Shown: one piece after another, positions 1 through 64,000 of the stretch
Numbering within the stretch: position 1 is the stretch's first letter
Layout of the letters: the number at the start of each line of letters is the position of its first letter
Assembly (NCBI RefSeq): GCF_004341445.1
Contig: NZ_SLXV01000011.1
Location: 1 to 64,000, forward strand
Origin: Baia soyae
GTDB taxonomy: Bacteria; Bacillota; Bacilli; Thermoactinomycetales; Thermoactinomycetaceae
DNA length: 64,000 nucleotides
Direction: 5' to 3'
Notes under the pieces: generated by a model
Told to the model about the DNA's origin: nothing
Database searches by the model: none
What the model saw: the letters and a program-made list of their open reading frames with translations, nothing else
Position numbers and translations under genes: made by a program

Positions 1-34
1 CTTTCAATTTTGTTTCTAATGAATATTTAGCCAT
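1..34 (-). CDS. IS3-family transposase OrfA, N-terminal 11 codons only
   Basis: An ATG at 32-34 opens a frame reading MAKYSLETKLK to the window edge. This matches the usual opening of IS3/IS150 OrfA, a helix-turn-helix protein that works with OrfB to make the DDE transposase by programmed frameshifting. A GGAGGTG ribosome binding site lies 7-8 bases upstream. Only 11 residues are visible, so the call rests on that short match plus the IS-like end beside it. Confidence 0.65.
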   Translation of the reverse strand, partial: MAKYSLETKLK

Positions 35-95
35 AGAAAAAGCACCTCCAACTGTTGGGTTTTAATTTCGTGTCCAACAATTGGGGTGCAGTTCA
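1..95 (-). mobile_element. IS3-family insertion sequence, left end (partial)
   Basis: On the minus strand the segment begins at about position 95 with TGAACTGCACCCC, a typical IS3/IS150-type terminus. It continues through an imperfect inverted repeat (GCACCTCCAA.TGTTGG against CCAACAATTGGGGTGC, positions 42-90). A GGAGGTG ribosome binding site then leads into the start of a transposase orfA. The rest of the element lies outside the window to the left. The exact end and any target-site duplication cannot be fixed without the other end. Confidence 0.75.
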
Positions 96-127
96 AAATG
101 AGCAGTCTTGTCCTATAACTCAAACAA

Positions 128-1120
128 TCACGGCTTTGAAAACCCTGTCACTGGATAATGATCGGAGTAATCCGTGTAACTGTATTTTTTAAACCAAGAT
201 GTTACGCTCCATTCGGGCGATTTGGCATATAAGGACTCCACATACCAATTCTGTGGCTTAGCATGATTTTTTTCTACCAAGATATAATCGAGGTGCTGAG
301 GAGCCAAATTGGGATAGTTATATTTCGTAATCCCATTTGTCGTTGGATCCCACGTGGATGAAAAACCTGTATATGCAGTAGGTTCCGTTACATGTAAATC
401 GTTTATCATCGAAGGGTATTCGGAAGATCCTTTAATCACATTTAGGTCCCCACCTATAAATAATACCTCTTCAGCGGGTATTTTCTTCTTCTCAATAAAC
501 TGTCTCATTTCACTCATCTGCGTCTTACGAATAGACGCTGCTTCTCCAGCTGAACAACCCTCATCATCCGACTGCATATGGGTTCCGATAACGTGGTAAA
601 TCCGGTTATCCTTTTTCATCTGCACATAAGCAAAGCCCTTATTCGCATACCAATCGGTGCCGCATCCTTTACTGTATACATGTTGGATTTTTTCTAAGAT
701 AGGATACTTACTTACGATCGATACACCCCCGTCTTCAGGCGTAAAACGAGAGTAGCTTCCCTGCGTCGAATCCCAACCATCTTCCCCTCGTCCGAGTACA
801 GGCGTTTGGTAAGGGTATTGGTTTTTAATCTTTCCGAGTAGCCTTGTAGAAGCTTCGTTATCATACAGCTCATTGAAAATAATCAGATCATTGCTCTTTA
901 TGTAGGCTGCTTCCGAGATTAAGTCAGCCCGCTTTACTTGTCCCCAATTGGGATAAAGAGACTGAGGTAACATATACACATTGTGAACAAGGATCTTTAC
1001 ATCATTGGGATATGAACCATTTGCAGCAGATACCGGTACCGACATAACCGAAAACAGAGGCGTCAAGCACCAAACAACCATCACACATATCTGTAAAAAT
1101 ACACGCATAACTCTGCTCAT
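128..1120 (-). CDS. Sphingomyelinase C (secreted phosphodiesterase)
   Basis: A 330-residue secreted neutral sphingomyelinase of the endonuclease/exonuclease/phosphatase fold. It hydrolyses sphingomyelin to ceramide and phosphocholine. A signal peptide spans about residues 1-33. Metal and catalytic motifs known from the Bacillus cereus enzyme are all present: HNVYMLP (46-52), NELYDN (Glu 84), GTHMQ, GGDLNV and a C-terminal SDHYPV. The WSVTSWF segment matches the membrane-inserting beta-hairpin of bacterial sphingomyelinases. I chose the ATG at 1118-1120 because AGGAGGGG sits four bases before it; an in-frame ATG 33 bases upstream has no such site. The gene is monocistronic, and its stop is about 30 bp from an IS3-type end. 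Family members act as haemolysins or virulence factors, but a nutritional role is equally possible here. Confidence 0.93.
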   Translation of the reverse strand: MSRVMRVFLQICVMVVWCLTPLFSVMSVPVSAANGSYPNDVKILVHNVYMLPQSLYPNWGQVKRADLISEAAYIKSNDLIIFNELYDNEASTRLLGKIKNQYPYQTPVLGRGEDGWDSTQGSYSRFTPEDGGVSIVSKYPILEKIQHVYSKGCGTDWYANKGFAYVQMKKDNRIYHVIGTHMQSDDEGCSAGEAASIRKTQMSEMRQFIEKKKIPAEEVLFIGGDLNVIKGSSEYPSMINDLHVTEPTAYTGFSSTWDPTTNGITKYNYPNLAPQHLDYILVEKNHAKPQNWYVESLYAKSPEWSVTSWFKKYSYTDYSDHYPVTGFSKP

Positions 1121-1198
1121 AATACCCCTCCTATCTCTATTATACCAATTCATTTTTAATTTTCAGTAAATGTTATGCATTAACTTTTATTAGAATTG

Positions 1199-1233
1199 AA
1201 AAAAGCCCGTGAACCCTTCTAGATTCACAGGCT
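1199..1233 (-). terminator. Rho-independent terminator of the ABC exporter operon
   Basis: The stem AGCCTGTGAA / TTCACGGGCT is followed by a run of T on the minus strand, 9 bp after the permease stop. Confidence 0.85.
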
Positions 1234-1241
1234 GAAGATAC

Positions 1242-2099
1242 TTAGAGATCTCTTTTTTGGAAAGAACGAATCGCGAATAAAAGGGCTACTACGCCATATA
1301 AGCCAATATAGATCAACATCCCCGTACTAGGGGCTGACGCACTTCCAAATATCCCTTGCGTTGCCATCGAGATAGGATCGTCCGCTGACTCAAACAAACT
1401 GATTGTCATCGTGCGGAATATCGTATCAACCGGGAAAAGCAAGCTCGTCACAATTCCAAAATTAAGCATCTGCTTAATCTCGGTAATTCCACCAAGTTGT
1501 TCGATAAATCCACCTAACATACTCGTTACATATAACATAATCAAAACAATACCACTATTTAACGTAGACCAACGGGTACTAAAAAAGAGTGCAACCGCTA
1601 CAATAATGATAGATTGCAGTACAAACAAACTACCTGCTTGAAGAATTTGAGACATCGACACGACTACTTTTAATTGATTCCCGAGAAATTGGTTAACTGC
1701 CGTAATCCCTAAGAATAAGAAGGCTGAATAGGAAACCATTAGGATACTTAATCCAACGAATCGCCCCATCACAAATGAAGCTCTTGAAATAGGCCTTGCC
1801 ATCATGGGATCAATTTGCCGGCTCTCAATTTCTTTGGATATACTTCCTACACTACTGAAGATTGCCAACAAAGAGGTAATGAAAGCGGCAAAGTATAGTC
1901 CCATTCCGTAAAATTGTGTAGACATAAACCCTTGTGCCAAAGCGCCCATAGGACCTCTATTCATATTAGCCACTTGACCTTGCGCATAATAGGTTCCGAT
2001 TCCATAAAAGATAAGTAGTGCTAGCGACATCAGGAAAATAACAAGAAAAACACGTTTATAGATGATTTCTTTAATCGTTAACCTAGCGATTGGCCACAT
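1242..2099 (-). CDS. ABC-2 type transporter permease
   Basis: A 285-residue integral membrane protein with about six hydrophobic helices: near 15-35, 55-80, 105-130, 150-170, 180-210 and 255-275. The segment KEIESRQIDPMMARPISR is typical of ABC-2 permeases of the ABC_membrane_5/NatB-like type, in which a cytoplasmic loop precedes the second helix. It overlaps the upstream ATPase gene by 17 bp, which indicates translational coupling and a two-component exporter. An AGGAGG site precedes the ATG. The substrate cannot be told from sequence. Exporters of this shape handle Na+, antibiotics, peptides or cell-envelope stress functions. The ECF sigma pair just upstream suggests an envelope role, which is inference. 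Confidence 0.85.
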   Translation of the reverse strand: MWPIARLTIKEIIYKRVFLVIFLMSLALLIFYGIGTYYAQGQVANMNRGPMGALAQGFMSTQFYGMGLYFAAFITSLLAIFSSVGSISKEIESRQIDPMMARPISRASFVMGRFVGLSILMVSYSAFLFLGITAVNQFLGNQLKVVVSMSQILQAGSLFVLQSIIIVAVALFFSTRWSTLNSGIVLIMLYVTSMLGGFIEQLGGITEIKQMLNFGIVTSLLFPVDTIFRTMTISLFESADDPISMATQGIFGSASAPSTGMLIYIGLYGVVALLFAIRSFQKRDL

Positions 2100-3033
2100 G
2101 TTCCGCTTCCTCCTGACGATTGATCCAGTACATAAAGATATCCTCTAAATTTTGTGTTTGTCTGACCAATTGGTATAGCTTCCCTTGCTGAGCCGTTAGG
2201 GCAGAAATTAATTCAGGAATGCTCTCTTCTTCTTTCAAGGTTAGCCGCCAACTTTCCTTGCTCTTTTCGGTACGAATCTTCTCGCTATCCAGCACCATCT
2301 CAGACATAGAGCCAAAGGAGAGATTTTCAATCCCTGACAAGGTAATCTCCACTTGTGTCTCAATCGAAGAAAGCTCGCGCCAGTCCCCTTGCACAATTAA
2401 GCGACCCTTATTAATAATCGCAACATGGTTACAAATTGTTTCCACTTCACTCAGCAGATGACTATTTAAAAAGATCGTCTTCCCTTTCATCTGCAAGTCA
2501 CGAATTAACTCGCGAACTTCCTTTCTCCCAATTGGATCGAGGGCCGAAGTAGGCTCATCTAGAAAAATCACTTCCGGATCGGAAACCAAAGCACAAGCAA
2601 TCCCGATTCGCTGTTGCATCCCTTTGGAGTAACCACTAATTCGTTCATCCCCTCGATTATGTAAACCGACTAAGTCCAGCAACTCCTCAATCCGCACTTT
2701 TTGCTGTTTACTATTCAATTGACACATTTCCGAGTGAAACTGTAGCAACTGTCTCCCTGTCATCCAATCTGGATAGCGAAATAATTCGGGTAAATATCCT
2801 ACTTTCTTCCTTGACTCAAGTGAGGAAATCGGATGACCTAAAATCGTACCTGTCCCGCTGGTAGATTTAATCAATCCCAATAGTGTGCGGACAAATGTAC
2901 TTTTTCCCGCTCCATTAGGCCCTAAAAATCCGTATACATTCCCTTTTGGTACTTGAATCGTAATATCCTGACATCCCTTATTCCCCACATATAACTTGGT
3001 TAATTGGTTCGTCTCAATCACATAATCCCCCAC
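2083..3033 (-). CDS. ABC transporter ATP-binding protein
   Basis: A 316-residue exporter ATPase. Walker A GPNGAGKST is at 38-46, the Q-loop lies near the GYLPELF segment (79-85), the signature SGYSKGMQ is at 133-140, and Walker B VIFLDEP at 155-161 is followed by the H-loop in LNSHLLSEVE. The C-terminal 90 residues form the accessory domain common to CcmA/NatA-type ATPases. Translation starts at GTG (3031-3033), which is preceded by GGAGGAG; the nearby ATG is out of frame. It pairs with the overlapping permease downstream. A gap of about 80 bp with a hairpin separates it from the anti-sigma gene, so the exporter may be transcribed partly by read-through from the sigma operon. Confidence 0.92.
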   Translation of the reverse strand: MGDYVIETNQLTKLYVGNKGCQDITIQVPKGNVYGFLGPNGAGKSTFVRTLLGLIKSTSGTGTILGHPISSLESRKKVGYLPELFRYPDWMTGRQLLQFHSEMCQLNSKQQKVRIEELLDLVGLHNRGDERISGYSKGMQQRIGIACALVSDPEVIFLDEPTSALDPIGRKEVRELIRDLQMKGKTIFLNSHLLSEVETICNHVAIINKGRLIVQGDWRELSSIETQVEITLSGIENLSFGSMSEMVLDSEKIRTEKSKESWRLTLKEEESIPELISALTAQQGKLYQLVRQTQNLEDIFMYWINRQEEAEHVANR

Positions 3034-3068
3034 TACATTCTCCTCCTCTACTTATCCATATAAATGGA

Positions 3069-3102
3069 AGCAGAGCCACCTCATTTTCGAGGTCACTCTG
3101 CT
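3069..3102 (-). terminator. Hairpin between anti-sigma gene and ABC exporter
   Basis: A near-perfect stem (AGCAGAGCCACCTC / GAGGTCACTCTGCT) begins just after the anti-sigma stop. The minus-strand tail is only weakly T-rich, so it may be a leaky terminator or attenuator. Confidence 0.65.
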
Positions 3103-3112
3103 TTAGATTCGC

Positions 3113-4279
3113 TTACTTATCCAATTTTTTAGCTAGTTCGATCAACTGGTCCGATCCATTTTGATATACCGATAGAGTATGGATCTTTCCATCCTTCTGC
3201 CAGAGTAGCACGGCAGCTCCACGTTCTTCCTTCATCATTAAGCCTTTCGTTCCGTTAACCTGTACTTCAGTCGTTTTCCCCATTCCCTCTACTACTGGAA
3301 TCGGGAGTGTATTTTGCCAATCCTGAATCGCCATCAATTGCTTTTTCAGATCGGTTGGGATAAACGGTAAAGATAGGATGGAATCTCTGAGTTTCGCCAC
3401 ATCCACATCTTTATCTACTGTAAGTTGTGGCGTACTTGCTACCATATAGCGGAAATCGTGGTTCTTTGCCTTTAGAGTCATCTCAGTTGTTTTAGGAACT
3501 TCTACACTAAACGTTTTCCCATTCAGTTTGCTTTCCAAGTCCACCTTAGCACCCAATTGCTTTAGCACTTTGTTTACCTTCTCTGTGTTCAACTGAAAGT
3601 TAACCTTCATAGGGTCGGTTACGTTGATGTGTTCTACCTCATACCCTTCTGGTTTCTTTGGCAGGGACTCACCTTTTTTCACTGCCTGCTCATACGTATC
3701 GTACTGGCGATCGCGATCTTTCTTTTGCTCACCTTCCGTCCAAATCTTACCCATTCCTTTTAAATCGAGATTACCTAGCTCTTTATTCTGAAGGAAAGAC
3801 TCCATATCTTGAAGATCTTTCTCAGTCAATTTAACCATTTCCACTTTGTTCACCCGGAAAACGGATAGTAGATCACTCGCTGCTGCTTGTACTTGCGGGA
3901 TACTAAACCCTCCAATCACAACAGCTGCTGCCGCTACACCCGAAATCCAACGTTTTGTATTTCTTTTCATGTTCGTCCATCTCCCTTTCACACTTTTTTC
4001 TTGTATTTGAATTGGTTGTCTCATCTGTTTCTCTTCTATCTCAATCTGCTCACTGACGCCAACCCAAGCTCGATCAACATCTATAGATAAAGCTTCATCC
4101 ACACGAGGAAAGCTATCTGTGATATGGATTCGGGCCCAATCCTCTAAATCCTTCATCTCATTCATCCGCGCGAGGCATTCGGGGCACTTTTCGATATGCA
4201 AAGCAATCTGCTTGCGTTCGTCACGAGTTAGCTCTCCATCTAAATAAGCCTGCATGAGCATCTCATCTTTACATACCAT
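3113..4279 (-). CDS. Membrane anti-sigma factor with zinc-finger domain
   Basis: A 388-residue protein. The N-terminal anti-sigma zinc-finger contains the HxxxCxxC core (HIEKCPEC, about residues 27-34). One membrane helix near 115-135 (SGVAAAAVVIGG) is followed by a large extracytoplasmic part of about 250 residues, probably the sensor region. It should bind and hold the neighbouring ECF sigma factor until an envelope signal triggers release. Its ATG overlaps the sigma stop by one base, so the two are translationally coupled. The outer part ends in a segment resembling the DUF4367-type region of Bacillus anti-sigma proteins (match judged by eye). The signal it senses is unknown. Confidence 0.85.
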   Translation of the reverse strand: MVCKDEMLMQAYLDGELTRDERKQIALHIEKCPECLARMNEMKDLEDWARIHITDSFPRVDEALSIDVDRAWVGVSEQIEIEEKQMRQPIQIQEKSVKGRWTNMKRNTKRWISGVAAAAVVIGGFSIPQVQAAASDLLSVFRVNKVEMVKLTEKDLQDMESFLQNKELGNLDLKGMGKIWTEGEQKKDRDRQYDTYEQAVKKGESLPKKPEGYEVEHINVTDPMKVNFQLNTEKVNKVLKQLGAKVDLESKLNGKTFSVEVPKTTEMTLKAKNHDFRYMVASTPQLTVDKDVDVAKLRDSILSLPFIPTDLKKQLMAIQDWQNTLPIPVVEGMGKTTEVQVNGTKGLMMKEERGAAVLLWQKDGKIHTLSVYQNGSDQLIELAKKLDK

Positions 4280-4809
4280 CAGTCATCCCCCCTTATCTGC
4301 TTGTATTTTTTTCGAAATCTCTCTTTGGCTCTAGATAGAAGAGTCCCAACTGATCCCTTTTTTATGTTCACGGCTTCTGCCAGTTCGTCATAATTAAATC
4401 CCGAGTACTTCATAAGTAATAAGTTCCGTTCGCGCTCATCCATCTGGGCAAGGATATTTCTCACTGTAGCAATTTCATCCTTCTCAAGCCATCTGCTTTC
4501 TGTAGAAGGGATGGTTCCTGTCACGTGGAGGGACTGTTTTTCAATCCGTGCCAAATGCCGCTTCTCAGATCTCACATAGTTATAAGACGAATGAATCGCC
4601 ATTTTAATCAGCCAAGCTGGTATGTGCTCAATGCTTGACCGATCCATCCGGTAAAAGCGGACGAAAACATCTTGAGCGATGTCTTCCGCAATTGATTCAG
4701 ATGGAACGATCCGCATAATTTGTCGCACAACCATCGGATAGTGGTTTTTAAATAAAGACTCGAAGTCATCCTTTTCAGGTTCATCTTGCATCGATATCAA
4801 CTCTTCCAT
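4279..4809 (-). CDS. ECF-type RNA polymerase sigma factor
   Basis: A 176-residue sigma-70 family factor with only regions 2 and 4. Region 2 is seen in FKNHYPMVVRQIMRIV and in DIAQDVFVRFYRM. Region 4 is seen in MDERERNLLLMKYSGFNYDE and the recognition helix KKGSVGTLLSRAKERF near the C-terminus. It directs transcription of envelope-stress genes when freed from its anti-sigma partner, encoded immediately downstream with a one-base overlap. GGAGGAGG lies seven to eight bases before the ATG. A promoter-like pair of elements upstream (4841-4869) may be its own autoregulatory promoter. Which ECF subgroup it belongs to I cannot say. Confidence 0.92.
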   Translation of the reverse strand: MEELISMQDEPEKDDFESLFKNHYPMVVRQIMRIVPSESIAEDIAQDVFVRFYRMDRSSIEHIPAWLIKMAIHSSYNYVRSEKRHLARIEKQSLHVTGTIPSTESRWLEKDEIATVRNILAQMDERERNLLLMKYSGFNYDELAEAVNIKKGSVGTLLSRAKERFRKKYKQIRGDD

Positions 4810-4840
4810 TTAAAACCTCCTCCCCGCTTGTCTTGTAAGG

Positions 4841-4869
4841 TAGACACCGGAAAGGGTCTTTTTGTGACA
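4841..4869 (-). promoter_or_regulatory. Putative promoter of the sigma/anti-sigma operon
   Basis: Reading the minus strand, TGTCAC (4869-4864) is separated by 17 bases from TGTCTA (4846-4841), 32 bp before the sigma ATG. The -35-like word recurs as CGTCACAAA about 25 bp further upstream. This is neither a good SigA promoter nor a defined ECF consensus, so autoregulation is inference. Confidence 0.35.
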
Positions 4870-4956
4870 GGTAAATATGTGAACGATTTGTGACGGTGTT
4901 TTATGTAGAAGATGATATTATGTATGAGTATAGTTCCACTTACTTCAAGTATGCAC

Positions 4957-4990
4957 AAAAAGGGACTTCCTGTAATAGGAAATCCCTTTT
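4957..4990 (-). terminator. Terminator of the first papain-like protease gene
   Basis: The stem AAGGGA.TTCCT / AGGAA.TCCCTT with a T-rich minus-strand tail lies 5 bp beyond the protease stop. Confidence 0.8.
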
Positions 4991-4994
4991 CTCA

Positions 4995-6161
4995 TTAACT
5001 AGCTTTATCTAGCTTTACTTTAACTGGTTGTATGTTTTGTACAGTCTGCTCTGTTACGCTGAAACTACGAGTATCGCCTCGATAATTTCTAGCCATTACA
5101 TAATACTCATACGAAGCACCAGGCTCAAGACCGACATCTGTTACACTACCACCTGTGAAGCTCTTCGTATACCTACCATTACGGTATAAGTCATAACTAA
5201 CTGCTTGCAGTCCAGATGCAGTTAGAGTAACGGTGGTATCTGTTTTAGAAGCAACAGAGAATTTCACACCTTGTGGTGGGTATTGATTATTGTTCACTGT
5301 TGCTACATATGCATATGAGTTGGTCATTTCCATGAAGATATCATACTTCATATATGCATAACCTTTATCTCCAAATTTATCGCCCCAGCTATTCCGCACG
5401 ATAAACCACTCATTCTCATCATCATAACCAGCTACTACTAAAGCATGTCCACCACGAGATTTTTTCTCCCCGACGGCTGGGATAATCCCTGTAGATGGAG
5501 TCGCATCAAAGTTTGGGTACACTGGAATCCCGATCATGACAGGGTCCCCATTGGCCACAGATTGCTTAATGTTGGCAACCATGTTGCTATTTTTGTAGAT
5601 ATAACGGAACGTGCTAATCTTGTAAGGAGCCGCATTTTTCCGTTGTAATGCCGTAATCGGGGCTTTAAACTGGTCCTTATTTTCACGGTTTGGATCATAT
5701 AGACGCTCTGTTTCTGGGGGCGTGCCCTCTTTGATCAACGTGTCAAAAGCGCTGTAAAACGACATCCCATCTTCTGGCCCATTTGGATAATAAATATAAG
5801 AAGGCGACAAGTGCGTAACATCGCTACCTCTTGCAGCTGTATATCGTCCGATATAGTATTCACGTAAGCCAGTCGTCGCAAAAGCTACACAAGTGCCAAA
5901 TTTAGATTGACTACGAATAGGTGCAAAATATTGACGTAAATCAATTTTGGTTGGAAGAGCTTGTGGCGAAAATCTCTTTGGAGGCGTATATGCTTGCATA
6001 TCCTTTGGTAGCGGAGCATCTTTCAAGCCCGTACCATACGTAGAAAAATCATTTGGGTTAAACGGCTTTTGCGCTGGCTCAGCCCCAGCACTGCTTGTCC
6101 CAATTAAGGTACTCGTTAATGTAAATACCGAAGCCAAAACCCATAACAATGATTTTTTCAT
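4995..6161 (-). CDS. Secreted papain-family (C1) cysteine protease with FN3 tail
   Basis: A 388-residue secreted protease. A signal peptide (about 1-26) and a short pro-region precede a C1A peptidase domain (about 70-290). The catalytic set is complete: oxyanion Gln85 and Cys91 in RSQSKFGTCVAF, His239 in RGGHALVVAGYDDEN and Asn257 in VRNSWGDKFGDKGYAY. The usual GxCWAF is GTCVAF here. Residues about 295-372 form a fibronectin-III-like module (repeated beta pattern with YDLYRNG and YEYYVMARN). It is about 70 percent identical by eye to the next gene, so the two are a tandem duplication. Each has its own terminator. The likely role is extracellular protein breakdown. Confidence 0.92.
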   Translation of the reverse strand: MKKSLLWVLASVFTLTSTLIGTSSAGAEPAQKPFNPNDFSTYGTGLKDAPLPKDMQAYTPPKRFSPQALPTKIDLRQYFAPIRSQSKFGTCVAFATTGLREYYIGRYTAARGSDVTHLSPSYIYYPNGPEDGMSFYSAFDTLIKEGTPPETERLYDPNRENKDQFKAPITALQRKNAAPYKISTFRYIYKNSNMVANIKQSVANGDPVMIGIPVYPNFDATPSTGIIPAVGEKKSRGGHALVVAGYDDENEWFIVRNSWGDKFGDKGYAYMKYDIFMEMTNSYAYVATVNNNQYPPQGVKFSVASKTDTTVTLTASGLQAVSYDLYRNGRYTKSFTGGSVTDVGLEPGASYEYYVMARNYRGDTRSFSVTEQTVQNIQPVKVKLDKAS

Positions 6162-6252
6162 CCATCTCTCCCTTTCAAAACTAAAAATGGTTTAAACATT
6201 GTTATTATACTAATTTTTATGTATATTTTCAATATTATTTTCAGTATATAAG

Positions 6253-6287
6253 AAAAAGAGATTTCCTTATAACAGGAAACCTCTTCA
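6253..6287 (-). terminator. Terminator of the second papain-like protease gene
   Basis: The stem AAGAG.TTTCCT / AGGAAA.CTCTT with a T-rich minus-strand tail lies 5 bp after the stop. It closely resembles the terminator of the paralogue. Confidence 0.8.
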
Positions 6288-6291
6288 TCAC

Positions 6292-7488
6292 TTAACTTGC
6301 TTTCTCTAGTTCCACACCTACAGCTACTTTCTCAACTGTCACACTGCGCGTACCACCGCGACCATTTTTCGCCACTACATGGTATTTATATGTAGCGTCA
6401 GCTTTAAGCCCTTCATCCTTTACCGTAGCTCCAGTAAAGCTCTTTACAAACTTACCATCACGGTATAAATCAAAGCTCGTTGCATTGATTGCGGACACGT
6501 CCAACATCATCGTCGTACTCGTTGAAGCGGACACCGATAACTTCACGCCTTGTGGCGGATAATCGTTGTTTCGGATATTGGCTACATATCCAAAATCATC
6601 GTTCATCTCTTTGAAAATATCATATCCCATATAAGCATAACCCTTATCTCCAAACTTCTCTCCCCAACTGTTTCGGATGATGAACCACTCATTCTCATCA
6701 TCATAACCAACCACTACAAGGGCATGTCCACCACGAGACTTCTTCTCTTCTACGGCTGGGATAATCCCTGTAGATGGAGTCGCATCAAAGTTTGGATATA
6801 CCGGAATCCCAAACATAACTGGGTCTCCGTTTGCTACTGCTCGTTTCACGTTATCAACCATACTGCTGTTATCTCTGATAAAGCGGAACGAATCAATCTT
6901 ATACGGAGCTGCATTTTCCCGTTGTAGAACCGTTTTCGGAGCTTTAAACTGATCCGTGTTACTACGATCTGGATCATACGGGCGCTCGGTTTCTGGAGGA
7001 ACTCCCTCTCGTCTCAATATTTCAAATGCCGTATAGAAAGATAATCCTTCATCCGGACCACTCGGATAGTAGATATAGGAAGGAGACAAGTGCGTAACAT
7101 CTTTTCCTTTTGCCTCTGTATGTCTTCCAATATAGTATTCACGCAAGCCAGTCGTCGCAAAAACCACACAAGTGCCAAATTTAGATTGACTGCGAATTGG
7201 TGCAAAATAGGGACGAAGATCTACCTTTTGCGGAAGAATCTGATCTGGATTAATCTGTTGTTTATTCTTCCCCTGCTTCTTCAATTCATCCTTCGTTACA
7301 AATCTCTTCGCAGGAGTATACTCCTCTAAACCTTCCGGTCTAGGACCATCTTTCAAACCTGTACCATATGTAGAAAAATCATTTGGATTAAACGGCTTAT
7401 GCTCCAGTTTCGCCTCAGCACTTGACCCAAATAGGGTACTCGTTAGCGTGACGACTAAAGCCAGCATCCATAATAACGCTCTCTTCAT
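6292..7488 (-). CDS. Secreted papain-family (C1) cysteine protease with FN3 tail, paralogue
   Basis: A 398-residue paralogue of the neighbouring protease. It has a signal peptide (about 1-26), a lysine-rich pro-segment longer by 16 residues (KKQGKNKQQ near 70-78), catalytic Cys107 in QSKFGTCVVF, His255 in GGHALVVVGYDD, Asn273 in IRNSWGEKFGDKGYAY, and a C-terminal FN3-like module. Apart from the N-terminal insertion the catalytic domains align without gaps. This gene may have been the template or the copy in the duplication. The different pro-segment suggests different activation or timing. No inhibitor or chaperone gene is adjacent. Confidence 0.92.
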   Translation of the reverse strand: MKRALLWMLALVVTLTSTLFGSSAEAKLEHKPFNPNDFSTYGTGLKDGPRPEGLEEYTPAKRFVTKDELKKQGKNKQQINPDQILPQKVDLRPYFAPIRSQSKFGTCVVFATTGLREYYIGRHTEAKGKDVTHLSPSYIYYPSGPDEGLSFYTAFEILRREGVPPETERPYDPDRSNTDQFKAPKTVLQRENAAPYKIDSFRFIRDNSSMVDNVKRAVANGDPVMFGIPVYPNFDATPSTGIIPAVEEKKSRGGHALVVVGYDDENEWFIIRNSWGEKFGDKGYAYMGYDIFKEMNDDFGYVANIRNNDYPPQGVKLSVSASTSTTMMLDVSAINATSFDLYRDGKFVKSFTGATVKDEGLKADATYKYHVVAKNGRGGTRSVTVEKVAVGVELEKAS

Positions 7489-7621
7489 TCATCTCTTCCT
7501 CTCTATGTTGAAAATGACTAGCATGTACATTGTATGAATTTTATTGTAAATTTTCAATGTTTTTTATGAACAAAAACAACTAAATTTTTATTTTTATATG
7601 TAAAGTAAGATTTTTCATAAT

Positions 7622-7649
7622 AGAAAAAAGCCCCGATACCCATCGAGGC
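7622..7649 (-). terminator. Terminator of the small secreted peptide gene
   Basis: GCCTCGAT GGGT ATCGGGGC followed by six T on the minus strand. It lies 33 bp downstream of the 43-codon ORF at 7682-7813 and supports that ORF being a transcribed unit. Confidence 0.8.
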
Positions 7650-7681
7650 CCTTCATTGATTTGCTTTCATAATATCATAGA

Positions 7682-7813
7682 CTAATGTATACAAGGTTGT
7701 CTTGTATATTTCATAAACGCACACTCATTATCATCATAGTTGTGACTTGTGACAGTGATAGTTAAAGAAAATAGGGACATAGCAACTAAAGCACCTGCAA
7801 TTAATTTACGCAT
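7682..7813 (-). CDS. Small secreted two-cysteine peptide (43 residues)
   Basis: An ATG at 7811-7813 follows a strong AGGAGG site with seven bases spacing and opens a 43-codon frame ending in TAG. The N-terminus MRKLIAGALVAMSLFSLT is a textbook signal peptide (two basic residues, then a hydrophobic core). The remainder is a short polar tail of roughly 20 residues with NYDDNEC and RQPCIH, that is, two cysteines nine residues apart that could form one disulfide. The gene has its own terminator. I recognise no family. It could be a peptide pheromone, a bacteriocin-like peptide or a small cell-surface peptide. It lies among secreted-protein genes and has no immunity or transporter gene next to it. 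Confidence 0.6.
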   Translation of the reverse strand: MRKLIAGALVAMSLFSLTITVTSHNYDDNECAFMKYTRQPCIH

Positions 7814-8020
7814 GATTTTTCCTCCTCGTCATCATTTCGTAAGAATTATTTAGTTAATAACATCCAACAACATTATTTTAAATTTATTTAATAAAAAAAT
7901 AAACTTCGCAAAGTTGCATATTTTTGTTTTAAGAAATGAACGAAATCTAGATAGAAAAAATAGTTTGCATGCAAAAAGAAGCATACTTTGTCACCGATAC
8001 AGAGTAAGCTTTTTGTCCGT

Positions 8021-8051
8021 AAAAAAAAGCTCCCTTAACACACAGGGAGCA
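8021..8051 (-). terminator. Terminator of secreted protein gene
   Basis: GCTCCCT TGTGTGTTA AGGGAGC followed by eight T on the minus strand, 14 bp beyond the stop. Confidence 0.85.
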
Positions 8052-8064
8052 GAGTAAATCCTTT

Positions 8065-8817
8065 TTATTCATGAACAAATGTTACATATCCATCAAGTTG
8101 TCCATTCACTTTTTTCGGGTATCTAGCATCTACCCAATGTGTCGTTGGTTCCCCTACAGGATCTCCATCAATCGTTTTCCACGTTTTCGCCCATCCTAAT
8201 ACTTGTCCAAATCTAGGGTTAAAGGCAATATATCCTCTGGTACCTGATGCGAGGTTAAATGTATAGATGGAAGAAGCCGAAGCTGAATATTGCCATGAAA
8301 AACCAACACTTGCTGTTACCTTTTGAAACATTTCTCTAGAGAGACCAATATTAACTGTGTAAGATTGACTAATAGACCAGTTTTGAGCAATCGAACAAGA
8401 TACTACATTGCGGCAGTCGATTGTATTACTAACCTTTTGTAGACCTTTTGAAAACGTATATTCCCCTGTTTTTTCAAATTCTGAATAAGGAGGTGTTCCC
8501 TCTTCTACACTCTTATTTGAAGCCGATGGAGCAGATGATCCTGATTGAGGCAAATTTTTCTGTTGCTCTTTCGACTTTTTAACATCTTCCATGTACTCTT
8601 TGAAGTCTACCTTCTCCAAAACTCCATCCTTATTAGGCTTGTACACAGCTCCCACGTATACCTTATTGATCGGATCGTAGTTACGTTCACTTGCAAAATC
8701 AATTACTTTCGTTTTCGGAGAATCATTTTGAGCAGATGCCATTGGCGCTTGCGCTAAACTAATGGAGCACACTGTAGCAAATGCTAAAAATCCCCCAACA
8801 ATTTTCTTTAACTTCAC
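8065..8817 (-). CDS. Secreted protein of unknown function, beta-rich C-terminal domain
   Basis: A 250-residue protein if translation starts at the GTG at 8815-8817. I prefer this start because AGGAGG lies nine bases before it and the resulting N-terminus (VKLKKIVGGFLAFATVCS...ASAQ) is a clean signal peptide; earlier in-frame starts would put about 33 odd residues in front. A polar, Ser/Gly/Asn-rich linker lies near 85-105. The C-terminal half has alternating polar and aromatic residues (QNWSISQSYTVNIGLS, SVGFSWQYSASASSIYTF), a pattern seen in beta-barrel or pore-forming secreted proteins, and two cysteines close together (IDCRNVVSCS). I recognise no specific family. Aerolysin-like or other beta-sandwich folds are guesses. 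Confidence 0.7.
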   Translation of the reverse strand: MKLKKIVGGFLAFATVCSISLAQAPMASAQNDSPKTKVIDFASERNYDPINKVYVGAVYKPNKDGVLEKVDFKEYMEDVKKSKEQQKNLPQSGSSAPSASNKSVEEGTPPYSEFEKTGEYTFSKGLQKVSNTIDCRNVVSCSIAQNWSISQSYTVNIGLSREMFQKVTASVGFSWQYSASASSIYTFNLASGTRGYIAFNPRFGQVLGWAKTWKTIDGDPVGEPTTHWVDARYPKKVNGQLDGYVTFVHE

Positions 8818-9129
8818 CTTTTCATTCCTCCTGAATATGTACATCTTTAGAATGGATGTTTTATTTAGAATACTATTTAATATTAAGGTTAAGAATCTAA
8901 TTTTTGCACTTCGCAAAATTGCACATTATAAATAAAATATGAAATCTATTTAATTAAATTTATATATTTTAGAAATAAACTAATCCGATTCTATTGTAAA
9001 AAAGATCCCGCCAATTAAGCAGACGAGATCTCCAAGTTTATAGTAACATAAGAGATAATTGAAGATATGATAAGATTACAGAGAAAGCTAAACTCATTTC
9101 ATTCAACCATGTCACCTCGTCACTATATG
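8818..9129. other. Intergenic region with one terminator
   Basis: AT-rich spacer. On the minus strand a hairpin (GAGATCTCGTC / GGCGGGATC then six T, positions 9000-9033) ends the decayed gene downstream of it. No further ORF with a ribosome binding site was found. Confidence 0.6.
9000..9033 (-). terminator. Terminator downstream of the decayed secreted-protein gene
   Basis: A stem AGATC.CG.C / G.CGGGATCT followed by a T run on the minus strand, about 100 bp after the pseudogene stop. Confidence 0.65.
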
Positions 9130-9744
9130 CTAGTAGACCAAACTAACTGAATAGGTATCCTTCCCAACGAAAAATCGTAGCACGTGATCATAAGAGAAGG
9201 CACCCCCATACGAAACCCACGTCCATGAACAGTACGCCCTTGCCCATTTACTGGAATTCTCTACCCTTTGGGATACTACTGCATTTTGTTTATCTGTTAC
9301 AGAGCCTGCTCCAGCTCGAAAGAGCGTATTATACACACTTTCAATCATGTCATAGCCTTGATTGACATAAGTGTATGTTGCCATATACTCAGCATTCGTC
9401 GGAAATGAGCTAAATCCTGCTACTTCCCTTGTTACGTACAGTAACCAGAGCCACATCCTTGCGGTTTCGCTTCACCTAGTACGATCTTGGCACGTGAACC
9501 ATCTTGAAAGGTAAAAACTTTTCTTGTCTTTTTGCATCTCTTACATCACCGGTTAAAGTTAACTCTTGATGTTTCATCGAATCCAGCCTAACTCTTTCAT
9601 ACTCTTATGAATCTCAGATTCATGATGTTTCACCATCTGAATCACTGCAACCTCCTCTTTTGACTTTCTCTCCTTAGCAAGAGTCTGAGCAGGGAGAAGG
9701 AGAAAGGAAAATGAAAGCAGAATAGAGGCAATGGATCTGAACAC
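9130..9744 (-). pseudogene. Decayed secreted-protein gene (at least three frameshifts)
   Basis: Three reading frames must be joined to follow it. Frame 1 from the GTG at 9742-9744 gives a signal peptide (FRSIASILLSFSFLLLPAQT) and then KERKSKEEVAVIQM, stopping at 9574. Frame 2 continues DSMKHQELTLTGDVRDAKRQ. Frame 3 gives VFTFQDGSRAKIVLGEAKPQ to a stop near 9430. A last 100-codon frame ends at 9130 with two aromatic-rich stretches (YCSWTWVSYGGAFSYDH). No ribosome binding site precedes the GTG. I do not recognise the family. The intact ancestor would have been a secreted protein of about 200 residues. Confidence 0.7.
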
Positions 9745-9753
9745 AGCGATGTT

Positions 9754-9888
9754 AGTGAGCTTACTTAGCGAAGTTATTCGAAGCTAGGGCGTTTTGTGGC
9801 AATGTTTGAGCGTTCTTTGCGAGTTTTGCCACTTGCCCGAAGCGGAGAATAACGTAGCGGACACTCCCCACATCTTCGCAGGCTCACT
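9754..9888. ncRNA. Nested inverted-repeat block, possible structured RNA or miniature element
   Basis: Four pairs of inverted arms share one centre near 9814-9821: AGTGAGC 9754-9760 with GCTCACT 9882-9888; GTTATTC 9773-9779 with GAATAAC 9847-9853; GGGC 9787-9790 with GCCC 9835-9838; and GTGGCAA 9796-9802 with TTGCCAC 9826-9832. The internal loops repeat GAAGC and TAGCG on both sides. No ORF is present and GC is higher than in the flanks. It lies between the decayed gene and the thermonuclease, so it could be a 5' leader of the latter, a structured RNA, or a MITE-like repeat. Confidence 0.5.
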
Positions 9889-9978
9889 ATTGAGCTGTGG
9901 TCAGATACATGCCTCGGGACTGCTTCCAACACCGACCATCCATCACTGCCCAATTCTATTTAGGAGGTTCTACCCAAC

Positions 9979-10554
9979 ATGTCTCAAAAAACGATCCATA
10001 CCACGATCCTATCTATCCTTTCCCCCCTCATCCTCACCAGCTGTAACACTACCAACAATACACCCCTACAAAATGAACCATCCGAAAAAATCCCCATCCA
10101 CTCCGTTTCAACCATCGACGGGGATACAATCCAAGCCCAAGTAAAAGGAAAAACAGAGACCATTCGGCTCCTACTCATAGACACCCCCGAAACCAATCAT
10201 CCAAACCTAGCAAAGCAACCTCTAGCAGAAGAAGCCAAACACTTCACCCATCTTCAGATAAAAAAAGCCAAACAGATTGAACTAGAATACGATCAGTCAA
10301 AACGGGATAAATACGGAAGATTACTTGCTTATATCTACGTTGACGGAAAGTGCCTACAGGAAGCATTGCTCCGAAACGGCCTAGCCCGAGTTGCTTATGT
10401 ATACGAGCCAAACATCCGATACGAATATGAATTTCGGAGTATTCAAAAAGAAGCGCAAAAAAAGAAAGCCGGAGTCTGGCAATGGGATCGTTATGTGCAA
10501 CCAAATGGTTTTGACACCAACCAAATCCCAAAAAGCCAGCCTTCCCGCTATTAA
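9979..10554 (+). CDS. Thermonuclease-family (SNase) lipoprotein
   Basis: A 191-residue staphylococcal-nuclease homologue that cleaves DNA or RNA with Ca2+. The N-terminus has a lipoprotein signal ending in LTSC (Cys22). The SNase domain follows: STIDGDTI (metal ligand Asp), IRLLLIDTPET (Arg and Asp of the active site), KRDKYGRLLAYIYVDG (second catalytic Arg) and LLRNGLARVAYVYEP. A C-terminal Lys-rich helix ends in AGVWQW. AGGAGG lies 11 bases before the ATG. It should be anchored on the outer face of the membrane, where it may scavenge nucleic acid. It converges with the metalloprotease gene, and the two stops overlap by four bases. Confidence 0.93.
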   Translation: MSQKTIHTTILSILSPLILTSCNTTNNTPLQNEPSEKIPIHSVSTIDGDTIQAQVKGKTETIRLLLIDTPETNHPNLAKQPLAEEAKHFTHLQIKKAKQIELEYDQSKRDKYGRLLAYIYVDGKCLQEALLRNGLARVAYVYEPNIRYEYEFRSIQKEAQKKKAGVWQWDRYVQPNGFDTNQIPKSQPSRY

Positions 10555-11246
10555 TCATCATCCGAAGAAGAACCGAGGAACATGAATACAAAACGGAGTA
10601 ACTCCATCACAGAATAGAGCGCTGCTGCTACATACGTAAGAGCGGCGGCATTTAATACTTTGTTCACACCATGCTCTTCTTCATGACTGCGAATAAATCC
10701 ATCACTTACCAATATCTGCTTAGCACGACTACTCGCATTAAACTCAACTGGTAATGTAACCAATTGAAAAGCAACAGCAACCGAGAAAAAGATGATCCCA
10801 ACTAACATGAGACCCATCGCCTTGAATATAAAACCAGCTAATAGAAGGAACGGAGCGACCCCCGATGTAAAGTTTACAACCGGAAACATGCGATGACGCA
10901 GAACCAGCGCTCCATATGACTCCTTGTGTTGCAAGGCGTGTCCACATTCATGTGCCGCTACAGAAACAGAGGCAACTGAGTGACCATAGTAGACAGGCTC
11001 TGATAATCGAACCGCACGACTGATTGGATCATAGTGATCTGATAACGAACCCGGAACAGGCTCAACAGGAACATCACGCAATCCATTACGATCTAGAATA
11101 TGACGGGCCACCTCTGCACCCGTTGCACCCGAACTAGCTTGATAACTAGACCATGTTTTAAAGCTTCCTTTCACTCGAAACTGTGCCCAGATAGTCAGGG
11201 CAAATGCGGCGAGCGATAACATAATGAGTAATAGATTCACGAGCAT
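10551..11246 (-). CDS. yugP: Membrane zinc metallopeptidase, YugP family
   Basis: A 231-residue neutral zinc metallopeptidase of the Zn_peptidase_2 family. The zinc motif HECGHALQH (HExxH-like, written HECGH) is near residue 93 and is followed by three hydrophobic helices (125-150, 145-165, 205-225). The N-terminal helix (1-18) acts as a membrane anchor. The segment VEPVPGSLSDHYDP before the zinc motif is characteristic of the family. AAGGAG precedes the ATG. The physiological substrate is not known for the family. Confidence 0.9.
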   Translation of the reverse strand: MLVNLLLIMLSLAAFALTIWAQFRVKGSFKTWSSYQASSGATGAEVARHILDRNGLRDVPVEPVPGSLSDHYDPISRAVRLSEPVYYGHSVASVSVAAHECGHALQHKESYGALVLRHRMFPVVNFTSGVAPFLLLAGFIFKAMGLMLVGIIFFSVAVAFQLVTLPVEFNASSRAKQILVSDGFIRSHEEEHGVNKVLNAAALTYVAAALYSVMELLRFVFMFLGSSSDDD

Positions 11247-11346
11247 GGAACTCCTTCCGAGTTTTTATGTTATATAAAAATTATATCATATAAAAAAGTG
11301 TACCCCTTTTTTAGTAAGAGAGAACACTTTTTCGTTAAATATCCTT

Positions 11347-11601
11347 TTATTTCCGAGAAGGAAGCACTTGAATGGACACAGTCGCTTTTTCTATATCTGG
11401 ATCAGAAGGAGTAGTCGCATCCCCTATGAACAAAGGCATTTTGAAATCCTGCAAGATTCGTTTGAAAAGCCCCTACTGTAACGGGGAAGTTAGCAGATAC
11501 CGTAAATCCTGTCACATACGCATGGCCCTTTTATCTACAAAAATCCCTAAACCTTGGTCTTGATCACTTCCACCCAGATAAGTGGAATAAGCCAATGCCA
11601 T
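11347..11601 (-). pseudogene. Remnant of an SBBP beta-propeller repeat protein
   Basis: Three minus-strand frames join to give ALAYSTYLGGSDQDQG then GHAYVTGFTVSANFP and VGAFQTNLAGFQNAFV, the signature of the SBBP repeat (STYLGGS..D.G..I.VD..G.AYVTG.T.S.DFP...GAFQ). A last frame ends IEKATVSIQVLPSRK and a stop at 11347. At least two frameshifts (near 11525 and 11430) break it, and only one repeat of what is normally a long multi-repeat secreted protein remains. It is a degraded fragment with no start or ribosome binding site. Confidence 0.75.
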
Positions 11602-11732
11602 ATTCTCCACTCCCGTTCAAGCGCATATTCATTAATCCAATTTATGTTGGAAAACCCCTTTTTGATTCAAATAAAAAAGACAACCTCTGATGAGATTTCC
11701 TTTGCTTATTTACTATTTCTATATAATATCGA

Positions 11733-12956
11733 CTATGCCACCTTTGAGATAGTATGCTTTTCCTTACTTGCAAGCGAGTATTTTGCCCGTAGAAGAAGCG
11801 GAATTCCAATTAATGTAACCAGAACAAGCACTACAAAGACGATCAAAGGTTGCTTTGCCCCGAAGTAACCTAACAACCACCCACCTACAATAGGGGATAA
11901 CACATTTCCGAGCTGTGAAAATCCCATAGCTCCAAAATAAGTACCTTTTAACTCAGGTTTGGCAATGGAATCGACTAACGCATCCGTCAACGTAAAAACG
12001 AGAATTTCCCCAATGGTAAATAGGATGATCACCACCCCAAGCGCAAAGAAGTGGGTCGTAAATGCCATGCTCAAATTACTGATACAGATTAGTAGATTTC
12101 CCACTATTAAAATCGTATAGGGTGAAAATTTTTGCGCAATCCGTACCACTGGATACTGAAATACCAGCACAGAAATCGCATTAAGAGACATTAAATAGGA
12201 TATCTTTACTCCATCTTCAAAGCCAGGAAGTGTCGCGAAGTACTGTGGAAAAGTCGCAGTAAGGCTCCCGTAACCAAATGCACAAAAGAGAATACCCAGA
12301 ATGGTGAATAAGAACACGGTATCCGTTCTGGTCACATGAAAAGCTCCCCGTAAGCTAATCCACTCTGAAGAAGCTTGCTTTTGGAAGAGTTTCGCGTAGG
12401 CTTTAGATTGATAGACTAACACCAAGCCATAGAGGCCATACACTACAAAAGCAAAAAGAAACGGAGTCGTTGTTTTCGATGATCCCAGTACAACACCTAC
12501 TAAGGGTCCGAAAACAACACCTATGTTAATAGCCGCGTAACGTAGATTAAAAATGAGGAGTCGCTTCTTTTCCTCCGTTATATCGGATAAAAGCGCCCGA
12601 GACGCAGGTTCGAACATGGATCTACACAAGCCATTAAGCGCATTGACTAGGAAAAATGCAAGGACACTGTGACTAAAAGCAAACCCTAAAAAAACAAAAG
12701 CTCCGCCAAAGACGGATACCAACATAACCTTTTTTCGTCCTATTTTATCTGCTAAAAATCCTCCATAGAAGCTAGCTAGAATCCCGATGCCCGCACTAGC
12801 AGCAATCACCAGCCCCGCTTCAAAAGGAGTTGCATGAAGGACATTCGTCAGATAAATGGCTAGGAAAGGGATACTCATCGAGGTTGAGAACCGACCAAAC
12901 ATCGTACCGATGATGATGGTCCAACCGATTGGATGAATATCTTTTAGATTTTTCAT
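11733..12956 (-). CDS. MFS family multidrug-type efflux transporter
   Basis: A 407-residue, 12-helix major facilitator. Motif A is recognisable as GGFLADKIGRKK between helices 2 and 3. The paired repeat in the second half is SAIFL-free but shows the usual central loop (about 190-210, KLFQKQASSEW). I set the start at the ATG at 12954-12956, where AAAGGAGG lies eight bases upstream; an upstream in-frame start has no such site. It is transcribed divergently from a nitronate monooxygenase gene across a 31-bp palindrome, so both are probably under one regulator. Likely an exporter of a drug-like or organic compound; the substrate is unknown. Confidence 0.88.
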   Translation of the reverse strand: MKNLKDIHPIGWTIIIGTMFGRFSTSMSIPFLAIYLTNVLHATPFEAGLVIAASAGIGILASFYGGFLADKIGRKKVMLVSVFGGAFVFLGFAFSHSVLAFFLVNALNGLCRSMFEPASRALLSDITEEKKRLLIFNLRYAAINIGVVFGPLVGVVLGSSKTTTPFLFAFVVYGLYGLVLVYQSKAYAKLFQKQASSEWISLRGAFHVTRTDTVFLFTILGILFCAFGYGSLTATFPQYFATLPGFEDGVKISYLMSLNAISVLVFQYPVVRIAQKFSPYTILIVGNLLICISNLSMAFTTHFFALGVVIILFTIGEILVFTLTDALVDSIAKPELKGTYFGAMGFSQLGNVLSPIVGGWLLGYFGAKQPLIVFVVLVLVTLIGIPLLLRAKYSLASKEKHTISKVA

Positions 12957-12999
12957 CTTTTGTCCTCCTTTTGTGAGAGTCTGAACAATTAAAGATAAC

Positions 13000-13030
13000 A
13001 TTATTTCATATTAACATAATATGAAATAAT
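13000..13030. promoter_or_regulatory. Perfect palindromic operator in the divergent MFS/NMO promoter
   Basis: ATTATTTCATATTA (13000-13013), then ACA, then its exact complement TAATATGAAATAAT (13017-13030). Fourteen perfectly paired bases per arm, centred between the two divergent starts. The size and AT-rich form fit a MarR- or TetR-type repressor site. No such regulator gene is adjacent, so the binding protein is unknown. Confidence 0.7.
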
Positions 13031-13052
13031 AGAGGAGATAGGAGGGACCCAA

Positions 13053-14120
13053 ATGCTACAATCGCTTTCTATTCCAATCATCCAAGCCCCTATGGCGGGC
13101 GGTGCATCTACTCCTCTGCTTGCTTTAGCAGTCTCCCGAGCAGGCGGCCTTGGCTTTCTTGCAGGGGGTTACAAGACCGCTGAGGAGATGCGAGGAGAAA
13201 TCCTCACTATGTATCAACAAACTCAATCCCCATTTGGAATCAATCTATTTGTACTAAGTAATGACGTGGTTGATTTAAAGAAAGTAAATGATTATCGAGA
13301 AAAGATCCAAAAAGAAGCGGACCGATTTGGAATCCGACTAGAAGAGCCTTTGGCAGACGATGATGAATGGGAAGCCAAACTAACCGTCATCACGGAACTT
13401 CGAGTACCGGTTGTAAGCTTCACTTTTGGTTGCCCTTCGTTTGAAGTGATAAACAAATTAAAACAGAATGGATCCTACATCATCGTCACCGTTACATCAC
13501 CAGAAGAAGCGTTGATTGCTAAAGAATCCGGTGCGGATGCTCTTAGTGTACAAGGAATCGAAGCTGGTGGGCATCGTGGCACATTTTTACACAATCATCT
13601 TCATTCACAAGAAGAAGATGCTCCTCTGCTAGTACTATTAGGCTTAATCAGTAAAGTCGTAGACCTACCTCTAATCGCTGCGGGCGGAATCATGCATGGA
13701 AAGGATATCGTGTCAGCCCTCACAGCCGGAGCTTGCGCGGCTCAACTAGGTACCGCTTTTCTTCGTTGTCCCGAAAGCGGAGCACATCCTGTTCACAAAG
13801 CCGCACTAACTAATCCGCATTTCACTTCTACCGCCATTACTCACGCCTTCACAGGTCGGCGTGCCCGAGGTTTAGTAAATCGTTTTATGCTCGAATATAA
13901 TGACACAGCTCCCTATGCATACCCACATGTGCACCATGTAACGAAAAATCTTCGCAAGGCTGCTGGGCAAGCAAACGATCCAGAGTGTATGTCTTTATGG
14001 GCAGGACTAGGTTATCAATCCGCACAAGAACTCCCTGTAGAAGAGTTGGTCCATCTTCTAATGAAGCAGGTCCGTGAAAATGAATCAAATGAGTTGAATA
14101 CTCAACTCCTAAACCCTTGA
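13053..14120 (+). CDS. Nitronate monooxygenase (2-nitropropane dioxygenase family)
   Basis: A 355-residue FMN-dependent TIM-barrel oxidoreductase that oxidises alkyl nitronates such as propionate-3-nitronate to carbonyl compounds. Visible features: the N-terminal IIQAPMAGGASTPLLALAVS, the glycine-rich turn GGLGFLAGGYK, the family histidine in GIEAGGHRGTF, the FMN phosphate loop IAAGGIMHGKDIVSAL, and AAQLGTAFLRCPES. Length fits bacterial class I enzymes. GATAGGAGG precedes the ATG. It is paired divergently with an MFS exporter over a palindrome, which suggests a joint response to a toxic nitro or quinone-like compound. That role is inference. Confidence 0.9.
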   Translation: MLQSLSIPIIQAPMAGGASTPLLALAVSRAGGLGFLAGGYKTAEEMRGEILTMYQQTQSPFGINLFVLSNDVVDLKKVNDYREKIQKEADRFGIRLEEPLADDDEWEAKLTVITELRVPVVSFTFGCPSFEVINKLKQNGSYIIVTVTSPEEALIAKESGADALSVQGIEAGGHRGTFLHNHLHSQEEDAPLLVLLGLISKVVDLPLIAAGGIMHGKDIVSALTAGACAAQLGTAFLRCPESGAHPVHKAALTNPHFTSTAITHAFTGRRARGLVNRFMLEYNDTAPYAYPHVHHVTKNLRKAAGQANDPECMSLWAGLGYQSAQELPVEELVHLLMKQVRENESNELNTQLLNP

Positions 14121-14134
14121 GAAATCAGGGGTTA
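14111..14134 (+). terminator. Weak hairpin at the end of the nitronate monooxygenase gene
   Basis: AACCCTTGA GAAA TCAGGGGTT overlaps the stop codon. The following sequence is only mildly T-rich, so termination efficiency is doubtful. Confidence 0.35.
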
Positions 14135-14273
14135 TCTCCCTTCGGCAGAATCATTCTTACTATTGCCATCCTTCTTAAGAAAACGTTTACTTTTCGTATA
14201 ATTTTAGATAGTATATTATTAAATTTCATTTTTACCGATACTTATCAAAACAAAGAGAAAGAGGCTCATATTT

Positions 14274-15530
14274 ATGAAGAAACTTTTTTCTAACCTAACC
14301 TTTCAGGTCCTCATTGCGATTTTTCTAGGAATTTTATTTGGTTTCTTAATGCCAAGTGTCGCAAAAGAGATGAAGCCTCTAGGAACACTTTTTATTAACT
14401 TAGTAAAAATGTTAATTGCTCCTATCATCTTCCTTACAATCGTCTTGGGGATCGCCAAGATGGGGAGTATGAAGAAAGTCGGACGAGTTGGTGGAAAAGC
14501 TTTGCTCTATTTTGAGATTATTACGACTATCGCTCTCCTGATTGGTCTTCTTGTTGCACACTTCATTCAACCTGGGGCAAATGTGAGTTTGGCATCTATC
14601 AAATCAGGGGATGTATCCGAATTTACCAAAGCAGGCGAGAAGATGGATTGGGTGGACTTTTTCATTCACATCGTTCCCGAAAACGTAGTAGGTGCCTTTG
14701 CGAAAGGTGATATTCTACAAGTCGTTCTATTTGCAGTCCTCTTCGGGTTTGCGCTTGCTAGCTTTAGCGATGACTTTAAGAAACCCATCATCGACTTATC
14801 CGAAAAGCTATCCAATGTCTTCTTCCGTATTGTCCAAATGGTTATGCGTGTCGCTCCGATTGGTGCCTTTGGTGCGATGTCTTATACGATTGGGAACTTT
14901 GGACTGAAAACCTTGATGCCCTTAGGTAAGCTCATGCTCTCTGTTTACATGACCATGGCCATTTTCATCTTCGTTGTTTTGGCTATCGTCTGCAAGCTGT
15001 ATAAGTTTAGCATCTTCAAATTTTTGCGGTTTATCAAAGATGAGATATTGATTGTCCTTGGAACTTCCTCTTCTGAGACAGTACTTCCTAGAATGTTAAA
15101 CAAAATGGAGAAATTTGGTTGCTCTAAATCCGTTACCGGCCTTGTGATCCCGACTGGTTACTCCTTTAACCTAGATGGCACCTCTATCTACCTATCGATG
15201 GCCGTACTCTTTCTCGCTCAGGTATTTAGTGTCGATCTCAGTATCTGGCAAGTGATTACGATCTTCGGAATTCTCATGATTACTTCTAAAGGAGCCGCCG
15301 GAGTAACTGGCTCTGGATTTATCGTTCTAGCTTCCACTCTATCAGCCCTGCACGTAATTCCGCTGGAAGGCCTCGGATTACTACTAGGCGTCGATCGCTT
15401 CATGTCCGAAGCACGTGCGATTACCAACCTAATCGGCAACGGAATCGCTACAGTCGTAGTTGCCAAAAGTGAAGGGGAGTTTGATGAAGAACAAAACAGA
15501 CGGGCATTAGCAGAAATGAAAGCATCTTAG
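14274..15530 (+). CDS. Dicarboxylate/amino acid:cation symporter (DAACS family)
   Basis: A 418-residue sodium- or proton-coupled carrier of the GltP/DctA family. Family signatures are intact: the serine-rich re-entrant loop SSSETVLPRM (about 261-270), PTGYSFNLDGTSIYLSMA (helix 7 with the NxDGT substrate/cation site), and the second re-entrant loop SKGAAGVTGSGFIVLASTL. It ends with DRFMSEARAITNLIGNGIATVVVAK, which carries the Asp/Arg binding residues. It likely imports glutamate, aspartate or C4-dicarboxylates. A single gene flanked by a tRNA, with no regulator beside it. Confidence 0.93.
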   Translation: MKKLFSNLTFQVLIAIFLGILFGFLMPSVAKEMKPLGTLFINLVKMLIAPIIFLTIVLGIAKMGSMKKVGRVGGKALLYFEIITTIALLIGLLVAHFIQPGANVSLASIKSGDVSEFTKAGEKMDWVDFFIHIVPENVVGAFAKGDILQVVLFAVLFGFALASFSDDFKKPIIDLSEKLSNVFFRIVQMVMRVAPIGAFGAMSYTIGNFGLKTLMPLGKLMLSVYMTMAIFIFVVLAIVCKLYKFSIFKFLRFIKDEILIVLGTSSSETVLPRMLNKMEKFGCSKSVTGLVIPTGYSFNLDGTSIYLSMAVLFLAQVFSVDLSIWQVITIFGILMITSKGAAGVTGSGFIVLASTLSALHVIPLEGLGLLLGVDRFMSEARAITNLIGNGIATVVVAKSEGEFDEEQNRRALAEMKAS

Positions 15531-15637
15531 TAGACTTCCAATGATACAGCACTCCACTCTCTACCGATGGGGTGTTGTAAAAATGAGCCAATGATTATTT
15601 ACTTTCTATTCGTTTCATTGTATGATGTATTTGTTAT

Positions 15638-15713
15638 GGGGCATTAGCTCAGCTGGGAGAGTGTCGCACTGGCAGTGCGAAGGTCAGCGGTTCGAGCCCG
15701 CTATGCTCCACCA
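15638..15713 (+). tRNA. tRNA-Ala (anticodon GGC)
   Basis: A complete 76-nt cloverleaf. The acceptor stem GGGGCAT / ATGCTCC includes the G3-U70 alanine identity pair. The anticodon stem TCGCA / TGCGA holds the loop CTGGCAG (anticodon GGC), the T loop is TTCGAGC, and the CCA end is encoded. It stands alone and is followed by its own terminator. Confidence 0.97.
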
Positions 15714-15717
15714 TCCA

Positions 15718-15743
15718 AACCCTCGATTATTCGAGGGTTTTTT
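15718..15743 (+). terminator. Terminator of tRNA-Ala
   Basis: CCCTCGA TTAT TCGAGGG followed by TTTTTT, starting 5 bp after the CCA end. Confidence 0.92.
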
Positions 15744-15749
15744 ATTGTT

Positions 15750-15796
15750 AAAAGCACTTAACTAAGCTCCTAACGAGCTAGTTAAGTGCTTTTTGT
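15750..15796 (+). terminator. Second strong hairpin after the tRNA
   Basis: AAAAGCACTTAACT, AAGCTC / GAGCT, AGTTAAGTGCTTTTT: a stem of about 19 bp, A-rich on one side and T-rich on the other, so it could work on both strands. No gene lies between it and the tRNA terminator. Confidence 0.7.
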
Positions 15797-16135
15797 CAAA
15801 CCTGCTAATTCAGTTAGATCCATCCCTATTTTTACACTTCACATCATATATTTTTAAATAATATAAATGAATTTATTTTGAAACTAAATAGCAATAAAGT
15901 TCATTAAAACCAACAATACTTTACTACAGAAAACAAAATGATCCACAAACCCTTTATTATTAACTAAAAATATATAATCGAAATGTGCATTATGGTTACA
16001 ATTCAACATTCTATACATATACGAAACATTTATAATAAAATTTTAACTAAAATTACAATTAAAAAGATATAAAATTATTTTTTTATGTGTTACAATTTGA
16101 TTGTTTGATAAACTTTGAATAAGGGGTTGTTGTTC
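15797..16135. other. AT-rich intergenic region, upstream of small secreted protein
   Basis: About 340 bp of very AT-rich sequence. I see no ORF with a ribosome binding site and no clear hairpin. It presumably holds the promoter of the gene that begins at 16136. Confidence 0.5.
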
Positions 16136-16597
16136 ATGAACGCAAAACGTTTTGTAGTAGGAATGATCGCATGTGGAGCTATGGTAGTAGGCGCAGGGTT
16201 TGCTACTCCAGCTACTACTCAAGCAGCTGAAGTTAGTAAAGTATCTGTAGGTGAATGGGAAAATGCTGCTTACAAAGTAGAGCACCATTCTTCTATTCCT
16301 CAAGTAGTGTCTGCACAAGTAGATACTAAAGTAGAAGGTACAACTATGGTGAAGCATGGTAAAAAAACATATGTATATCTATCACTCGGCACTCAAGGTG
16401 GAGTATATGATTTCAATGTAAAAACTTCTGTCATTAAAGATGGCAATCTTTCTCTATTGGTTCAAGCAGAATTGAATCCCTTAACAAGAAAGCTAATGCC
16501 AAGCCCAGAGTTTGTAGTTCTTTCTTTTGATAACACTAAATATCAAATCAATGAAGTACACGGACATCTTATTGAAGGCGCAATTCCTGTTCGTTAA
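16136..16597 (+). CDS. Small secreted protein, possible PrcB-like fold
   Basis: A 153-residue protein. The ATG at 16136 follows AAGGGG by nine bases and gives a clean signal peptide (MNAKRFVVGMIACGAMVVGAG...TQAAE, cleavage near residue 33). A TTG 21 bases upstream is in frame but lacks a site. The mature part is about 120 residues. Its segment YVYLSLGTQGGVYDFNVK, then VIKDGNLSLLVQAEL and PEFVVLSFDN, resembles the strand order of PrcB C-terminal domains, which stabilise secreted proteases. That resemblance is by eye and weak. It has its own terminator and no obvious partner gene. Confidence 0.7.
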   Translation: MNAKRFVVGMIACGAMVVGAGFATPATTQAAEVSKVSVGEWENAAYKVEHHSSIPQVVSAQVDTKVEGTTMVKHGKKTYVYLSLGTQGGVYDFNVKTSVIKDGNLSLLVQAELNPLTRKLMPSPEFVVLSFDNTKYQINEVHGHLIEGAIPVR

Positions 16598-16616
16598 TAA
16601 GAAGCCCGACAATAGA

Positions 16617-16675
16617 AAAGCTCCCCTCAGTTAGCAGTTTATGGTGACAACTGCCTACTTGAGAGGAGCTTTTTC
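16617..16675. terminator. Long bidirectional terminator hairpin
   Basis: AAAAGCTCC...TAGCAGTT / AACTGCCTA...GGAGCTTTTT, about 59 bp, lies between two convergent genes (16136-16597 plus, 16682-18772 minus) and can serve both. It is closely related in sequence to the hairpin at 18888-18942. Confidence 0.85.
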
Positions 16676-16681
16676 GTTCTT

Positions 16682-18772
16682 TTAATCTTTCATCTGAAAA
16701 ACATTTGAAACTGCTAAGTCAATTCCTTTGGTATCCACATTTTTCACTTGAATCTTTGCTTTTCCGAGTCCTTTTGCTTGCTCTTCTGACACAACTCCCA
16801 CTAAGCTACCGTCTGGTTGGTACGTAGTCTCCAGCTCTTCTCCGTTTAGATAAATCTTACTTGGACCTGAGAAGGTTTTTCCCGTCACCATGATTGACTT
16901 TTCTTTCCCCGATCCCTGCAGAGCGACATGATCAATTGACATTTCACCGTAACCGTAAATATACTTTTTGCTCGCAATTTGATCTTTTAGCTTACCGTAT
17001 CCATAACGTTTACCAAAAAGAATATCATATTGTAACATCCGATAATCCGTTAGATCCTCCGCTTTCACTCCTACCTTCTTATAGGAATCTTCCGGTGGGA
17101 TAACAGGAAAACGCTTCGACAGATTATAGAGGTAATCGGTATAGTAGGTCCCTTCTTTTTGGGCTAAGTTTAGCAAGTAAGGACCGACAAAAGCAGAACT
17201 AATATCTAACTTATCTTGATGCTCGGGTAAATAGTTATTCCATACCATGAGCGGAGTACGATACATCTTGTTAAGAAAATCGGGATCATCTGATCCGCTT
17301 ATATAGTTCATTTCTTTATATGCTTTGTAATTAGCCCCAAGTGCTGGTAAATGATCCCCAAAGAAAACGACAATCGTCGGTTCTTTACTCTTCTCATAAT
17401 ACTCTACCAACATCTTCAGCATCTCATCGGCACCAGCAGTACCTGTAGCGTAATTTTCTAGCAAATCCTTTGTTTCTGCTGACATCTGACCTTCTACTGT
17501 AACCGTCTTTTCGTTCTCTTTAAATTTATTTTGATAAGCTCCATGATTCTCCATCGTATTAGCGAAGATAAAGTCAGACCCAGAGCTTTTCTCCGTTGTC
17601 TCAATAATTTTCTTCGCCACTTCACTATCAGCGATTTGAGGACCCTTCTTCTTCTGTTCGAAAAATTCCCCGCTAATATAACGAGTAAAACCAAAGTTGC
17701 GATATACTTTATTCGCCTGATAATACCAGTTATGAGTTGGAGAAATCGCAGTAGAGTTATATCCTTGTCGTCCTAAAATACTTGCGAGAGAATCAACACC
17801 ACTATTTACATATTGGTTATACGCGACTGATCCAGATGGAAGGAAACGAACTGTATTCCCTGTCAACACCTCAAACTCCACATTCGCTGTCCATCCACCA
17901 AATTGAGGGGATAGCATCTCTCCATTCGAGTATTTCTTTTGTAACGAATGATAAAATGCCATTGGATCCTTACTAAACTTTACATTTTTCATCTTAGTCG
18001 GATCCCACAAAGACTCGCTTAAAACCACTATAATATTCGGATTTACCTTCGAAATACCTTTCTCGTTTTTCGGGGTACGATCCATCAAAGTCTTAATTTT
18101 TCCCTCGCTATATCCTTTTGGCGCTTCAATAAACACCTGATCAATATTTAACATGGTCGAAACCAAAAAGCCATTTCGAATGTAGTTATTGGCTGGATAA
18201 ACGGAGGAATGAGAGATTCCTAGCATCTTTTTAATCGGAATAGGCTTATCTGTATAAGCCACATTTAGCAATAGGATCGATAAAACCAGAAAATAGCCCC
18301 TCTCAAACCAAGAAAACTTCTTTTGGAAATGAGGTAGTTTCTTGATTAACACGATGCTTACGATCACAAAGCCGAGTATTACCAGAATCATATAAAGCGA
18401 AACCTCTTGTATATATCCTTTAAGATCAAACGCTTCGCTTGCAAGTAACACATCCCACGGCATCAAAGGAGTATCAATCGTCCTCCATTTAATACCACTA
18501 ATAAACGCAACGACCACCAAAGCCGCACCCATAATCCAATACGCGATCTGTGCCCGTCCGATCAGAGCAATCAAAAAAGACAACAAGCTATACACAATCA
18601 AAAAAGTGAGTAACACAGAAGGAAAGTCCTGAATATCAAATAGCCATCCTGCTAACGATCGAAAGCTTCCCCGGTTGAGTAGCTCTACCACCACAACGAG
18701 AAGCAACGTTAAAATCCATAAAGAATATCGAGATTTCATATAGTTTAATAAGTAATTTAACTTTTGTTTCAT
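16682..18772 (-). CDS. Lipoteichoic acid synthase-family protein with extra C-terminal domain
   Basis: A 696-residue polyglycerol-phosphate transferase-type enzyme of the LtaS/sulfatase superfamily. Five membrane helices (about 18-36, 50-70, 75-95, 122-142, 158-175) precede an extracellular alkaline-phosphatase-fold domain. The metal ligand Glu253 is in VVLSESLWD, the nucleophile Thr295 in FGGWTANVEFEVLTG and the second metal pair in VVFFGDHLPALG. It transfers glycerol phosphate from phosphatidylglycerol and releases diacylglycerol. Unlike classical LtaS it carries about 80 further residues (from about 610) that look like a small IPT/TIG-like beta domain (VTGKTFSGPSKIYLNGEE). Its near twin lies two genes upstream, with a lipid kinase between them. 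Confidence 0.9.
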   Translation of the reverse strand: MKQKLNYLLNYMKSRYSLWILTLLLVVVVELLNRGSFRSLAGWLFDIQDFPSVLLTFLIVYSLLSFLIALIGRAQIAYWIMGAALVVVAFISGIKWRTIDTPLMPWDVLLASEAFDLKGYIQEVSLYMILVILGFVIVSIVLIKKLPHFQKKFSWFERGYFLVLSILLLNVAYTDKPIPIKKMLGISHSSVYPANNYIRNGFLVSTMLNIDQVFIEAPKGYSEGKIKTLMDRTPKNEKGISKVNPNIIVVLSESLWDPTKMKNVKFSKDPMAFYHSLQKKYSNGEMLSPQFGGWTANVEFEVLTGNTVRFLPSGSVAYNQYVNSGVDSLASILGRQGYNSTAISPTHNWYYQANKVYRNFGFTRYISGEFFEQKKKGPQIADSEVAKKIIETTEKSSGSDFIFANTMENHGAYQNKFKENEKTVTVEGQMSAETKDLLENYATGTAGADEMLKMLVEYYEKSKEPTIVVFFGDHLPALGANYKAYKEMNYISGSDDPDFLNKMYRTPLMVWNNYLPEHQDKLDISSAFVGPYLLNLAQKEGTYYTDYLYNLSKRFPVIPPEDSYKKVGVKAEDLTDYRMLQYDILFGKRYGYGKLKDQIASKKYIYGYGEMSIDHVALQGSGKEKSIMVTGKTFSGPSKIYLNGEELETTYQPDGSLVGVVSEEQAKGLGKAKIQVKNVDTKGIDLAVSNVFQMKD

Positions 18773-18887
18773 TCAATTATATCTCCCATATATATAATGT
18801 AGTATAGACATTTAATATAGACCAAATGATTATACCATGGAAATGAAATGATTTATGAACTCCAATTTCATCCAACAAAGACGCAAA

Positions 18888-18942
18888 AAGCTCCTTTCTA
18901 ATAGCAGTTGATACCTTCAACTGACAATCAGAGAGGAGCTTT
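18888..18942 (-). terminator. Long terminator of the lipid kinase gene
   Basis: AAAAAGCTCC...AGCAGTTGA TACC TTCAACTG...GGAGCTTTTT, about 55 bp, ends 5 bp before the kinase stop (minus strand). It shares outer and inner stem words with the hairpin at 16617-16675. Confidence 0.85.
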
Positions 18943-18946
18943 TTAT

Positions 18947-19834
18947 TTACGGAACAAATACTTCTAAGTGTCCTGGTAGGATCTCAAATCGACCTGCCAA
19001 CTCACCAGTAGCCCACTCTCCATCTAAATTTAAGTTGAGCGGTTCTGGTGTTTTGATATTAAGACTCTGTGTTTGAAAATAGATGACCCGTGAGTCATGT
19101 ACATGCTGTCCACGATACGCTAGGGCAGCTAAATGTAAGAGATCTGGAATTTTCGTCTTTGGCACAATAATCACATCAAGTAATCCATCATGCAAAGTTG
19201 CAGAAGGTGCGATTTTTTGAAACCCACCTACTGAAACACTATTCGCGATTAGGAAGAGTAGGACTTCAATCTCCCACTCTCCCTCTGGTGTCTCGATATG
19301 GATCGGGAAAGGCTCGCTTAGAGTACCTAATTTCTCAATTGCCTTCGCATAGTAAGCAAGCGGTCCCAATACCGTTTTCAGCTTACTTGGCGCCTCATAG
19401 GTAACTTCTGCAATCCTTCCCGCAGCTGCAACGTTAATAAAATAACGTTCTCCATACTTTCCTACATCAATTCGCTTGGTCTTACCTATCTTTACTACTT
19501 CGCTTGCCGCCAAGATATCTCGTGGTAATTCAAGGGCTCTAGCAAGATCGTTCACAGTTCCCGCAGGTAGTATCGCGAGTTTAGGCGGATTCGGATGACT
19601 GGCTAATCCGTTTACTACTTCATGAAGGGTTCCATCTCCACCCGCAGAGACTACTAGATCAAAGCCGCTTTCCGCAACAAGTTTTGCCTCTTCCGCTGCA
19701 CTCCATCGACACTTGGTTGCAAAGCAAGATGTCTCATAACCTGCGTCTTCCAACCGATTGAGAATCTTGGCAAGGTTTCTCTCCACCAATTCTCGTCCTG
19801 CTGTTGGATTATAGATAAGGCGAGCACGTGGCAT
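18947..19834 (-). CDS. Diacylglycerol/lipid kinase (DagK/YegS family)
   Basis: A 295-residue lipid kinase. The N-terminal motif ARLIYNPTAGR and the glycine-rich ATP/catalytic loop VVSAGGDGTLHEVVNGLA (about 60-77) are diagnostic. PAGTVNDLARAL follows, and the C-terminal half is the beta-sandwich domain ending in LNLDGEWATGELAGRFEILPG. It probably phosphorylates the diacylglycerol produced by LTA synthesis so that it re-enters phospholipid synthesis. In Bacillus the DgkB enzyme has this function and is needed for LTA-producing cells. Its position between the two LTA synthases strongly supports this role. It is separated from the upstream synthase by 36 bp, so the genes may share a transcript. 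Confidence 0.9.
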   Translation of the reverse strand: MPRARLIYNPTAGRELVERNLAKILNRLEDAGYETSCFATKCRWSAAEEAKLVAESGFDLVVSAGGDGTLHEVVNGLASHPNPPKLAILPAGTVNDLARALELPRDILAASEVVKIGKTKRIDVGKYGERYFINVAAAGRIAEVTYEAPSKLKTVLGPLAYYAKAIEKLGTLSEPFPIHIETPEGEWEIEVLLFLIANSVSVGGFQKIAPSATLHDGLLDVIIVPKTKIPDLLHLAALAYRGQHVHDSRVIYFQTQSLNIKTPEPLNLNLDGEWATGELAGRFEILPGHLEVFVP

Positions 19835-19870
19835 AAAAAGCCCACCCTTCCCTCGATAAACTATCTATCT

Positions 19871-22015
19871 CTATTTTTTCATCTGGTACACATTGGAAAC
19901 CGCAAGATCAATTCCCTTTGGTCCGTTTTTCACTTGAATTTTAGCTGTTGCTACTTTTCCTTCATCCTTCACGACACCGATTAAGCTACCATCTGATTGG
20001 TATTTGGTTTCGATCGCTTTTCCATCTAGATAAATCTCACTACCACCGGAAAAGTTTTTCCCAGTAACGTGGATCGTTTTCTCCGAACCAGATAGTTGCA
20101 ACTCAACATTTTCAATTGTCATATCTCCGTAACCGAAGATCATTTTCTTAGTCGCAATCTGATCTTTTAGTTTACCATAGCCATACTGCTCACCGAACAT
20201 CACATCGTACTGCATCATCTGATAATCTGCCAAATCCTCCGGCTTGATTTTCATCTGCGAATAGTATTCTTGCGGCGGGATCATCGGATATTTCTTCGAC
20301 AGATTATAGAGATAGTTGGTGTAGTACGTTCCTTCTTTCTGCGCTAAATTTAGCACATAAGGACCAATAAAATTAGGGCTGATATCTAATTTGTCTTGAT
20401 GCTCTGGCAGATAGTTATTCCATACCATCAAAGGAGTACGGTACATCTTGTTAAGGAAGTCTAACTCCTTCACACTTCCCTTTGTCTGATCTCCATAGTC
20501 AGTACTTGCAGACGGAAGGAAGTCTGGACCACTATCTTTGTCAATATACTTAGCATCTTTGTATGCAGAATAGTTTCTTCCTAGAGGCGGTAGATGGTCA
20601 CCAAAGAACACAACAATCGTTGGCTCCTTGCTCTTCTGATAATGCTCCACCAACTGCTTCAGCATCTCGTCCGCATCTGCAGCACCCGTAGCGTAATTTT
20701 CTAGCATATCTTTTGTTTCTGCTGACATCTGACCTTCTACTTTGACTGTCTTCTTATCTTTATACTTGTCGATATACGATCCATGGTTTTCCATCGTATT
20801 AGCGAAGATAAAGTCGGAACCGGAGCTCTTATCAGTTGTCTCGATAATCTTTTTCGCTACTTCCTCATCCGCGATATAGGGCCCTTTTTTCTTATCTTCG
20901 AAGAACTCCCCACTGATAAAGCGAGAGAAACCAAAGTTTTGATATACTTTGTTAGCCTGATAAAAACGACTGTGGGTTGGAGAAATAGCCGTCGTGTTAT
21001 ACCCTTGTCTTCCTAAGATACTCGCTAAGGAATCAACTCCATGGTTAATATACTGATTATAAGGAATCGCACCTTGTGGAAGGAAGCGTACTGTATTCCC
21101 AGTTAACACCTCAAACTCCACATTCGCTGTCCACCCACCATAAGCTGGACTTAACATCTCACCACTCGAATACTTCTTCTGTAGGGAGTGATAGAAACTA
21201 AGTGGATCTTTACTAAGCTTTACATCTTTCATCTTAGTCATGTCCCATAAGGATTCACTCAAGATTACGATCACATTGGGATTTACTTTCGGATCTACTT
21301 TTCCACTTTTCGAGTTACTACCAACCAATGATTTAATTTTTTCTTCACTATATCCCTTTGGCTTTTCCACAATTGCCTGATCGACATTTAAAATAGTAGA
21401 AATCAAAAATCCATTTTTCTTATAATTTAGATCTTGTATCGTTCTCGAATACTCAATTCCAAAGTGCTTCTTAATCGCGATCGGTTTATCTGTAGTGATC
21501 ACTCCTAACAAAACAATCGACAGTGCGAGAAAGAGACCTCTCTCTTTCCAGCTAAACTTCCTTTGAACATGTGGTAACTTCTTGAAAAGTAAAATGCCCA
21601 CTGCCACAAAAGCAAGGATAGCAATCACCATTTTAATTGGGACCTCATGTAGATACCCTGAAAGATCCATTGCCTCATCTGTCATGGTAACGTCCCAAGG
21701 CATCAACGGTACTTCAATCAGTTTCCATTTGATCCCACTAATGAACGCGATAAGAACTAAAACCGTACTTATCGTCCAATAAGCAATCTGTGCCCGTCCG
21801 ATTAGGGCAATAAACAAAGAAAGGATCCCATAAACAATCCCATACGTAAGTACAAAAGCAGGGAAGAATGATTCTTCTTTGAAAACCCATTTCGTTAAGT
21901 CTTGGACTTTTCCTCGGTTTAATAACTCTATCATGAATACAAGGATTAGAGTTAAAATCCACAGAGCATATCGAGACTTAATATAATTTAAAAAACGCTC
22001 TTTTTTCTGTTCCAT
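19871..22015 (-). CDS. Lipoteichoic acid synthase-family protein, second copy
   Basis: A 714-residue paralogue of the other synthase. It has the same five-helix N-terminus, VNPNVIVILSESLWD (metal Glu), GGWTANVEFEVLTG (Thr nucleophile), VVFFGDHLPPLG and the extra C-terminal beta domain. By eye about 70 percent of positions match its twin. It differs by an insertion of about 18 residues before the LDFLNKMYR segment (a Ser/Thr/Gly/Lys-rich stretch with STDYGDQTKGSVK), which could change the substrate groove. The pair may have split primer and polymer synthesis or work under different conditions, as Bacillus LtaS paralogues do; this is inference. Confidence 0.9.
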   Translation of the reverse strand: MEQKKERFLNYIKSRYALWILTLILVFMIELLNRGKVQDLTKWVFKEESFFPAFVLTYGIVYGILSLFIALIGRAQIAYWTISTVLVLIAFISGIKWKLIEVPLMPWDVTMTDEAMDLSGYLHEVPIKMVIAILAFVAVGILLFKKLPHVQRKFSWKERGLFLALSIVLLGVITTDKPIAIKKHFGIEYSRTIQDLNYKKNGFLISTILNVDQAIVEKPKGYSEEKIKSLVGSNSKSGKVDPKVNPNVIVILSESLWDMTKMKDVKLSKDPLSFYHSLQKKYSSGEMLSPAYGGWTANVEFEVLTGNTVRFLPQGAIPYNQYINHGVDSLASILGRQGYNTTAISPTHSRFYQANKVYQNFGFSRFISGEFFEDKKKGPYIADEEVAKKIIETTDKSSGSDFIFANTMENHGSYIDKYKDKKTVKVEGQMSAETKDMLENYATGAADADEMLKQLVEHYQKSKEPTIVVFFGDHLPPLGRNYSAYKDAKYIDKDSGPDFLPSASTDYGDQTKGSVKELDFLNKMYRTPLMVWNNYLPEHQDKLDISPNFIGPYVLNLAQKEGTYYTNYLYNLSKKYPMIPPQEYYSQMKIKPEDLADYQMMQYDVMFGEQYGYGKLKDQIATKKMIFGYGDMTIENVELQLSGSEKTIHVTGKNFSGGSEIYLDGKAIETKYQSDGSLIGVVKDEGKVATAKIQVKNGPKGIDLAVSNVYQMKK

Positions 22016-22259
22016 ATATCATATTATCTCCTACGTCTACAAAATTATTTTCTATTATAACCTAAAATATTGTATCACGAATGCAATTCTGGATACGTTC
22101 CAACTTTATCCACATTTAGTCTTTCTCTACAACAAATATTGTAGGATTCAACATATTCCACAACACTTTGGATATGTTAATGATGTAGCAATTCACGAGT
22201 TATACTCTAGCCTATTTCCCTATATTTATCCAGTATTGAAAAAACGAATCTTGCATTCC

Positions 22260-23099
22260 TTACAAATAAATCGCCGGATTGACGGGAGTTCCATTTATAT
22301 GTACCTCAAAGTGTAAATGGGGCCCTGTAGAACCACCTGCACTCCCAACACCTGCTATGTTTTGTCCCTTCGTTACAGTTTGACCTTCACGAACATAGAT
22401 CATATTCGAATACATATGCCCGTACCACGTTTCTACGCCTCCGCCATGGTCGATTACGATCAGGTTCCCAAAGCCTTTAGAAGGACCCGCTTTTTTGACA
22501 ATCCCACTCTCTGCTGCATAAATCGGGGTTCCAACAGGCTTAGGAAAGTCGATTCCGTTATGATGCTTAGCCTTACCCGAAATAGGATGAATCCTAGTCC
22601 CAAATCCCGAACTAATCGTTGGGCTTTTAATAGGGAGGTTAAAATCTCCACTTCCCGAGAGAAAGGGAAGCCCTGCGATTCCTCCTGGCCCCATCCCTCC
22701 TACTATTAATTCTCGGTCTAAAGGAGAAGTAGATTCAAACTCATACGTAATCGGACTTGTATCATCCATAAAGATAATTGGGATTTTGATTTCCGCTTTT
22801 GCGGTCGCCTCTTCCCCTTTTATATCCACGCTTAATTTCGTTAGCTGATATTGCTTTCCTTCCCCAAATGCAGCCTTTCCATCTTTCTCCGCCTGTTCTT
22901 CATCTCTTGTCTGAGCTGCCACATGAAGAGCATCCCGCATGGCTGATTGTGCATCCACAACAGCTAATCCTGCAATTGCTAGTTGCCAGATTAGTAGAGC
23001 GAGAAGAATGTATAAGGGTAACATACTTACCATCTCAAGGGTTGCAGAACCCTTTCGTTTGGATTGACTCCAGCAAACGATTTTATGAAACCACCTCAT
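22260..23099 (-). CDS. TadE-like pseudopilin fused to an M23 (LytM-type) metallopeptidase
   Basis: A 279-residue chimera. Residues 1-60 form a TadE-like pilin head with a prepilin-type motif (RKGSATLEM, Gly17 with Glu at +5) and one membrane helix (about 26-48). A beta-rich linker follows (about 80-130). A full M23 domain then spans 160-279: His180 and Asp184 in HHNGIDFP, His228 in YGHMY and His261/His263 in GPHLHFEVH, so all zinc and catalytic residues are present. M23 enzymes cut peptidoglycan cross-bridges. Here the enzyme would be held in the envelope by the pilin-like head, probably to open the wall for the Tad pilus. Last gene of the Tad locus. Confidence 0.88.
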   Translation of the reverse strand: MRWFHKIVCWSQSKRKGSATLEMVSMLPLYILLALLIWQLAIAGLAVVDAQSAMRDALHVAAQTRDEEQAEKDGKAAFGEGKQYQLTKLSVDIKGEEATAKAEIKIPIIFMDDTSPITYEFESTSPLDRELIVGGMGPGGIAGLPFLSGSGDFNLPIKSPTISSGFGTRIHPISGKAKHHNGIDFPKPVGTPIYAAESGIVKKAGPSKGFGNLIVIDHGGGVETWYGHMYSNMIYVREGQTVTKGQNIAGVGSAGGSTGPHLHFEVHINGTPVNPAIYL

Positions 23100-23139
23100 G
23101 ATGACTGACTCCCATCTGCGAATCGTGTTGACTAATTGG

Positions 23140-24644
23140 TCACTTTTGTTCCTCTTTCTTTCCTTTTAACTCTTCTAATGTTTCAGGAGGGGATTGCCTA
23201 AAGCGCTGTTTCAGATTTAACCAATGTGGTTGCATCGAGATAATCGTTCTTCCAATATTGTTCTTGGGTATACGAGTTAATGAATAACTTACATAAAATG
23301 GACTGTCTTTACTGAGATTCTTTCGGTTCTTGTCAAATTGTTGATCCAATCTATCAACCAAATGATTCCATTGGTCTACTATGTTATCACCACTTCTACT
23401 CCACTGCTTGTCCATATGTTCTACGGCTATCCGCCTTTGTGGCTAAATCCACCCACTTAGACTTATCAATTTTTTTCGTTACAGCTAGGTAGCCGATGGC
23501 ATTCAACACACGAGTGTACTCCCTCTCCACCTTCCCAACAACCTGATCGCGCAGATTATCAATTAGTAAAGAATCGCTATCGTAACTCTTTTTTAACTTA
23601 TCTATCTCTCTATCAAACCACTGACTATTTTCTGCTTTCAAAGAATCTATATAGGATTCAAATACCTTGTCAAAATTATGATTGTTATCTACTGATTGAA
23701 AATTACCCCCACCTGCTTTGGATACCTTCTCTAACTCTTTTTTACTCTCTGCATCCAGATCAAATCCGATAATATTAACAATCGTTTTCATATTAGACTG
23801 ATATAATTTATAAGCTTCCGATACGGGATTTCCCCCACACGTTTCTAATCCATCACTGACAATATAGACAACGTTCTTCACCCCTGCTTCTTGAGCAGAT
23901 CCTAAGTCCTTTGTCGATTCCTCTATTGCCCGTGCGAGGGGTGTCCAGCCAGATGGCTTCACTTTATCTAGTGAAAGATTGAAAGGAAGATTCATAGGGT
24001 TTCGGACCGTAAATAGCCTCTGTACTCTGGCAAGATACGTCCTTTCCATTCTTATCATTTGAACCCTTATGACCATAAACTCGTAAAGTTAGATTCGTAT
24101 TCGGAGAGAGCTTGGCCACAAAACGATTCACTGCCGACTTTGCCAACTCCATTTTCTTCTGGCCTTCAACAGTACCGTTCATACTTCCACTTGCATCGAG
24201 TAGGATTACTACATTTTGTTTCGGTTCCTGACTCAACTCTTGTACTTTCTTTTGCGCATCAGGAGATTGAGGATCTAACGTAAGTAACTCCGGCTCTTGA
24301 TACTTCCGAGCCTTAATCTCTTCAAACTGCTTTTCCTCTTGATTGTACGAATCCCCTACTAGTCTTAAAACCTCCGCATAGTACTCCTCTACAGTTAAGC
24401 CTTCTTTCACTTTGTCTAACTCTTTCCATACAGCATCCATATCATATCGATCAGCTGCATAGATACCTTTTCCATCATCTTTCACAATCTCTTCCCACTT
24501 GGTCAATGGCTTAGGTGGTTTGTATGTAATTTCCTGTTTTTTCTCTGGTTTCTGCTTATCCGACTGTTGACCTAAAAGCGAACAGCCCGGTAGGACTAGC
24601 ATTGTGCAGAGTAAGGTAAGAAATAGCTTATATGTATGTTTCAT
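23140..24644 (-). pseudogene. VWA-domain lipoprotein, copy 1 (two frameshifts)
   Basis: The frame opens at 24644 with a lipoprotein signal (MLVLPGCSLLGQQ) and a VWA domain containing the MIDAS motif VVILLDASGSMNGT. It shifts near 23970, where an extra T relative to the copy at 24667 breaks YESSFQS|LDKVKP. It shifts again near 23415, where a small deletion removes the WSDLG equivalent. Joined, the product would be about 490 residues: lipoprotein signal, helical N-region, VWA (with SDGLETCGGNP), then a charged helical C-region. Related to the intact gene at 30214-31554 and the broken one at 24667-26206. Probably non-functional unless the shifts are sequence errors. Confidence 0.8.
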
Positions 24645-24666
24645 GGTAGCTCCTGTCCTACTTTTT

Positions 24667-26206
24667 TCATCTAGCACTATTATGAATCACTATCTGGTTC
24701 CTTTTCGCCAACTTTATACTTTTTTTCAATTTCTCTAAAGTTTCTGGAGGAGATTGGGTAAAACGAGCCGGGAGTATAAACCATTTTTGAAGATCCATGG
24801 ATCTATATACATTATTTTCTGGTAGACGGACTGGGGGATACCCATTGAGAAACGAGTTGGTAAGCTTCCTTTTATTTTTATAGAATTGGCTATCTAACTC
24901 TCTCACTAAGTCATTCCATTGACCGGTTACGTTATCTCCACCACTACTAAACTGACTATCCATATGTTCGCCCAAATCCGACCAACGACTATCCGCTTTC
25001 TGTGCGAGTTCTACCCATTTCTTACTATCAATTTTTTTCGTTACAGATAGGTATCCAAAAGCATTTAGCAGACGAGCATGCTCTTTCTTCACCTTCAAAA
25101 CCACTTGCTTATGTAAATCATCAATTAACGAAGAATCACTATTATAGTTATTTTTCAACTTTGTTATCTCTCTATTAAACCACTGACCATTTTCCTTTTT
25201 CAGAGATTCTATATAATGATCAAATGCTTTATCAAAATCCTTATCACTATCGACTGCCTGAAAAGCACCTCCGCCTGCTTTGGATACTTTTTCTAGCGCC
25301 TCTTTGCTTTTCCCATCTAAATCAAATCCAATAATATTCACGACCGCTTTCACATTAGATTGGTGCAATTGGTAGGCTTCGATACAGGATTTCCGCCACA
25401 CGTTTCAAGTCCATCGCTGACAATATAGACAATATTTTCAACGTCTTTATCTTGCGAACTGCTCAGATCCTTGCCTGCCTCTTGCATCGCACGTGCCAAA
25501 GGAGTCCAACCAGCTGGCTTTACTTTGTCTAACGAAGATTGAAAGGATGATTCATACGCTTTAGGCCCATAAATGGTTTCAGTAGCTTGACAAGATGCTT
25601 CTTTTCCACCCTTATCATTAGAGCCTTTATGACCGTAGACACGTAAAGAAAGGTTCGTATTCGGAGAAAGCTTCGTCACAAATCGATTCACTGCTGATTT
25701 CGCCAAATCTATTTTCTTCTGGCTCCCAACTGTACCATTCATACTTCCACTTGCATCAAGTAGAATCACTACATTTTGCTTCGGTACCTGATTTAATTCT
25801 TGGACTTTCTTCTGTGCCTCTGGTGACTCAGGATCTAACTCCAGCAACTCCGTCCTATACTTCCTTGCTTTCACTTCTTCAAATTGCTTCTCTTCTTGAT
25901 GGTACGATTCCCCTACCAGCTTCAACGCCTCTTTGTAGTACTCATCGATGGTTAATCCTTCTTTCATTTTGTCTAGCTCTTTCCACACGGCATCCATATC
26001 GTATCGATTCGCCGCATAGGTCCCCTGCCCATCATCTTTTACAATCTCTTCCCATTTGGTCGATGGCTTAGGTGGCTGATATGTAACTTCCTGCTTTTTC
26101 TCTGCTTTCTTTTCCCCTTTATCTCCTTGTTGCCCGAAAAGCGAACAACCCGGGAGGACAAGCATCATGCATAGAAGGTAAGTAAATATTTATGTCTATA
26201 ATTCAT
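24667..26206 (-). pseudogene. VWA-domain lipoprotein, copy 2 (two frameshifts)
   Basis: The start ATG is at 26204-26206 (MNYRHKYLLTF). The frame breaks inside the signal peptide near 26170 and resumes as MMLVLPGCSLFGQQ. A second break lies near 25382, where GTATCGAAGCC has lost one base compared with GTATCGGAAGC in copy 1, so GGNPV is followed by a wrong frame. The VWA MIDAS motif VVILLDASGSMNGTV is otherwise intact, and the C-terminal helical region runs to a stop at 24667. It shares about 75 percent of residues with copy 1, so the two are a tandem duplication. Confidence 0.8.
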
Positions 26207-26275
26207 GGTAGTCCCTTTCTTCTATAATGATCGTTAACTTAACTGATTTAAATATATTTACATTAGCTATTCTAT

Positions 26276-26692
26276 TTAATCAATGATCCGTGACTGTGCT
26301 TTATAGGAATATTCAATGGGAGCGATTGAAAGGAACAGGATCTTTACTTTAATCTTGGCCGTTACTTCCATGTAGGACCTTTTTACCCCTTGTTTATCTT
26401 TCTTTTCCTCTTTTTCTATTTTCTTCACCTGATACGATGCGAGCTTCACATTATCGGTTTGAGGGAATGATTTTTCCCCACGTTTTTCTGCTTTCTTGGC
26501 ATCTCCATCATCTGCCGCAACCCGAACTTCTTCCCTCACAAAGGATTGCGTATCCATCACTGCCATCGTAAACACAGCCATCTGCCAGATCACCATACTC
26601 ATCAATGCGACAATCGGTAGAAGGGATACAAACTCTAACGTAGTACTTCCTTGCTTCTCTCTAAGGAAACGTAATTTCAAACGGTTCACCAT
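26276..26692 (-). CDS. tadE: TadE-like pseudopilin
   Basis: A 138-residue protein with a prepilin-type N-terminus (REKQGSTTLEF: Gly then Glu at +5), one helix of about 22 residues (LLPIVALMSMVIWQMAVFTMAV), and a small extracytoplasmic domain rich in Lys and Glu. The QGSTTLEF/helix arrangement is the hallmark of the TadE/TadG pseudopilins that assist Flp pilus assembly. Its ATG overlaps the end of the upstream TadG-like gene by 32 bp, so the two are translated together. The N-terminal region is similar to the head of the TadE-M23 fusion downstream, which fits duplication of tadE followed by capture of a peptidase domain. Confidence 0.85.
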   Translation of the reverse strand: MVNRLKLRFLREKQGSTTLEFVSLLPIVALMSMVIWQMAVFTMAVMDTQSFVREEVRVAADDGDAKKAEKRGEKSFPQTDNVKLASYQVKKIEKEEKKDKQGVKRSYMEVTAKIKVKILFLSIAPIEYSYKAQSRIID

Positions 26693-27215
26693 CCCCCAAC
26701 CACTCTAGATAGCTTCGCTTAGCTCCACGACCGAGTGCGATCACATCCAACTTTTCAAGAGCATCCTCAAAAACACGTGCATCTAGACTTCGTTTTGCCT
26801 GCACCTTCACTCGACCATCCTTACCATCAAAAATCAATACTCCACGTTCGGCTGCATTGTTTTTCTTTAAATACTTCTTAGCAGCAGCAGTCAGTTGGCC
26901 CTTTTTGTTCTTAATGACTTCCTGTAACAAGTCTCTCTTCTTCTTCTCTGTACCCAGTACATACTCATAGCTGTTGAAATGTCCATTATCAAATGCTTCA
27001 TCCATCTTGCGTTCAATTTCATCATGCAACAGCTCGTCTAGCTTCTTAGAAACAGCAACACTCGCCGCGTCTCCAGCTACACGAAGGGAGGACATACTAA
27101 TCCATAGTCCTACTAGAGTCAAAATCGCGCCAAATAGAATAAAATAGATGGGGAGACTACTGAACCATAGACTGGTAATGGTGCCCTTTTTATTTGATAA
27201 TTTCTTCCAGTTCAT
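26661..27215 (-). CDS. TadG-like pilus-associated membrane protein
   Basis: A 184-residue protein with an N-terminal membrane helix (about 16-38, YFILFGAILTLVGLWI) preceded by NKKGTITSLWF, a TadG-like leader lacking the conserved +5 glutamate of pilins. The remaining 145 residues are a mixed alpha/beta extracytoplasmic domain rich in Lys, Asp and Glu, and contain SLRVAGDAASVAVSKKLDELLHD, the small-residue helix common to TadE/G proteins. GAGGAGA precedes the ATG. Context inside the Tad locus supports a role in pilus assembly; the precise function is unknown. Confidence 0.72.
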   Translation of the reverse strand: MNWKKLSNKKGTITSLWFSSLPIYFILFGAILTLVGLWISMSSLRVAGDAASVAVSKKLDELLHDEIERKMDEAFDNGHFNSYEYVLGTEKKKRDLLQEVIKNKKGQLTAAAKKYLKKNNAAERGVLIFDGKDGRVKVQAKRSLDARVFEDALEKLDVIALGRGAKRSYLEWLGDGEPFEITFP

Positions 27216-27230
27216 CCGATGTCTCCTCGC

Positions 27231-27908
27231 TCAATCTTCGACCTCGTAATCAGAGTTATTAATTACAAATATAGATAAAGCAATACCTAATAAGGTAGAA
27301 AGAGTCATATTCATTAGTGTTTGTACAAGAACGACTGCCCACACCGCATTAGAAAATTGTAACGTAACAAATAAAGCAATCGCCTCAATCACCGCAATAA
27401 CCACTGCGAAGATGATTAGGTATCCGAGAGATTTAAGTAAGTTCTTTTGCATAAAACGTGCGGACTCTTTCATTGCCCGCCATCCCTTTTGCCCGTACAA
27501 CAATATAAATTGTGGATAGAAGAAAAAGAAGATAAAGGCAATCAGACCAGGAAGAATAACCAGCATCATACCTAAAATCACCATCAAAGAAAATATAATT
27601 GCAAATAAATACACATAAAATGTCTTTTCAATAGACCGAATCAAAATAGAGCCTGCTGTGACCTGTTCTTCCTTATACTCACTTGCCACCAGCAGGACTA
27701 GTGGAATCTGCACCATTCCCCAAGCTATTAAGGTGAAAATCATATTAAAAATAGGCCCTAAGAATCCAAGCCCCGCAAGATTAGCTTGGATTAAAAAAAT
27801 ATTCACGACGAAATATAGCCCGATATATAGGGGGAGATATAAAATTAGCTGAATCATGATTAATTTACGCCAATGCTCTTTTATTATTTGAAATGTTGAG
27901 ATACCCAT
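27231..27908 (-). CDS. Multi-pass membrane protein of unknown function in the Tad locus
   Basis: A 225-residue protein with about six membrane helices (near 17-40, 50-75, 90-118, 115-140, 160-185, 190-215) and short loops. The KEHWRKLIMIQLILYLPLYI opening, an amphipathic helix followed by a membrane segment, is common in DUF975-like or glycerophosphodiesterase-associated membrane domains. I do not recognise a family with confidence. AGGAG precedes the ATG. It is separated from the TadG-like gene by 15 bp, so it is in the same operon. It could hold assembly proteins together or handle lipids. Confidence 0.6.
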   Translation of the reverse strand: MGISTFQIIKEHWRKLIMIQLILYLPLYIGLYFVVNIFLIQANLAGLGFLGPIFNMIFTLIAWGMVQIPLVLLVASEYKEEQVTAGSILIRSIEKTFYVYLFAIIFSLMVILGMMLVILPGLIAFIFFFFYPQFILLYGQKGWRAMKESARFMQKNLLKSLGYLIIFAVVIAVIEAIALFVTLQFSNAVWAVVLVQTLMNMTLSTLLGIALSIFVINNSDYEVED

Positions 27909-28071
27909 GAAGCAAACTCCTATTCTTTCTTTTCAGTAGGATCATATTTCGTAATTCCCCAGTTTTTCTGGGGAGATTATAAAATTTTCGTTGAGGATCC
28001 ATTTTCAACCCTTCCCATTCATTTGGTATACAATCGCTAACACCTATAAAGAATGGGATATTTTCATTCAC
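27865..28071 (-). CDS. Possible small ORF or gene remnant
   Basis: A 68-codon minus-strand frame (MNENIPFFIGVSDCIPNEW...) overlaps the start of the next gene by 44 bp and contains a hairpin (CCCCAG AAAA CTGGGG). There is no good ribosome binding site. A second frame at its end reads NWGITKYDPTEKKE and stops before the next gene, which looks like the C-terminus of a lost protein. I think it is a frameshifted fragment, but a real small protein is possible. Confidence 0.25.
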   Translation of the reverse strand: MNENIPFFIGVSDCIPNEWEGLKMDPQRKFYNLPRKTGELRNMILLKRKNRSLLHGYLNISNNKRALA

Positions 28072-28128
28072 TCTTTTCTGATTACATAGAATTACTTATC
28101 ACCCTTGCATTCCCTTAGATAAATTCTA

Positions 28129-29052
28129 TTAATCTCTCGGATTTCGAATTCTGTGCATCAAATGATCAACTGTAAACTCTTTTTTTGATTTCTCATCGAA
28201 ATCCTCAAACATATATCGATCTTCTTTCTTAGGAAGTAGCGCTGAGTAACTGAACCACATCAAAAGTAGATTCGGGATTCGATAGATCCGCCAGATATTT
28301 TTACCTCCATAATAACTTTTCATAAATTTCCTCGCTGATTCTTCCACGTCCATGGCACCTTTAAAGCGATAACAAATTTGATAATGTATAATTTCTCCCA
28401 TTTCATAAAATACTATTGCTTTTTCTAAATCTACTTCTATTAGTGGACGTATGACCAAAGACTTAAAAAATTTCTTCCCACACTTGACACTATCAGATAA
28501 TGTCTTTCTGCTTTCTTTAAGATTCCTCGGATATTCCGCAAATTCCTCATACCATCTACGTTCCTCCGGATCTAGGCTACTTTTCCCTACTAGACCCAAG
28601 CTACTTAATAGGAGTAAATTAAACACATCAACCAAATAGATAAACTTTTGTCGTTCACCTGCTTCAACACGATCAAAAGCATGATCAACCCTAAAAGTAA
28701 GCTCTACTATTCTTTTAGCTTGTTTAAGAGAAACGATTGCACCATACTCATCGGTGATTAAAACACCCTTTGGTCCCTCTATCGGTTTACGATAAAGAGC
28801 GTAATAAAATACTTGTCCACCATCAATCGCTCGATAACCTATTATATAGGTCTCACCTTGTAATTTCTTCGACTCTACCGATTGTACGACTGCTTCTGGT
28901 ACGACAGCATTTGACATCTCTCCAGACTCCTTTTCGTATCGATCACTTAAACAAATCACCAGCCAACCAACTACTTTTCCTATTTCTGCAATTGTTGCAT
29001 TTAGTTCCTTCTCTACTGCTATCCCAGTTGCTTTCCTTATTTTGCCCTCCAA
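28129..29052 (-). CDS. Conserved-looking hypothetical protein in the Tad locus
   Basis: A 307-residue protein starting at TTG (29050-29052), with GGAG nine bases upstream. It has no signal peptide. The sequence is mixed alpha/beta: a possible sensor-like N-domain (YIIGYRAIDGGQVFYYALYRKP near 70-91) and a C-half with the aromatic-rich segments IVFYEMGEIIHYQICYRFKG and IPNLLLMWFSYSALLP, which may be membrane-associated. I recognise no family. It sits between the secreted repeat protein and the polytopic membrane protein of the pilus locus, so a partner role in pilus function is likely by context only. Confidence 0.55.
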   Translation of the reverse strand: MEGKIRKATGIAVEKELNATIAEIGKVVGWLVICLSDRYEKESGEMSNAVVPEAVVQSVESKKLQGETYIIGYRAIDGGQVFYYALYRKPIEGPKGVLITDEYGAIVSLKQAKRIVELTFRVDHAFDRVEAGERQKFIYLVDVFNLLLLSSLGLVGKSSLDPEERRWYEEFAEYPRNLKESRKTLSDSVKCGKKFFKSLVIRPLIEVDLEKAIVFYEMGEIIHYQICYRFKGAMDVEESARKFMKSYYGGKNIWRIYRIPNLLLMWFSYSALLPKKEDRYMFEDFDEKSKKEFTVDHLMHRIRNPRD

Positions 29053-29120
29053 TAAATCAATCTCCTAGATTACGAACTTTTGGTAACAGATTATCATTGA
29101 GATTAGCTTACCATTCCAAA

Positions 29121-30158
29121 TCACGAGAACCATCCCTTTACTTTATTCCATCCAGAAGAAAGTGCATCACCAATCGCCTTCCTGTGGCGCACTACTTTTC
29201 CTACTGCAAATACACCGGCCCCTGCTAACGCAACAACCCCACCGACAGGCCCTAAAAACGGAGCTACTGCCATAGCCATCTCTCCTACGTTAGCCACTAA
29301 ATCCCCTGATGCATCTATTCCATCGTCAACAGTATTAGCGTTAAATATTTTACCTACATTTTGAACTGCCTCATAACCCGCAAATAATCCACCAACTACT
29401 GCAGTCACCGGTGTTACTTTGGAGAACAATTTTCCAAGATAAGAACCAGACTGACCCGCTGCCTGTATAGATCTTTCTGAAAAATCCGAAATATGTTTAA
29501 CATCTCTCGTGCTCTTAAAAAAATCCCATGATTGCCATCCATTATCGATTGCAGACCATCCATCTAATCCCGCCTCATAGAGTGCCTTTTGATCTTTATC
29601 TACTATCCCATCAAGACCAAGGGTAATTCCTCCACGAACAAGTGAAGAACTTAAAAAATATGAACCCTTGACCACATCCTTGGGAGTAAGACCAACAAAG
29701 TTGGGATTTGTACCTTCTGGAGCTGTGATACGAGACAAATTATCTGCAAGATACAATCCATCCGCTTTACTAACTAAACCCTTTAACGTGTCATTTAGGA
29801 CATATTTAAATGTTTTATAACTACTTGAGTCGATACTATACCATTTTGGCTCCTCTTGTTGTGGGTTACTAGAAGTGGTTGATGGCTGTTTATCACCTTT
29901 AGGAATCTTGTCAAGCTCTGGTAGCTTATCCATCTTCTTGAGGTCTTTCTCATCTAATTTTGGAAGATCTTCCGCATCTAGCGTAGGAAGATCTTCCGCA
30001 TCCAGTGTAGGAAACTTTCCTACACTTAAACTATACTGTCCAAATGAACTTCCAGTCGTTATGTCTTTTGCCAAAACAATGTAAGGAGAAAATATGATAA
30101 AGGCGAACATAATCAATACACTTATTGCAAAATACTTTCGACGATTCCCATTTATCAT
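29121..30158 (-). CDS. Secreted protein with acidic tandem repeats and Gly/Ala-rich C-terminal domain
   Basis: A 345-residue protein with an N-terminal signal (ISVLIMFAFIIFSPYIVLA). Just after it come two exact eight-residue repeats (PTLDAEDL) and degenerate ones (PKLDEKDL, PELDKIP), encoded by a 24-bp tandem repeat. Then comes a proline/serine linker and a globular domain of about 230 residues ending in a hydrophobic Gly/Ala stretch (FLGPVGGVVALAGAGVFAVG) and HRKAIGDALSSGWNKVKGWF. That ending is common to secreted effector or toxin-like proteins of Firmicutes with a membrane-active C-terminus. No immunity gene is recognisable, but the unknown gene just downstream could be one. Function not proven. 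Confidence 0.65.
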   Translation of the reverse strand: MINGNRRKYFAISVLIMFAFIIFSPYIVLAKDITTGSSFGQYSLSVGKFPTLDAEDLPTLDAEDLPKLDEKDLKKMDKLPELDKIPKGDKQPSTTSSNPQQEEPKWYSIDSSSYKTFKYVLNDTLKGLVSKADGLYLADNLSRITAPEGTNPNFVGLTPKDVVKGSYFLSSSLVRGGITLGLDGIVDKDQKALYEAGLDGWSAIDNGWQSWDFFKSTRDVKHISDFSERSIQAAGQSGSYLGKLFSKVTPVTAVVGGLFAGYEAVQNVGKIFNANTVDDGIDASGDLVANVGEMAMAVAPFLGPVGGVVALAGAGVFAVGKVVRHRKAIGDALSSGWNKVKGWFS

Positions 30159-30213
30159 CTGCCTACCCTCGCTACCTTTGTAAATTCAATCTGAAGATTT
30201 AACTTCAAAATTT

Positions 30214-31554
30214 CTATTTTCCATACTTCCCTTTCATCTCTTTTTCTTTCCGTTCAGCTGATTCGTTCAGTTCAGCGAAATTTCGATCAATTTCCTGATT
30301 TATTTCAGACCACTTTTTGTCTTTATAGTCTGCTAAAGCTATGTATCTCTTTAAAAATATTTGACCCATATCCAAGCGGGATTTCTCAGATATCTTCCCT
30401 TTTTCCTTTAGGTATTCTCTTGCCATCTTCATATTTTTCTCTTCACTTTTCATTAATTTCCAGAAGCCACTTGAAACTGAAAACAACAATTTTTCACTTT
30501 CCCCCTTCCTACTAAGCCTTTGAGAATGCAGGCTAAGGGAAGCTTTTGTTCCCCAACTATTCCATTTCCAATACATATCTCGATTTTTCTTATCAAAGTA
30601 CTCCCGGAGATCTTTCTCAGACTGAACAGTACTGTACTCTCCTCCACCTGCTTCAGCTACTTTCTTAAGAGCTTGTTGTCCAGCATTATCTACATCAAAG
30701 CCAATAATATTGACAATTGCTTTCGCCCCAGATTGGTTCAGTTCTTTTGCTGCTTGTACAGGATCTCCACCACACGTTTCGATTCCATCGCTTACTACAT
30801 AAACAATATTCTCAGTATCTGCTCCTTTTTCTTCTAAGTCTTTCTTCGCTTGTGTTAAAGCTAAGCCGATCGGTGTCCAACCGGTCGGTTTAAACTGATT
30901 AAGTGACTGGCCGAATTTTTGTGAATCATAGGCTGTTAATGGATATACCTCCTCTGTACTTTTGCAGGAAACATCTTTATCCTTATCCGCACTACTTCCT
31001 TTATTTCCATATACTCGTAGCGAAACATTTACCCCTTTAGGTAGTGAAGAAGAGAAGCGATTTACTGCTGCCTTTGCTAGATCCATCTTGGTACGTCCAC
31101 CTACTTTACCCACCATGCTTCCGCTAGAATCTAAGAGAATATAGGCATTAACGGGCTTCTGCTTCTCATTAGGTATATCAGTAGCCTGATTCTCTGGATC
31201 TACTACATCAATATGTAAGGTTGTATTAAAGTTGTCGATCTCCTTTAACACTGGTTGATAGTCCTCAGCTAATAAATCAATAATGGCTTTCTGGGCATCT
31301 TTGACAGATATATCATTTGGCAATTTATCCAGTTCTGACTTCACCTTGGTTTCGTCATACTTTACCCCTGCATACTTACCAGGTCCTTCTTTGAGATAAC
31401 CATCTAAATCAGTAGCAAGTTCTTTGGTAGTAGGCTTTATATCATTTTCCTGTTTACTCTCCTTAGCAGGTGTTTCTTTAATTGAACACGCTGACAAAAC
31501 GAGTAAAAACATACTTATGCAAGCGAGCACGGATTTTTTTAACACTATCTTCAC
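30214..31554 (-). CDS. VWA-domain lipoprotein of the Tad locus (intact copy)
   Basis: A 446-residue lipoprotein. The lipobox LVLSACS is near residues 18-24. A helical N-region (about 40-110) precedes a VWA domain with the full MIDAS motif YILLDSSGSMVGK and the second metal residues in FKPTGWTPIG and YVVSDGIETCGGDP. A charged helical tail of about 150 residues follows (WKWNSWG..., many Lys/Glu). VWA domains bind protein ligands through Mg2+, so it may act as an adhesin or pilus-assembly partner. Translation starts at GTG (31554), with a second GTG three codons later that has better spacing from AGGA. The two downstream copies are frameshifted, which leaves this as the only working one. Confidence 0.88.
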   Translation of the reverse strand: MKIVLKKSVLACISMFLLVLSACSIKETPAKESKQENDIKPTTKELATDLDGYLKEGPGKYAGVKYDETKVKSELDKLPNDISVKDAQKAIIDLLAEDYQPVLKEIDNFNTTLHIDVVDPENQATDIPNEKQKPVNAYILLDSSGSMVGKVGGRTKMDLAKAAVNRFSSSLPKGVNVSLRVYGNKGSSADKDKDVSCKSTEEVYPLTAYDSQKFGQSLNQFKPTGWTPIGLALTQAKKDLEEKGADTENIVYVVSDGIETCGGDPVQAAKELNQSGAKAIVNIIGFDVDNAGQQALKKVAEAGGGEYSTVQSEKDLREYFDKKNRDMYWKWNSWGTKASLSLHSQRLSRKGESEKLLFSVSSGFWKLMKSEEKNMKMAREYLKEKGKISEKSRLDMGQIFLKRYIALADYKDKKWSEINQEIDRNFAELNESAERKEKEMKGKYGK

Positions 31555-31585
31555 ATCCTATCGGTTAGATTCAAACACTATAGAA

Positions 31586-31621
31586 TGCTCCTTATCTCCC
31601 CTCACGACTAGATAAGGAGCA
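31586..31621 (-). terminator. Hairpin after flp, probable partial terminator or RNA stabiliser
   Basis: TGCTCCTTATCT / AGATAAGGAGCA, a perfect 12-bp stem, lies between the flp stop and the VWA gene start. There is no strong T run, so it may stabilise the abundant flp message while allowing partial read-through. Confidence 0.6.
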
Positions 31622-31691
31622 GAATTTACATATGAATTGAATTCTAAATTACTATATTGGATCTACTGTTTTTAAGAAAAATTATTAAATC

Positions 31692-31916
31692 TTATTCAAA
31701 TATTTTCATCACTTTATCTTTAAAAGCATCTTTGATATTCGTGGCTGCACCATCATCGGTAAATACCCATCCTAATAGCCCTGCGAAAACAGCCCCGATC
31801 CCTATTATGATCACATACTCCATCGTAGGGGATCCTTTTTTACTTTTAAATGCACGCTTCATTCTAACTTTCATAACTTCATACTCCGCACTCAACTTTA
31901 GCAATGATTCATTCAT
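31692..31916 (-). CDS. flp: Flp-type (type IVb) major pilin
   Basis: A 74-residue prepilin. The leader ends in KSKKG, followed by SPTMEYVIIIGIGAVFAGLLG: a glycine at the cleavage site, glutamate at +5 and tyrosine at +6, exactly as in Flp pilins. The helix is followed by a short tail (ATNIKDAFKDKVMKIFE). The long 27-residue leader is basic. AGGAGG lies upstream of the ATG. It should be cleaved by the prepilin peptidase at 36033-36491 and polymerised by TadA/B/C. The preceding tadC gene and the following hairpin frame it as an abundant product. Confidence 0.93.
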   Translation of the reverse strand: MNESLLKLSAEYEVMKVRMKRAFKSKKGSPTMEYVIIIGIGAVFAGLLGWVFTDDGAATNIKDAFKDKVMKIFE

Positions 31917-31944
31917 TCAAATAGCCTCCTAATATTAAATCGTA

Positions 31945-32001
31945 TTACAAATAAATAAGGACAATTTTCAAATCAGCAATTGCAGTTACTTTTGCATTCA
32001 T
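31945..32001 (-). CDS. Possible 18-residue ORF between tadC and flp
   Basis: A consensus AGGAGGTG begins right after the tadC stop and precedes an ATG with only two bases spacing, encoding MNAKVTAIADLKIVLIYL. A later ATG with better spacing gives only three codons. It could be a translated leader, or a ribosome binding site left from a lost gene. Not recognisable as any family. Confidence 0.25.
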   Translation of the reverse strand: MNAKVTAIADLKIVLIYL

Positions 32002-32010
32002 CACCTCCTA

Positions 32011-32910
32011 CTAGAATCCCGAAAAAATATTCTTCGAGATAAAATTGGTATAAATAATAAACATCCCGATCAAAAGTAAAATAGATGGGAAAATAACGAC
32101 TCCTGTCACAAGAGACACCTTAGGCGTTGCTTTACCCGCTTTTTCCTTCGCTTGTTCAGCCCGCATTTGCCTCATATCATCAGCCTGCTCGGTGAAGGTC
32201 TTTGCAACCGAAGTTCCAAGAATATGGGCTTGGATAAGAGATTGAACGAGTATGTCTAGTTCAGGAGAATCCGTCCGATTAATTAAAGCTCGATAGGCGG
32301 CTTCTCGCTGAACACCAAACCGAATTTCCTGATTCAATCTTGCTAGCTCCTCTGTTAATGGTCCCTCGCTGGTCTCGATATAGTATCGAATTGCCTCATC
32401 TAGCCCCATCCCTGCTTGGAGAGTAATACTCATCATATCCAAAAAATTAGGTAGATCGAGTCGCAGTTGCTCTTGCCTTTGCTTTGCCCTGACTCGAAGC
32501 AAAAGAATCGGATATGAGTAGCCTAAAAAAACTAGAACTGGAAATAGAGCTGGACCAAATGGTAAACCGAGAAATACATAGAAAAATCCTGCTCCAAATC
32601 CCGAAATTGCACCTAAAATCTTTGCACCATGCACCCTGCGAAGGTTAAGACCATAGGGATAACCCGCTTTCGTCAGATACTCCTCAATCTCTACAGGATC
32701 ACTGAGGATGGAAATCTTTTCCCCAGTTTCCGCAAAACGATCAACCCAGCTCCATAAGCGATCATACCGTCTCTTTCGTTTCATCACCCGCCACGGAGGG
32801 ATGTAGTAATCTAGCTTTTGTTCTACTTGTTTGTGCTCTGATACATAAGAATAATAGGAGATTCCAGCAAATAATAAACACAACCAGATGCTAATAACTA
32901 ATAGAGCCAT
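32011..32910 (-). CDS. tadC: Flp pilus assembly protein TadC (GspF-family platform protein)
   Basis: A 299-residue inner-membrane platform protein. It has an N-terminal helix (1-20), a T2SSF/GspF domain around 100-290 with the conserved DLPNFLDMMSITLQAGMGLDEAI segment, and a C-terminal helix pair (FPSILLLIGMFIIYTN). It works with TadB and the TadA ATPase to push the pilin through the membrane. It lies 11 bp after tadB, so they are one transcription unit. Length and order fit Gram-positive Tad loci, which lack secretin genes. Confidence 0.92.
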   Translation of the reverse strand: MALLVISIWLCLLFAGISYYSYVSEHKQVEQKLDYYIPPWRVMKRKRRYDRLWSWVDRFAETGEKISILSDPVEIEEYLTKAGYPYGLNLRRVHGAKILGAISGFGAGFFYVFLGLPFGPALFPVLVFLGYSYPILLLRVRAKQRQEQLRLDLPNFLDMMSITLQAGMGLDEAIRYYIETSEGPLTEELARLNQEIRFGVQREAAYRALINRTDSPELDILVQSLIQAHILGTSVAKTFTEQADDMRQMRAEQAKEKAGKATPKVSLVTGVVIFPSILLLIGMFIIYTNFISKNIFSGF

Positions 32911-32921
32911 ATACTCCCTCC

Positions 32922-33845
32922 TTATACTTTAATGTCGGAAATTTTCTTAATGAGAATAAAGCCAATAATCTGCATTACGGCAAAGACTAGGATAGATAGA
33001 ATCCCAAAGATTGAAGTTGCAAATTGCTTGAAGTCTCCCATCAATTGACTAATCATCAGAATAGCAGCCATAGACACAAACGGTAACATATAAGCCGTCA
33101 TCCGCGATTGGGCAATTGTAGCATCAACAGTCTTATTAATAATCTTGCGTTCTTCCATCGTTCTCGCCATTTCGTTAAGTGCTTGTGAGAGATTCCCACC
33201 CGCTCGGCGCTGGATAACTAATGCATTAACAAATACCCTCAAGTCTTTACTGTCTGCTTTTCTTAATAACTCATAGAGAGAGACTTCCAAGTCCCTGCCC
33301 AGCTGTATCTCGCGAACAACGACACCAAGCTCTTTTTGCATGGGATTCGAGATTTCTTTGACAACTAGCTCCAATCCTTGATGGATGGACATACCCGCAC
33401 GGGCAGCAGAGCTAAGGAGCCGGCAAACCTCCCCTAGTTGATCGTCCATGCGCTTGATATAAATTCTTCTTCTCGAGTTCAGGAAGAACTTCGAAGCAAC
33501 TGGAACTAGGCTAGTTGCTAGGAGCAGACTTATGTAGAGCGGTAATCCAAACATACGATTGATGAGAAACATCACAACAGCCCCAGCTACTACTAACAAT
33601 GCGCCATACTCTCCAGGACGAAGACTAATGCTAGCCCGCTCTAGAGACGGTTGCAACTGAACCGCCCAGCTCTGCCTGTCAAGTCGATCTACCAAACGAT
33701 CGGACCAACGCTCTTCTACGATGGCATCCATGTATTTTTCGATTTGCTGATTTGTTTCTTTTTTCGATTGACGAGCTCGCAACCAGAAGTAGATGGCTAT
33801 GACGAAGCAAAAAACAGAACCCCCAAAGACTAACCCTGCACCCAT
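32922..33845 (-). CDS. tadB: Flp pilus assembly protein TadB (GspF-family platform protein)
   Basis: A 307-residue membrane protein with an N-terminal helix (1-22), a helix pair (about 80-115) and a C-terminal pair (about 240-300). The T2SSF core contains LSSAARAGMSIHQGLELVVKEI and FVNALVIQRRAGGNLSQALNEMA, both hallmarks of the GspF/TadB fold. It is the partner of TadC in the platform complex and docks on the TadA ATPase. Its start overlaps the tadA stop by one base, so it is translationally coupled. Confidence 0.92.
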   Translation of the reverse strand: MGAGLVFGGSVFCFVIAIYFWLRARQSKKETNQQIEKYMDAIVEERWSDRLVDRLDRQSWAVQLQPSLERASISLRPGEYGALLVVAGAVVMFLINRMFGLPLYISLLLATSLVPVASKFFLNSRRRIYIKRMDDQLGEVCRLLSSAARAGMSIHQGLELVVKEISNPMQKELGVVVREIQLGRDLEVSLYELLRKADSKDLRVFVNALVIQRRAGGNLSQALNEMARTMEERKIINKTVDATIAQSRMTAYMLPFVSMAAILMISQLMGDFKQFATSIFGILSILVFAVMQIIGFILIKKISDIKV

Positions 33846-35200
33846 TAGCTCGTCCCCTTTCGAGGTGTGAAGATCCGTTTATCAACCCGATTACCAAATG
33901 CTTGTAATCGCGCCAGGGATGATGGAATAACGCCCGTGGCATCAAAATACCCTTCTACGGCACCATCATATTGAACATTGATTTGGTTAAACCGGAAGAT
34001 ATCGACCATCTCCACGCTTCCATCTTCTTTCTCATGCAGTTCGGAGATAGCTAGCATCTTACGTTGTCCATCAGGAAGACGACCGATCTGTACGATGTAG
34101 TCAACAGCGGACACGATATATTGGCGGATGATTGTGGAAGGAAGGTCCATCCCTGACATCATCACCATCCCCTCTAGCCGGCTCATCGCATCTTTCGGCG
34201 AGTTCGCATGGACAGTGGTAAGGGACCCTTCGTGACCTGTGTTCATCGCTTGGAGCATGTCGAACGCTTCGGAACCACGCACCTCACCGACAATGATCCG
34301 GTCTGGACGCATCCGCAAAGCATTTTTCACTAATTGGCGAATGCTAACTTCCCCTTTACCCTCTACGTTGACAGGACGTGCTTCCATCCCAGCCACATGC
34401 CCATGATTAATACGCAACTCTGCCATATCCTCGATCGTGACAATCCGTTCCTCAGCAGGGATTTTACACGCCAATGCATTGAGCAAGGTCGTTTTTCCTG
34501 AACCAGTACCACCTGAGATGATGAGATTGAGCTTCGATTGGACTAGGGCGGTCAGAAACTGGGCCATCTCTTTGGTTAAGCTTTGAAACTGGATTAAATC
34601 GTCAATCGAAATCGGTTCTTTACGGAACTTACGAATAGAAAGCAATGAGCCTTTCAAACTAATCGGTGGGATCACGGCATTCACACGACTTCCATCTGGC
34701 AGACGTGCATCTACCATAGGAGAGCTAACATCGACTCGTCGGCCAATCGGGGCTACGATGCGATCAATAACGTGACGCAGTGCTTCCTCATCTCGAAATT
34801 GAATATCGGTTTTTTCCAACTTCCCTCTTTTTTCATAGAAAACTTCATAGGGTCCATTTACGAGAATCTCTGTAATGTCTTCATTTTCTAGCAAAGCCTC
34901 AAGCGGTCCATACCCAACTGACTCGTTAATAATGCGCGAGATAAGGCGATTTCGGTCTTGTCCCGGGATAACGACCTGCTCTTCTGCCAAATATCTTCCG
35001 ATAATCCGGTCTAACGTAACGCGTTGCTCTGCGGAAGGCATCTGCGTTAATTTCTCTAAGTCTGTCTCTCGAAGGAGTCTCGCTTTAAAATGCTGTGCTA
35101 GCTCATTAATCCGATTATGATCAACGGTGCGTGTAATCTCTTTTGCTTCACTTTTGGCACGTGGCAAACGTCTTTGATTGGTAGAAAATCGATTCGTCAT
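33845..35200 (-). CDS. tadA: Tad pilus secretion ATPase TadA/CpaF
   Basis: A 451-residue hexameric ATPase of the GspE/VirB11 type. An N-terminal helical domain (to about 110) leads to the conserved [19 protein letters not shown] (about 161-179). Walker A is [15 protein letters not shown] (229-243). The Asp box/Walker B segment is [10 protein letters not shown], with [28 protein letters not shown] containing the His box. It supplies energy for pilin export. It overlaps the cpaB gene by four bases upstream and tadB by one base downstream, so the operon is tightly packed. Confidence 0.95.
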
Positions 35201-35961
35201 TCGTGATCAACCTCGAGATCTGCCTTATCCTTCTTGTCAGCATCAGATGGCTTTTTCTTGTCATCTTTTTCTTTTTGCTTCGGTAATACTAATTCAGAGG
35301 ATGGCGATCCTCCGTCTTTTACAGCAGGAGCCTTTAAGATTCGAATCGCTGGAGCAAAGTTCTGGTCATGAATGAATTTCTCTGCGTCAGCAATCGTCAT
35401 CTCGAGAGCGACCATCCCAACGCTTCCATCTTCCCCTTTACCTACCCCTGCAACTAAAATATCTTGCCACATTCTTTTGGTTTCTTTATCTGATCGCGAA
35501 ACGATGATGTCAACCCGATCGTTTGCAGTAAAAATGGAATCAAAGCTTGTATTTTTACCAGCTGGCACTAAGATAATCCGTTTGTTTGGATCTTTAATAT
35601 CCGAGTTCTCTTTTAACATGTTAGCCGTTAATAGATCACCTTTTGCTAGTGGGGTGATGGACGTTAGCACTTGAATCGGTAGCGGCCGATTACCACTTAA
35701 CTTAATCTGATTTAGATCCGTAACGACCGAACTAGGCAAGAACTGCTTGGGAACTTGCTTCGCTTCAAAGTTATCCGGTTGCAGTGCTTGACGCTGTGCG
35801 ATATCTTTCTTTGCTACGTAAATAGTCACCATCTGACCTAATCTTGAATCTACTGAGCTTAATTTTTCTAAGAACATATAGCCAGCCACTGTCGCTAAGG
35901 CTAAGGCAATCATGATAAAGAGGAGTGCCCTCCGTTTTGCTTCTTGCATCGTTGTATTCAC
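35197..35961 (-). CDS. cpaB: Flp pilus assembly protein CpaB (SAF domain)
   Basis: A 254-residue protein with a membrane helix near 11-30 and an extracytoplasmic SAF-type domain (VAKKDIAQRQALQPDNFEAKQVPKQFLP, about 49-76). The middle of the protein carries LVPAGKNTSFDSIF and NDRVDIIVSR, the second half of the domain seen in RcpC/CpaB. The Lys/Asp-rich C-terminal tail (about 30 residues) is disordered. The start is GTG at 35961 or, four codons later, ATG; both are in frame and only the GTG is close to GAGGGT. It probably bridges the cytoplasmic membrane platform and the cell wall. Confidence 0.85.
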   Translation of the reverse strand: MNTTMQEAKRRALLFIMIALALATVAGYMFLEKLSSVDSRLGQMVTIYVAKKDIAQRQALQPDNFEAKQVPKQFLPSSVVTDLNQIKLSGNRPLPIQVLTSITPLAKGDLLTANMLKENSDIKDPNKRIILVPAGKNTSFDSIFTANDRVDIIVSRSDKETKRMWQDILVAGVGKGEDGSVGMVALEMTIADAEKFIHDQNFAPAIRILKAPAVKDGGSPSSELVLPKQKEKDDKKKPSDADKKDKADLEVDHE

Positions 35962-36032
35962 ACCCTCATATCTAAATTAATCATTCTCTTTAAAGACAGA
36001 ATAATGTATTTTAAATGTCTATTCATGCAATT

Positions 36033-36491
36033 CTACTGTATTTTACCGATATAGATCAAAATCAAACCTACTGTAATAAATGGAGCAAAGGGGATTTCTG
36101 TTTTTCGGCCTGTCTCTTTCCAGCTAATCAACTTCCGTACTAAGAAATACAAGCCCGCTAGTATGTGGGATAAAAAGAAGAGTACTAAAAACGTTTGAAA
36201 TCCAACCGCTAGTCCCAACATAGCAAAGAGCTTAATATCTCCGCCGCCAATAGATTGTTCACCTGTTACAGTCGCAATTAGTAGCAAAATAAATAGTGTA
36301 ATGATGGATGTCAGAAGATAGTTCCACCATGGCTCAGGTCTTTCTATCGCACGGATCCCAATAGCTGCCAATGCCCCTATCAAGATAAATCGGTCATAGA
36401 TCAACCGTTTTTTCAGATCAGTATAGGTTGCACATCCCAATAAAATAAGCAGAATCCCATATAATGCGTGTTCGAGGTAGGGCAATGTCAA
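36033..36491 (-). CDS. Prepilin peptidase TadV/CpaA (A24 family)
   Basis: A 152-residue polytopic aspartyl peptidase that cleaves the Flp pilin leader. The two catalytic Asp residues are in CATYTDLKKRLIYD (near 26) and SIGGGDIKLFAMLG (near 85, the GxGD motif). It has about four to five membrane helices and no N-methyltransferase domain, as is usual for TadV. Translation starts at TTG (36489-36491) after AGAGAGG. It is followed closely by cpaB and preceded by cpaE. Likely substrates are Flp and the TadE-like proteins, including the TadE-M23 fusion. Confidence 0.9.
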   Translation of the reverse strand: MTLPYLEHALYGILLILLGCATYTDLKKRLIYDRFILIGALAAIGIRAIERPEPWWNYLLTSIITLFILLLIATVTGEQSIGGGDIKLFAMLGLAVGFQTFLVLFFLSHILAGLYFLVRKLISWKETGRKTEIPFAPFITVGLILIYIGKIQ

Positions 36492-36509
36492 CCAAGCCTC
36501 TCTTCTAGA

Positions 36510-37700
36510 TTACTTCCTCTTCTTCGTCTCTTCTACAGATGATGTTCCTTTATAAGTGAGGACGACTTTCGCTAGCTTTTGGATCTGTCTAGCAAGAGGG
36601 ATCAGTCTCTTCTCTTTACCGCCAGAACGGATGGTTTGTCCGCGATTAATATAGTTATGGAGTGCCTTAGGATCATCAGGTAGCTCTGCTATCACTTCAT
36701 ATGGGAAACGCTTTTTTACTTCTTTAGCTGATATCTCCGTATTGCGGCTTGTACGATTTAAGATAATTTCAAGTCGATCCGTTGGATCTACGCCAATGGT
36801 TCCAAATGCACCTATTACTCGGTTCATCGTACGGAGTGAGACAAGGTCTGGATTTAATACATAAAAAATCTTGTCGGATTCTTCTAAGGCAATATAAGAA
36901 AGTGTGTTTAATTCAGAAGGCAAGTCTACAATGATAAAGTCATAGTATAGTCGGGCAGTACGAAGTAATCTTTCTACATGTTCTTCCGTTATTTGTTCAT
37001 TAATTTCTACATTCGCTGGACTAGGCAACACACTCATCTGTGACTTAGGCTCGATGATCGTTACGTTACGAATATGGTTATCATTTAGTTCTTTCAGAAC
37101 TGGAGTAAGATCATAAATATTTCGTTCACTTTCCACGTTTAAGTAAGTATCGATTCCTCCGTACTGAAGGTTAAGGTCTATGAGTAAAACACCTGAATCC
37201 GAATCTAGTTGCAAAGTTTGGGCTAATGTAGATGCGATGAGGCTCTTTCCAACTCCACCTTTTCCACTATATAAGGTAATAATTTGTCCTCTACCCCAAG
37301 CACTGTTGTGTACAGCCTCTTTTTCATGTCCTTCCGATTGAAGCGCCTTGATCGCTCTGGTTACAGCGTCTTCTAGCACGTTAATCTCGTCTGGGAAAAA
37401 TAGAATATCAAATGCACCAACTCGGCTAGCATCTCGAATTCGGGCAGAGTCTTTTATATCCGTCAAATATAAAATCTCTGTCTTTTTGACTTCTTTTTTT
37501 ATGTAGGGAATTAATTGTACCAATGACTGACCTTGGCTTTCATGCAAGATAACAATGTCAGGCTCTAGGCGGGAAATTTCTCTTCGTACCTCCCCTGGTG
37601 GGATTGGCGTCACGCTAGAGAATACATTCTTCATCCTATGAGTTAAATCTTCGGCAACCATATATTCTTCTGTTACGATTACCAAACTTAAATCCTTCAT
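36510..37700 (-). CDS. cpaE: Tad pilus localisation ATPase CpaE/TadZ
   Basis: A 396-residue protein. A response-regulator-like N-terminal domain (about 1-120) has the phosphoacceptor-equivalent PDIVILHES, followed by a ParA/MinD-type ATPase: Walker A SGKGGVGKSLIA (145-156) and VLLIDLNLQYGG (switch region). The product would recruit the pilus machine to a site on the membrane. It is the first gene of the locus and 19 bp ahead of the peptidase gene. The pilus operon promoter should lie in the interval 37701-37880, where repeated ACACAAT words occur. Confidence 0.92.
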   Translation of the reverse strand: MKDLSLVIVTEEYMVAEDLTHRMKNVFSSVTPIPPGEVRREISRLEPDIVILHESQGQSLVQLIPYIKKEVKKTEILYLTDIKDSARIRDASRVGAFDILFFPDEINVLEDAVTRAIKALQSEGHEKEAVHNSAWGRGQIITLYSGKGGVGKSLIASTLAQTLQLDSDSGVLLIDLNLQYGGIDTYLNVESERNIYDLTPVLKELNDNHIRNVTIIEPKSQMSVLPSPANVEINEQITEEHVERLLRTARLYYDFIIVDLPSELNTLSYIALEESDKIFYVLNPDLVSLRTMNRVIGAFGTIGVDPTDRLEIILNRTSRNTEISAKEVKKRFPYEVIAELPDDPKALHNYINRGQTIRSGGKEKRLIPLARQIQKLAKVVLTYKGTSSVEETKKRK

Positions 37701-37762
37701 CTATATTCTCCCTTCTTCTAATAGTTTTAGTGGAGTTTTTATATGAAACTCCGATCAATTAT

Positions 37763-37808
37763 ACACAATAAGATTATTAGTACACAATGATAAATCCAAC
37801 ACAATAAG
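37763..37808. promoter_or_regulatory. Three direct repeats upstream of the Tad operon
   Basis: ACACAATA (37763), ACACAATGA (37782) and ACACAATAAG (37799) are spaced 19 and 17 bases apart between cpaE and the divergent uptake operon. Such phasing suggests cooperative binding of a regulator. It is not a recognised box. Confidence 0.4.
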
Positions 37809-37886
37809 ACTAATTGTATAAAATATTATTTCATATTGTAAATATAAGTAATTAAAAACTATGGTTTTTATTTCATACTTTCTAAT

Positions 37887-37901
37887 TGACAATAATTATC
37901 A
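37887..37901 (+). promoter_or_regulatory. Fur box 1
   Basis: TGACAATAATTATCA matches the 7-1-7 Fur consensus TGATAATNATTATCA at all but one position, 67 bp before the start of the uptake operon. It should give iron-dependent repression. Confidence 0.85.
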
Positions 37902-37926
37902 TTCTCTATTACAATGACGGTATAAA

Positions 37927-37941
37927 TGAGATTAATTATCA
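37927..37941 (+). promoter_or_regulatory. Fur box 2
   Basis: TGAGATTAATTATCA matches the Fur consensus at all but two positions, 40 bp downstream of the first box, then ATTATCAT continues the pattern. Two boxes fit tight iron control. Confidence 0.75.
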
Positions 37942-37967
37942 TTATCATATATATGGGGGATTTATTT

Positions 37968-38918
37968 ATGAAGAAAGTAGTTAAGTTAATCGGGGTTTCA
38001 TTCCTTTGTTTGGGGATTATGACAGCTTGTCAGACGAAGGCTCCAGAAGCATCTGCTCCAAAATCATCAGCACAGATAACTGTTACGGATGCTGCGAATC
38101 GGACTCTTACTTTTAAACAACAACCAAAGAAGGTAGCGGCTCTTAGTTCAGGCGATATGGATATCATTCATGCTTTAGGCGGAGAGATTGTGGGACGTCC
38201 TACGACACAGGCACCTGTTTCCAATCCGGAGCTACAAAAAGCAACAGAAATCGGAAATCCACACAGTCCTAATTTTGAAAAGATAGCCGCAGTTAAACCA
38301 GACGTATTAATTGCAAATAGTGGCTTTGAAAGACATATTCCTACTTTAGAGAAACAAGGAATTCAAGTTTATATCGCAAAAGGTAGTTCTGTGGATGGCA
38401 TACAAAAATCTATTGAAAACTATGGATCTCTGTTAGGCAAACAAGATGAAGCGAAAAAATGGACCAAACAAATAGCTGATAAATTACAATCTCTACAAAA
38501 AGAACAACCTACTAAAAAGGCAAAGGCTCTGCTAGTATACGGAGCACCGGGCTCGTATATGATTGCATTGCCATCGTCTCTATCTGGAGATCTCTTATCC
38601 AAAGTAGGGGGAGAAAATATTGCAGCAGAATTCCCTATTTCCAAAGAAATGCCTGGATATGCGCAACTAAGTACAGAGAGAATCGTGCAAAGCAACCCAG
38701 ATGTGGTTTATCTGATTACCCACGGTGATCCGGCAGCTGTTCAGAAAGCATTTGAAGCAGAGATGAAGAAAAACTCCGCTTGGAATAACTTGTCCGCTGT
38801 GAAAAATGGGAAGATCGTAGTTCTACCATCTCACCTATTTGGTTCAAATCCAGGAACAAAAGTAATTGAAAGCTTAGATTTCCTAAAGGATAGCCTAGCG
38901 AAAGCGACTGGATCGTAA
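37968..38918 (+). CDS. Iron/heme ABC transporter substrate-binding lipoprotein
   Basis: A 316-residue periplasmic-binding-fold lipoprotein. The lipobox LGIMTAC gives Cys21. The fold is class III: two lobes joined by a long helix (KWTKQIADKLQSL), with the motifs VAALSSGDMDIIHALGG and the conserved KPDVLIANSG. I set the start at the ATG at 37968 after GGGGGA; an upstream start at 37926 lies between the Fur boxes and has no site. The downstream genes include an IsdG/HmoA-type heme oxygenase, so heme is a plausible ligand, though siderophores cannot be ruled out. Regulation by the two Fur boxes is likely. Confidence 0.9.
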   Translation: MKKVVKLIGVSFLCLGIMTACQTKAPEASAPKSSAQITVTDAANRTLTFKQQPKKVAALSSGDMDIIHALGGEIVGRPTTQAPVSNPELQKATEIGNPHSPNFEKIAAVKPDVLIANSGFERHIPTLEKQGIQVYIAKGSSVDGIQKSIENYGSLLGKQDEAKKWTKQIADKLQSLQKEQPTKKAKALLVYGAPGSYMIALPSSLSGDLLSKVGGENIAAEFPISKEMPGYAQLSTERIVQSNPDVVYLITHGDPAAVQKAFEAEMKKNSAWNNLSAVKNGKIVVLPSHLFGSNPGTKVIESLDFLKDSLAKATGS

Positions 38919-39958
38919 TGGAAGGTTTGTCTGCACAGGAAAGTAAGGGAACAACGCATCCTTTATTTAGGAAGAGAGTCATTGTTTTAATCTTGTTAGT
39001 TTTAGGGTTACTTGGAGCTGTGTGTTATGCGGTCTTCGCAGGTCCTGTCTCCTTCACATCAACGGAATTGATCGATGGAGTCCTCCATCAACAAGATAAT
39101 ATGGCAAAGCGAATTGTATGGGATTTACGGCTTCCTCGAATTCTGATTGGTTTAATTGTAGGAATATGCTTGGCGCTATCTGGCTCTATTTTGCAGGGTG
39201 TGATGCGTAATCCTCTATCCGACCCTGGGATTATCGGCGTTTCCTCGGGAGCTGGTGTCATTGCGACAACGATGTTAATCATTTTCCCAACAACGGCAGC
39301 CACCTTTTTACCGATTGGTGCTTTTGTAGGTGCTTTTGGGACAACTCTATTAATCTACTTCCTGTCATGGAATCAAGGGGCATCCTCCCATCGCATCATT
39401 TTAGTAGGAGTCGCGATTAACGCATTAATTGGAGCGATTCTATCTTCATTAATGTTGTTGTTTAGCGACCGAGTTCAGTCTGTACTTCCTTGGCTTTCGG
39501 GTGGAATTGGCGGGGTCGGTTGGAGCCAGTTTCAGATGGTGGTCGGATATGCTTTAATCGCTATCGTACTTAGTTTCTTTGCCGCACATCATCTGCGTGT
39601 TCTCAGTTTGGGTGATGAGGTGGCCAAGCTACTGGGGCATCGTGTGGAGAGAAGTCGTTTCTTTCTGATTCTACTAAGTAGTTTATTAGCGGCGATCGCG
39701 GTAAGTGTGTCGGGATTAATCGGCTTTGTAGGCCTAGTGATCCCTCATATCCTGCGAATGATAATAGGCAATGATGCAAGGTATTTACTCCCTGCATCTG
39801 CACTAGGCGGGGCATTATTGGTAACGCTAGCAGATGCCTTTGCGAGAACTTGGTTTGATCCAATTGAACTACCTGTAGGAGTTTTCCTCTCCATCTTAGG
39901 AGGACCGTTTTTCCTATTCATTCTACTAAAGGGGATGCGAAAAAATGCTACTAGCTAA
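38918..39958 (+). CDS. FecCD-family iron transporter permease
   Basis: A 346-residue polytopic membrane protein with about nine to ten helices. The FecCD signature is intact: LRLPRILIGLIVGICLALSGSILQGVMRNPLSDPGIIGVSSGAG near 60-105 and VSVSGLIGFVGLVIPHILRMIIGNDAR near 265-291, the coupling region that contacts the ATPase. Its ATG overlaps the stop of the binding-protein gene by one base and its end overlaps the ATPase gene by 14 bp, so the three are translated as one unit. It moves an iron compound across the membrane. Confidence 0.93.
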   Translation: MEGLSAQESKGTTHPLFRKRVIVLILLVLGLLGAVCYAVFAGPVSFTSTELIDGVLHQQDNMAKRIVWDLRLPRILIGLIVGICLALSGSILQGVMRNPLSDPGIIGVSSGAGVIATTMLIIFPTTAATFLPIGAFVGAFGTTLLIYFLSWNQGASSHRIILVGVAINALIGAILSSLMLLFSDRVQSVLPWLSGGIGGVGWSQFQMVVGYALIAIVLSFFAAHHLRVLSLGDEVAKLLGHRVERSRFFLILLSSLLAAIAVSVSGLIGFVGLVIPHILRMIIGNDARYLLPASALGGALLVTLADAFARTWFDPIELPVGVFLSILGGPFFLFILLKGMRKNATS

Positions 39959-40730
39959 AGAGATTTCCTATCAGCACTCTCAAAGGTTTCAACTACAAGT
40001 TCCTCATCTCCAGCTAAAACAGGGGGAGATCCTAAGTATTATTGGTCCAAATGGATCAGGGAAATCAACTTTACTTCGTTTGCTAGGGAGATTGTGGAAT
40101 CCTACATCAGGTCAAATCTTGTTAGATGGAGTCCCTTTGTCGCAGTGGGACGGGTGTGAGATCGCCAAGCGATTAGCGATGTTGCCACAAGTTCATGATC
40201 ATTCGATTGAATGGACCGTGCGTGAACTTGTGGAGTTCGGCAGGCATCCCCATAAAACGTGGTACAAACGCTTATCATCCGAAGATGAGAAAGTCATTCG
40301 TTGGGCGCTAGAAGTGACGAAGATGGAGGACTTTCAAGATCGTCCACTCACTGCCCTATCAGGTGGCGAGAGACAACGCGCTTGGATTGCGATGACGTTA
40401 GCACAGAGTTCGAACATCCTACTTCTGGATGAGCCGACGACGTATTTGGATATTGCTCACCAATTAGAAGTGATGGAGCTCGTAAAAACGCTAAATCAGG
40501 AATTTGGTCTAACCGTTGTAATGGTGTTACATGATATTAATCAAGCAACCTTATATAGTGATCGCCTAGTGGTGATGAAGAATGGCCGGGTTCATATGGA
40601 TGGAAGTCCCGAAGAGGTAATCCAGCCGAGTATGTTTCAAGATGTGTTTGGCATTGAAGTATCGATTCAGCATTCCGATAAACCGACCTTCATCCCAATG
40701 AGAACTTGCTGTGACCAAGGGAGGAAATAA
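39945..40730 (+). CDS. Iron/heme ABC transporter ATP-binding protein
   Basis: A 261-residue ATPase of the FecE/FhuC type. Walker A GPNGSGKSTLLRLLG is near 34-48, the Q-loop lies near AMLPQVHDHS, the signature ALSGGERQRAWIAM near 139-152, Walker B NILLLDEPTTYLDIAHQ near 158-174, and the H-loop VLHDINQATLYSDR near 194-207. The C-terminal extension ends in FIPMRTC. It completes the three-gene transporter and overlaps the permease gene. It powers uptake. Confidence 0.93.
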   Translation: MLLAKEISYQHSQRFQLQVPHLQLKQGEILSIIGPNGSGKSTLLRLLGRLWNPTSGQILLDGVPLSQWDGCEIAKRLAMLPQVHDHSIEWTVRELVEFGRHPHKTWYKRLSSEDEKVIRWALEVTKMEDFQDRPLTALSGGERQRAWIAMTLAQSSNILLLDEPTTYLDIAHQLEVMELVKTLNQEFGLTVVMVLHDINQATLYSDRLVVMKNGRVHMDGSPEEVIQPSMFQDVFGIEVSIQHSDKPTFIPMRTCCDQGRK

Positions 40731-40733
40731 TAG

Positions 40734-41168
40734 ATGACAACAGCAGAAAACAAGAAAGAAAAAGTGAGAATTCCTGATGAGATGGTACGGAATTTCGTAG
40801 CTTCTGCACATATGGATTTTGATACAATTAAAGAGATGCTGGAGCAAGAACCCGGCTTACTCTATGCCGCATGGAACTGGGGAAATGAGGACTGGGAAAC
40901 AGCTTTAGGGGCGGCAAGCCATGTAGGTAGAAAAGATATCGCTCTCTTTTTAATTGAAAAAGGAGCCCGTATCGATATCTTTACAGCGGCCATGTTAGGT
41001 AACTTAGATATTGTGAAAACGATGCTCGATTCTTTTCCAGAGATGATCCATGCGAAAGGACCTCATGGAATTCCGTTGATCGTCCACGCTCAGATGGGTG
41101 GAGAAGAAGCAAAAAACGTGTTTGATTACTTGATTAGTCTAGAGAAAGAGCAAGGACAGTCAAATTAG
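40734..41168 (+). CDS. Ankyrin-repeat protein in the uptake operon
   Basis: A 144-residue soluble protein with three to four ankyrin-like repeats: DFDTIKEMLEQEPGLLYAAW, DWETALGAASHVGRKDIALFL and LGNLDIVKTMLDSFPEMI. It has no signal peptide, so it acts in the cytoplasm. It starts four bases after the ATPase stop and is followed 12 bp later by the heme oxygenase gene, so it shares the Fur-controlled operon. Ankyrin proteins are often found beside heme-oxygenase genes in Bacilli; a direct role (protein contact or regulation) is inferred. Confidence 0.78.
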   Translation: MTTAENKKEKVRIPDEMVRNFVASAHMDFDTIKEMLEQEPGLLYAAWNWGNEDWETALGAASHVGRKDIALFLIEKGARIDIFTAAMLGNLDIVKTMLDSFPEMIHAKGPHGIPLIVHAQMGGEEAKNVFDYLISLEKEQGQSN

Positions 41169-41180
41169 GAGGAGATTATT

Positions 41181-41498
41181 ATGTTTATCGTTACAAATAC
41201 CATTCGTGTAAAATCTGGACATGGACATGAACTAGAAGAAAGATTCCGTAATCCGAAATCGGTTCATCAGTTCCCTGGATTTGTAAGAATGCAACTACTA
41301 AAGACGCAAGATACAACCGAGTATGAGGAATATGTGGTGAGCACCACTTGGGAGGGCAAAGAATTCTTTGATAAGTGGGTAGAGAGCGATTCGTTTAAAG
41401 GCGCTCATGCGAAGAGAAGAGAGTCCAGCGAGCCTTCCAACATTTTAGGTAACAGCCTCCATACGTATGAAGTTGTAGTTGAACATTTGCCAGCTTAA
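41181..41498 (+). CDS. hmoA: Heme-degrading monooxygenase, IsdG/HmoA family
   Basis: A 105-residue ABM-fold protein. The IsdG/HmoA catalytic triad is present: Asn6 (MFIVTNTIRV), Trp66 (FFDKWVESD) and His76 (FKGAHAKRR). These positions sit one residue before the Staphylococcus aureus IsdG triad (7, 67, 77). It opens the heme ring and frees iron. It is preceded by AGGAGGA and is the last gene of the uptake operon, which supports heme as the transporter's substrate. Close homologue by motif of Bacillus subtilis HmoA. Confidence 0.88.
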   Translation: MFIVTNTIRVKSGHGHELEERFRNPKSVHQFPGFVRMQLLKTQDTTEYEEYVVSTTWEGKEFFDKWVESDSFKGAHAKRRESSEPSNILGNSLHTYEVVVEHLPA

Positions 41499-41512
41499 TA
41501 CGAAATACCAAA

Positions 41513-41541
41513 CGTCCCCTAGCCTTATGGTTAGGGGGTTT
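41513..41541 (+). terminator. Terminator of the uptake operon
   Basis: CCCCTAGCC TTAT GGTTAGGGG, followed by GTTTC only, ends 15 bp after the heme oxygenase gene and overlaps the stop of the convergent response regulator gene. It is probably shared by both strands but has a weak T tail. Confidence 0.55.
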
Positions 41542-42145
41542 CGATAATCCATCCTTTGCTCCTGGCAATCTTGATCGCTTCCAAACGATTACTGGTACTC
41601 ATTTTACTATTTACTTCCGATAGATAGTTACGAACCGTGCCCGATGAGAGGAAAAGTTGCCCTGCTATTTCATTGGTTGTGAGCCCTTTTTCTGCTAGTA
41701 AGAGAATCTCTTGCTCCCTTGAGGTTAAGGGGTTTTTTTCTTCCCATACAATCTCGATTAATTCAGGGGAAATCTCCCGTTTTCCTAACATGATATTTCG
41801 GAGTGAATTGGTCAATTCATCGCTAGACCGATCTTTTAACAAGTATCCTTGAACACCAGCCGCCACGGCTCGTTGAAAATAACCCTGACGAGCAAATGTG
41901 GTTAAGACGACCACCCGACATGGATGCTTCTTCGCCTTTAGCTGTTCTGCTACTTCCAAACCGCTCATAATCGGCATCTCTATATCTACGATGCAAAGGT
42001 CAGGCTGATGTTGCTGGATCAGTTCTAAAGCCTCCTTTCCATTTTCTGCTTGCCCAATCACCGTAATATCTTCTTCTAGATCCAATAAAGCCCCCAACGC
42101 ACTACGCAACATTCCTTGATCTTCTGCGATCACAACCCGGATCAT
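41531..42145 (-). CDS. NarL/LuxR-type response regulator (YvfU-like)
   Basis: A 204-residue regulator. The receiver has the acidic pair near residues 8-9 (IAEDQG), the phosphoacceptor Asp54 in LCIVDIEMP and Lys near 105 in GYLLKDRS. The C-terminal LuxR HTH is PLTSREQEILLLAEKGLTTNEI...LSSGTVRNYLSEV. It is cotranscribed with the histidine kinase gene (7-bp gap) and the two ABC genes upstream, the same order as Bacillus subtilis yvfRSTU. It should be activated by the kinase and regulate the transporter genes. Confidence 0.9.
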   Translation of the reverse strand: MIRVVIAEDQGMLRSALGALLDLEEDITVIGQAENGKEALELIQQHQPDLCIVDIEMPIMSGLEVAEQLKAKKHPCRVVVLTTFARQGYFQRAVAAGVQGYLLKDRSSDELTNSLRNIMLGKREISPELIEIVWEEKNPLTSREQEILLLAEKGLTTNEIAGQLFLSSGTVRNYLSEVNSKMSTSNRLEAIKIARSKGWIIETP

Positions 42146-42152
42146 CTCTCTC

Positions 42153-43241
42153 CTACTTTCTCTCTTTATGTTTGATCACTTTCGGGATTTGGATGGCAAT
42201 CATGGTTCCTTTATTAGTAGATTCGATTAATAAAATCCCCTCAACCAACGATAATCTCTGCCTCATCCCAATTAATCCATGGCTCTCTACTTTCTGGTTC
42301 TCTGGAGAAAATCCAGTTCCATTATCTGTCACACGAAGAAAGAAATGACCTTCTTCTTCTCCCGATTGCAGGTGACACATTGTCGCCCTACTATGTTTCA
42401 CAACATTGGTAATTAATTCGCGCAGGCACATCGCAAATATGTTTTCCACAAATGGAGTAAGTGTCACTCCTCCGTCCCTAGAGGTAAATTGAATCTCGGC
42501 TGCACCTAATATTTGTCTAGAGCGGTTCACTTCATCATTCCACTTCACAATATTCATATCTGAAATCAACTCCCGCACCTGCTGTAAAGCACTACGAGCT
42601 GTTGTCTGAATATCTCTTGCCTCTTGTTCCGCTCTAGAGGGGTCTTTGTGGATTAATTTTTCTGCAAGCTGACCTTTTAAGGTAATTAATGAGAGCGTAT
42701 GTCCAAGCGTATCATGCAAGTCTCTCGCAATTCGTTGTCTCTCGTCATTCTTACCCATCTCTACAATTTGCTCTTGAGCAAGTAGAAGCTGACTTTGAAT
42801 CGCATCCCGTCTCCCTTGAATCCGACCCACAAAAGGAAGTGTAAAGAGCAATATCAGATAAGGAAAAGCAAAGGAAATTACTTTACCCAACTCAACTAAA
42901 TCGTAAAAGGAGAAGAACGTTATGATAACCAAGCTAAGCAAAATGGCATACCCGATTAAAAATTTTCTTCGATTAGGCAAAAAGCCAACAGAGGCAGCCG
43001 GATAACAAAAAGTCGTTATGACTTGGAACGAAAGGAACGAACAAATAACAAATGCGAGAGCCAGTTGAGCAATGACATAAATAAGTCTTCCAGATCGAGT
43101 ATATAGAAGAAACGCAATAATCAAAGCTAAAACGAGAAAAGTGCCTAGAATAGCATGGGTAGTCTGAGTCCAAAAACTATACAAGGGGTAGAACAAGAAG
43201 ATCAGCCAAAGATAGATAAAAGGTGATTTCTTTCTATTCAT
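42153..43241 (-). CDS. Sensor histidine kinase, HisKA_3 family (YvfT/DesK-like)
   Basis: A 362-residue kinase with about five or six N-terminal helices (to about 140), a dimerisation helix with the phosphoacceptor His in ERQRIARDLHDTLGHTLSLITLKG (near 165-188) and a C-terminal ATPase domain. The N-box is LRELITNVVKHSRAT and the G-boxes are VTDNGTGFSPEN and GLIGMRQRLSLVEG. Its start overlaps the permease gene end by four bases. Membrane-bound kinases of this type sense membrane state or a transported compound directly through helices. The signal here is not known. Confidence 0.88.
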   Translation of the reverse strand: MNRKKSPFIYLWLIFLFYPLYSFWTQTTHAILGTFLVLALIIAFLLYTRSGRLIYVIAQLALAFVICSFLSFQVITTFCYPAASVGFLPNRRKFLIGYAILLSLVIITFFSFYDLVELGKVISFAFPYLILLFTLPFVGRIQGRRDAIQSQLLLAQEQIVEMGKNDERQRIARDLHDTLGHTLSLITLKGQLAEKLIHKDPSRAEQEARDIQTTARSALQQVRELISDMNIVKWNDEVNRSRQILGAAEIQFTSRDGGVTLTPFVENIFAMCLRELITNVVKHSRATMCHLQSGEEEGHFFLRVTDNGTGFSPENQKVESHGLIGMRQRLSLVEGILLIESTNKGTMIAIQIPKVIKHKERK

Positions 43242-43978
43242 GAATATACTTCTTTCTTCTTTAAAATATAGGATGCAAGTCCTGTGAATAAGAGGAAGTA
43301 TACAGCTAGAATCACCACGTTCCCCCAGTCAATCGGTTGGTTTCCAAGAATATTTCGGGGTTCACTCGCCATTAAATAAGAAGGAGTCCATTCTCCAAAC
43401 TTACGCAACCATTCCGGGAACAACTCTATCGGATAGAAGATTCCTCCTAAGAAAGAAAGCCCTAACGTAACAATCTGGTTGATGATTTGCGCGGTTTCGA
43501 TCTTGTTCATCGTTCCAAATAATGTCCCTATGGCGAGGAATGGTAAGCTTCCGATCAAGAGCCAAAAACCAGCACCAACCCATTGTCCAGCTGTTAATTC
43601 TACATTGTTAACGAAGTGTCCCACTAAAAACATCACGACAATCTGACCTAGATTAACGAGTAACTGTACACTCACTTTTGCTATAAAATAAACGATGGGC
43701 GGTAGCGGTGTGACTTTGAGTTGATGTGACCAACCTTGTGTACGCTCCTGAACCAATCTCAAGGATAGATTAAAGATAGAGGAACCCATGAGTCCATATG
43801 CGGTCATGGAAATTAAGAAATAGGCCTTCCACTCAACTCCACCCATCTTCTCCGCTCCATTTTGCGACATAATAAAGTAAAAAATAATCGGCATTAACAG
43901 AGTAAAAAAGATCGATTTTCGATTACGAAATGTCCGTAATAATTCAATCTTAGACTGCGCTAAATAGGCACCCATCAT
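43238..43978 (-). CDS. ABC-2 type permease (YvfS-like)
   Basis: A 246-residue membrane protein with six helices and the ABC-2 signature RNRKSIFFTLLMPIIFYFIMSQN near 16-38. The helices are separated by short loops, with QIINQIVTLGLSFLGGIFYPIELFPEWLRK near the fifth helix, a motif shared by antibiotic and lipid exporters. The gene overlaps the ATPase gene by one base and the kinase gene by four, so all four genes (ATPase, permease, kinase, regulator) form one operon. Substrate unknown. Confidence 0.88.
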   Translation of the reverse strand: MMGAYLAQSKIELLRTFRNRKSIFFTLLMPIIFYFIMSQNGAEKMGGVEWKAYFLISMTAYGLMGSSIFNLSLRLVQERTQGWSHQLKVTPLPPIVYFIAKVSVQLLVNLGQIVVMFLVGHFVNNVELTAGQWVGAGFWLLIGSLPFLAIGTLFGTMNKIETAQIINQIVTLGLSFLGGIFYPIELFPEWLRKFGEWTPSYLMASEPRNILGNQPIDWGNVVILAVYFLLFTGLASYILKKKEVYS

Positions 43979-44904
43979 CAGACACCCTCCTTCATCAAAT
44001 TGGAAAAGGCTTCGTCTAGATTTCCTTTATGAATATCAAAATCTCGTACCGCTATATTTTGTCTCACTAAGTGAATTAAAATGGCGTCTGTATCATCACC
44101 GTAAAGTTTTATCCTTTCTCCGTCTCTCTCTACCTCAGTCACGCCAGGAAAAGTCCGGAGTGTATCAAGTTCAAGGGAAGCATCTGCCGTTACAGTTACA
44201 TACTTCACTGTCAAATGACTCTTAATCTCTTCTGGTGTCCCATCCGCAACGATTTTTCCATGGTTCATCATGATAATTCGGTCAGATAAACGATCTGCCT
44301 CCTCGAGATAGTGTGTGGTGAGGATAATTGTTTTCCCAGCATCTTTTAGTGAGCGAATCATCTCCCAAAACTCAGATCGTGATGTAACGTCCATCCCCAC
44401 AGTTGGTTCATCGAGAAAGAGGACAGAAGGGTCACCTGCCATCGCTAACGCAAATCCCAAACGTCTCTTTTGCCCTCCAGAAAGGCTTGTTGCCATGACC
44501 TCGGCATCTTTCTCCAATCCTGAGAGCTTTAGCAAATACTCGTATGGTAGAGATTTATCATAATAGCTACGAAACAGTTGAATGAGTTCTGATACTTTCA
44601 CCGTATCCATTACACTCACTTCCTGTAGCATCGCTCCAATTTCTTGTTTTACTTTTCGATCTGACGGAAAGCCCCCTAAAATTTGAATCGATCCAGATGT
44701 CGGCTTTTTTAGTCCTAGCATCATAGAAATAGTCGTTGTCTTCCCTGCACCGTTTGGGCCAAGAATCGAGACGATCTCTCCTTTTCCAATCGTAAAGCTA
44801 ATATAATCAACTGCCTTTTTCGCAGAATATTGCTTAGTTACTTCGGACAATTGGATTGCCATTTCCACATTTCTCGCCTTCATCTCTAAAATTGCCTGGC
44901 TCAC
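43978..44904 (-). CDS. ABC transporter ATP-binding protein (YvfR-like)
   Basis: A 308-residue ATPase. Walker A GPNGAGKTTTISMMLG is near 52-67, the signature SLSGGQKRRLGFALAM near 142-157, Walker B SVLFLDEPTVGMD near 163-175, and the H-loop LTTHYLEEADRL follows. The C-terminal 80 residues form the usual accessory domain. The start is uncertain: GTG at 44904 gives MSQAILEMKARNVEMAIQL, while in-frame ATGs eight and fifteen codons in are also possible. The region before 44904 (44905-45062) presumably holds the operon promoter. Together with the permease it likely exports a toxic compound sensed by the kinase. Confidence 0.88.
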   Translation of the reverse strand: MSQAILEMKARNVEMAIQLSEVTKQYSAKKAVDYISFTIGKGEIVSILGPNGAGKTTTISMMLGLKKPTSGSIQILGGFPSDRKVKQEIGAMLQEVSVMDTVKVSELIQLFRSYYDKSLPYEYLLKLSGLEKDAEVMATSLSGGQKRRLGFALAMAGDPSVLFLDEPTVGMDVTSRSEFWEMIRSLKDAGKTIILTTHYLEEADRLSDRIIMMNHGKIVADGTPEEIKSHLTVKYVTVTADASLELDTLRTFPGVTEVERDGERIKLYGDDTDAILIHLVRQNIAVRDFDIHKGNLDEAFSNLMKEGV

Positions 44905-45062
44905 AATCTATCTTAAAGGTTTCCCCTATTTATCATTAGTAATGAGTATCATACATTTAATATTACATTTGTCACGTTTGATCTGAATTTGTACCGGGAA
45001 CACTCTTAAAACCGGCTCCATATAAGGCATTATCGTATAAAACAGCTACTATTATTGCAGAG

Positions 45063-45638
45063 GTGATAGACATAATTATTACTTGCGATTCTTCAATAAA
45101 TATGGGATATATATATCTTCAAAAACCACATAATTGTCTAAAGTTCCTAAGAGCAAGAGAAGACGATTTAATCTCTTACGAAGGCAATGGCGAGTACCAA
45201 ATTCCTTTCTTACAAGATGAATTCGTCTTAGACAAACTACTCACGTTACAACAGTCTTCGAAAATCTATAGCCATGCATATCGAGATGGAGAGTTCCTTC
45301 ATGAGTATCAGAACGATCTGGACTCAGAAGGATATGTAACAGGAATTGAAATCTCATTGCGAAAAGAGTGTTTCCTTACCCTTCTACAAGGAAACTCCTT
45401 TCGATGCTATTCATTTACTTGGAATGAAAATCCAATGCGTTTGTTTACCTTTGAGGAAGAGAGCATCGTCTTCAATTCACGAAACATTCTTTACCCATTA
45501 CACTGGGACTATGATTCCTTTCTTATTGTGGATATTGATCCTGTTAGTAAGATTGGTCATATTAGAGGTCTTCTTACTTCCAATGAGGAGCGTTATCCCT
45601 CTCTATATCTTCTCCAACCCCTATTTTTTCTAAAATAA
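45063..45638 (+). CDS. Hypothetical protein of unknown function
   Basis: A 191-residue cytoplasmic-looking protein. The start is unclear: GTG at 45063 has only weak Shine-Dalgarno sequence in front, and the in-frame ATG at codon 14 (MGYIYLQKPH) is an alternative. The body is rich in aromatic residues and Leu with no obvious helix pattern (LQGNSFRCYSFTWNENP, ILYPLHWDYDSFLIVDID). No family is recognised. It sits alone between two divergent operons and has its own terminator, so it is likely a real gene. Confidence 0.55.
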   Translation: MIDIIITCDSSINMGYIYLQKPHNCLKFLRAREDDLISYEGNGEYQIPFLQDEFVLDKLLTLQQSSKIYSHAYRDGEFLHEYQNDLDSEGYVTGIEISLRKECFLTLLQGNSFRCYSFTWNENPMRLFTFEEESIVFNSRNILYPLHWDYDSFLIVDIDPVSKIGHIRGLLTSNEERYPSLYLLQPLFFLK

Positions 45639-45671
45639 AGACCAGATGAACGGAATCTTCATCTGGTCTTT
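45637..45671. terminator. Bidirectional terminator between converging genes
   Basis: AAAGACCAGATGAA CGGAATC TTCATCTGGTCTTT. A perfect 14-bp stem with A and T tails on both sides, shared by the genes ending at 45638 (plus) and 45689 (minus). Confidence 0.9.
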
Positions 45672-45688
45672 CTATCCTACTCAAACCC

Positions 45689-47017
45689 TTATGTCTGTTT
45701 CCCTTTTACCATATAGGAGGTGATAAATAAGACAACCACCACACCCAGTGCCAAGAGAGACTTGGCGAGGTTATCAGGAGTAAATAAAATAATAGCTAGG
45801 ATCACTGTAAATGCAAGGAGAGTCGCTCCTGAAATATACGGGAACCCTTTTAATAAAAAGCGACCTGGTTTATGGTATCCCTTATCGGTAAGGCGGAGTT
45901 TCAGTTGCGCCGCACAAATCATAATCCACATAATCAGTACGGTTATCGCTGGAATCCCCATTAAGATCGAAAAGACACTCTTAGGCGCGAAGTATGCAAC
46001 AGCCGCTCCACCAAATAAGAAGATCGCACTAACGAGTATTCCTAAAACTGGCACCTGGCTTTTCGATAAGCGTTGGAATGCCTTTGGCGCTTCTCCATCA
46101 CCAGCTAGTGAGAACAACATTCGCGAAGTTGCATATACTCCCGAATTCGCTGCCGAGATAACAGCCACCAGCATAACGAAATTCATCACATCAGCTGCTG
46201 AGGAAAGTCCAATGTTTTGTAGTACATTTACAAATGGGCTTCCCTGACTTCCGATTTGGTTCCATGGTACTAAACCGACAATCACGAGAATGGGAAGAAT
46301 ATAAAAGAGTGACACACGTACTACTACGCCACGTAACACTTTTGGTAAGACTTTATGTGCATCCTTCGTTTCGCGAAGAGTAAGGCCTAATAACTCTGCA
46401 CCACCAAAGGAAAAGATAACAACCGTCACCGCAGTGGCAAGTCCACCTAATCCAGTCGGGAAAAATCCACCATGCTTCGTAAAGTTAGATAGTCCCACTT
46501 CTTGATTCGCAAATAGAAGATATGCGCCCAATCCGACAAATAATAAAATGGTAACGACTTTAATAATCGAAAGCCAGAATTCTATTTCTCCAAAGAGCTT
46601 CACGCTCGCTAAATTCAAAATTAAGATAAACAAAGCACAAAGAGTGCTTAATAACCAAATGGGCGTCTGAGGGAACCATACATGTAAAAATGTACCCGCT
46701 GCTACCACTTCTGCAGCTAAGACAAGCACCCAGTTGAAATAGTACAACCATCCAGTCACAAAGGAGACTTTTCCTCCAAATGCCCGGTGGATCATTCCTT
46801 TTACATCGAGATCGGGATAGGCACTTCCCATTTCAGCTAATGCCCCCATCACAACGTACAACAAAAGTCCTGCTAAGAGATATACAAATACAATCCCAGG
46901 ACCTGCTAGGTTAATCGTATCTGCACTCCCCATAAAAATACCTGCCCCGATCGTCCCGCCAATTGCCATCATTCGCAACTGACGCGCCGATAAGGAACGC
47001 GCTAAACCTTGACTCAT
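45689..47017 (-). CDS. Amino acid permease (APC superfamily)
   Basis: A 442-residue 12-helix amino acid transporter. The first helix carries the APC signature MMAIGGTIGAGIFMGSADTI, and PITVL-type motifs (IFSFGGAELLGLTLRETKD) lie in helix 6, as in the AAT family (GabP/AnsP/ProY). An in-frame ATG (MSQGLARSLSARQLRMMAIG) starts it. It is monocistronic, with its own terminator downstream and a divergent interval upstream. The substrate is probably a neutral or aromatic amino acid; the specificity cannot be read from sequence. Confidence 0.9.
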   Translation of the reverse strand: MSQGLARSLSARQLRMMAIGGTIGAGIFMGSADTINLAGPGIVFVYLLAGLLLYVVMGALAEMGSAYPDLDVKGMIHRAFGGKVSFVTGWLYYFNWVLVLAAEVVAAGTFLHVWFPQTPIWLLSTLCALFILILNLASVKLFGEIEFWLSIIKVVTILLFVGLGAYLLFANQEVGLSNFTKHGGFFPTGLGGLATAVTVVIFSFGGAELLGLTLRETKDAHKVLPKVLRGVVVRVSLFYILPILVIVGLVPWNQIGSQGSPFVNVLQNIGLSSAADVMNFVMLVAVISAANSGVYATSRMLFSLAGDGEAPKAFQRLSKSQVPVLGILVSAIFLFGGAAVAYFAPKSVFSILMGIPAITVLIMWIMICAAQLKLRLTDKGYHKPGRFLLKGFPYISGATLLAFTVILAIILFTPDNLAKSLLALGVVVVLFITSYMVKGKQT

Positions 47018-47138
47018 CTCTGCTCAACTCCTCTACGATTGCATAACAGCATACCACGATCAATCACTTTTTTCTAGAGGTAAGTATTTCTTTTTTAAAT
47101 TGATTTATGCGCATCTTAATAAATTTTACTAAAAAGAA

Positions 47139-47177
47139 AAGCACACCAAGGATCAGAATTGATTCTTGGTGTGCTTA
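47139..47177 (-). terminator. Terminator of the aldehyde dehydrogenase gene
   Basis: AAGCACACCAAG...CTTGGTGTGCTT followed by TTCTTTTT on the minus strand, about 20 bp after the dehydrogenase stop. Confidence 0.88.
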
Positions 47178-47195
47178 TTTATATCCATTTAAACT

Positions 47196-48716
47196 CTAAA
47201 AGAAGCCCATTGGGTTTTGGTCGTAGGATACTAGCATGTTTTTGGTTTGGCGATAATGTTCGAGCATCATTTTGTGGCTCTCTCGGCCAATGCCAGATTG
47301 TTTATAACCGCCAAATGCTGCATGGGCAGGATACAGGTGGTAACAGTTTATCCAGACGCGTCCTGCTTCGATCTTTCGTGCTACCTCATAGGCTTGATGC
47401 ATGTCACGAGTCCAAAGACCAGCACCGAGGCCGTAAGGTGTGTTGTTGGCGATCTCTAATAGCTCTTGTTCGTCCTCAAATTTGGTTACTGATACGACAG
47501 GACCGAAGATCTCCTCTTGGAAGATTCTCATTTTATTACTTCCTTCAAAGACCGTTGGCTCAACGTAGAAACCATCCGGATAATATTCGTTTGTATAAGG
47601 CTTACCACCCGTTAGACAAGCGGCACTTTCTGCTTTTCCGATATCTAGGTAGCTAAGAATCTTCTCGTACTGCTCACGAGATGCTTGGGCCCCCATCATC
47701 GTGCTAGGGTCAAGCGGATCTCCGAGTGTAATCTTCTTGACACGTTCTAAGGCTCGCTCCATAAACTCATCGTAGATGGATGCTTGGATTAAAGCTCGAG
47801 ATGGACAGGTACACACTTCTCCTTGATTTAGAGCAAACATAGCAAAACCTTCTAGTGCCTTATCCAGAAAAGCATCATTTGCACGTAGAACACTCTCAGT
47901 AAAGATATTAGGGGACTTACCGCCTAACTCTAACGTGACGGGTTTAATGTTTTCTGAAGCATATTGCATAATGAGGCGACCTGTACTGGTTTCACCTGTA
48001 AAAGCAATCTTTCCAACTCTAGGAGAGGTAGCAAGCGGTTGTCCAGCCTCTAAGCCAAAACCATTTACAATATTTAAGACCCCGGCAGGCAATAGATCAG
48101 AAATCAACTCAGCGAAAATAAGAACCGTTACAGGTGTCTGCTCTGCTGGCTTTAAAACAACACAGTTTCCAGCAGCCAAGGCGGGTGCAATCTTCCAAGC
48201 AGCCATCAGAAGAGGGAAGTTCCAAGGAATAATTTGCCCTACAACTCCAATAGGCTCCTTCATCTGAATCGATAAGGTCTTGGCATCTAATTCAGATATG
48301 CCTCCTTCTTCCCCACGTATAACACCCGCAAAGTATCGGAAGTGATCGACCGCGAGTGGCAAATCAGCTGCTAACGTTTCGCGGACAGGCTTTCCGTTCC
48401 CCCATGTCTCTGCTAATGCAAGTTGCTCCATATTTTCTTCCAGACGAGCGGCAATCTTTAACAAACAGTTACTACGCTCAGCAACAGAACGAGAACCCCA
48501 TGCTTCTCTAGCTTCATGCGCTTTGGTTAATGCTAACTCTATATCTTCTTTTTGGGAGCGTGCTACTTGAGTATAAACCTGACCATCCACCGGAGAAACC
48601 ACATCAAAGTACTGTCCATTAAGCGGGACAATCCACTCTCCACCAATAAAATTCTCGTACCTTGACTTAAAACGAATCAGACTTCCAGCTAGATTTGGTT
48701 TTACAAAGACACTCAT
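47196..48716 (-). CDS. NAD-dependent aldehyde dehydrogenase, ExaC/AcoD type
   Basis: A 506-residue enzyme that oxidises aldehydes, probably acetaldehyde, to acids using NAD+. The length and the opening [12 protein letters not shown] match ExaC/AcoD-type enzymes. The Rossmann region is [34 protein letters not shown], the Glu of the catalytic pair lies in [10 protein letters not shown], and the nucleophile Cys is in [12 protein letters not shown] (near 300). The C-terminal NPMGFF end fits this subfamily. It is monocistronic with its own terminator. A role in ethanol or acetoin metabolism is likely, but no alcohol dehydrogenase gene lies beside it. Confidence 0.92.
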
Positions 48717-48842
48717 GGTAGAACTCCTCCTTTAGTTACATAAAAATAATGATTGAAAATATATATTCTTTCAATTAATATATTTAACATAAATAAGGAA
48801 AATTCCTTCTATTAATCTCGAAATAAGTATGTAAGTATATAT

Positions 48843-48893
48843 AAAAAAACAGTACCTCTCCTGTTAGCTTTATCTAACCATCGAGGTACTGCT
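48843..48893 (-). terminator. Terminator of the oligopeptide permease operon
   Basis: An outer stem AGTACCTC / GAGGTACT and an inner stem GTTAG / CTAAC, followed by seven T on the minus strand, just after the oppF stop. Confidence 0.85.
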
Positions 48894-48903
48894 ATATTCA
48901 CTT

Positions 48904-49868
48904 CTAGTTATATAAATGACAAGCAACAAAATGCTTCTCTTTGATCTCTTTCCACTCCGGAATCGTACTCGCACAAATATCCATCGCCTGTGGACAACGA
49001 GTACGGAACTTACAACCGCTTGGTGGATCAATCGGGCTTGGGACATCTCCCTTAAGAATAACCCGCTCACGTTCATTCTTGAGGCTTGGATCCGCAATCG
49101 GTACTGCCGAAAGAAGTGCCTGTGTATATGGATGAAGTGGATTATCGTACATCTCATCGCTATCTGCCAACTCCACTAGATTCCCCAGATACATAACTCC
49201 TACACGGTCACTAATATATTTCACCATAGAAAGGTCATGAGCAATAAACAGATAGGTAAGTCCACGTTCTCTCTGTAGCTTTTTCATCAAGTTTACTACT
49301 TGAGCTTGTACTGATACATCCAACGCAGAGATTGGCTCATCCGCAATGATGAAATCTGGTTCTACAGCTAAAGCACGTGCAATCCCGATCCGTTGACGTT
49401 GTCCACCCGAAAACTCATGCGGAAAACGGCTTGCATGACTCTTATTCAGACCTACTGTTTCCAGAAGCTCAATCACACGGTCTTCGCGCTTCTTCCCATT
49501 TAATCCATGAATATCAATTCCCTCAGCAATGATATCCATTACTTTCATTCGTGGGTTTAATGAAGCATAAGGATCTTGGAAGATCATTTGCATGCTACGG
49601 TTTAATTGTTTCAGTTCTTTCCCTTTAAGTTGGTGTACATTCTTTCCTTTAAAGCTCACTTCTCCAGAAGTAGCATTGTATAGGCGAATCAAAGTACGTC
49701 CAACAGTTGATTTACCGCATCCAGACTCTCCCACTAAACCAAGAGTTTCTCCTGGGTAGATGTCAAAGCTGATACCGTCAACCGCTTTAAGGATCTTCTT
49801 ACCACCCACGTCAAAGTGCTTCTTTACATTTTTCACGCTAAGGATTGGCTCTTTTTTCTCTGTTGCAC

Positions 49869-49872
<4 letters not shown>
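48904..49872 (-). CDS. oppF: Oligopeptide ABC transporter ATPase OppF
   Basis: A 322-residue ATPase, the second of the pair. Walker A is [14 protein letters not shown] near 53-66, the signature [15 protein letters not shown] near 164-178, Walker [20 protein letters not shown] near 184-202. The C-terminal oligopeptide region ends in [31 protein letters not shown], typical of OppF. It overlaps oppD by four bases and is the last gene. The complex imports short peptides used as food or for cell-cell signals (sporulation, competence). Confidence 0.93.
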
Positions 49873-50888
<1,016 letters not shown>

Positions 50889-50903
50889 CCTTATCTCTAC
50901 CTC

Positions 50904-51833
50904 CTATTTTTTCATTCGTGGATCAAGTGCATCTCTTAGTCCATCACCAATCATATTAAACGCGAACATAAGAATCGATAGAACAAGAGCTGGCCAAATC
51001 AAGTTATGTGGAGAAAGTTGCATAAAGCCATTTCCTTCACTGATCAAAACACCCAAACTTGCCTCTGGTGGACGAAGTCCTAAGCCAATAAAGCTAAGAA
51101 ACGCCTCAAAGAAGATAGCAGATGGGATAGAAAACGTAACCGCAATGATGATAGGTCCTATTACATTCGGAATAAGATGCTTTAGTAAGATACGCTTATG
51201 ACTAGCTCCTAAGGTACGAGCAGCCAACACATACTCTTGAGAACGTAATTTTAACACTTGCGCCCGAACAATCCGCGACATCGGTACCCAGCCTGTCATA
51301 GCGATGGAAATCGCAATAGCCCAAATTCCAGGCTCCATCAACATAATCAATAAAATAATAATAATTAAGTTTGGAATCGAGTAGATAATCTCAATGAAAC
51401 GTTGGATAATGGCATCCACCCGTCCGCCAAAATAGCCGGATATTCCACCTATAGTAACTCCGATGATTACATCTAAGAAAACGGCTAAAAAAGCGATCAT
51501 TAGTGAGACTTTCGCTCCATACCAAACTCTTTGCCATAAATCTCTACCTGCATGGTCGGTACCAAAATAGTGACCATCCACCGCTGTATCTTGATTCTTG
51601 ATCGTTACATTTTGAGTCGACCAATCATATTCATTTATCAACGGGCCAAAAATTGCTAACAGACCAATTACCAACACTAGAAACAATCCAAGGAGTGCCC
51701 CTTTGTTCTGCTTAAATCGTAACCAAGCATCTTTCCAAACGCCTACCTGCTTACGATTTAGTTGTTCTGCTCGTTTGTCTAACTGGCCAATCGGTTCAAA
51801 AAGATCTGGTGTATAAGTTTTTTCTGTACTCAT
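50904..51833 (-). CDS. oppC: Oligopeptide ABC transporter permease OppC
   Basis: A 309-residue permease with six helices. An N-terminal cytoplasmic stretch (to about 35) and a first helix near 45-65 are followed by the periplasmic HYFGTDHAGRDLWQRVWYGAKVSL segment, the OppC signature. The binding-protein-dependent inner-membrane motif EYVLAARTLGASHKRILLKHLIPN is near 208-231. I chose the ATG at 51831-51833 because GGAGTGATCCC precedes it; an earlier in-frame start lies within the oppB end. It overlaps or abuts oppB, so the two are coupled. Confidence 0.92.
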   Translation of the reverse strand: MSTEKTYTPDLFEPIGQLDKRAEQLNRKQVGVWKDAWLRFKQNKGALLGLFLVLVIGLLAIFGPLINEYDWSTQNVTIKNQDTAVDGHYFGTDHAGRDLWQRVWYGAKVSLMIAFLAVFLDVIIGVTIGGISGYFGGRVDAIIQRFIEIIYSIPNLIIIILLIMLMEPGIWAIAISIAMTGWVPMSRIVRAQVLKLRSQEYVLAARTLGASHKRILLKHLIPNVIGPIIIAVTFSIPSAIFFEAFLSFIGLGLRPPEASLGVLISEGNGFMQLSPHNLIWPALVLSILMFAFNMIGDGLRDALDPRMKK

Positions 51834-51837
51834 GGGA

Positions 51838-52767
51838 TCACTCCTTTGCTCCAGTGATACGAATCCGTGGATCGATAATTCCATATAAAAGATCGACTAT
51901 AAAAAGGGTAACGACAATTAGAACACTATAAAAAATGGTTGTTCCCATAATAACGGTATAATCATTATTCAAAATCGATTCTACAAACATTTTCCCCATC
52001 CCAGGAATCGCAAAGATACCTTCTACTACCAATGACCCAGTAATAATATTAACAGCAAGTGGGCCCATAACCGTAATGGCAGGAATCAATGCATTACGTA
52101 AAGCATGTCTTACTAAGATTGCGAAACGGTTGATTCCCTTTGCTTTCGCAGTACGCATATAATCTTGCTCCAATACCTCTACCATCTCTGTTCGTACATA
52201 GCGAGAGATCTGAGCAATAACCGCAAAAGAGAGCGCGAAGGAAGGCATAATCGTGGCCGAATAAGTGTCATATCCAGTAGCAGGTAACCACCCTAACTTC
52301 ACTCCGACAAAGTAGGCTAAGAGCGCGGCTAAGACGAAACTAGGAATCGAGACACCCATAATGGAAGCCCCTGTAGCAAAACTATCTAACCATGTATTCC
52401 TCTTTAAAGCTGCAAGAACGCCTAATATAAGTCCAATTAAAACTCCAAATAAAAGTGCTTGTGATCCAATAAGAAGAGAAGGCCCAAAGCCCTGCATCAA
52501 CATATCAGTTACTTCCCGACCATCATAGTTAAGGGATTTCCCTAAATCACCTTGTACGAGATGACCCAGAAACTTAAAGTACTGAACATAGGCCGGTTTA
52601 TCTAGACCATATTGTTCTAAAATCTGTGCCCGAAGCTCAGGGGATAGTTTTTCTTCATTTTTGAGTGGTGTACCCGGCAAACTATGCATGAGGAAAAAAG
52701 TAGCTGTAATAATGACTAGTAACGTAACAATCATTAAAGAGAATCTCTTGAGGATATAACGTCCCAC
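51838..52767 (-). CDS. oppB: Oligopeptide ABC transporter permease OppB
   Basis: A 309-residue permease with six helices. The opening V(M)GRYILKRFSLMIVTLLVI is typical of OppB/DppB. The EAA-type loop is DYMRTAKAKGINRFAILVRHALRNALIPAIT near 205-235. I chose the GTG at 52765-52767 because AGGAAG lies seven bases upstream and the product then begins as OppB proteins do; an in-frame ATG 18 bases upstream is possible. It lies after the hairpin that separates it from oppA. Confidence 0.92.
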   Translation of the reverse strand: MGRYILKRFSLMIVTLLVIITATFFLMHSLPGTPLKNEEKLSPELRAQILEQYGLDKPAYVQYFKFLGHLVQGDLGKSLNYDGREVTDMLMQGFGPSLLIGSQALLFGVLIGLILGVLAALKRNTWLDSFATGASIMGVSIPSFVLAALLAYFVGVKLGWLPATGYDTYSATIMPSFALSFAVIAQISRYVRTEMVEVLEQDYMRTAKAKGINRFAILVRHALRNALIPAITVMGPLAVNIITGSLVVEGIFAIPGMGKMFVESILNNDYTVIMGTTIFYSVLIVVTLFIVDLLYGIIDPRIRITGAKE

Positions 52768-52803
52768 ATTTTCACTTCCTTTCATCTGATGGGGAATAAA
52801 AAG

Positions 52804-52838
52804 AGAAGGTATATATCGTAGGAAGATATATACCTTCT
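52804..52838 (-). terminator. Hairpin between oppA and oppB, probable partial terminator
   Basis: AGAAGGTATATATC GTAGGAA GATATATACCTTCT, a perfect 14-bp stem followed by CTTTTTATT on the minus strand. It would stop most transcripts after oppA and let a fraction run on to oppBCDF, giving excess binding protein. Confidence 0.75.
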
Positions 52839-52847
52839 GTCATCACC

Positions 52848-54494
52848 CTACTCGATGTAAGCCCATTTAAAGCTGTACTCTTCACCAAATCCTGCTGAGT
52901 TAAATACCATATCTTTTACTTCTGGCTTCACCATGTAGTAAACAGAACGGTAGTACTCTGGGACAATTCCAGCATCCTCTAGAAGGATCTGCTCAGCTTT
53001 TCTTTGATTTTGGAGACGATCTTCAACATTTCCAGTCGTATTCTCTCTTATCTTTTTCACTAGCTCATCATACTCTTTATTAGACCATTTACCACGGTTG
53101 TAAGGAGCACCAGTCTCAAATAGATCTATAAAGCTTAGTGAGTCACTATAGTCTGCATGCCATCCAGAAGCTAAAAGGTCAAATTCACCCTTTTTCCCAC
53201 GCTCTAAGCGTTGCTTAAATGGAACAGAGGAAACTTTGATCTCCAAGCCTAGATTTTTCTTGTAAGCATCTTTCACATATTCTCCATGACGTTTAGCAGC
53301 TGTGGTATCATCCGTTACCATCTCTAAAACAGGAGCTTGAGAAAGTTTCAATTCTTTTAAACCTTCTTCAAAAAGACCTTTTGCTTTTGTTGCATCAAAC
53401 TTAGGTTCCTCTGGGAAGGCTTCGCGATATAACTTATTCGCATCGTTTCCGTTTGCTTTAATCTCTGGTGGAACTAATCCCCCTGCTGGAACGGACTTAT
53501 CTTGCAGGACGTTCGATTGGAACTCCTTCTTATCTAGCGCTAGATTCAATGCTTGACGAATCTTCTTGTTTTGAAGAAGCTTATTTTTTTGGTTCATTTC
53601 CAGATACCAAGATGATCCCTCAGCAACTGATACTGCTTCTTTTTTATCTTTATATTTTGGGATGTAGTCAGTGCCCAATAGTGTAACTTGGACTTGATTG
53701 GTATTATAAGCGTTGATGGTAGCCGAACTATCTTTCATGACCTTGGTCACAACTTTATTGAGCTTGACCGATTTTGCATCCCAGTATTGATCATTTTTCT
53801 CCATCGTGTAGCTCTGTTCATGCTTCCATTCGGTCAATTTGAAAGGACCGCTGTAAACGTTTGTGTTTGCTTCTTTGGCAAATTTGCCGGCTTTGCCGCC
53901 GTGTTGCTTCACAATATCTTCCCGCTGTGGTAGATAGTTAGGAAACGCTACCAAATCTAAGAAGTACGGAGTAACACGCTCTAGTTTTACTTCTAGAGTC
54001 TTGTCGTCAAGTGCTTTGACTCCAACCTCTTCTGCTTTTTTTCCTTTGTTTTCATTATAACCTTTACCATTTTTAAGGGCATGCAAGATAAATGCATACT
54101 CAGAAGCCGTTTCAGGTGCTAACGCACGCTTCCAAGCAAATTCAAAATCTTTTGCCGTTACAGGCTTTCCATCGCTCCATTTGCTGTCACGAAGTTTGAA
54201 GGTGTAGGTTAATTTGTCAGGGCTGATCTTTGGTTCTCCCTCAGCCAAGGCTGGTTCGATTGATTTCCCATCCTTAGAATGACGGTAAAGTCCTTCTTGA
54301 GTGTTGGCAAGGACGTTACGGGATGCACTGTCCGAGGATATAGCACTATCTAGGTTTGGTGGTTCAGCTCGATCTGTAACAACCAACGTACCTTTGTCTT
54401 TAGCACCTTTGTCTCCACCAAAGCTACATGCCGTAACACCTAGGCTTGCTACAAGAGTAACCGCAAGAAATGGAACAAGCTTTCTTTTCTTCAT
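52848..54494 (-). CDS. oppA: Oligopeptide-binding lipoprotein OppA
   Basis: A 548-residue solute-binding lipoprotein of family 5. The lipobox LGVTACSFGG (Cys23) is followed by a linker rich in Lys and Gly. SBP_bac_5 features are visible: LTYTFKLRDSKWSDGKPVTAKDFEFAWKRAL near 93-123 and the C-terminal EQILLEDAGIVPEYYRSVYYMVKPEV. It is the first gene of the operon and the most abundant product expected. It captures peptides and delivers them to OppBC. A region of about 500 bp without genes lies upstream and must hold its promoter. Confidence 0.93.
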   Translation of the reverse strand: MKKRKLVPFLAVTLVASLGVTACSFGGDKGAKDKGTLVVTDRAEPPNLDSAISSDSASRNVLANTQEGLYRHSKDGKSIEPALAEGEPKISPDKLTYTFKLRDSKWSDGKPVTAKDFEFAWKRALAPETASEYAFILHALKNGKGYNENKGKKAEEVGVKALDDKTLEVKLERVTPYFLDLVAFPNYLPQREDIVKQHGGKAGKFAKEANTNVYSGPFKLTEWKHEQSYTMEKNDQYWDAKSVKLNKVVTKVMKDSSATINAYNTNQVQVTLLGTDYIPKYKDKKEAVSVAEGSSWYLEMNQKNKLLQNKKIRQALNLALDKKEFQSNVLQDKSVPAGGLVPPEIKANGNDANKLYREAFPEEPKFDATKAKGLFEEGLKELKLSQAPVLEMVTDDTTAAKRHGEYVKDAYKKNLGLEIKVSSVPFKQRLERGKKGEFDLLASGWHADYSDSLSFIDLFETGAPYNRGKWSNKEYDELVKKIRENTTGNVEDRLQNQRKAEQILLEDAGIVPEYYRSVYYMVKPEVKDMVFNSAGFGEEYSFKWAYIE

Positions 54495-55001
54495 TAACCT
54501 TCCTCCTTAAAATGATAGAATAATAGCTACATTTTTCTTTGCTTGTACCCACATCACCAGTCTATGCTAACTGAAGACTCTCATCTGAAAGCATATCTTT
54601 ATCCAAATAAACGATTTGAATATATTTAGATAATTTCATTAGGCAGTCTGTTGTGATTAGGAATTGATTGCTATAAATTTAACTTAAAAGTGTTGATTTT
54701 GTAAAGAGTATTTTTTATCATCTCCTTATTCATTTTCATTTTCGGAAGGAATGGAAGCTTGGTTTTTCTAATGCATAAAAATACTTTTTCGCAAATGAAT
54801 ATGTCTTTTAGGCGCGTTGTTTCTATGATTTCTCCACATTCCATCCATCAATTCTTACAAGTTAATTTCGTAAAATCTCTCTTAATTCCCTCTTTTCCCT
54901 TTCCACATTTTACATATAGAAATATCATTCTAAATTTTTTATCTTAGTTTAATAAACTAAAAATTACAGCGATTAAGAGATATTTTTTGCAAAAAATAAC
55001 T
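54495..55001. other. Gene-poor region upstream of oppA
   Basis: About 500 bp with no ORF that has a ribosome binding site or family match. I see no clear hairpin, repeat or operator. It is AT-rich toward 54900-55000. The opp promoter is presumably in the first 150 bp. Confidence 0.5.
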
Positions 55002-55409
55002 TTATATATGCATTTCTTCCGTAGGAGGGGGGTATGATCGAATAAAACAAATTTGGGTACTACTTTGTTTTTGATTTACTTCCCATATCGATCTATCTAT
55101 GGATTTCCAGAAGGTAAAAAAATCGTGCATCTTATGGCATACTTGACCTACATTCTTCCTCGTAACTTGAAAGCGAAACCATATCACTCCCTTATGAACG
55201 ACTCCATGAACCATAGGAGGGATTTGAATGATGAAATCTTTGCCGTTATGTGTGAGGAAGATTCGCTTCTCCTTTACTGCGTATTGGAAAACCGCTTCAT
55301 CATCATATCCCCTCATCTGTACAGAACTAACAGTCTCTACATCATAGCCACGAGTGTCAAAGAAATCTTTCACTCGCGGAGTCACATTTTCATCTAGAAA
55401 CAATCTCAT
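55002..55409 (-). CDS. DUF5615 PIN-like protein, probable toxin of a toxin-antitoxin pair
   Basis: A 135-residue protein starting at the ATG at 55407-55409, with GGGGAGC eight bases upstream. It has the DUF5615 (Mut7-C-like, PIN-fold) opening MRLFLDENVTPRVKDFF, with conserved Asp, followed by DVETVSSVQMRGYDDEAVFQYAVKEKRIFLTHNGKDF, which carries the second acidic residue of the active site. The last 30 residues (from SIWEVNQK) look like an unrelated extension. The gene begins four bases after the stop of the DUF433 gene, the usual pair. The likely role is an RNase-type toxin. Confidence 0.82.
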   Translation of the reverse strand: MRLFLDENVTPRVKDFFDTRGYDVETVSSVQMRGYDDEAVFQYAVKEKRIFLTHNGKDFIIQIPPMVHGVVHKGVIWFRFQVTRKNVGQVCHKMHDFFTFWKSIDRSIWEVNQKQSSTQICFIRSYPPPTEEMHI

Positions 55410-55413
55410 TCCC

Positions 55414-55806
55414 TTAGCTCCCCATAAATGGATCATCTAGAACTCGAATAGCAAAGCTAAGTGCTTGTTGAATCTGTTCACGTGTTAATCCGTAATCCTC
55501 ACAAATCTCCTCTGTAGTCATCCCGTCACGTAAGCATGCCAAAATCATCGTCACTTGAATACGAGTCCCTTGAATGACAGGCATCTCGCTTACGACTTTT
55601 TGATCCATGCTAATTCCTGGTTGATGAGAGACAATCATGCGTAGAAATGATTTCATCTGGTTCATCCCCATGTCATTTGGATGGTAACCATTATAGTCGT
55701 GTAGGAAATCATTTATGCATTTCCCCCACTTTGGATCTTCAAGCAATTCTAACAACGAGAATGGTAACGTGGGCTCTTGGGTTTCTTTCATCTGTGACAA
55801 CTCCAA
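55414..55806 (-). CDS. DUF433-family probable antitoxin
   Basis: A 130-residue protein. The C-terminal 60 residues (about 68-126: VSEMPVIQGTRIQVTMILACLRDGMTTEEICEDYGLTREQ) are the DUF433 helix-turn-helix domain found in VapB-type antitoxins paired with DUF5615 toxins. An N-terminal extension of about 65 residues is unusual for the family, which often has 70-80 residues in all. It may bind DNA as an autorepressor. Four bases separate it from the toxin gene, so they form one operon. It lies between the opp region and the damaged ktr operon. Confidence 0.82.
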   Translation of the reverse strand: MELSQMKETQEPTLPFSLLELLEDPKWGKCINDFLHDYNGYHPNDMGMNQMKSFLRMIVSHQPGISMDQKVVSEMPVIQGTRIQVTMILACLRDGMTTEEICEDYGLTREQIQQALSFAIRVLDDPFMGS

Positions 55807-55992
55807 TCATCATTGCATCACTAGCATCAAGCAAATAAAATAAGTTCAACTGGGCATAGTATGGTTACATGCAATAAACTCATATTTCATCCATCATTTT
55901 CGGCTACATACCACACGTTCTATTTTATCAGTTCCTTATACACTTGTCAGATAGAAATACTAGATAATTAAGATATAGAGTAGGATGTTTCC

Positions 55993-56451
55993 ATGAATCG
56001 GACTCGTAAGCGTTTAAATCCCCCTACAATTCTCGTTATTGGTTTCGGCATTATCATTTTAATTGGCTCCTCTCTTCTATCTCTACCTATTGCTTCCAAG
56101 AGCGGGCTGGGAATCCCGTGGATCGATGCATTTTTTACTGCCACTTCTGCGACTTGCGTAACCGGATTAGTCGTAGTTGATACAGGTCATTCTTTTTCCC
56201 TCTTTGGACAAATGATTATTTTATTCCTTATTCAAGTAGGTGGGTTAGGCTTTATTACCTTCGCTACTTTATTTGCTATTTTGCTCGGAAAACGAGTCTC
56301 ATTTCAGGATCGTCTATTATTACAAGAATCATTAAACAATCTCTCTGTAGATGGAATCATTAAGCTGGTAAAACGAATTATGATGTTTACGATTGTCATC
56401 GAGACAGTTGGCGGAATCCTTCTTATCATCCCATTTACTATAAATCGATAG
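55993..56451 (+). pseudogene. Truncated KtrB/TrkH potassium channel subunit (N-terminal part)
   Basis: The first 152 codons of a KtrB-type potassium translocator. Helices near 12-30, 62-85 and 122-142 are visible, along with the first selectivity-filter loop TSATCVTGLVVVDTG near 53-67. The frame stops at 56451, whereas a complete KtrB has about 450 residues. Most of the remainder is missing. An inverted piece of the later part lies immediately downstream (56454-56640). The product cannot be functional. Confidence 0.85.
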
Positions 56452-56640
56452 GGAATCCGCCTCTTAAAAAAGCTAACATCCGCCTTCCCTGTGATTGAGA
56501 CCAAACCGCCCCCACTAATACGGCAAATGTACTCGTTTTAATCCCGCCCCCAAAGGATCCTGGTGAAGCCCCGATAAACATGAGTAGGATCAATAGAGAT
56601 GATCGGATAATCATAAAAACAAAGGGGTAGATCAGATGCG
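56438..56640 (-). pseudogene. Inverted internal fragment of KtrB
   Basis: Read on the minus strand this segment encodes IIRSSLLILLMFIGASPGSF and GGGIKTSTFAVLVGAVWSQS, the conserved third-to-fourth pore region of KtrB/TrkH. A one-base shift then gives GKADVSFFKRRIPYRF, which continues the same protein. It lies opposite to the N-terminal part just upstream (55993-56451) and to ktrA just downstream. An inversion plus deletion within the gene is the simplest explanation. The last few bases reach the ktrA start region. Confidence 0.75.
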
Positions 56641-57291
56641 TGAACAACACTTTGCGGTAATTGGACTGGGGCGTTTCGGTTCTAGTATCGCGACCACTCT
56701 CTATAAAGAGGGTAACGAGGTATTAGCCATTGATATAGATGAACCCCGAATTGATGAGATAAAGGAACAGGTATCGCACACGGTAATCACTGACTCTACG
56801 GATGAAGAAGCCCTTCGAGCGATCGGAATCCGCAACTTCGATACCGTGATTGTAGCGATCGGCGACGATATTCAAGCGAGTATTTTAACGGTACTCGTTT
56901 TAAAAGAGTTAGGAATTAGGCAAGTGGTTGCCAAGACACTTAATAAACGCCACGCCCAAGTACTCTATAAGATAGGTGCCGATATGGTTGTCTTCCCTGA
57001 ACGGGATATGGGAGAGCGCGTCGCTCATCATCTCATGTCTCCCAATGTACTAAACTTCCTCAAACTCGCGATGATTATAGCGTAGAGGAAATCAAAGTCC
57101 CTCGAAGTATGACAGATCGAAATTTACGAGAGATCAACTTACGTGCCAAGTACAATCTAAACGTGATCGCAATCCGTTCAGGCGACCAGATCGATATTGC
57201 ACCCCATCCAGAGCGCGTTTTAGGGGTAAATGATGTCTTAGTCGTCATCGGAGAAAATAGCGACTTAGAGAGATTTACAGATTTGGCTTAG
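56636..57291 (+). pseudogene. KtrA/TrkA potassium channel regulatory subunit, frameshifted
   Basis: The first 149 codons encode the RCK N-domain (HFAVIGLGRFGSSIATTLY, the NAD-binding Rossmann loop, then DSTDEEALRAIGIRNFDTVIVAIGDD) up to NVLNFLKLAMIIA and a stop at 57085. One base shift at about 57073 restores a frame reading DYSVEEIKVPRSMTDRNLREINLRAK to the RCK_C end (LVVIGENSDLERFTDL, stop 57291). Joined, it would be a normal 218-residue KtrA. AAAGGGG precedes the ATG. Its partner ktrB is already destroyed, so loss of selection explains the shift. Confidence 0.8.
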
Positions 57292-57508
57292 AATTCTAGC
57301 ACATGCATGCTCCCCTCTACTCGATGCTTTCACCTTTAAATCCCCCTTTTCCGATCTAATATCATACCTATCAATTTATGAATTTTTCCTTTCGTTATGC
57401 CGATTTTAGTGCGCATAATGAATGAAATTGACATATATTAGTCTCATAGTCAGTTCGATACTTGGGAGGATGTTAGTCAACATAATCAAGTAGAAGGGGT
57501 AGATCGAT

Positions 57509-58033
57509 ATGAAGTATGCCAAACATATCCAAAATCTTTTGACTTTAGAAGGTGTAAATCTTGATTCCCGCAAGGATGCTTCGCATTACTATCAGGCTAT
57601 GTGCCGTCTGATTCAAGCATCCAATTGTACGATTGAACGAATTACTCCTTATCTAACTGCACCTGTTGCTCCACTTGAATATGGACGAAACCAAATCTAT
57701 TGTTCTGATTTATTTGAGGTGATTGTGTTACATGTTCCACCAAATGTAGAAACTCCCATTCACGACCACGGAGAAGCGTGTTGTTGTGTTCAGGTCATAA
57801 AAGGAACTGCTTTAAACCGTGTATACCGGAAGGAAGCGGACGAAACACTACACATATTGAGCAGTAAGCATTTTGCAGCAGGCGAATTTTTCTACAGCCC
57901 ACATGGTCAAATTCATTCGATGTACAATCCAACAGATCAACCATTTGTTACCCTACATGTCTATACACCCCCCATTTCAGGCAATCATATTTACCCCCAT
58001 AATGTGCTACAATCGCACAAGGAGGGGGTATAA
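57509..58033 (+). CDS. Cysteine dioxygenase-family protein (cupin)
   Basis: A 174-residue cupin. The iron ligands of cysteine dioxygenase are present: His85 and His87 in IHDHGEACCC and His136 in PHGQIHSMYN. A cysteine cluster lies at 91-93 and Tyr152 in LHVYTPP, the positions where mammalian and bacterial enzymes form a Cys-Tyr cross-link. Bacterial members oxidise L-cysteine to cysteine sulfinate. AAGGGG lies upstream of the ATG. It is followed after two bases by an HpaB-family gene, so the two are probably cotranscribed. Confidence 0.85.
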   Translation: MKYAKHIQNLLTLEGVNLDSRKDASHYYQAMCRLIQASNCTIERITPYLTAPVAPLEYGRNQIYCSDLFEVIVLHVPPNVETPIHDHGEACCCVQVIKGTALNRVYRKEADETLHILSSKHFAAGEFFYSPHGQIHSMYNPTDQPFVTLHVYTPPISGNHIYPHNVLQSHKEGV

Positions 58034-58035
58034 AC

Positions 58036-59469
58036 TTGAAAACAAGGGAGCAAGAATTTTCCGAAAGTTTAAACGATCAAAGAAGCATTTGGCTAAATGG
58101 AAAACAAGTTCGTGTTCTAGAGGAAGATGCATTTCGTGGTGCGATTCAAACGGTTTGTAATCTGTTTCGGATGATGGATGACCCTGCCACCCAAGAAAGC
58201 GTTGCCTATGTGAGTCCTACTACAGGTGAATGGGTTCATCAATCATTTCATATTCCACAGTCCATCGTCGATTTACAAAAACGACGTGTTGCTTTTGAGA
58301 AGTGGAGCGAAGCAACGGACGGGATGATGAGCAGACTTTCTGATTATGCCCGCTCCCGTTTAACTGGATGGTACTGTGCTCGGAATCAATTCTCTACGTA
58401 TGATTCAGCATTTTCAGAGAAAATTGCTCGTTATTATCAACAAGCACGGGATGAAAATCGATTTATCACCGTTGTGCAAAGAGATGTTCAAATCAACCGT
58501 GCGAATCAATATGACCCTCAACTCTTACGTGAATCAGGCCTACTTCACATCACTCGAAAAACGCAAGACGGCATCTACTTAAATGGGGCTAAGATGATTG
58601 CGACAGCAGCCCCCTATACGCATGATTTTCTGATCTATCCCGTGGTTAGGTTAAATGAATCACAAAAATCAGTAGCGAATATGTTAATTGTCCCTGCGGA
58701 TTCCGCTGGATTACACATCGTTTGCCGGGAATCGTTTGCCAAGAGTGATCTCGAGAAACGTGACTTTCCCCTTAGCTCCCAGTATGACGAGATGGACGCC
58801 CTCCTTATTTTTGATGATGTCTTTATTCCGTGGGAATATGTGTTTATCCATGAAAACCCAGAAGCGATCTGGGCGATCAAAGAGAATCCTCACTCCATTT
58901 GCTTGGGATATCATCAAGCGATCATCCGCTTAAAAACAAAGCTAGAGTTTATCACTGGCTTAGCTTGTAAAATCGCTACTACTATTGGAGCTACTCAATT
59001 TCTTCATGTTCAAGAGAAATTGGGCGAACTGATCTCCCAAGTAGAAACCATCCACGCATGTATTATAGCCAGCGAAGCAGAAGGATCGATGACTGAAGAA
59101 GGCGTTTATCTACCTAGAGGAATCGCCATTGACACTGCTAAAAACCTTGGAACCACCTTCTACCCGCGAGCAGTTGAGATTCTCCAATTAATCGCAGCTG
59201 GTGGGGTTATTCAAACCCCCTCAAGTGTACAAGATTTTCAATCTCCGATATCGGATCTGATGAATCAATATTTCCGTGGTGCAGATGTAGATGCGGAAAA
59301 AAGGACCAAGCTATTTAAACTGGCTTGGGATGTCATCGGGACTCCGTTTGCCTCACGATCCGAGCTGTACGAGCGATTCTACTCTGGGGATCCCATCCGC
59401 AATCGGGCTGGGCAGTACTTATCGTACGATACGGATAAATTAACAAATATGATTGACAAGTATCTATAA
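58036..59469 (+). CDS. 4-Hydroxyphenylacetate 3-hydroxylase (HpaB) family flavoprotein
   Basis: A 477-residue flavin-dependent monooxygenase of the HpaB/PvcC/YoaI family. Typical motifs are seen: RDENRFITVVQRDVQINRAN near 144-163, DDVFIPWEYVFIHEN near 257-271, and the C-terminal FRGADVDAEKRTKLFKLAWDVIGTPFASRSELYERF with the conserved acidic and aromatic residues. It should use reduced FAD supplied by a reductase to hydroxylate a phenol or related ring. No HpaC-type reductase gene is near. Translation starts at TTG (58036-58038), supported by AGGAGGGGG seven bases upstream. The pairing with a cysteine dioxygenase is unusual. Confidence 0.88.
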   Translation: MKTREQEFSESLNDQRSIWLNGKQVRVLEEDAFRGAIQTVCNLFRMMDDPATQESVAYVSPTTGEWVHQSFHIPQSIVDLQKRRVAFEKWSEATDGMMSRLSDYARSRLTGWYCARNQFSTYDSAFSEKIARYYQQARDENRFITVVQRDVQINRANQYDPQLLRESGLLHITRKTQDGIYLNGAKMIATAAPYTHDFLIYPVVRLNESQKSVANMLIVPADSAGLHIVCRESFAKSDLEKRDFPLSSQYDEMDALLIFDDVFIPWEYVFIHENPEAIWAIKENPHSICLGYHQAIIRLKTKLEFITGLACKIATTIGATQFLHVQEKLGELISQVETIHACIIASEAEGSMTEEGVYLPRGIAIDTAKNLGTTFYPRAVEILQLIAAGGVIQTPSSVQDFQSPISDLMNQYFRGADVDAEKRTKLFKLAWDVIGTPFASRSELYERFYSGDPIRNRAGQYLSYDTDKLTNMIDKYL

Positions 59470-59476
59470 GCCTCTT

Positions 59477-59521
59477 AACAATAAAACAAGCTCTCCATAC
59501 ATGAGAGCTTGTTTTATTGTT
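59477..59521. terminator. Perfect bidirectional terminator
   Basis: A 19-bp perfect stem (AACAATAAAACAAGCTCTC / GAGAGCTTGTTTTATTGTT) with a 7-base loop. It serves the HpaB-family gene on the plus strand and the MMPL gene on the minus strand, which converge here. Confidence 0.95.
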
Positions 59522-59525
59522 TGCC

Positions 59526-62500
59526 TCAACCTTTTGATCTCGGAAATGGCCACCAATTTGCTTTCCCCAAACTCTTCACTAGTACGGGAATTAGTAGAGG
59601 GAGCACTACAAAGGTGTATAAAAATAGCCCAATTAAAATGATGGAAGCGATTTGAATAAGGGATAACATGCCTGACGGAATCATCGCCGCAAATGTACCT
59701 CCTAATATGACCACAGCCGAGATGATCACGGTCCCCATCTTCTTCATCGATAGTAGCATCGCATCCGTAACGGTTATATCTCGATACTCATTAAACCGAT
59801 CCATGAGGAAGATGCTGTAATCGACTCCAAGTGCCACCAACAGCACGAAGGAAAAGAAAGGTACAATCCAACTAATCCCGCTATAGCCCAAGATATCCAC
59901 GAAAAGCACTTCATTCATCGCCATACTCGTATAGTAGGTAAGAAGTAGTGATCCAATGATATAGATCGGCATCATAAAAGAACGGAATAGAAACGCTAAG
60001 ACAAGCCCAATTCCTAGCAACATAAGTGTAACAGTCCGAGAGTAATCTTGATTCGACATGGCTTTCAAATCGGCGTTCATACTTGTAATACCACCTACAG
60101 CCACTGTGGCATTTTCTAACTTGGTTCCTTTGGTGGCTCGATGGACAGCCTCTTTTAGCTTCTCTACTTGATCTATGGTTTCACGAGCATACGGATTCGA
60201 TTTGAAAACTACGTCCATCGTCATGGTCTTCCCATCAGGAGCTAAATACACATCTAATACGTTTTGAAAACCCTTATCTTCTACTATATCGGCTGGCATA
60301 TAAAATCCATCGACACTCGGAGTAGCGGAGAGATCTGTTAAATATCTTTGTGCAACTCCCAACCCGTCTGATACCTTATTTAGACCATCTGCCCCTTGAC
60401 TTAGGCCTGATTTTAATTCTCCTAATTGATCTCTTAGCTTGCCAAATCCGCCAAGTAGCTCTTTTTGACCATCATTCATTCTAGACAAACCATCGGTTAG
60501 ACGAGGTAGTTGTTTTACAATCTGCCCTTGTACATCCGCTGCTTTTTCCAGACCTTTCACTTGTTTCTCTATCCCTTGGGTAAAGGCATTTATGTCCTTG
60601 GTTACCTTATCCTCATTTGCCATCACAGTTTCCAAATTGGAACGGAATTTCATCATCTTATCCTTTTTCTCAAGAGCAAGCAGGATATTTTTCTTGATTT
60701 TTTGATAATCTCCTGAGTCAGATAAACCCTTTACACTCCTTTCTAAATTTAGGAAATTCTCTTCTTTTATTTGATCTAATTGATTTAACAAAGGATCAAT
60801 CTGTTGTAAATCTCGGTTTATTCCTTTATATGTTTTAGAAAAGTTTTGATACATCCGAAGCAGTTCCTGTGTCTTTTCTTTTGCCGTCTCTAGCTCCTTT
60901 TTTGCTTGTACAGAGCCCGTTCTCATTCCTTGCTCCATCTTGGACAAATACGTCTCAAGTAGGGTTAGTTTTGATTCTGCTAGACTCGTACCATCAATCA
61001 AGCGCTGGATCCCATCTGTTGCTCGTTTTAGTTCGGGCTCTTTCTTTGTTAATTCACTATTTGCTTCTTGCAGTCCATCCGAAATTTTTTCGACACCCTC
61101 TTTCCCTTTCCCTAACCCTTTCCCTAGCTTTTCTGACTGTTTGGTAATCAGAAATTTCTCAAAAGCCTCGCCCATAGGCCTAGTAATCGATCGAACAGAA
61201 GCAACCAAATCTACCTTATCTAACTCCCTACTAATCCGTTCTACCACATAGAAATAATCAACCGAATCCAACCGATCATCATTTTTGAAAACCAGCTTCG
61301 TAGGCATCGATTCCCCTGCACCAAAGCTAGTTTCAATCACGCGAAATGCTTTAATCGTAGGTACATTTTCGCCTATTTCTTCTATGGAATTAAACGACAC
61401 CTCTCCTTTATATGCAATCATAAAGGGGATACAGATAACCCCTACCACGAGTATAGAGAGAATGGGTCTAGATAATGAAAACTTCCCTATAAAACCCCAT
61501 AGTTTACTGTCCTTATGTTCTAATTTCCTTTTAGACGGCCAGTAAATTGCTTTACCCAGAAACGCCATAAAGAACGGCACAAGCGTAAATAAAGCGAGTA
61601 GCAATACGGCGACTCCTACCGCAACCGCAGCAGCAGACTGATACAGATTAAACTCAGAGAAGCCTATAGAAGCAAAGCCAACCATGACCGCAATCCCACT
61701 AATCAGTACAGTTCGACCTGCTCGTTTATACGTTTCTATAATGGCGGGAATTACTTGTCCGCTATTGATTAACTCTTCCTTAAAACGACTTAGAAGCAAA
61801 ATGCAATAATCCGTCCCAATTCCAAACAAAATAGCTACCAAGAAAATTCGTGTGTTACCGGAGATCGGAAAATCAAATTGGTCAACTAATATAGAAATAA
61901 CCGATTGGGAAGTAAGATAGGAGACTCCCACTGTTAATAGAGGAATAATCGGGGCAATAACGGAGCGAAATACGAGTAGCAAGACGAAAAGGATGAACAC
62001 AACTGTGATTCCCTCTGTCTTCTTTAATCCTTCTTCCGACTTTTGGAGCAATTGATTCGTAATAATCGACTCATTAGTATAAGCATATTTAACTCCTATT
62101 CCATCCAATGTTTGGGATAAGGACTTCGTAAGAGTAGACAGACTACGTTTTTTTTGATCGATATTTACTGAAGCAAGGATGGCTTTTCCATCTTTGGAAA
62201 CAAGAGCTTCTTTCAACTGACCCTCTTTAAAATGACTCGTGATCTTCTTAATCCCCAGTGATTCTTTATTCTGCTCTAAGCGGTTAATCGCCTCTTCTGC
62301 TTCCTTAACCTCATGATTCGTCAGTTTTTGATCGCTATAAAAAACTAGGGCAACTTGAGAAGAATTTCTTTTCCCATACCCTTCTACTATCAATTGAGAA
62401 GCAAGTTTAGATGAATATCCTTCTGGAACTTCTATCCTCCCTTTTTCACGTACTAAATCAGACATACTAGGAGCTATATAGACCAAACCTGCCACAATCA

Positions 62501-62549
62501 TCGCCCATGCTAGGGCAATCCACCAACGACCTTTTAACATCCTCTGCAA
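59526..62549 (-). CDS. MMPL-family membrane exporter (YdgH-like), copy 1
   Basis: A 1007-residue protein with two MMPL modules, each with six helices (first helix near 12-30, then about 176-345 and 790-1000). Between them lies a long extracytoplasmic part of about 450 residues that is coiled-coil-like, rich in Lys, Glu, Leu and Gly (KGLGKGKEGVEKISDGLQ) as in YhgE/Pip-type proteins. The first MMPL segment has GIGTDYCILLLSRFKEE and the second ALGVDYSIFLMDRFNEY, which carry the conserved Asp-Tyr pair for proton coupling. The likely start is TTG (62549) after GGGGGA. Substrates are probably lipids or envelope components. Confidence 0.9.
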   Translation of the reverse strand: MQRMLKGRWWIALAWAMIVAGLVYIAPSMSDLVREKGRIEVPEGYSSKLASQLIVEGYGKRNSSQVALVFYSDQKLTNHEVKEAEEAINRLEQNKESLGIKKITSHFKEGQLKEALVSKDGKAILASVNIDQKKRSLSTLTKSLSQTLDGIGVKYAYTNESIITNQLLQKSEEGLKKTEGITVVFILFVLLLVFRSVIAPIIPLLTVGVSYLTSQSVISILVDQFDFPISGNTRIFLVAILFGIGTDYCILLLSRFKEELINSGQVIPAIIETYKRAGRTVLISGIAVMVGFASIGFSEFNLYQSAAAVAVGVAVLLLALFTLVPFFMAFLGKAIYWPSKRKLEHKDSKLWGFIGKFSLSRPILSILVVGVICIPFMIAYKGEVSFNSIEEIGENVPTIKAFRVIETSFGAGESMPTKLVFKNDDRLDSVDYFYVVERISRELDKVDLVASVRSITRPMGEAFEKFLITKQSEKLGKGLGKGKEGVEKISDGLQEANSELTKKEPELKRATDGIQRLIDGTSLAESKLTLLETYLSKMEQGMRTGSVQAKKELETAKEKTQELLRMYQNFSKTYKGINRDLQQIDPLLNQLDQIKEENFLNLERSVKGLSDSGDYQKIKKNILLALEKKDKMMKFRSNLETVMANEDKVTKDINAFTQGIEKQVKGLEKAADVQGQIVKQLPRLTDGLSRMNDGQKELLGGFGKLRDQLGELKSGLSQGADGLNKVSDGLGVAQRYLTDLSATPSVDGFYMPADIVEDKGFQNVLDVYLAPDGKTMTMDVVFKSNPYARETIDQVEKLKEAVHRATKGTKLENATVAVGGITSMNADLKAMSNQDYSRTVTLMLLGIGLVLAFLFRSFMMPIYIIGSLLLTYYTSMAMNEVLFVDILGYSGISWIVPFFSFVLLVALGVDYSIFLMDRFNEYRDITVTDAMLLSMKKMGTVIISAVVILGGTFAAMIPSGMLSLIQIASIILIGLFLYTFVVLPLLIPVLVKSLGKANWWPFPRSKG

Positions 62550-62660
62550 ATTTAGTCCCCCGTTATAACTTGTTATATTTTTATATATTGTTTTAATTTC
62601 TATTAATTAATAAATATCTCCTCTAATCATGCTCTCTTGTCATGATTTAGACAAATACAG

Positions 62661-62700
62661 AAACCCTCTAAGGAGGTTTCCACCAACTTAAAGGGTTTTA
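62661..62700 (-). terminator. Terminator of MMPL copy 2
   Basis: AAACCCT.TAAG...CTTA.AGGGTTT hairpin on the minus strand, 13 bp after the stop of the gene that begins beyond the window edge. Confidence 0.7.
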
Positions 62701-62712
62701 TCTGCATTTTAT

Positions 62713-64000
62713 TTATCTTCGAAATGGCCACCAGTTTGCTTTCCCGAAGTTTTTAACCAATACAGGGATCAAGAGTGGTAGTACCACAAAGGTATACAAC
62801 AATAATCCTATTAAAATAATCAAGGCAATTTGAACGAGAGATAACATGCCTGATGGGATCATCGCCGCAAATGTACCACCTAAAATGATAGCCGCAGAAA
62901 TAATAACCGACCCCATCTTCTTCATGGATAACAGCATCGCATCGGCAACCGTTAAGTCTTGATATTCATTAAATCGATCCATAAGGAAAATACTGTAGTC
63001 CACTCCGAGTGCCATTAAAATGACAAAGCTAAAGAAGGGGACAACCCAGCTAATTCCGCTATAACCCAAGATATTAATGAATAGAACTTCGTTCATTCCG
63101 AGCGTCGTATAGTAGGTGAGAAGGAGAGAACCTAGGATATAAGCTGGCATGATGATCGAGCGGAATACAAACACCAAGATGAGCCCGATTCCCATTATCA
63201 TCAGCGTAACCGTACGAGCATAATCTTGATTCGACATCGTGTTCAAATCCGCGCTTGCACTAGTAATTCCACCGACTGCCACAGTAGCGTTTTCTAGCTT
63301 CGTTCCTTTGGTCGCTCGTTTTATCGCATCTTTGACATCATCGATCTGATTCATGGTCTCACGTGCGTATGGATTTGTCTTAAACACTACATCCAACGTC
63401 ATTGTCTTCCGATCAGGAGACAGATAAACATCTAGCACTTTTAGAAAGTCCTTATTTTCTAACACATCATCTGGGATATAAAATCCATCGACACCTGAAG
63501 AATCAGTCAAGCCCGTCAGATAGTTTTGTGCATCTCCCAAGCCACCTGATATCTTATCTAATCCCTTTGCACCTTCAGCAAGGCCTGATGACAATTTCCC
63601 TAGCTGGCCAGTAAGTGCTTGATATTCTTTTAAGAGACGTTTTTGACCATCATTAATATCGGATAAGCCTTTGGTCAATTGAGGAGTCTGTTTCACGATT
63701 TCTCCTTGTCCAGCAGCTACTTGCTTAGAGCCTGCTATTTGCCTATCGACCCCTTTGATAAGATCGTCTAAGCCCTTTATTAGCCCTTTTTGTTGAGCAA
63801 TCAATCCTTCTAAGTCAGCATTAGCTTCCATCATTTTTGACTTTAATGCCTCTTGCCCTTGTAATGCAAGGCTAACCTCTTTATATACTTGGTAAAGCCC
63901 TTGATAACCCCTAAGCAAGCCCTGTGCCCCTGCCTTTGCCTCTTGAAGTCCCTTTTTTATTTCAACAGAACCCGCAGTCCCCTGACGAATGCCATTATCT
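62713..64000 (-). CDS. MMPL-family membrane exporter, copy 2 (5' end outside the window)
   Basis: At least 428 codons, open to the right edge. It is a tandem paralogue of the complete gene at 59526-62549. The C-terminal MMPL module is intact (VILMALGVDYSIFLMDRFNEYQDL, then SLMKKMGSV-like helix, ILGGTFAAMIPSGMLSL), as is the YhgE/Pip-like helical region with KGLSDINDGQKRLLKEYQ. By eye over 70 percent of residues match the copy 1 C-terminus. The tandem pair was probably made by duplication. The start, first membrane helices and upstream promoter are not visible. Confidence 0.88.
   Translation of the reverse strand, partial: DNGIRQGTAGSVEIKKGLQEAKAGAQGLLRGYQGLYQVYKEVSLALQGQEALKSKMMEANADLEGLIAQQKGLIKGLDDLIKGVDRQIAGSKQVAAGQGEIVKQTPQLTKGLSDINDGQKRLLKEYQALTGQLGKLSSGLAEGAKGLDKISGGLGDAQNYLTGLTDSSGVDGFYIPDDVLENKDFLKVLDVYLSPDRKTMTLDVVFKTNPYARETMNQIDDVKDAIKRATKGTKLENATVAVGGITSASADLNTMSNQDYARTVTLMIMGIGLILVFVFRSIIMPAYILGSLLLTYYTTLGMNEVLFINILGYSGISWVVPFFSFVILMALGVDYSIFLMDRFNEYQDLTVADAMLLSMKKMGSVIISAAIILGGTFAAMIPSGMLSLVQIALIILIGLLLYTFVVLPLLIPVLVKNFGKANWWPFRR

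Follow-up and report, generated by a model that had tools for sequence, protein, structure and literature searches.

A TadE-type minor pilin fused to an M23 peptidase in the Tad loci of Thermoactinomycetales

Minor pilins of the TadE, TadF and TadG types have been placed at the tip of Tad pili, which they are proposed to prime, and in the KilL/M/N and CpaJ/K/L tip complexes the minor pilins proposed to form the tip bear variable C-terminal domains (PMC12075869, PMC13170226). In the available text of those papers these distal domains are either VWA domains or lack an assigned function, whereas the protein analyzed here, which we call E23, ends in a wall enzyme whose active-site residues are all intact. 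Peptidoglycan hydrolysis has been linked to piliation in Neisseria gonorrhoeae, where the M23B peptidase Mpg (NGO1686) is needed for full type IV piliation (PMC11980366); E23 shares the M23 fold of Mpg (6muk), but Mpg is described as a periplasmic protein that serves the type IV pili of a Gram-negative cell, whereas E23 is itself a pilin and belongs to a Gram-positive Tad system. In Streptococcus sanguinis, LytF promotes the extrusion of type IV pili through the Gram-positive wall; unlike E23, it is secreted as a protein of its own, has a CHAP domain and belongs to the competence system, and it is not known to be part of the pilus, although the authors of that work say that it may associate with it (PMC13192262). 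The phi29 tail enzyme (3csq) belongs to a phage tail and the LytM domain of PrgK (8s0u) to a conjugation machine, and neither is a pilus subunit. FlgJ, VirB1 and PrgK are dedicated wall hydrolases of envelope machines, and YuiC is a stand-alone protein with muralytic activity which, unlike the 3D domain of the sister fusions described below, is not carried on a pilin stem.

The passage of type IV filaments through the thick monoderm wall is, in the text of one review of the subject, openly speculative (PMC6916266). A 2025 structural paper states that reports of a peptidoglycan hydrolase or lytic transglycosylase are lacking for the Tad pilus (PMC12307814), and neither "M23" nor "hydrolase" occurs in the main text of a survey of Gram-positive type IV pili (PMC3244431). 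Among the best matches listed from the literature searched, which took in few subscription papers and no bioRxiv preprints, none described a TadE-M23 fusion. The pilin family and the enzyme family are each known and their combination is new; the role of the fusion is probably new as well. In E23 the enzyme and a minor-pilin-like protein form one polypeptide, an arrangement present in most Tad loci of one order, where unrelated enzymes of two types are borne by stems of two lineages. It gives the wall-passage question a single-gene, testable handle, and it suggests that enzymes can be carried as cargo on pilin stems.

The fusion gene and its Tad locus

The window, a 64,000-nucleotide stretch of a Baia soyae contig, contains a Tad cluster of which E23 is the last gene. 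The gene and its parts are:

22260..23099, minus strand: E23, TadE-type minor pilin fused to an M23 peptidase, 279 residues
23049..23099, minus strand: predicted prepilin leader, residues 1-17, predicted cut after G17 (invariant motif, charge)
22908..23048, minus strand: pilin-type helix, residues 18-64 (AlphaFold2 helix 21-64, hydropathy peak)
22719..22907, minus strand: TadE-like head, residues 65-127 (AlphaFold2 model, homology to 26276-26692)
22653..22709, minus strand: flexible linker, residues 131-149 (pLDDT <50)
22263..22652, minus strand: M23 peptidase domain, residues 150-279 (PF01551, invariant residues, sequence and fold matches)

The initial annotation had described this gene as coding for a TadE-like pseudopilin that continues into a complete M23 domain, a description upheld by the Pfam M23 match, homology and an AlphaFold2 model, and its residue numbering (G17, E22, H180, D184, H228, H261, H263) was correct. 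The plus-strand reading of 22260-23099 was ruled out, as it has stops throughout. The protein begins with a class III leader of net charge +5 up to G17, followed by E22 at position +5, and the five best 19-residue hydrophobic windows begin at residues 24-31, with mean hydropathy of 2.19-2.41. Fold modeling, which the initial annotation had suggested, gave a pilin helix, a small head, a disordered linker and a LytM-type domain. The AlphaFold2 model, built on a 39-row alignment (mean pLDDT 87, pTM 0.52), has a long helix at residues 21-64 and a head at 67-126 made up of one helix (67-78) and three strands (85-94, 97-106 and 117-126), followed by the linker at 131-149, where pLDDT is below 50, and an M23 fold from about residue 150, the orientation of which relative to the stem the model leaves undefined (pTM 0.52).

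A missing TadE match over residues 1-60 had been named in advance as grounds for rejecting the fusion; a match is present, covering residues 17-57, but it is sub-threshold, the Pfam TadE model (PF07811) scoring 20.8 bits where its cut-off is 22.9 (E = 4.2e-4). Run over the whole genome at E ≤ 1e-5, the same model recovered none of the window's genes. Searching the genome for relatives of E23 itself returned ten other matches, nine of them M23-type and one a TadE-like gene of the same locus (26276-26692), which matches E23 at 39% over residues 14-125 (E = 1.5e-15), and E23-type and TadE stems could be joined in one alignment and tree. The Pfam TadE model was above its cut-off in five of six order fusions scanned, and the two-domain architecture search proposed in the initial annotation found PF07811 precomputed beside PF01551 in 12 of the 33 top database clusters, the window's own included. 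Judged from these sequence comparisons, E23 has a true TadE stem despite its sub-threshold Pfam score. Because that score falls just under the threshold, annotation gives only "M23" for E23; the other 21 of the 33 top clusters likewise have precomputed M23 domains without TadE, and most named fusion genes are called M23 or DD-metalloendopeptidase, since the TadE part is often under the Pfam threshold. This naming explains why the fusion was easily overlooked.

The enzyme domain matches Pfam Peptidase_M23 (PF01551) over residues 179-275 at 115.2 bits against a cut-off of 28.7 (E = 1.6e-33). Its top PDB sequence match is Mpg (6muk; E = 8e-27), and structure comparison of the predicted model found a LytM-type fold, with EnvC LytM and SpoIIQ structures among the fold matches. 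In an alignment of 39 fusions, which does not include P0033, a short member of the 33 top clusters whose motif a pattern search had missed, G17, E22, H180, D184, H228, H261 and H263 were invariant in all 39 and the head region was alignable throughout; the HxxxD and HxH motifs presumably supply the zinc ligands, together with a catalytic histidine, as in M23 peptidases. Four close pairs of hydrolase-bearing pilins had dN of 0.10-0.22, with dS above 1.7 or saturated. The invariant residues and the low dN relative to dS show that pilin motif and active site alike are kept. Several LytM domains are regulatory, and the EnvC and SpoIIQ matches would fit a non-catalytic module that binds peptidoglycan or a partner and anchors or regulates the machine, much as EnvC or SpoIIQ do. 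We consider such a role very unlikely, as the zinc ligands and both catalytic histidines are unchanged in every aligned fusion, and as a different enzyme fold, the 3D domain, takes the same slot on the same stem lineage in two genomes.

The cluster ending with E23 includes TadA, TadB, TadC, TadV, CpaB and TadZ-like genes:

36510..37700, minus strand: TadZ/CpaE-like ATPase (AAA_31; CpaE_hom_Actino at 59.4 bits, sub-threshold)
36033..36491, minus strand: TadV-type prepilin peptidase (Peptidase_A24, E = 8.2e-18)
35197..35961, minus strand: CpaB/RcpC-like protein (SAF; TIGR03177 at 50.8 bits, below the cut-off of 71)
33845..35200, minus strand: TadA/CpaF ATPase (T2SSE, E = 3.7e-66; TIGR03819 at 352.4 bits, just below the cut-off of 373.15)
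32922..33845, minus strand: TadB, T2SSF domain
32011..32910, minus strand: TadC, T2SSF domain
31692..31916, minus strand: Flp-type major pilin (GSPTMEY motif; DUF4244 sub-threshold; orthologues)
30214..31554, minus strand: VWA-domain gene in one open frame (PF00092, E = 2.7e-14; relatives in order Tad loci)
29121..30158, 28129..29052 and 27231..27908, minus strand: three locus genes
26661..27215, minus strand: TadG-like minor pilin, named by position and orthologues, with no meaningful Pfam match
26276..26692, minus strand: ordinary TadE-type minor pilin whose stem is paralogous to that of E23 (TadE at 14.4 bits, sub-threshold)
23396..26168, minus strand: two more VWA copies, each split between frames, with TadE on one side and E23 on the other
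23140..23415, minus strand: 91-residue open reading frame between the split VWA copies and E23

The A24 match at 36033-36491 bears out the claim that the locus has a prepilin peptidase of its own. Like TadE/TadF pseudopilins (PF07811), E23 has a G/xxxxE leader, a pilin helix, a small head and a TadG-like neighbor in a Tad locus, and the window locus has a minor-pilin gene block. In the TadG-like protein, position +5 is not a glutamate, and by eye the same was true of the other readable N-termini (21 of the 22 printed, the start of the G014 protein being misplaced). In type II secretion a pseudopilin without the +5 glutamate caps the tip, which offers an analogy for the TadG-like protein.

Several other features of the locus were also seen. 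The two split VWA copies are broken at different places, through decay or sequencing error. The block of three genes at 27231-30158, which has no clear family, encodes a 345-residue protein with a signal-like start and repeats, a 307-residue protein and a 225-residue membrane-like protein; it recurs in many order Tad loci, in some of them in more than one copy. Beside the Tad locus are two similar open reading frames of 696 and 714 residues (16682-18772 and 19871-22015, both minus strand), which by eye look like LTA-synthase-type sulfatases. A scan for regulatory signals returned eight promoter-like sites against 11.5 in shuffles and four terminator-like sites against 2.9, and one scan of viral contigs for relatives of the Tad ATPase confirmed none.

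Distribution of the fusion and exchange of stem and enzyme

Among 23 genomes of the family, TadA was found in ten (E ≤ 1e-60), and by the best match per genome the in-frame fusion was present in eight of these (G000, G003, G005, G006, G010, G016, G017 and G021) and in none of the other 13 (Fisher p = 9e-5). The two remaining TadA-bearing genomes, G007 and G014, have Tad machinery with a plain TadE. A relative in the window's own genus (G002) has no TadA at E ≤ 1e-60 and carries a broken E23 whose leader and M23 part are in different frames, and it also keeps Flp, a VWA gene and a TadE remnant; the joint loss of fusion and machine rests on this one genome. In its relic locus (L044:8021-10810), TadA, TadB, TadC and TadZ are absent from the stretch and TadE is joined to its neighbor, while Flp and one VWA gene are still open.

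The wider sample comprised 40 genomes, at least 85% complete, from what we take as the relevant order, GTDB Thermoactinomycetales. The TadE profile matched 29 of them, or 27 once the G002 relic and a weak 65-residue match in G020 were set aside, and 18 of these 27 carry a hydrolase on a TadE stem. The fusion recurs order-wide, which the initial annotation had not noticed, and is a mark of Thermoactinomycetales. A chance fusion or misassembly is ruled out by the presence of the same architecture in these 18 genomes and in the top database clusters. The named relatives (Laceyella, Melghirimyces, Thermoactinomyces, Kroppenstedtia, Polycladospora, Thermoflavimicrobium, Hazenella and Desmospora) all belong to the NCBI family Thermoactinomycetaceae. 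In 16 of the 18 genomes a TadE-type gene lies within 200 bases of the fusion, the exceptions being the window, where the distance is 3.2 kb, and G035, where it is 3.6 kb and a TadE remnant adjoins the fusion. One genome (G024) has a second copy interrupted by an in-frame TAG (L060:688-1539, minus strand) and an uninterrupted copy on L061.

The fusion was absent from nine TadE-bearing genomes of the order (G007, G014, G023, G031, G032, G036, G037, G038 and G039), and a profile scan of the stretches fetched around their loci found no M23 or 3D domain; the profiles were partly built from the fusions, which makes the matches in 17 of 17 fusion loci a matter of construction and leaves the zeros informative. 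One NlpC/P60 protein was seen among the 40 open reading frames of these nine loci, and our guess is that it is L076:14341-15540, which lies beyond the Tad genes.

A further possibility is that E23 is a membrane-anchored autolysin, its stem serving only as a secretion signal and an anchor near the Tad platform, never entering the filament, and its enzyme trimming the wall generally or at the base of the machine. The leader motif does not prove assembly, prepilin helices also anchor pilins that stay unassembled, and the linker modeled as disordered would allow the enzyme to act while membrane-bound. A mere anchor would need neither head nor locus, and yet the +5 glutamate is kept and the head alignable across the aligned fusions, the gene keeps its place among the Tad minor-pilin genes, and the Tad-less relative G002 has a broken copy. 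On balance an autolysin of this kind seems to us unlikely.

The initial annotation had called the fusion unusual for Tad loci, and our searches beyond the order agree with this. A scan of 398 Bacilli genomes, with up to ten candidates scored per genome, gave 70 that matched the TadE profile, 42 of them outside the order, where the longest TadE open frame spans 232 residues, not enough to hold a stem, a head and an M23 domain. From 20 of the 42 TadE loci found outside the order we fetched 8-18 kb each; 18 of the stretches held other tad genes, and none of the 20 had an M23 or 3D domain. Pfam searches of 82 unnamed open reading frames from these loci matched 49 families, and none of the 25 that were listed is a wall hydrolase. 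In a scan of 398 genomes across the phylum with the Pfam TadE model, in which at least 189 genomes matched, the 12 listed frames of at least 221 residues had no M23 or 3D domain, a weak negative, since at that threshold the model misses the window's own genes. A Paenibacillaceae metagenome contig (L087) has TadE and neither M23 nor 3D. A database-wide profile built from nine fusions gave 33 clusters at 298 bits or more, followed by a drop to 215; this search scored 7997 candidates and covered the best 120 of 5296 matches, among the rest of which weak, distant fusions could hide. Two further database searches, returning two proteins (E23 itself included) and six proteins, found only members of the order or nameless proteins. 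Bacteria outside Bacillota were covered by the database-wide searches only.

Beyond what the initial annotation had noticed, two predicted wall-enzyme types, M23 and 3D, are borne on TadE stems in the order. In G028 and G029 an M23 domain sits on a stem of the ordinary TadE lineage, and a 3D domain (PF06725, E = 8.2e-22 and 1.7e-20) on an E23-type stem; for the fusion in L066 the closest solved structure is YuiC (4wlk, E = 1e-21). The two 3D fusions, each beside a TadE stem with M23, are:

L065, 1239-2024, minus strand: TadE stem with a 3D (YuiC-like) domain
L066, 13622-14362, plus strand: TadE stem with a 3D (YuiC-like) domain

One G028 copy of the 3D fusion, which has an unknown base, was used only in a small 3D profile and is absent from the trees.

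A stem tree of 53 rows separated two lineages, ordinary TadE stems and E23-type stems, with several forks left open and with one plain TadE (sG021) landing among the E23-type stems. When three long-branch rows (sG014, sG021 and sG039) were left out, 24 E23-type stems grouped together with support of 96/94. Placing all fusion stems in one clade was then rejected at p-AU 0.0167, a value on the generous side because the group was chosen with the first tree already in view. Trees of the M23 domain, the first without 16 loci and a repeat with both strands read, had an unresolved backbone, and one clade for all fusion M23 domains was neither supported nor rejected (p-AU 0.279). M23 would either have moved between stems or have been captured twice. 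In either case the locus keeps a wall enzyme even as stem and enzyme change, an outcome expected if selection favors minor pilins that bear a wall enzyme. Also seen in the M23 trees was a divergent subtype common to four fusions (L064, L067, L070 and L071), which form a 100/100 group on a branch of 1.04; a stemless copy of this subtype lies near Tad genes at L071:1302-1685.

Possible roles of the fusion and toxin-bearing pilins

We put at about even the chance that E23 is a minor pilin of the tip complex that cuts the peptidoglycan of its own cell's wall so that the pilus can emerge. E23 would insert in the membrane with its C-terminal domain outside, the A24 prepilin peptidase of the locus would trim its leader, and the protein would assemble with the TadE and TadG-like products into a tip complex that primes the pilus. 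The flexible linker, of roughly 20 residues, would let the enzyme reach strands around the tip as the filament is pushed out, and the M23 domain would cut the thick wall from there, opening a path for the pilus. Of this account, sequence shows that the two domains are fused, that the leader motif and the active-site residues are intact, that the gene lies in a Tad locus and is conserved across the order, that enzyme and stem have been exchanged, and that fusion and machine decayed together in one case. The piliation role of Mpg, the effect of LytF and the tip placement of TadE/F/G-type pilins are its precedents. E23 also has the genetic linkage to its machine expected of a dedicated wall hydrolase of an envelope machine. 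On the other side, the window genome has nine other M23-type matches. Passage through the own wall would in general need no dedicated enzyme in the locus, because none was found in the stretches fetched from nine of 27 loci within the order or from 20 of 20 outside it, and with the fusion absent from those nine order loci it is not universally required.

The same tip position would serve attack on other cells, the main rival reading, in which the pilus carries the peptidase to another cell and breaches its wall, possibly admitting toxin-bearing pilins. Flp-type stems on open frames longer than 200 residues were found in 17 of the 27 order genomes that have TadE loci, whereas the 13 genomes lacking such loci had none (Fisher p = 1e-4). 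Of 16 Flp-stem proteins scanned (E ≤ 0.01), six matched Pre-toxin TG, six the lipase-like DUF6792, and two colicin DNase and WHH nuclease, while Ntox44, MafB19-deam and Imm1 were found among the 40 open reading frames of the nine fusion-less order loci (L045, L046, L059, L068, L069 and L073-L076), which were scanned for toxin and immunity families. There is also a precedent in Myxococcus, where Tad-type Kil pili kill prey on contact (PMC12075869). The toxin-stem proteins do not, however, clearly track the fusion, being present in 13 of 18 genomes with it and four of nine without it (p = 0.22); in the window genome the Flp genes alone matched, with no toxin-stem protein; and the words "hydrolase", "peptidoglycan" and "M23" are absent from the main text of the Kil tip paper (PMC12075869). 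Taking both sides together, we regard attack on other cells as rather unlikely to be what E23 is for.

The Flp-stem proteins with toxin-like C-termini look like polymorphic toxins on pilin stems, and none such was found among the best matches listed from the literature searched. Their presence suggests that the Tad machine of Thermoactinomycetales carries effectors. It would be a larger step, and one we think rather improbable, to see the machine as a pilin-stem delivery system, with M23 and 3D as interchangeable drill bits on TadE-type tip stems and polymorphic toxins on Flp stems encoded across the genome, that pierces walls and delivers effectors into other cells. Flp-stem toxin-like proteins were seen at L039:17637-19193, L041:13484-14491, L064:14628-15620 and 18170-19273, L066:1606-2592 and L067:3831-4916, and in L071, L075 and L096-L104, many of them off the contig of the Tad locus; their C-termini include Pre-toxin TG, colicin DNase/WHH, lipase-like and weak EndoU domains. 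One TNT domain was also observed, in a Tad locus outside the order (among L119-L138).
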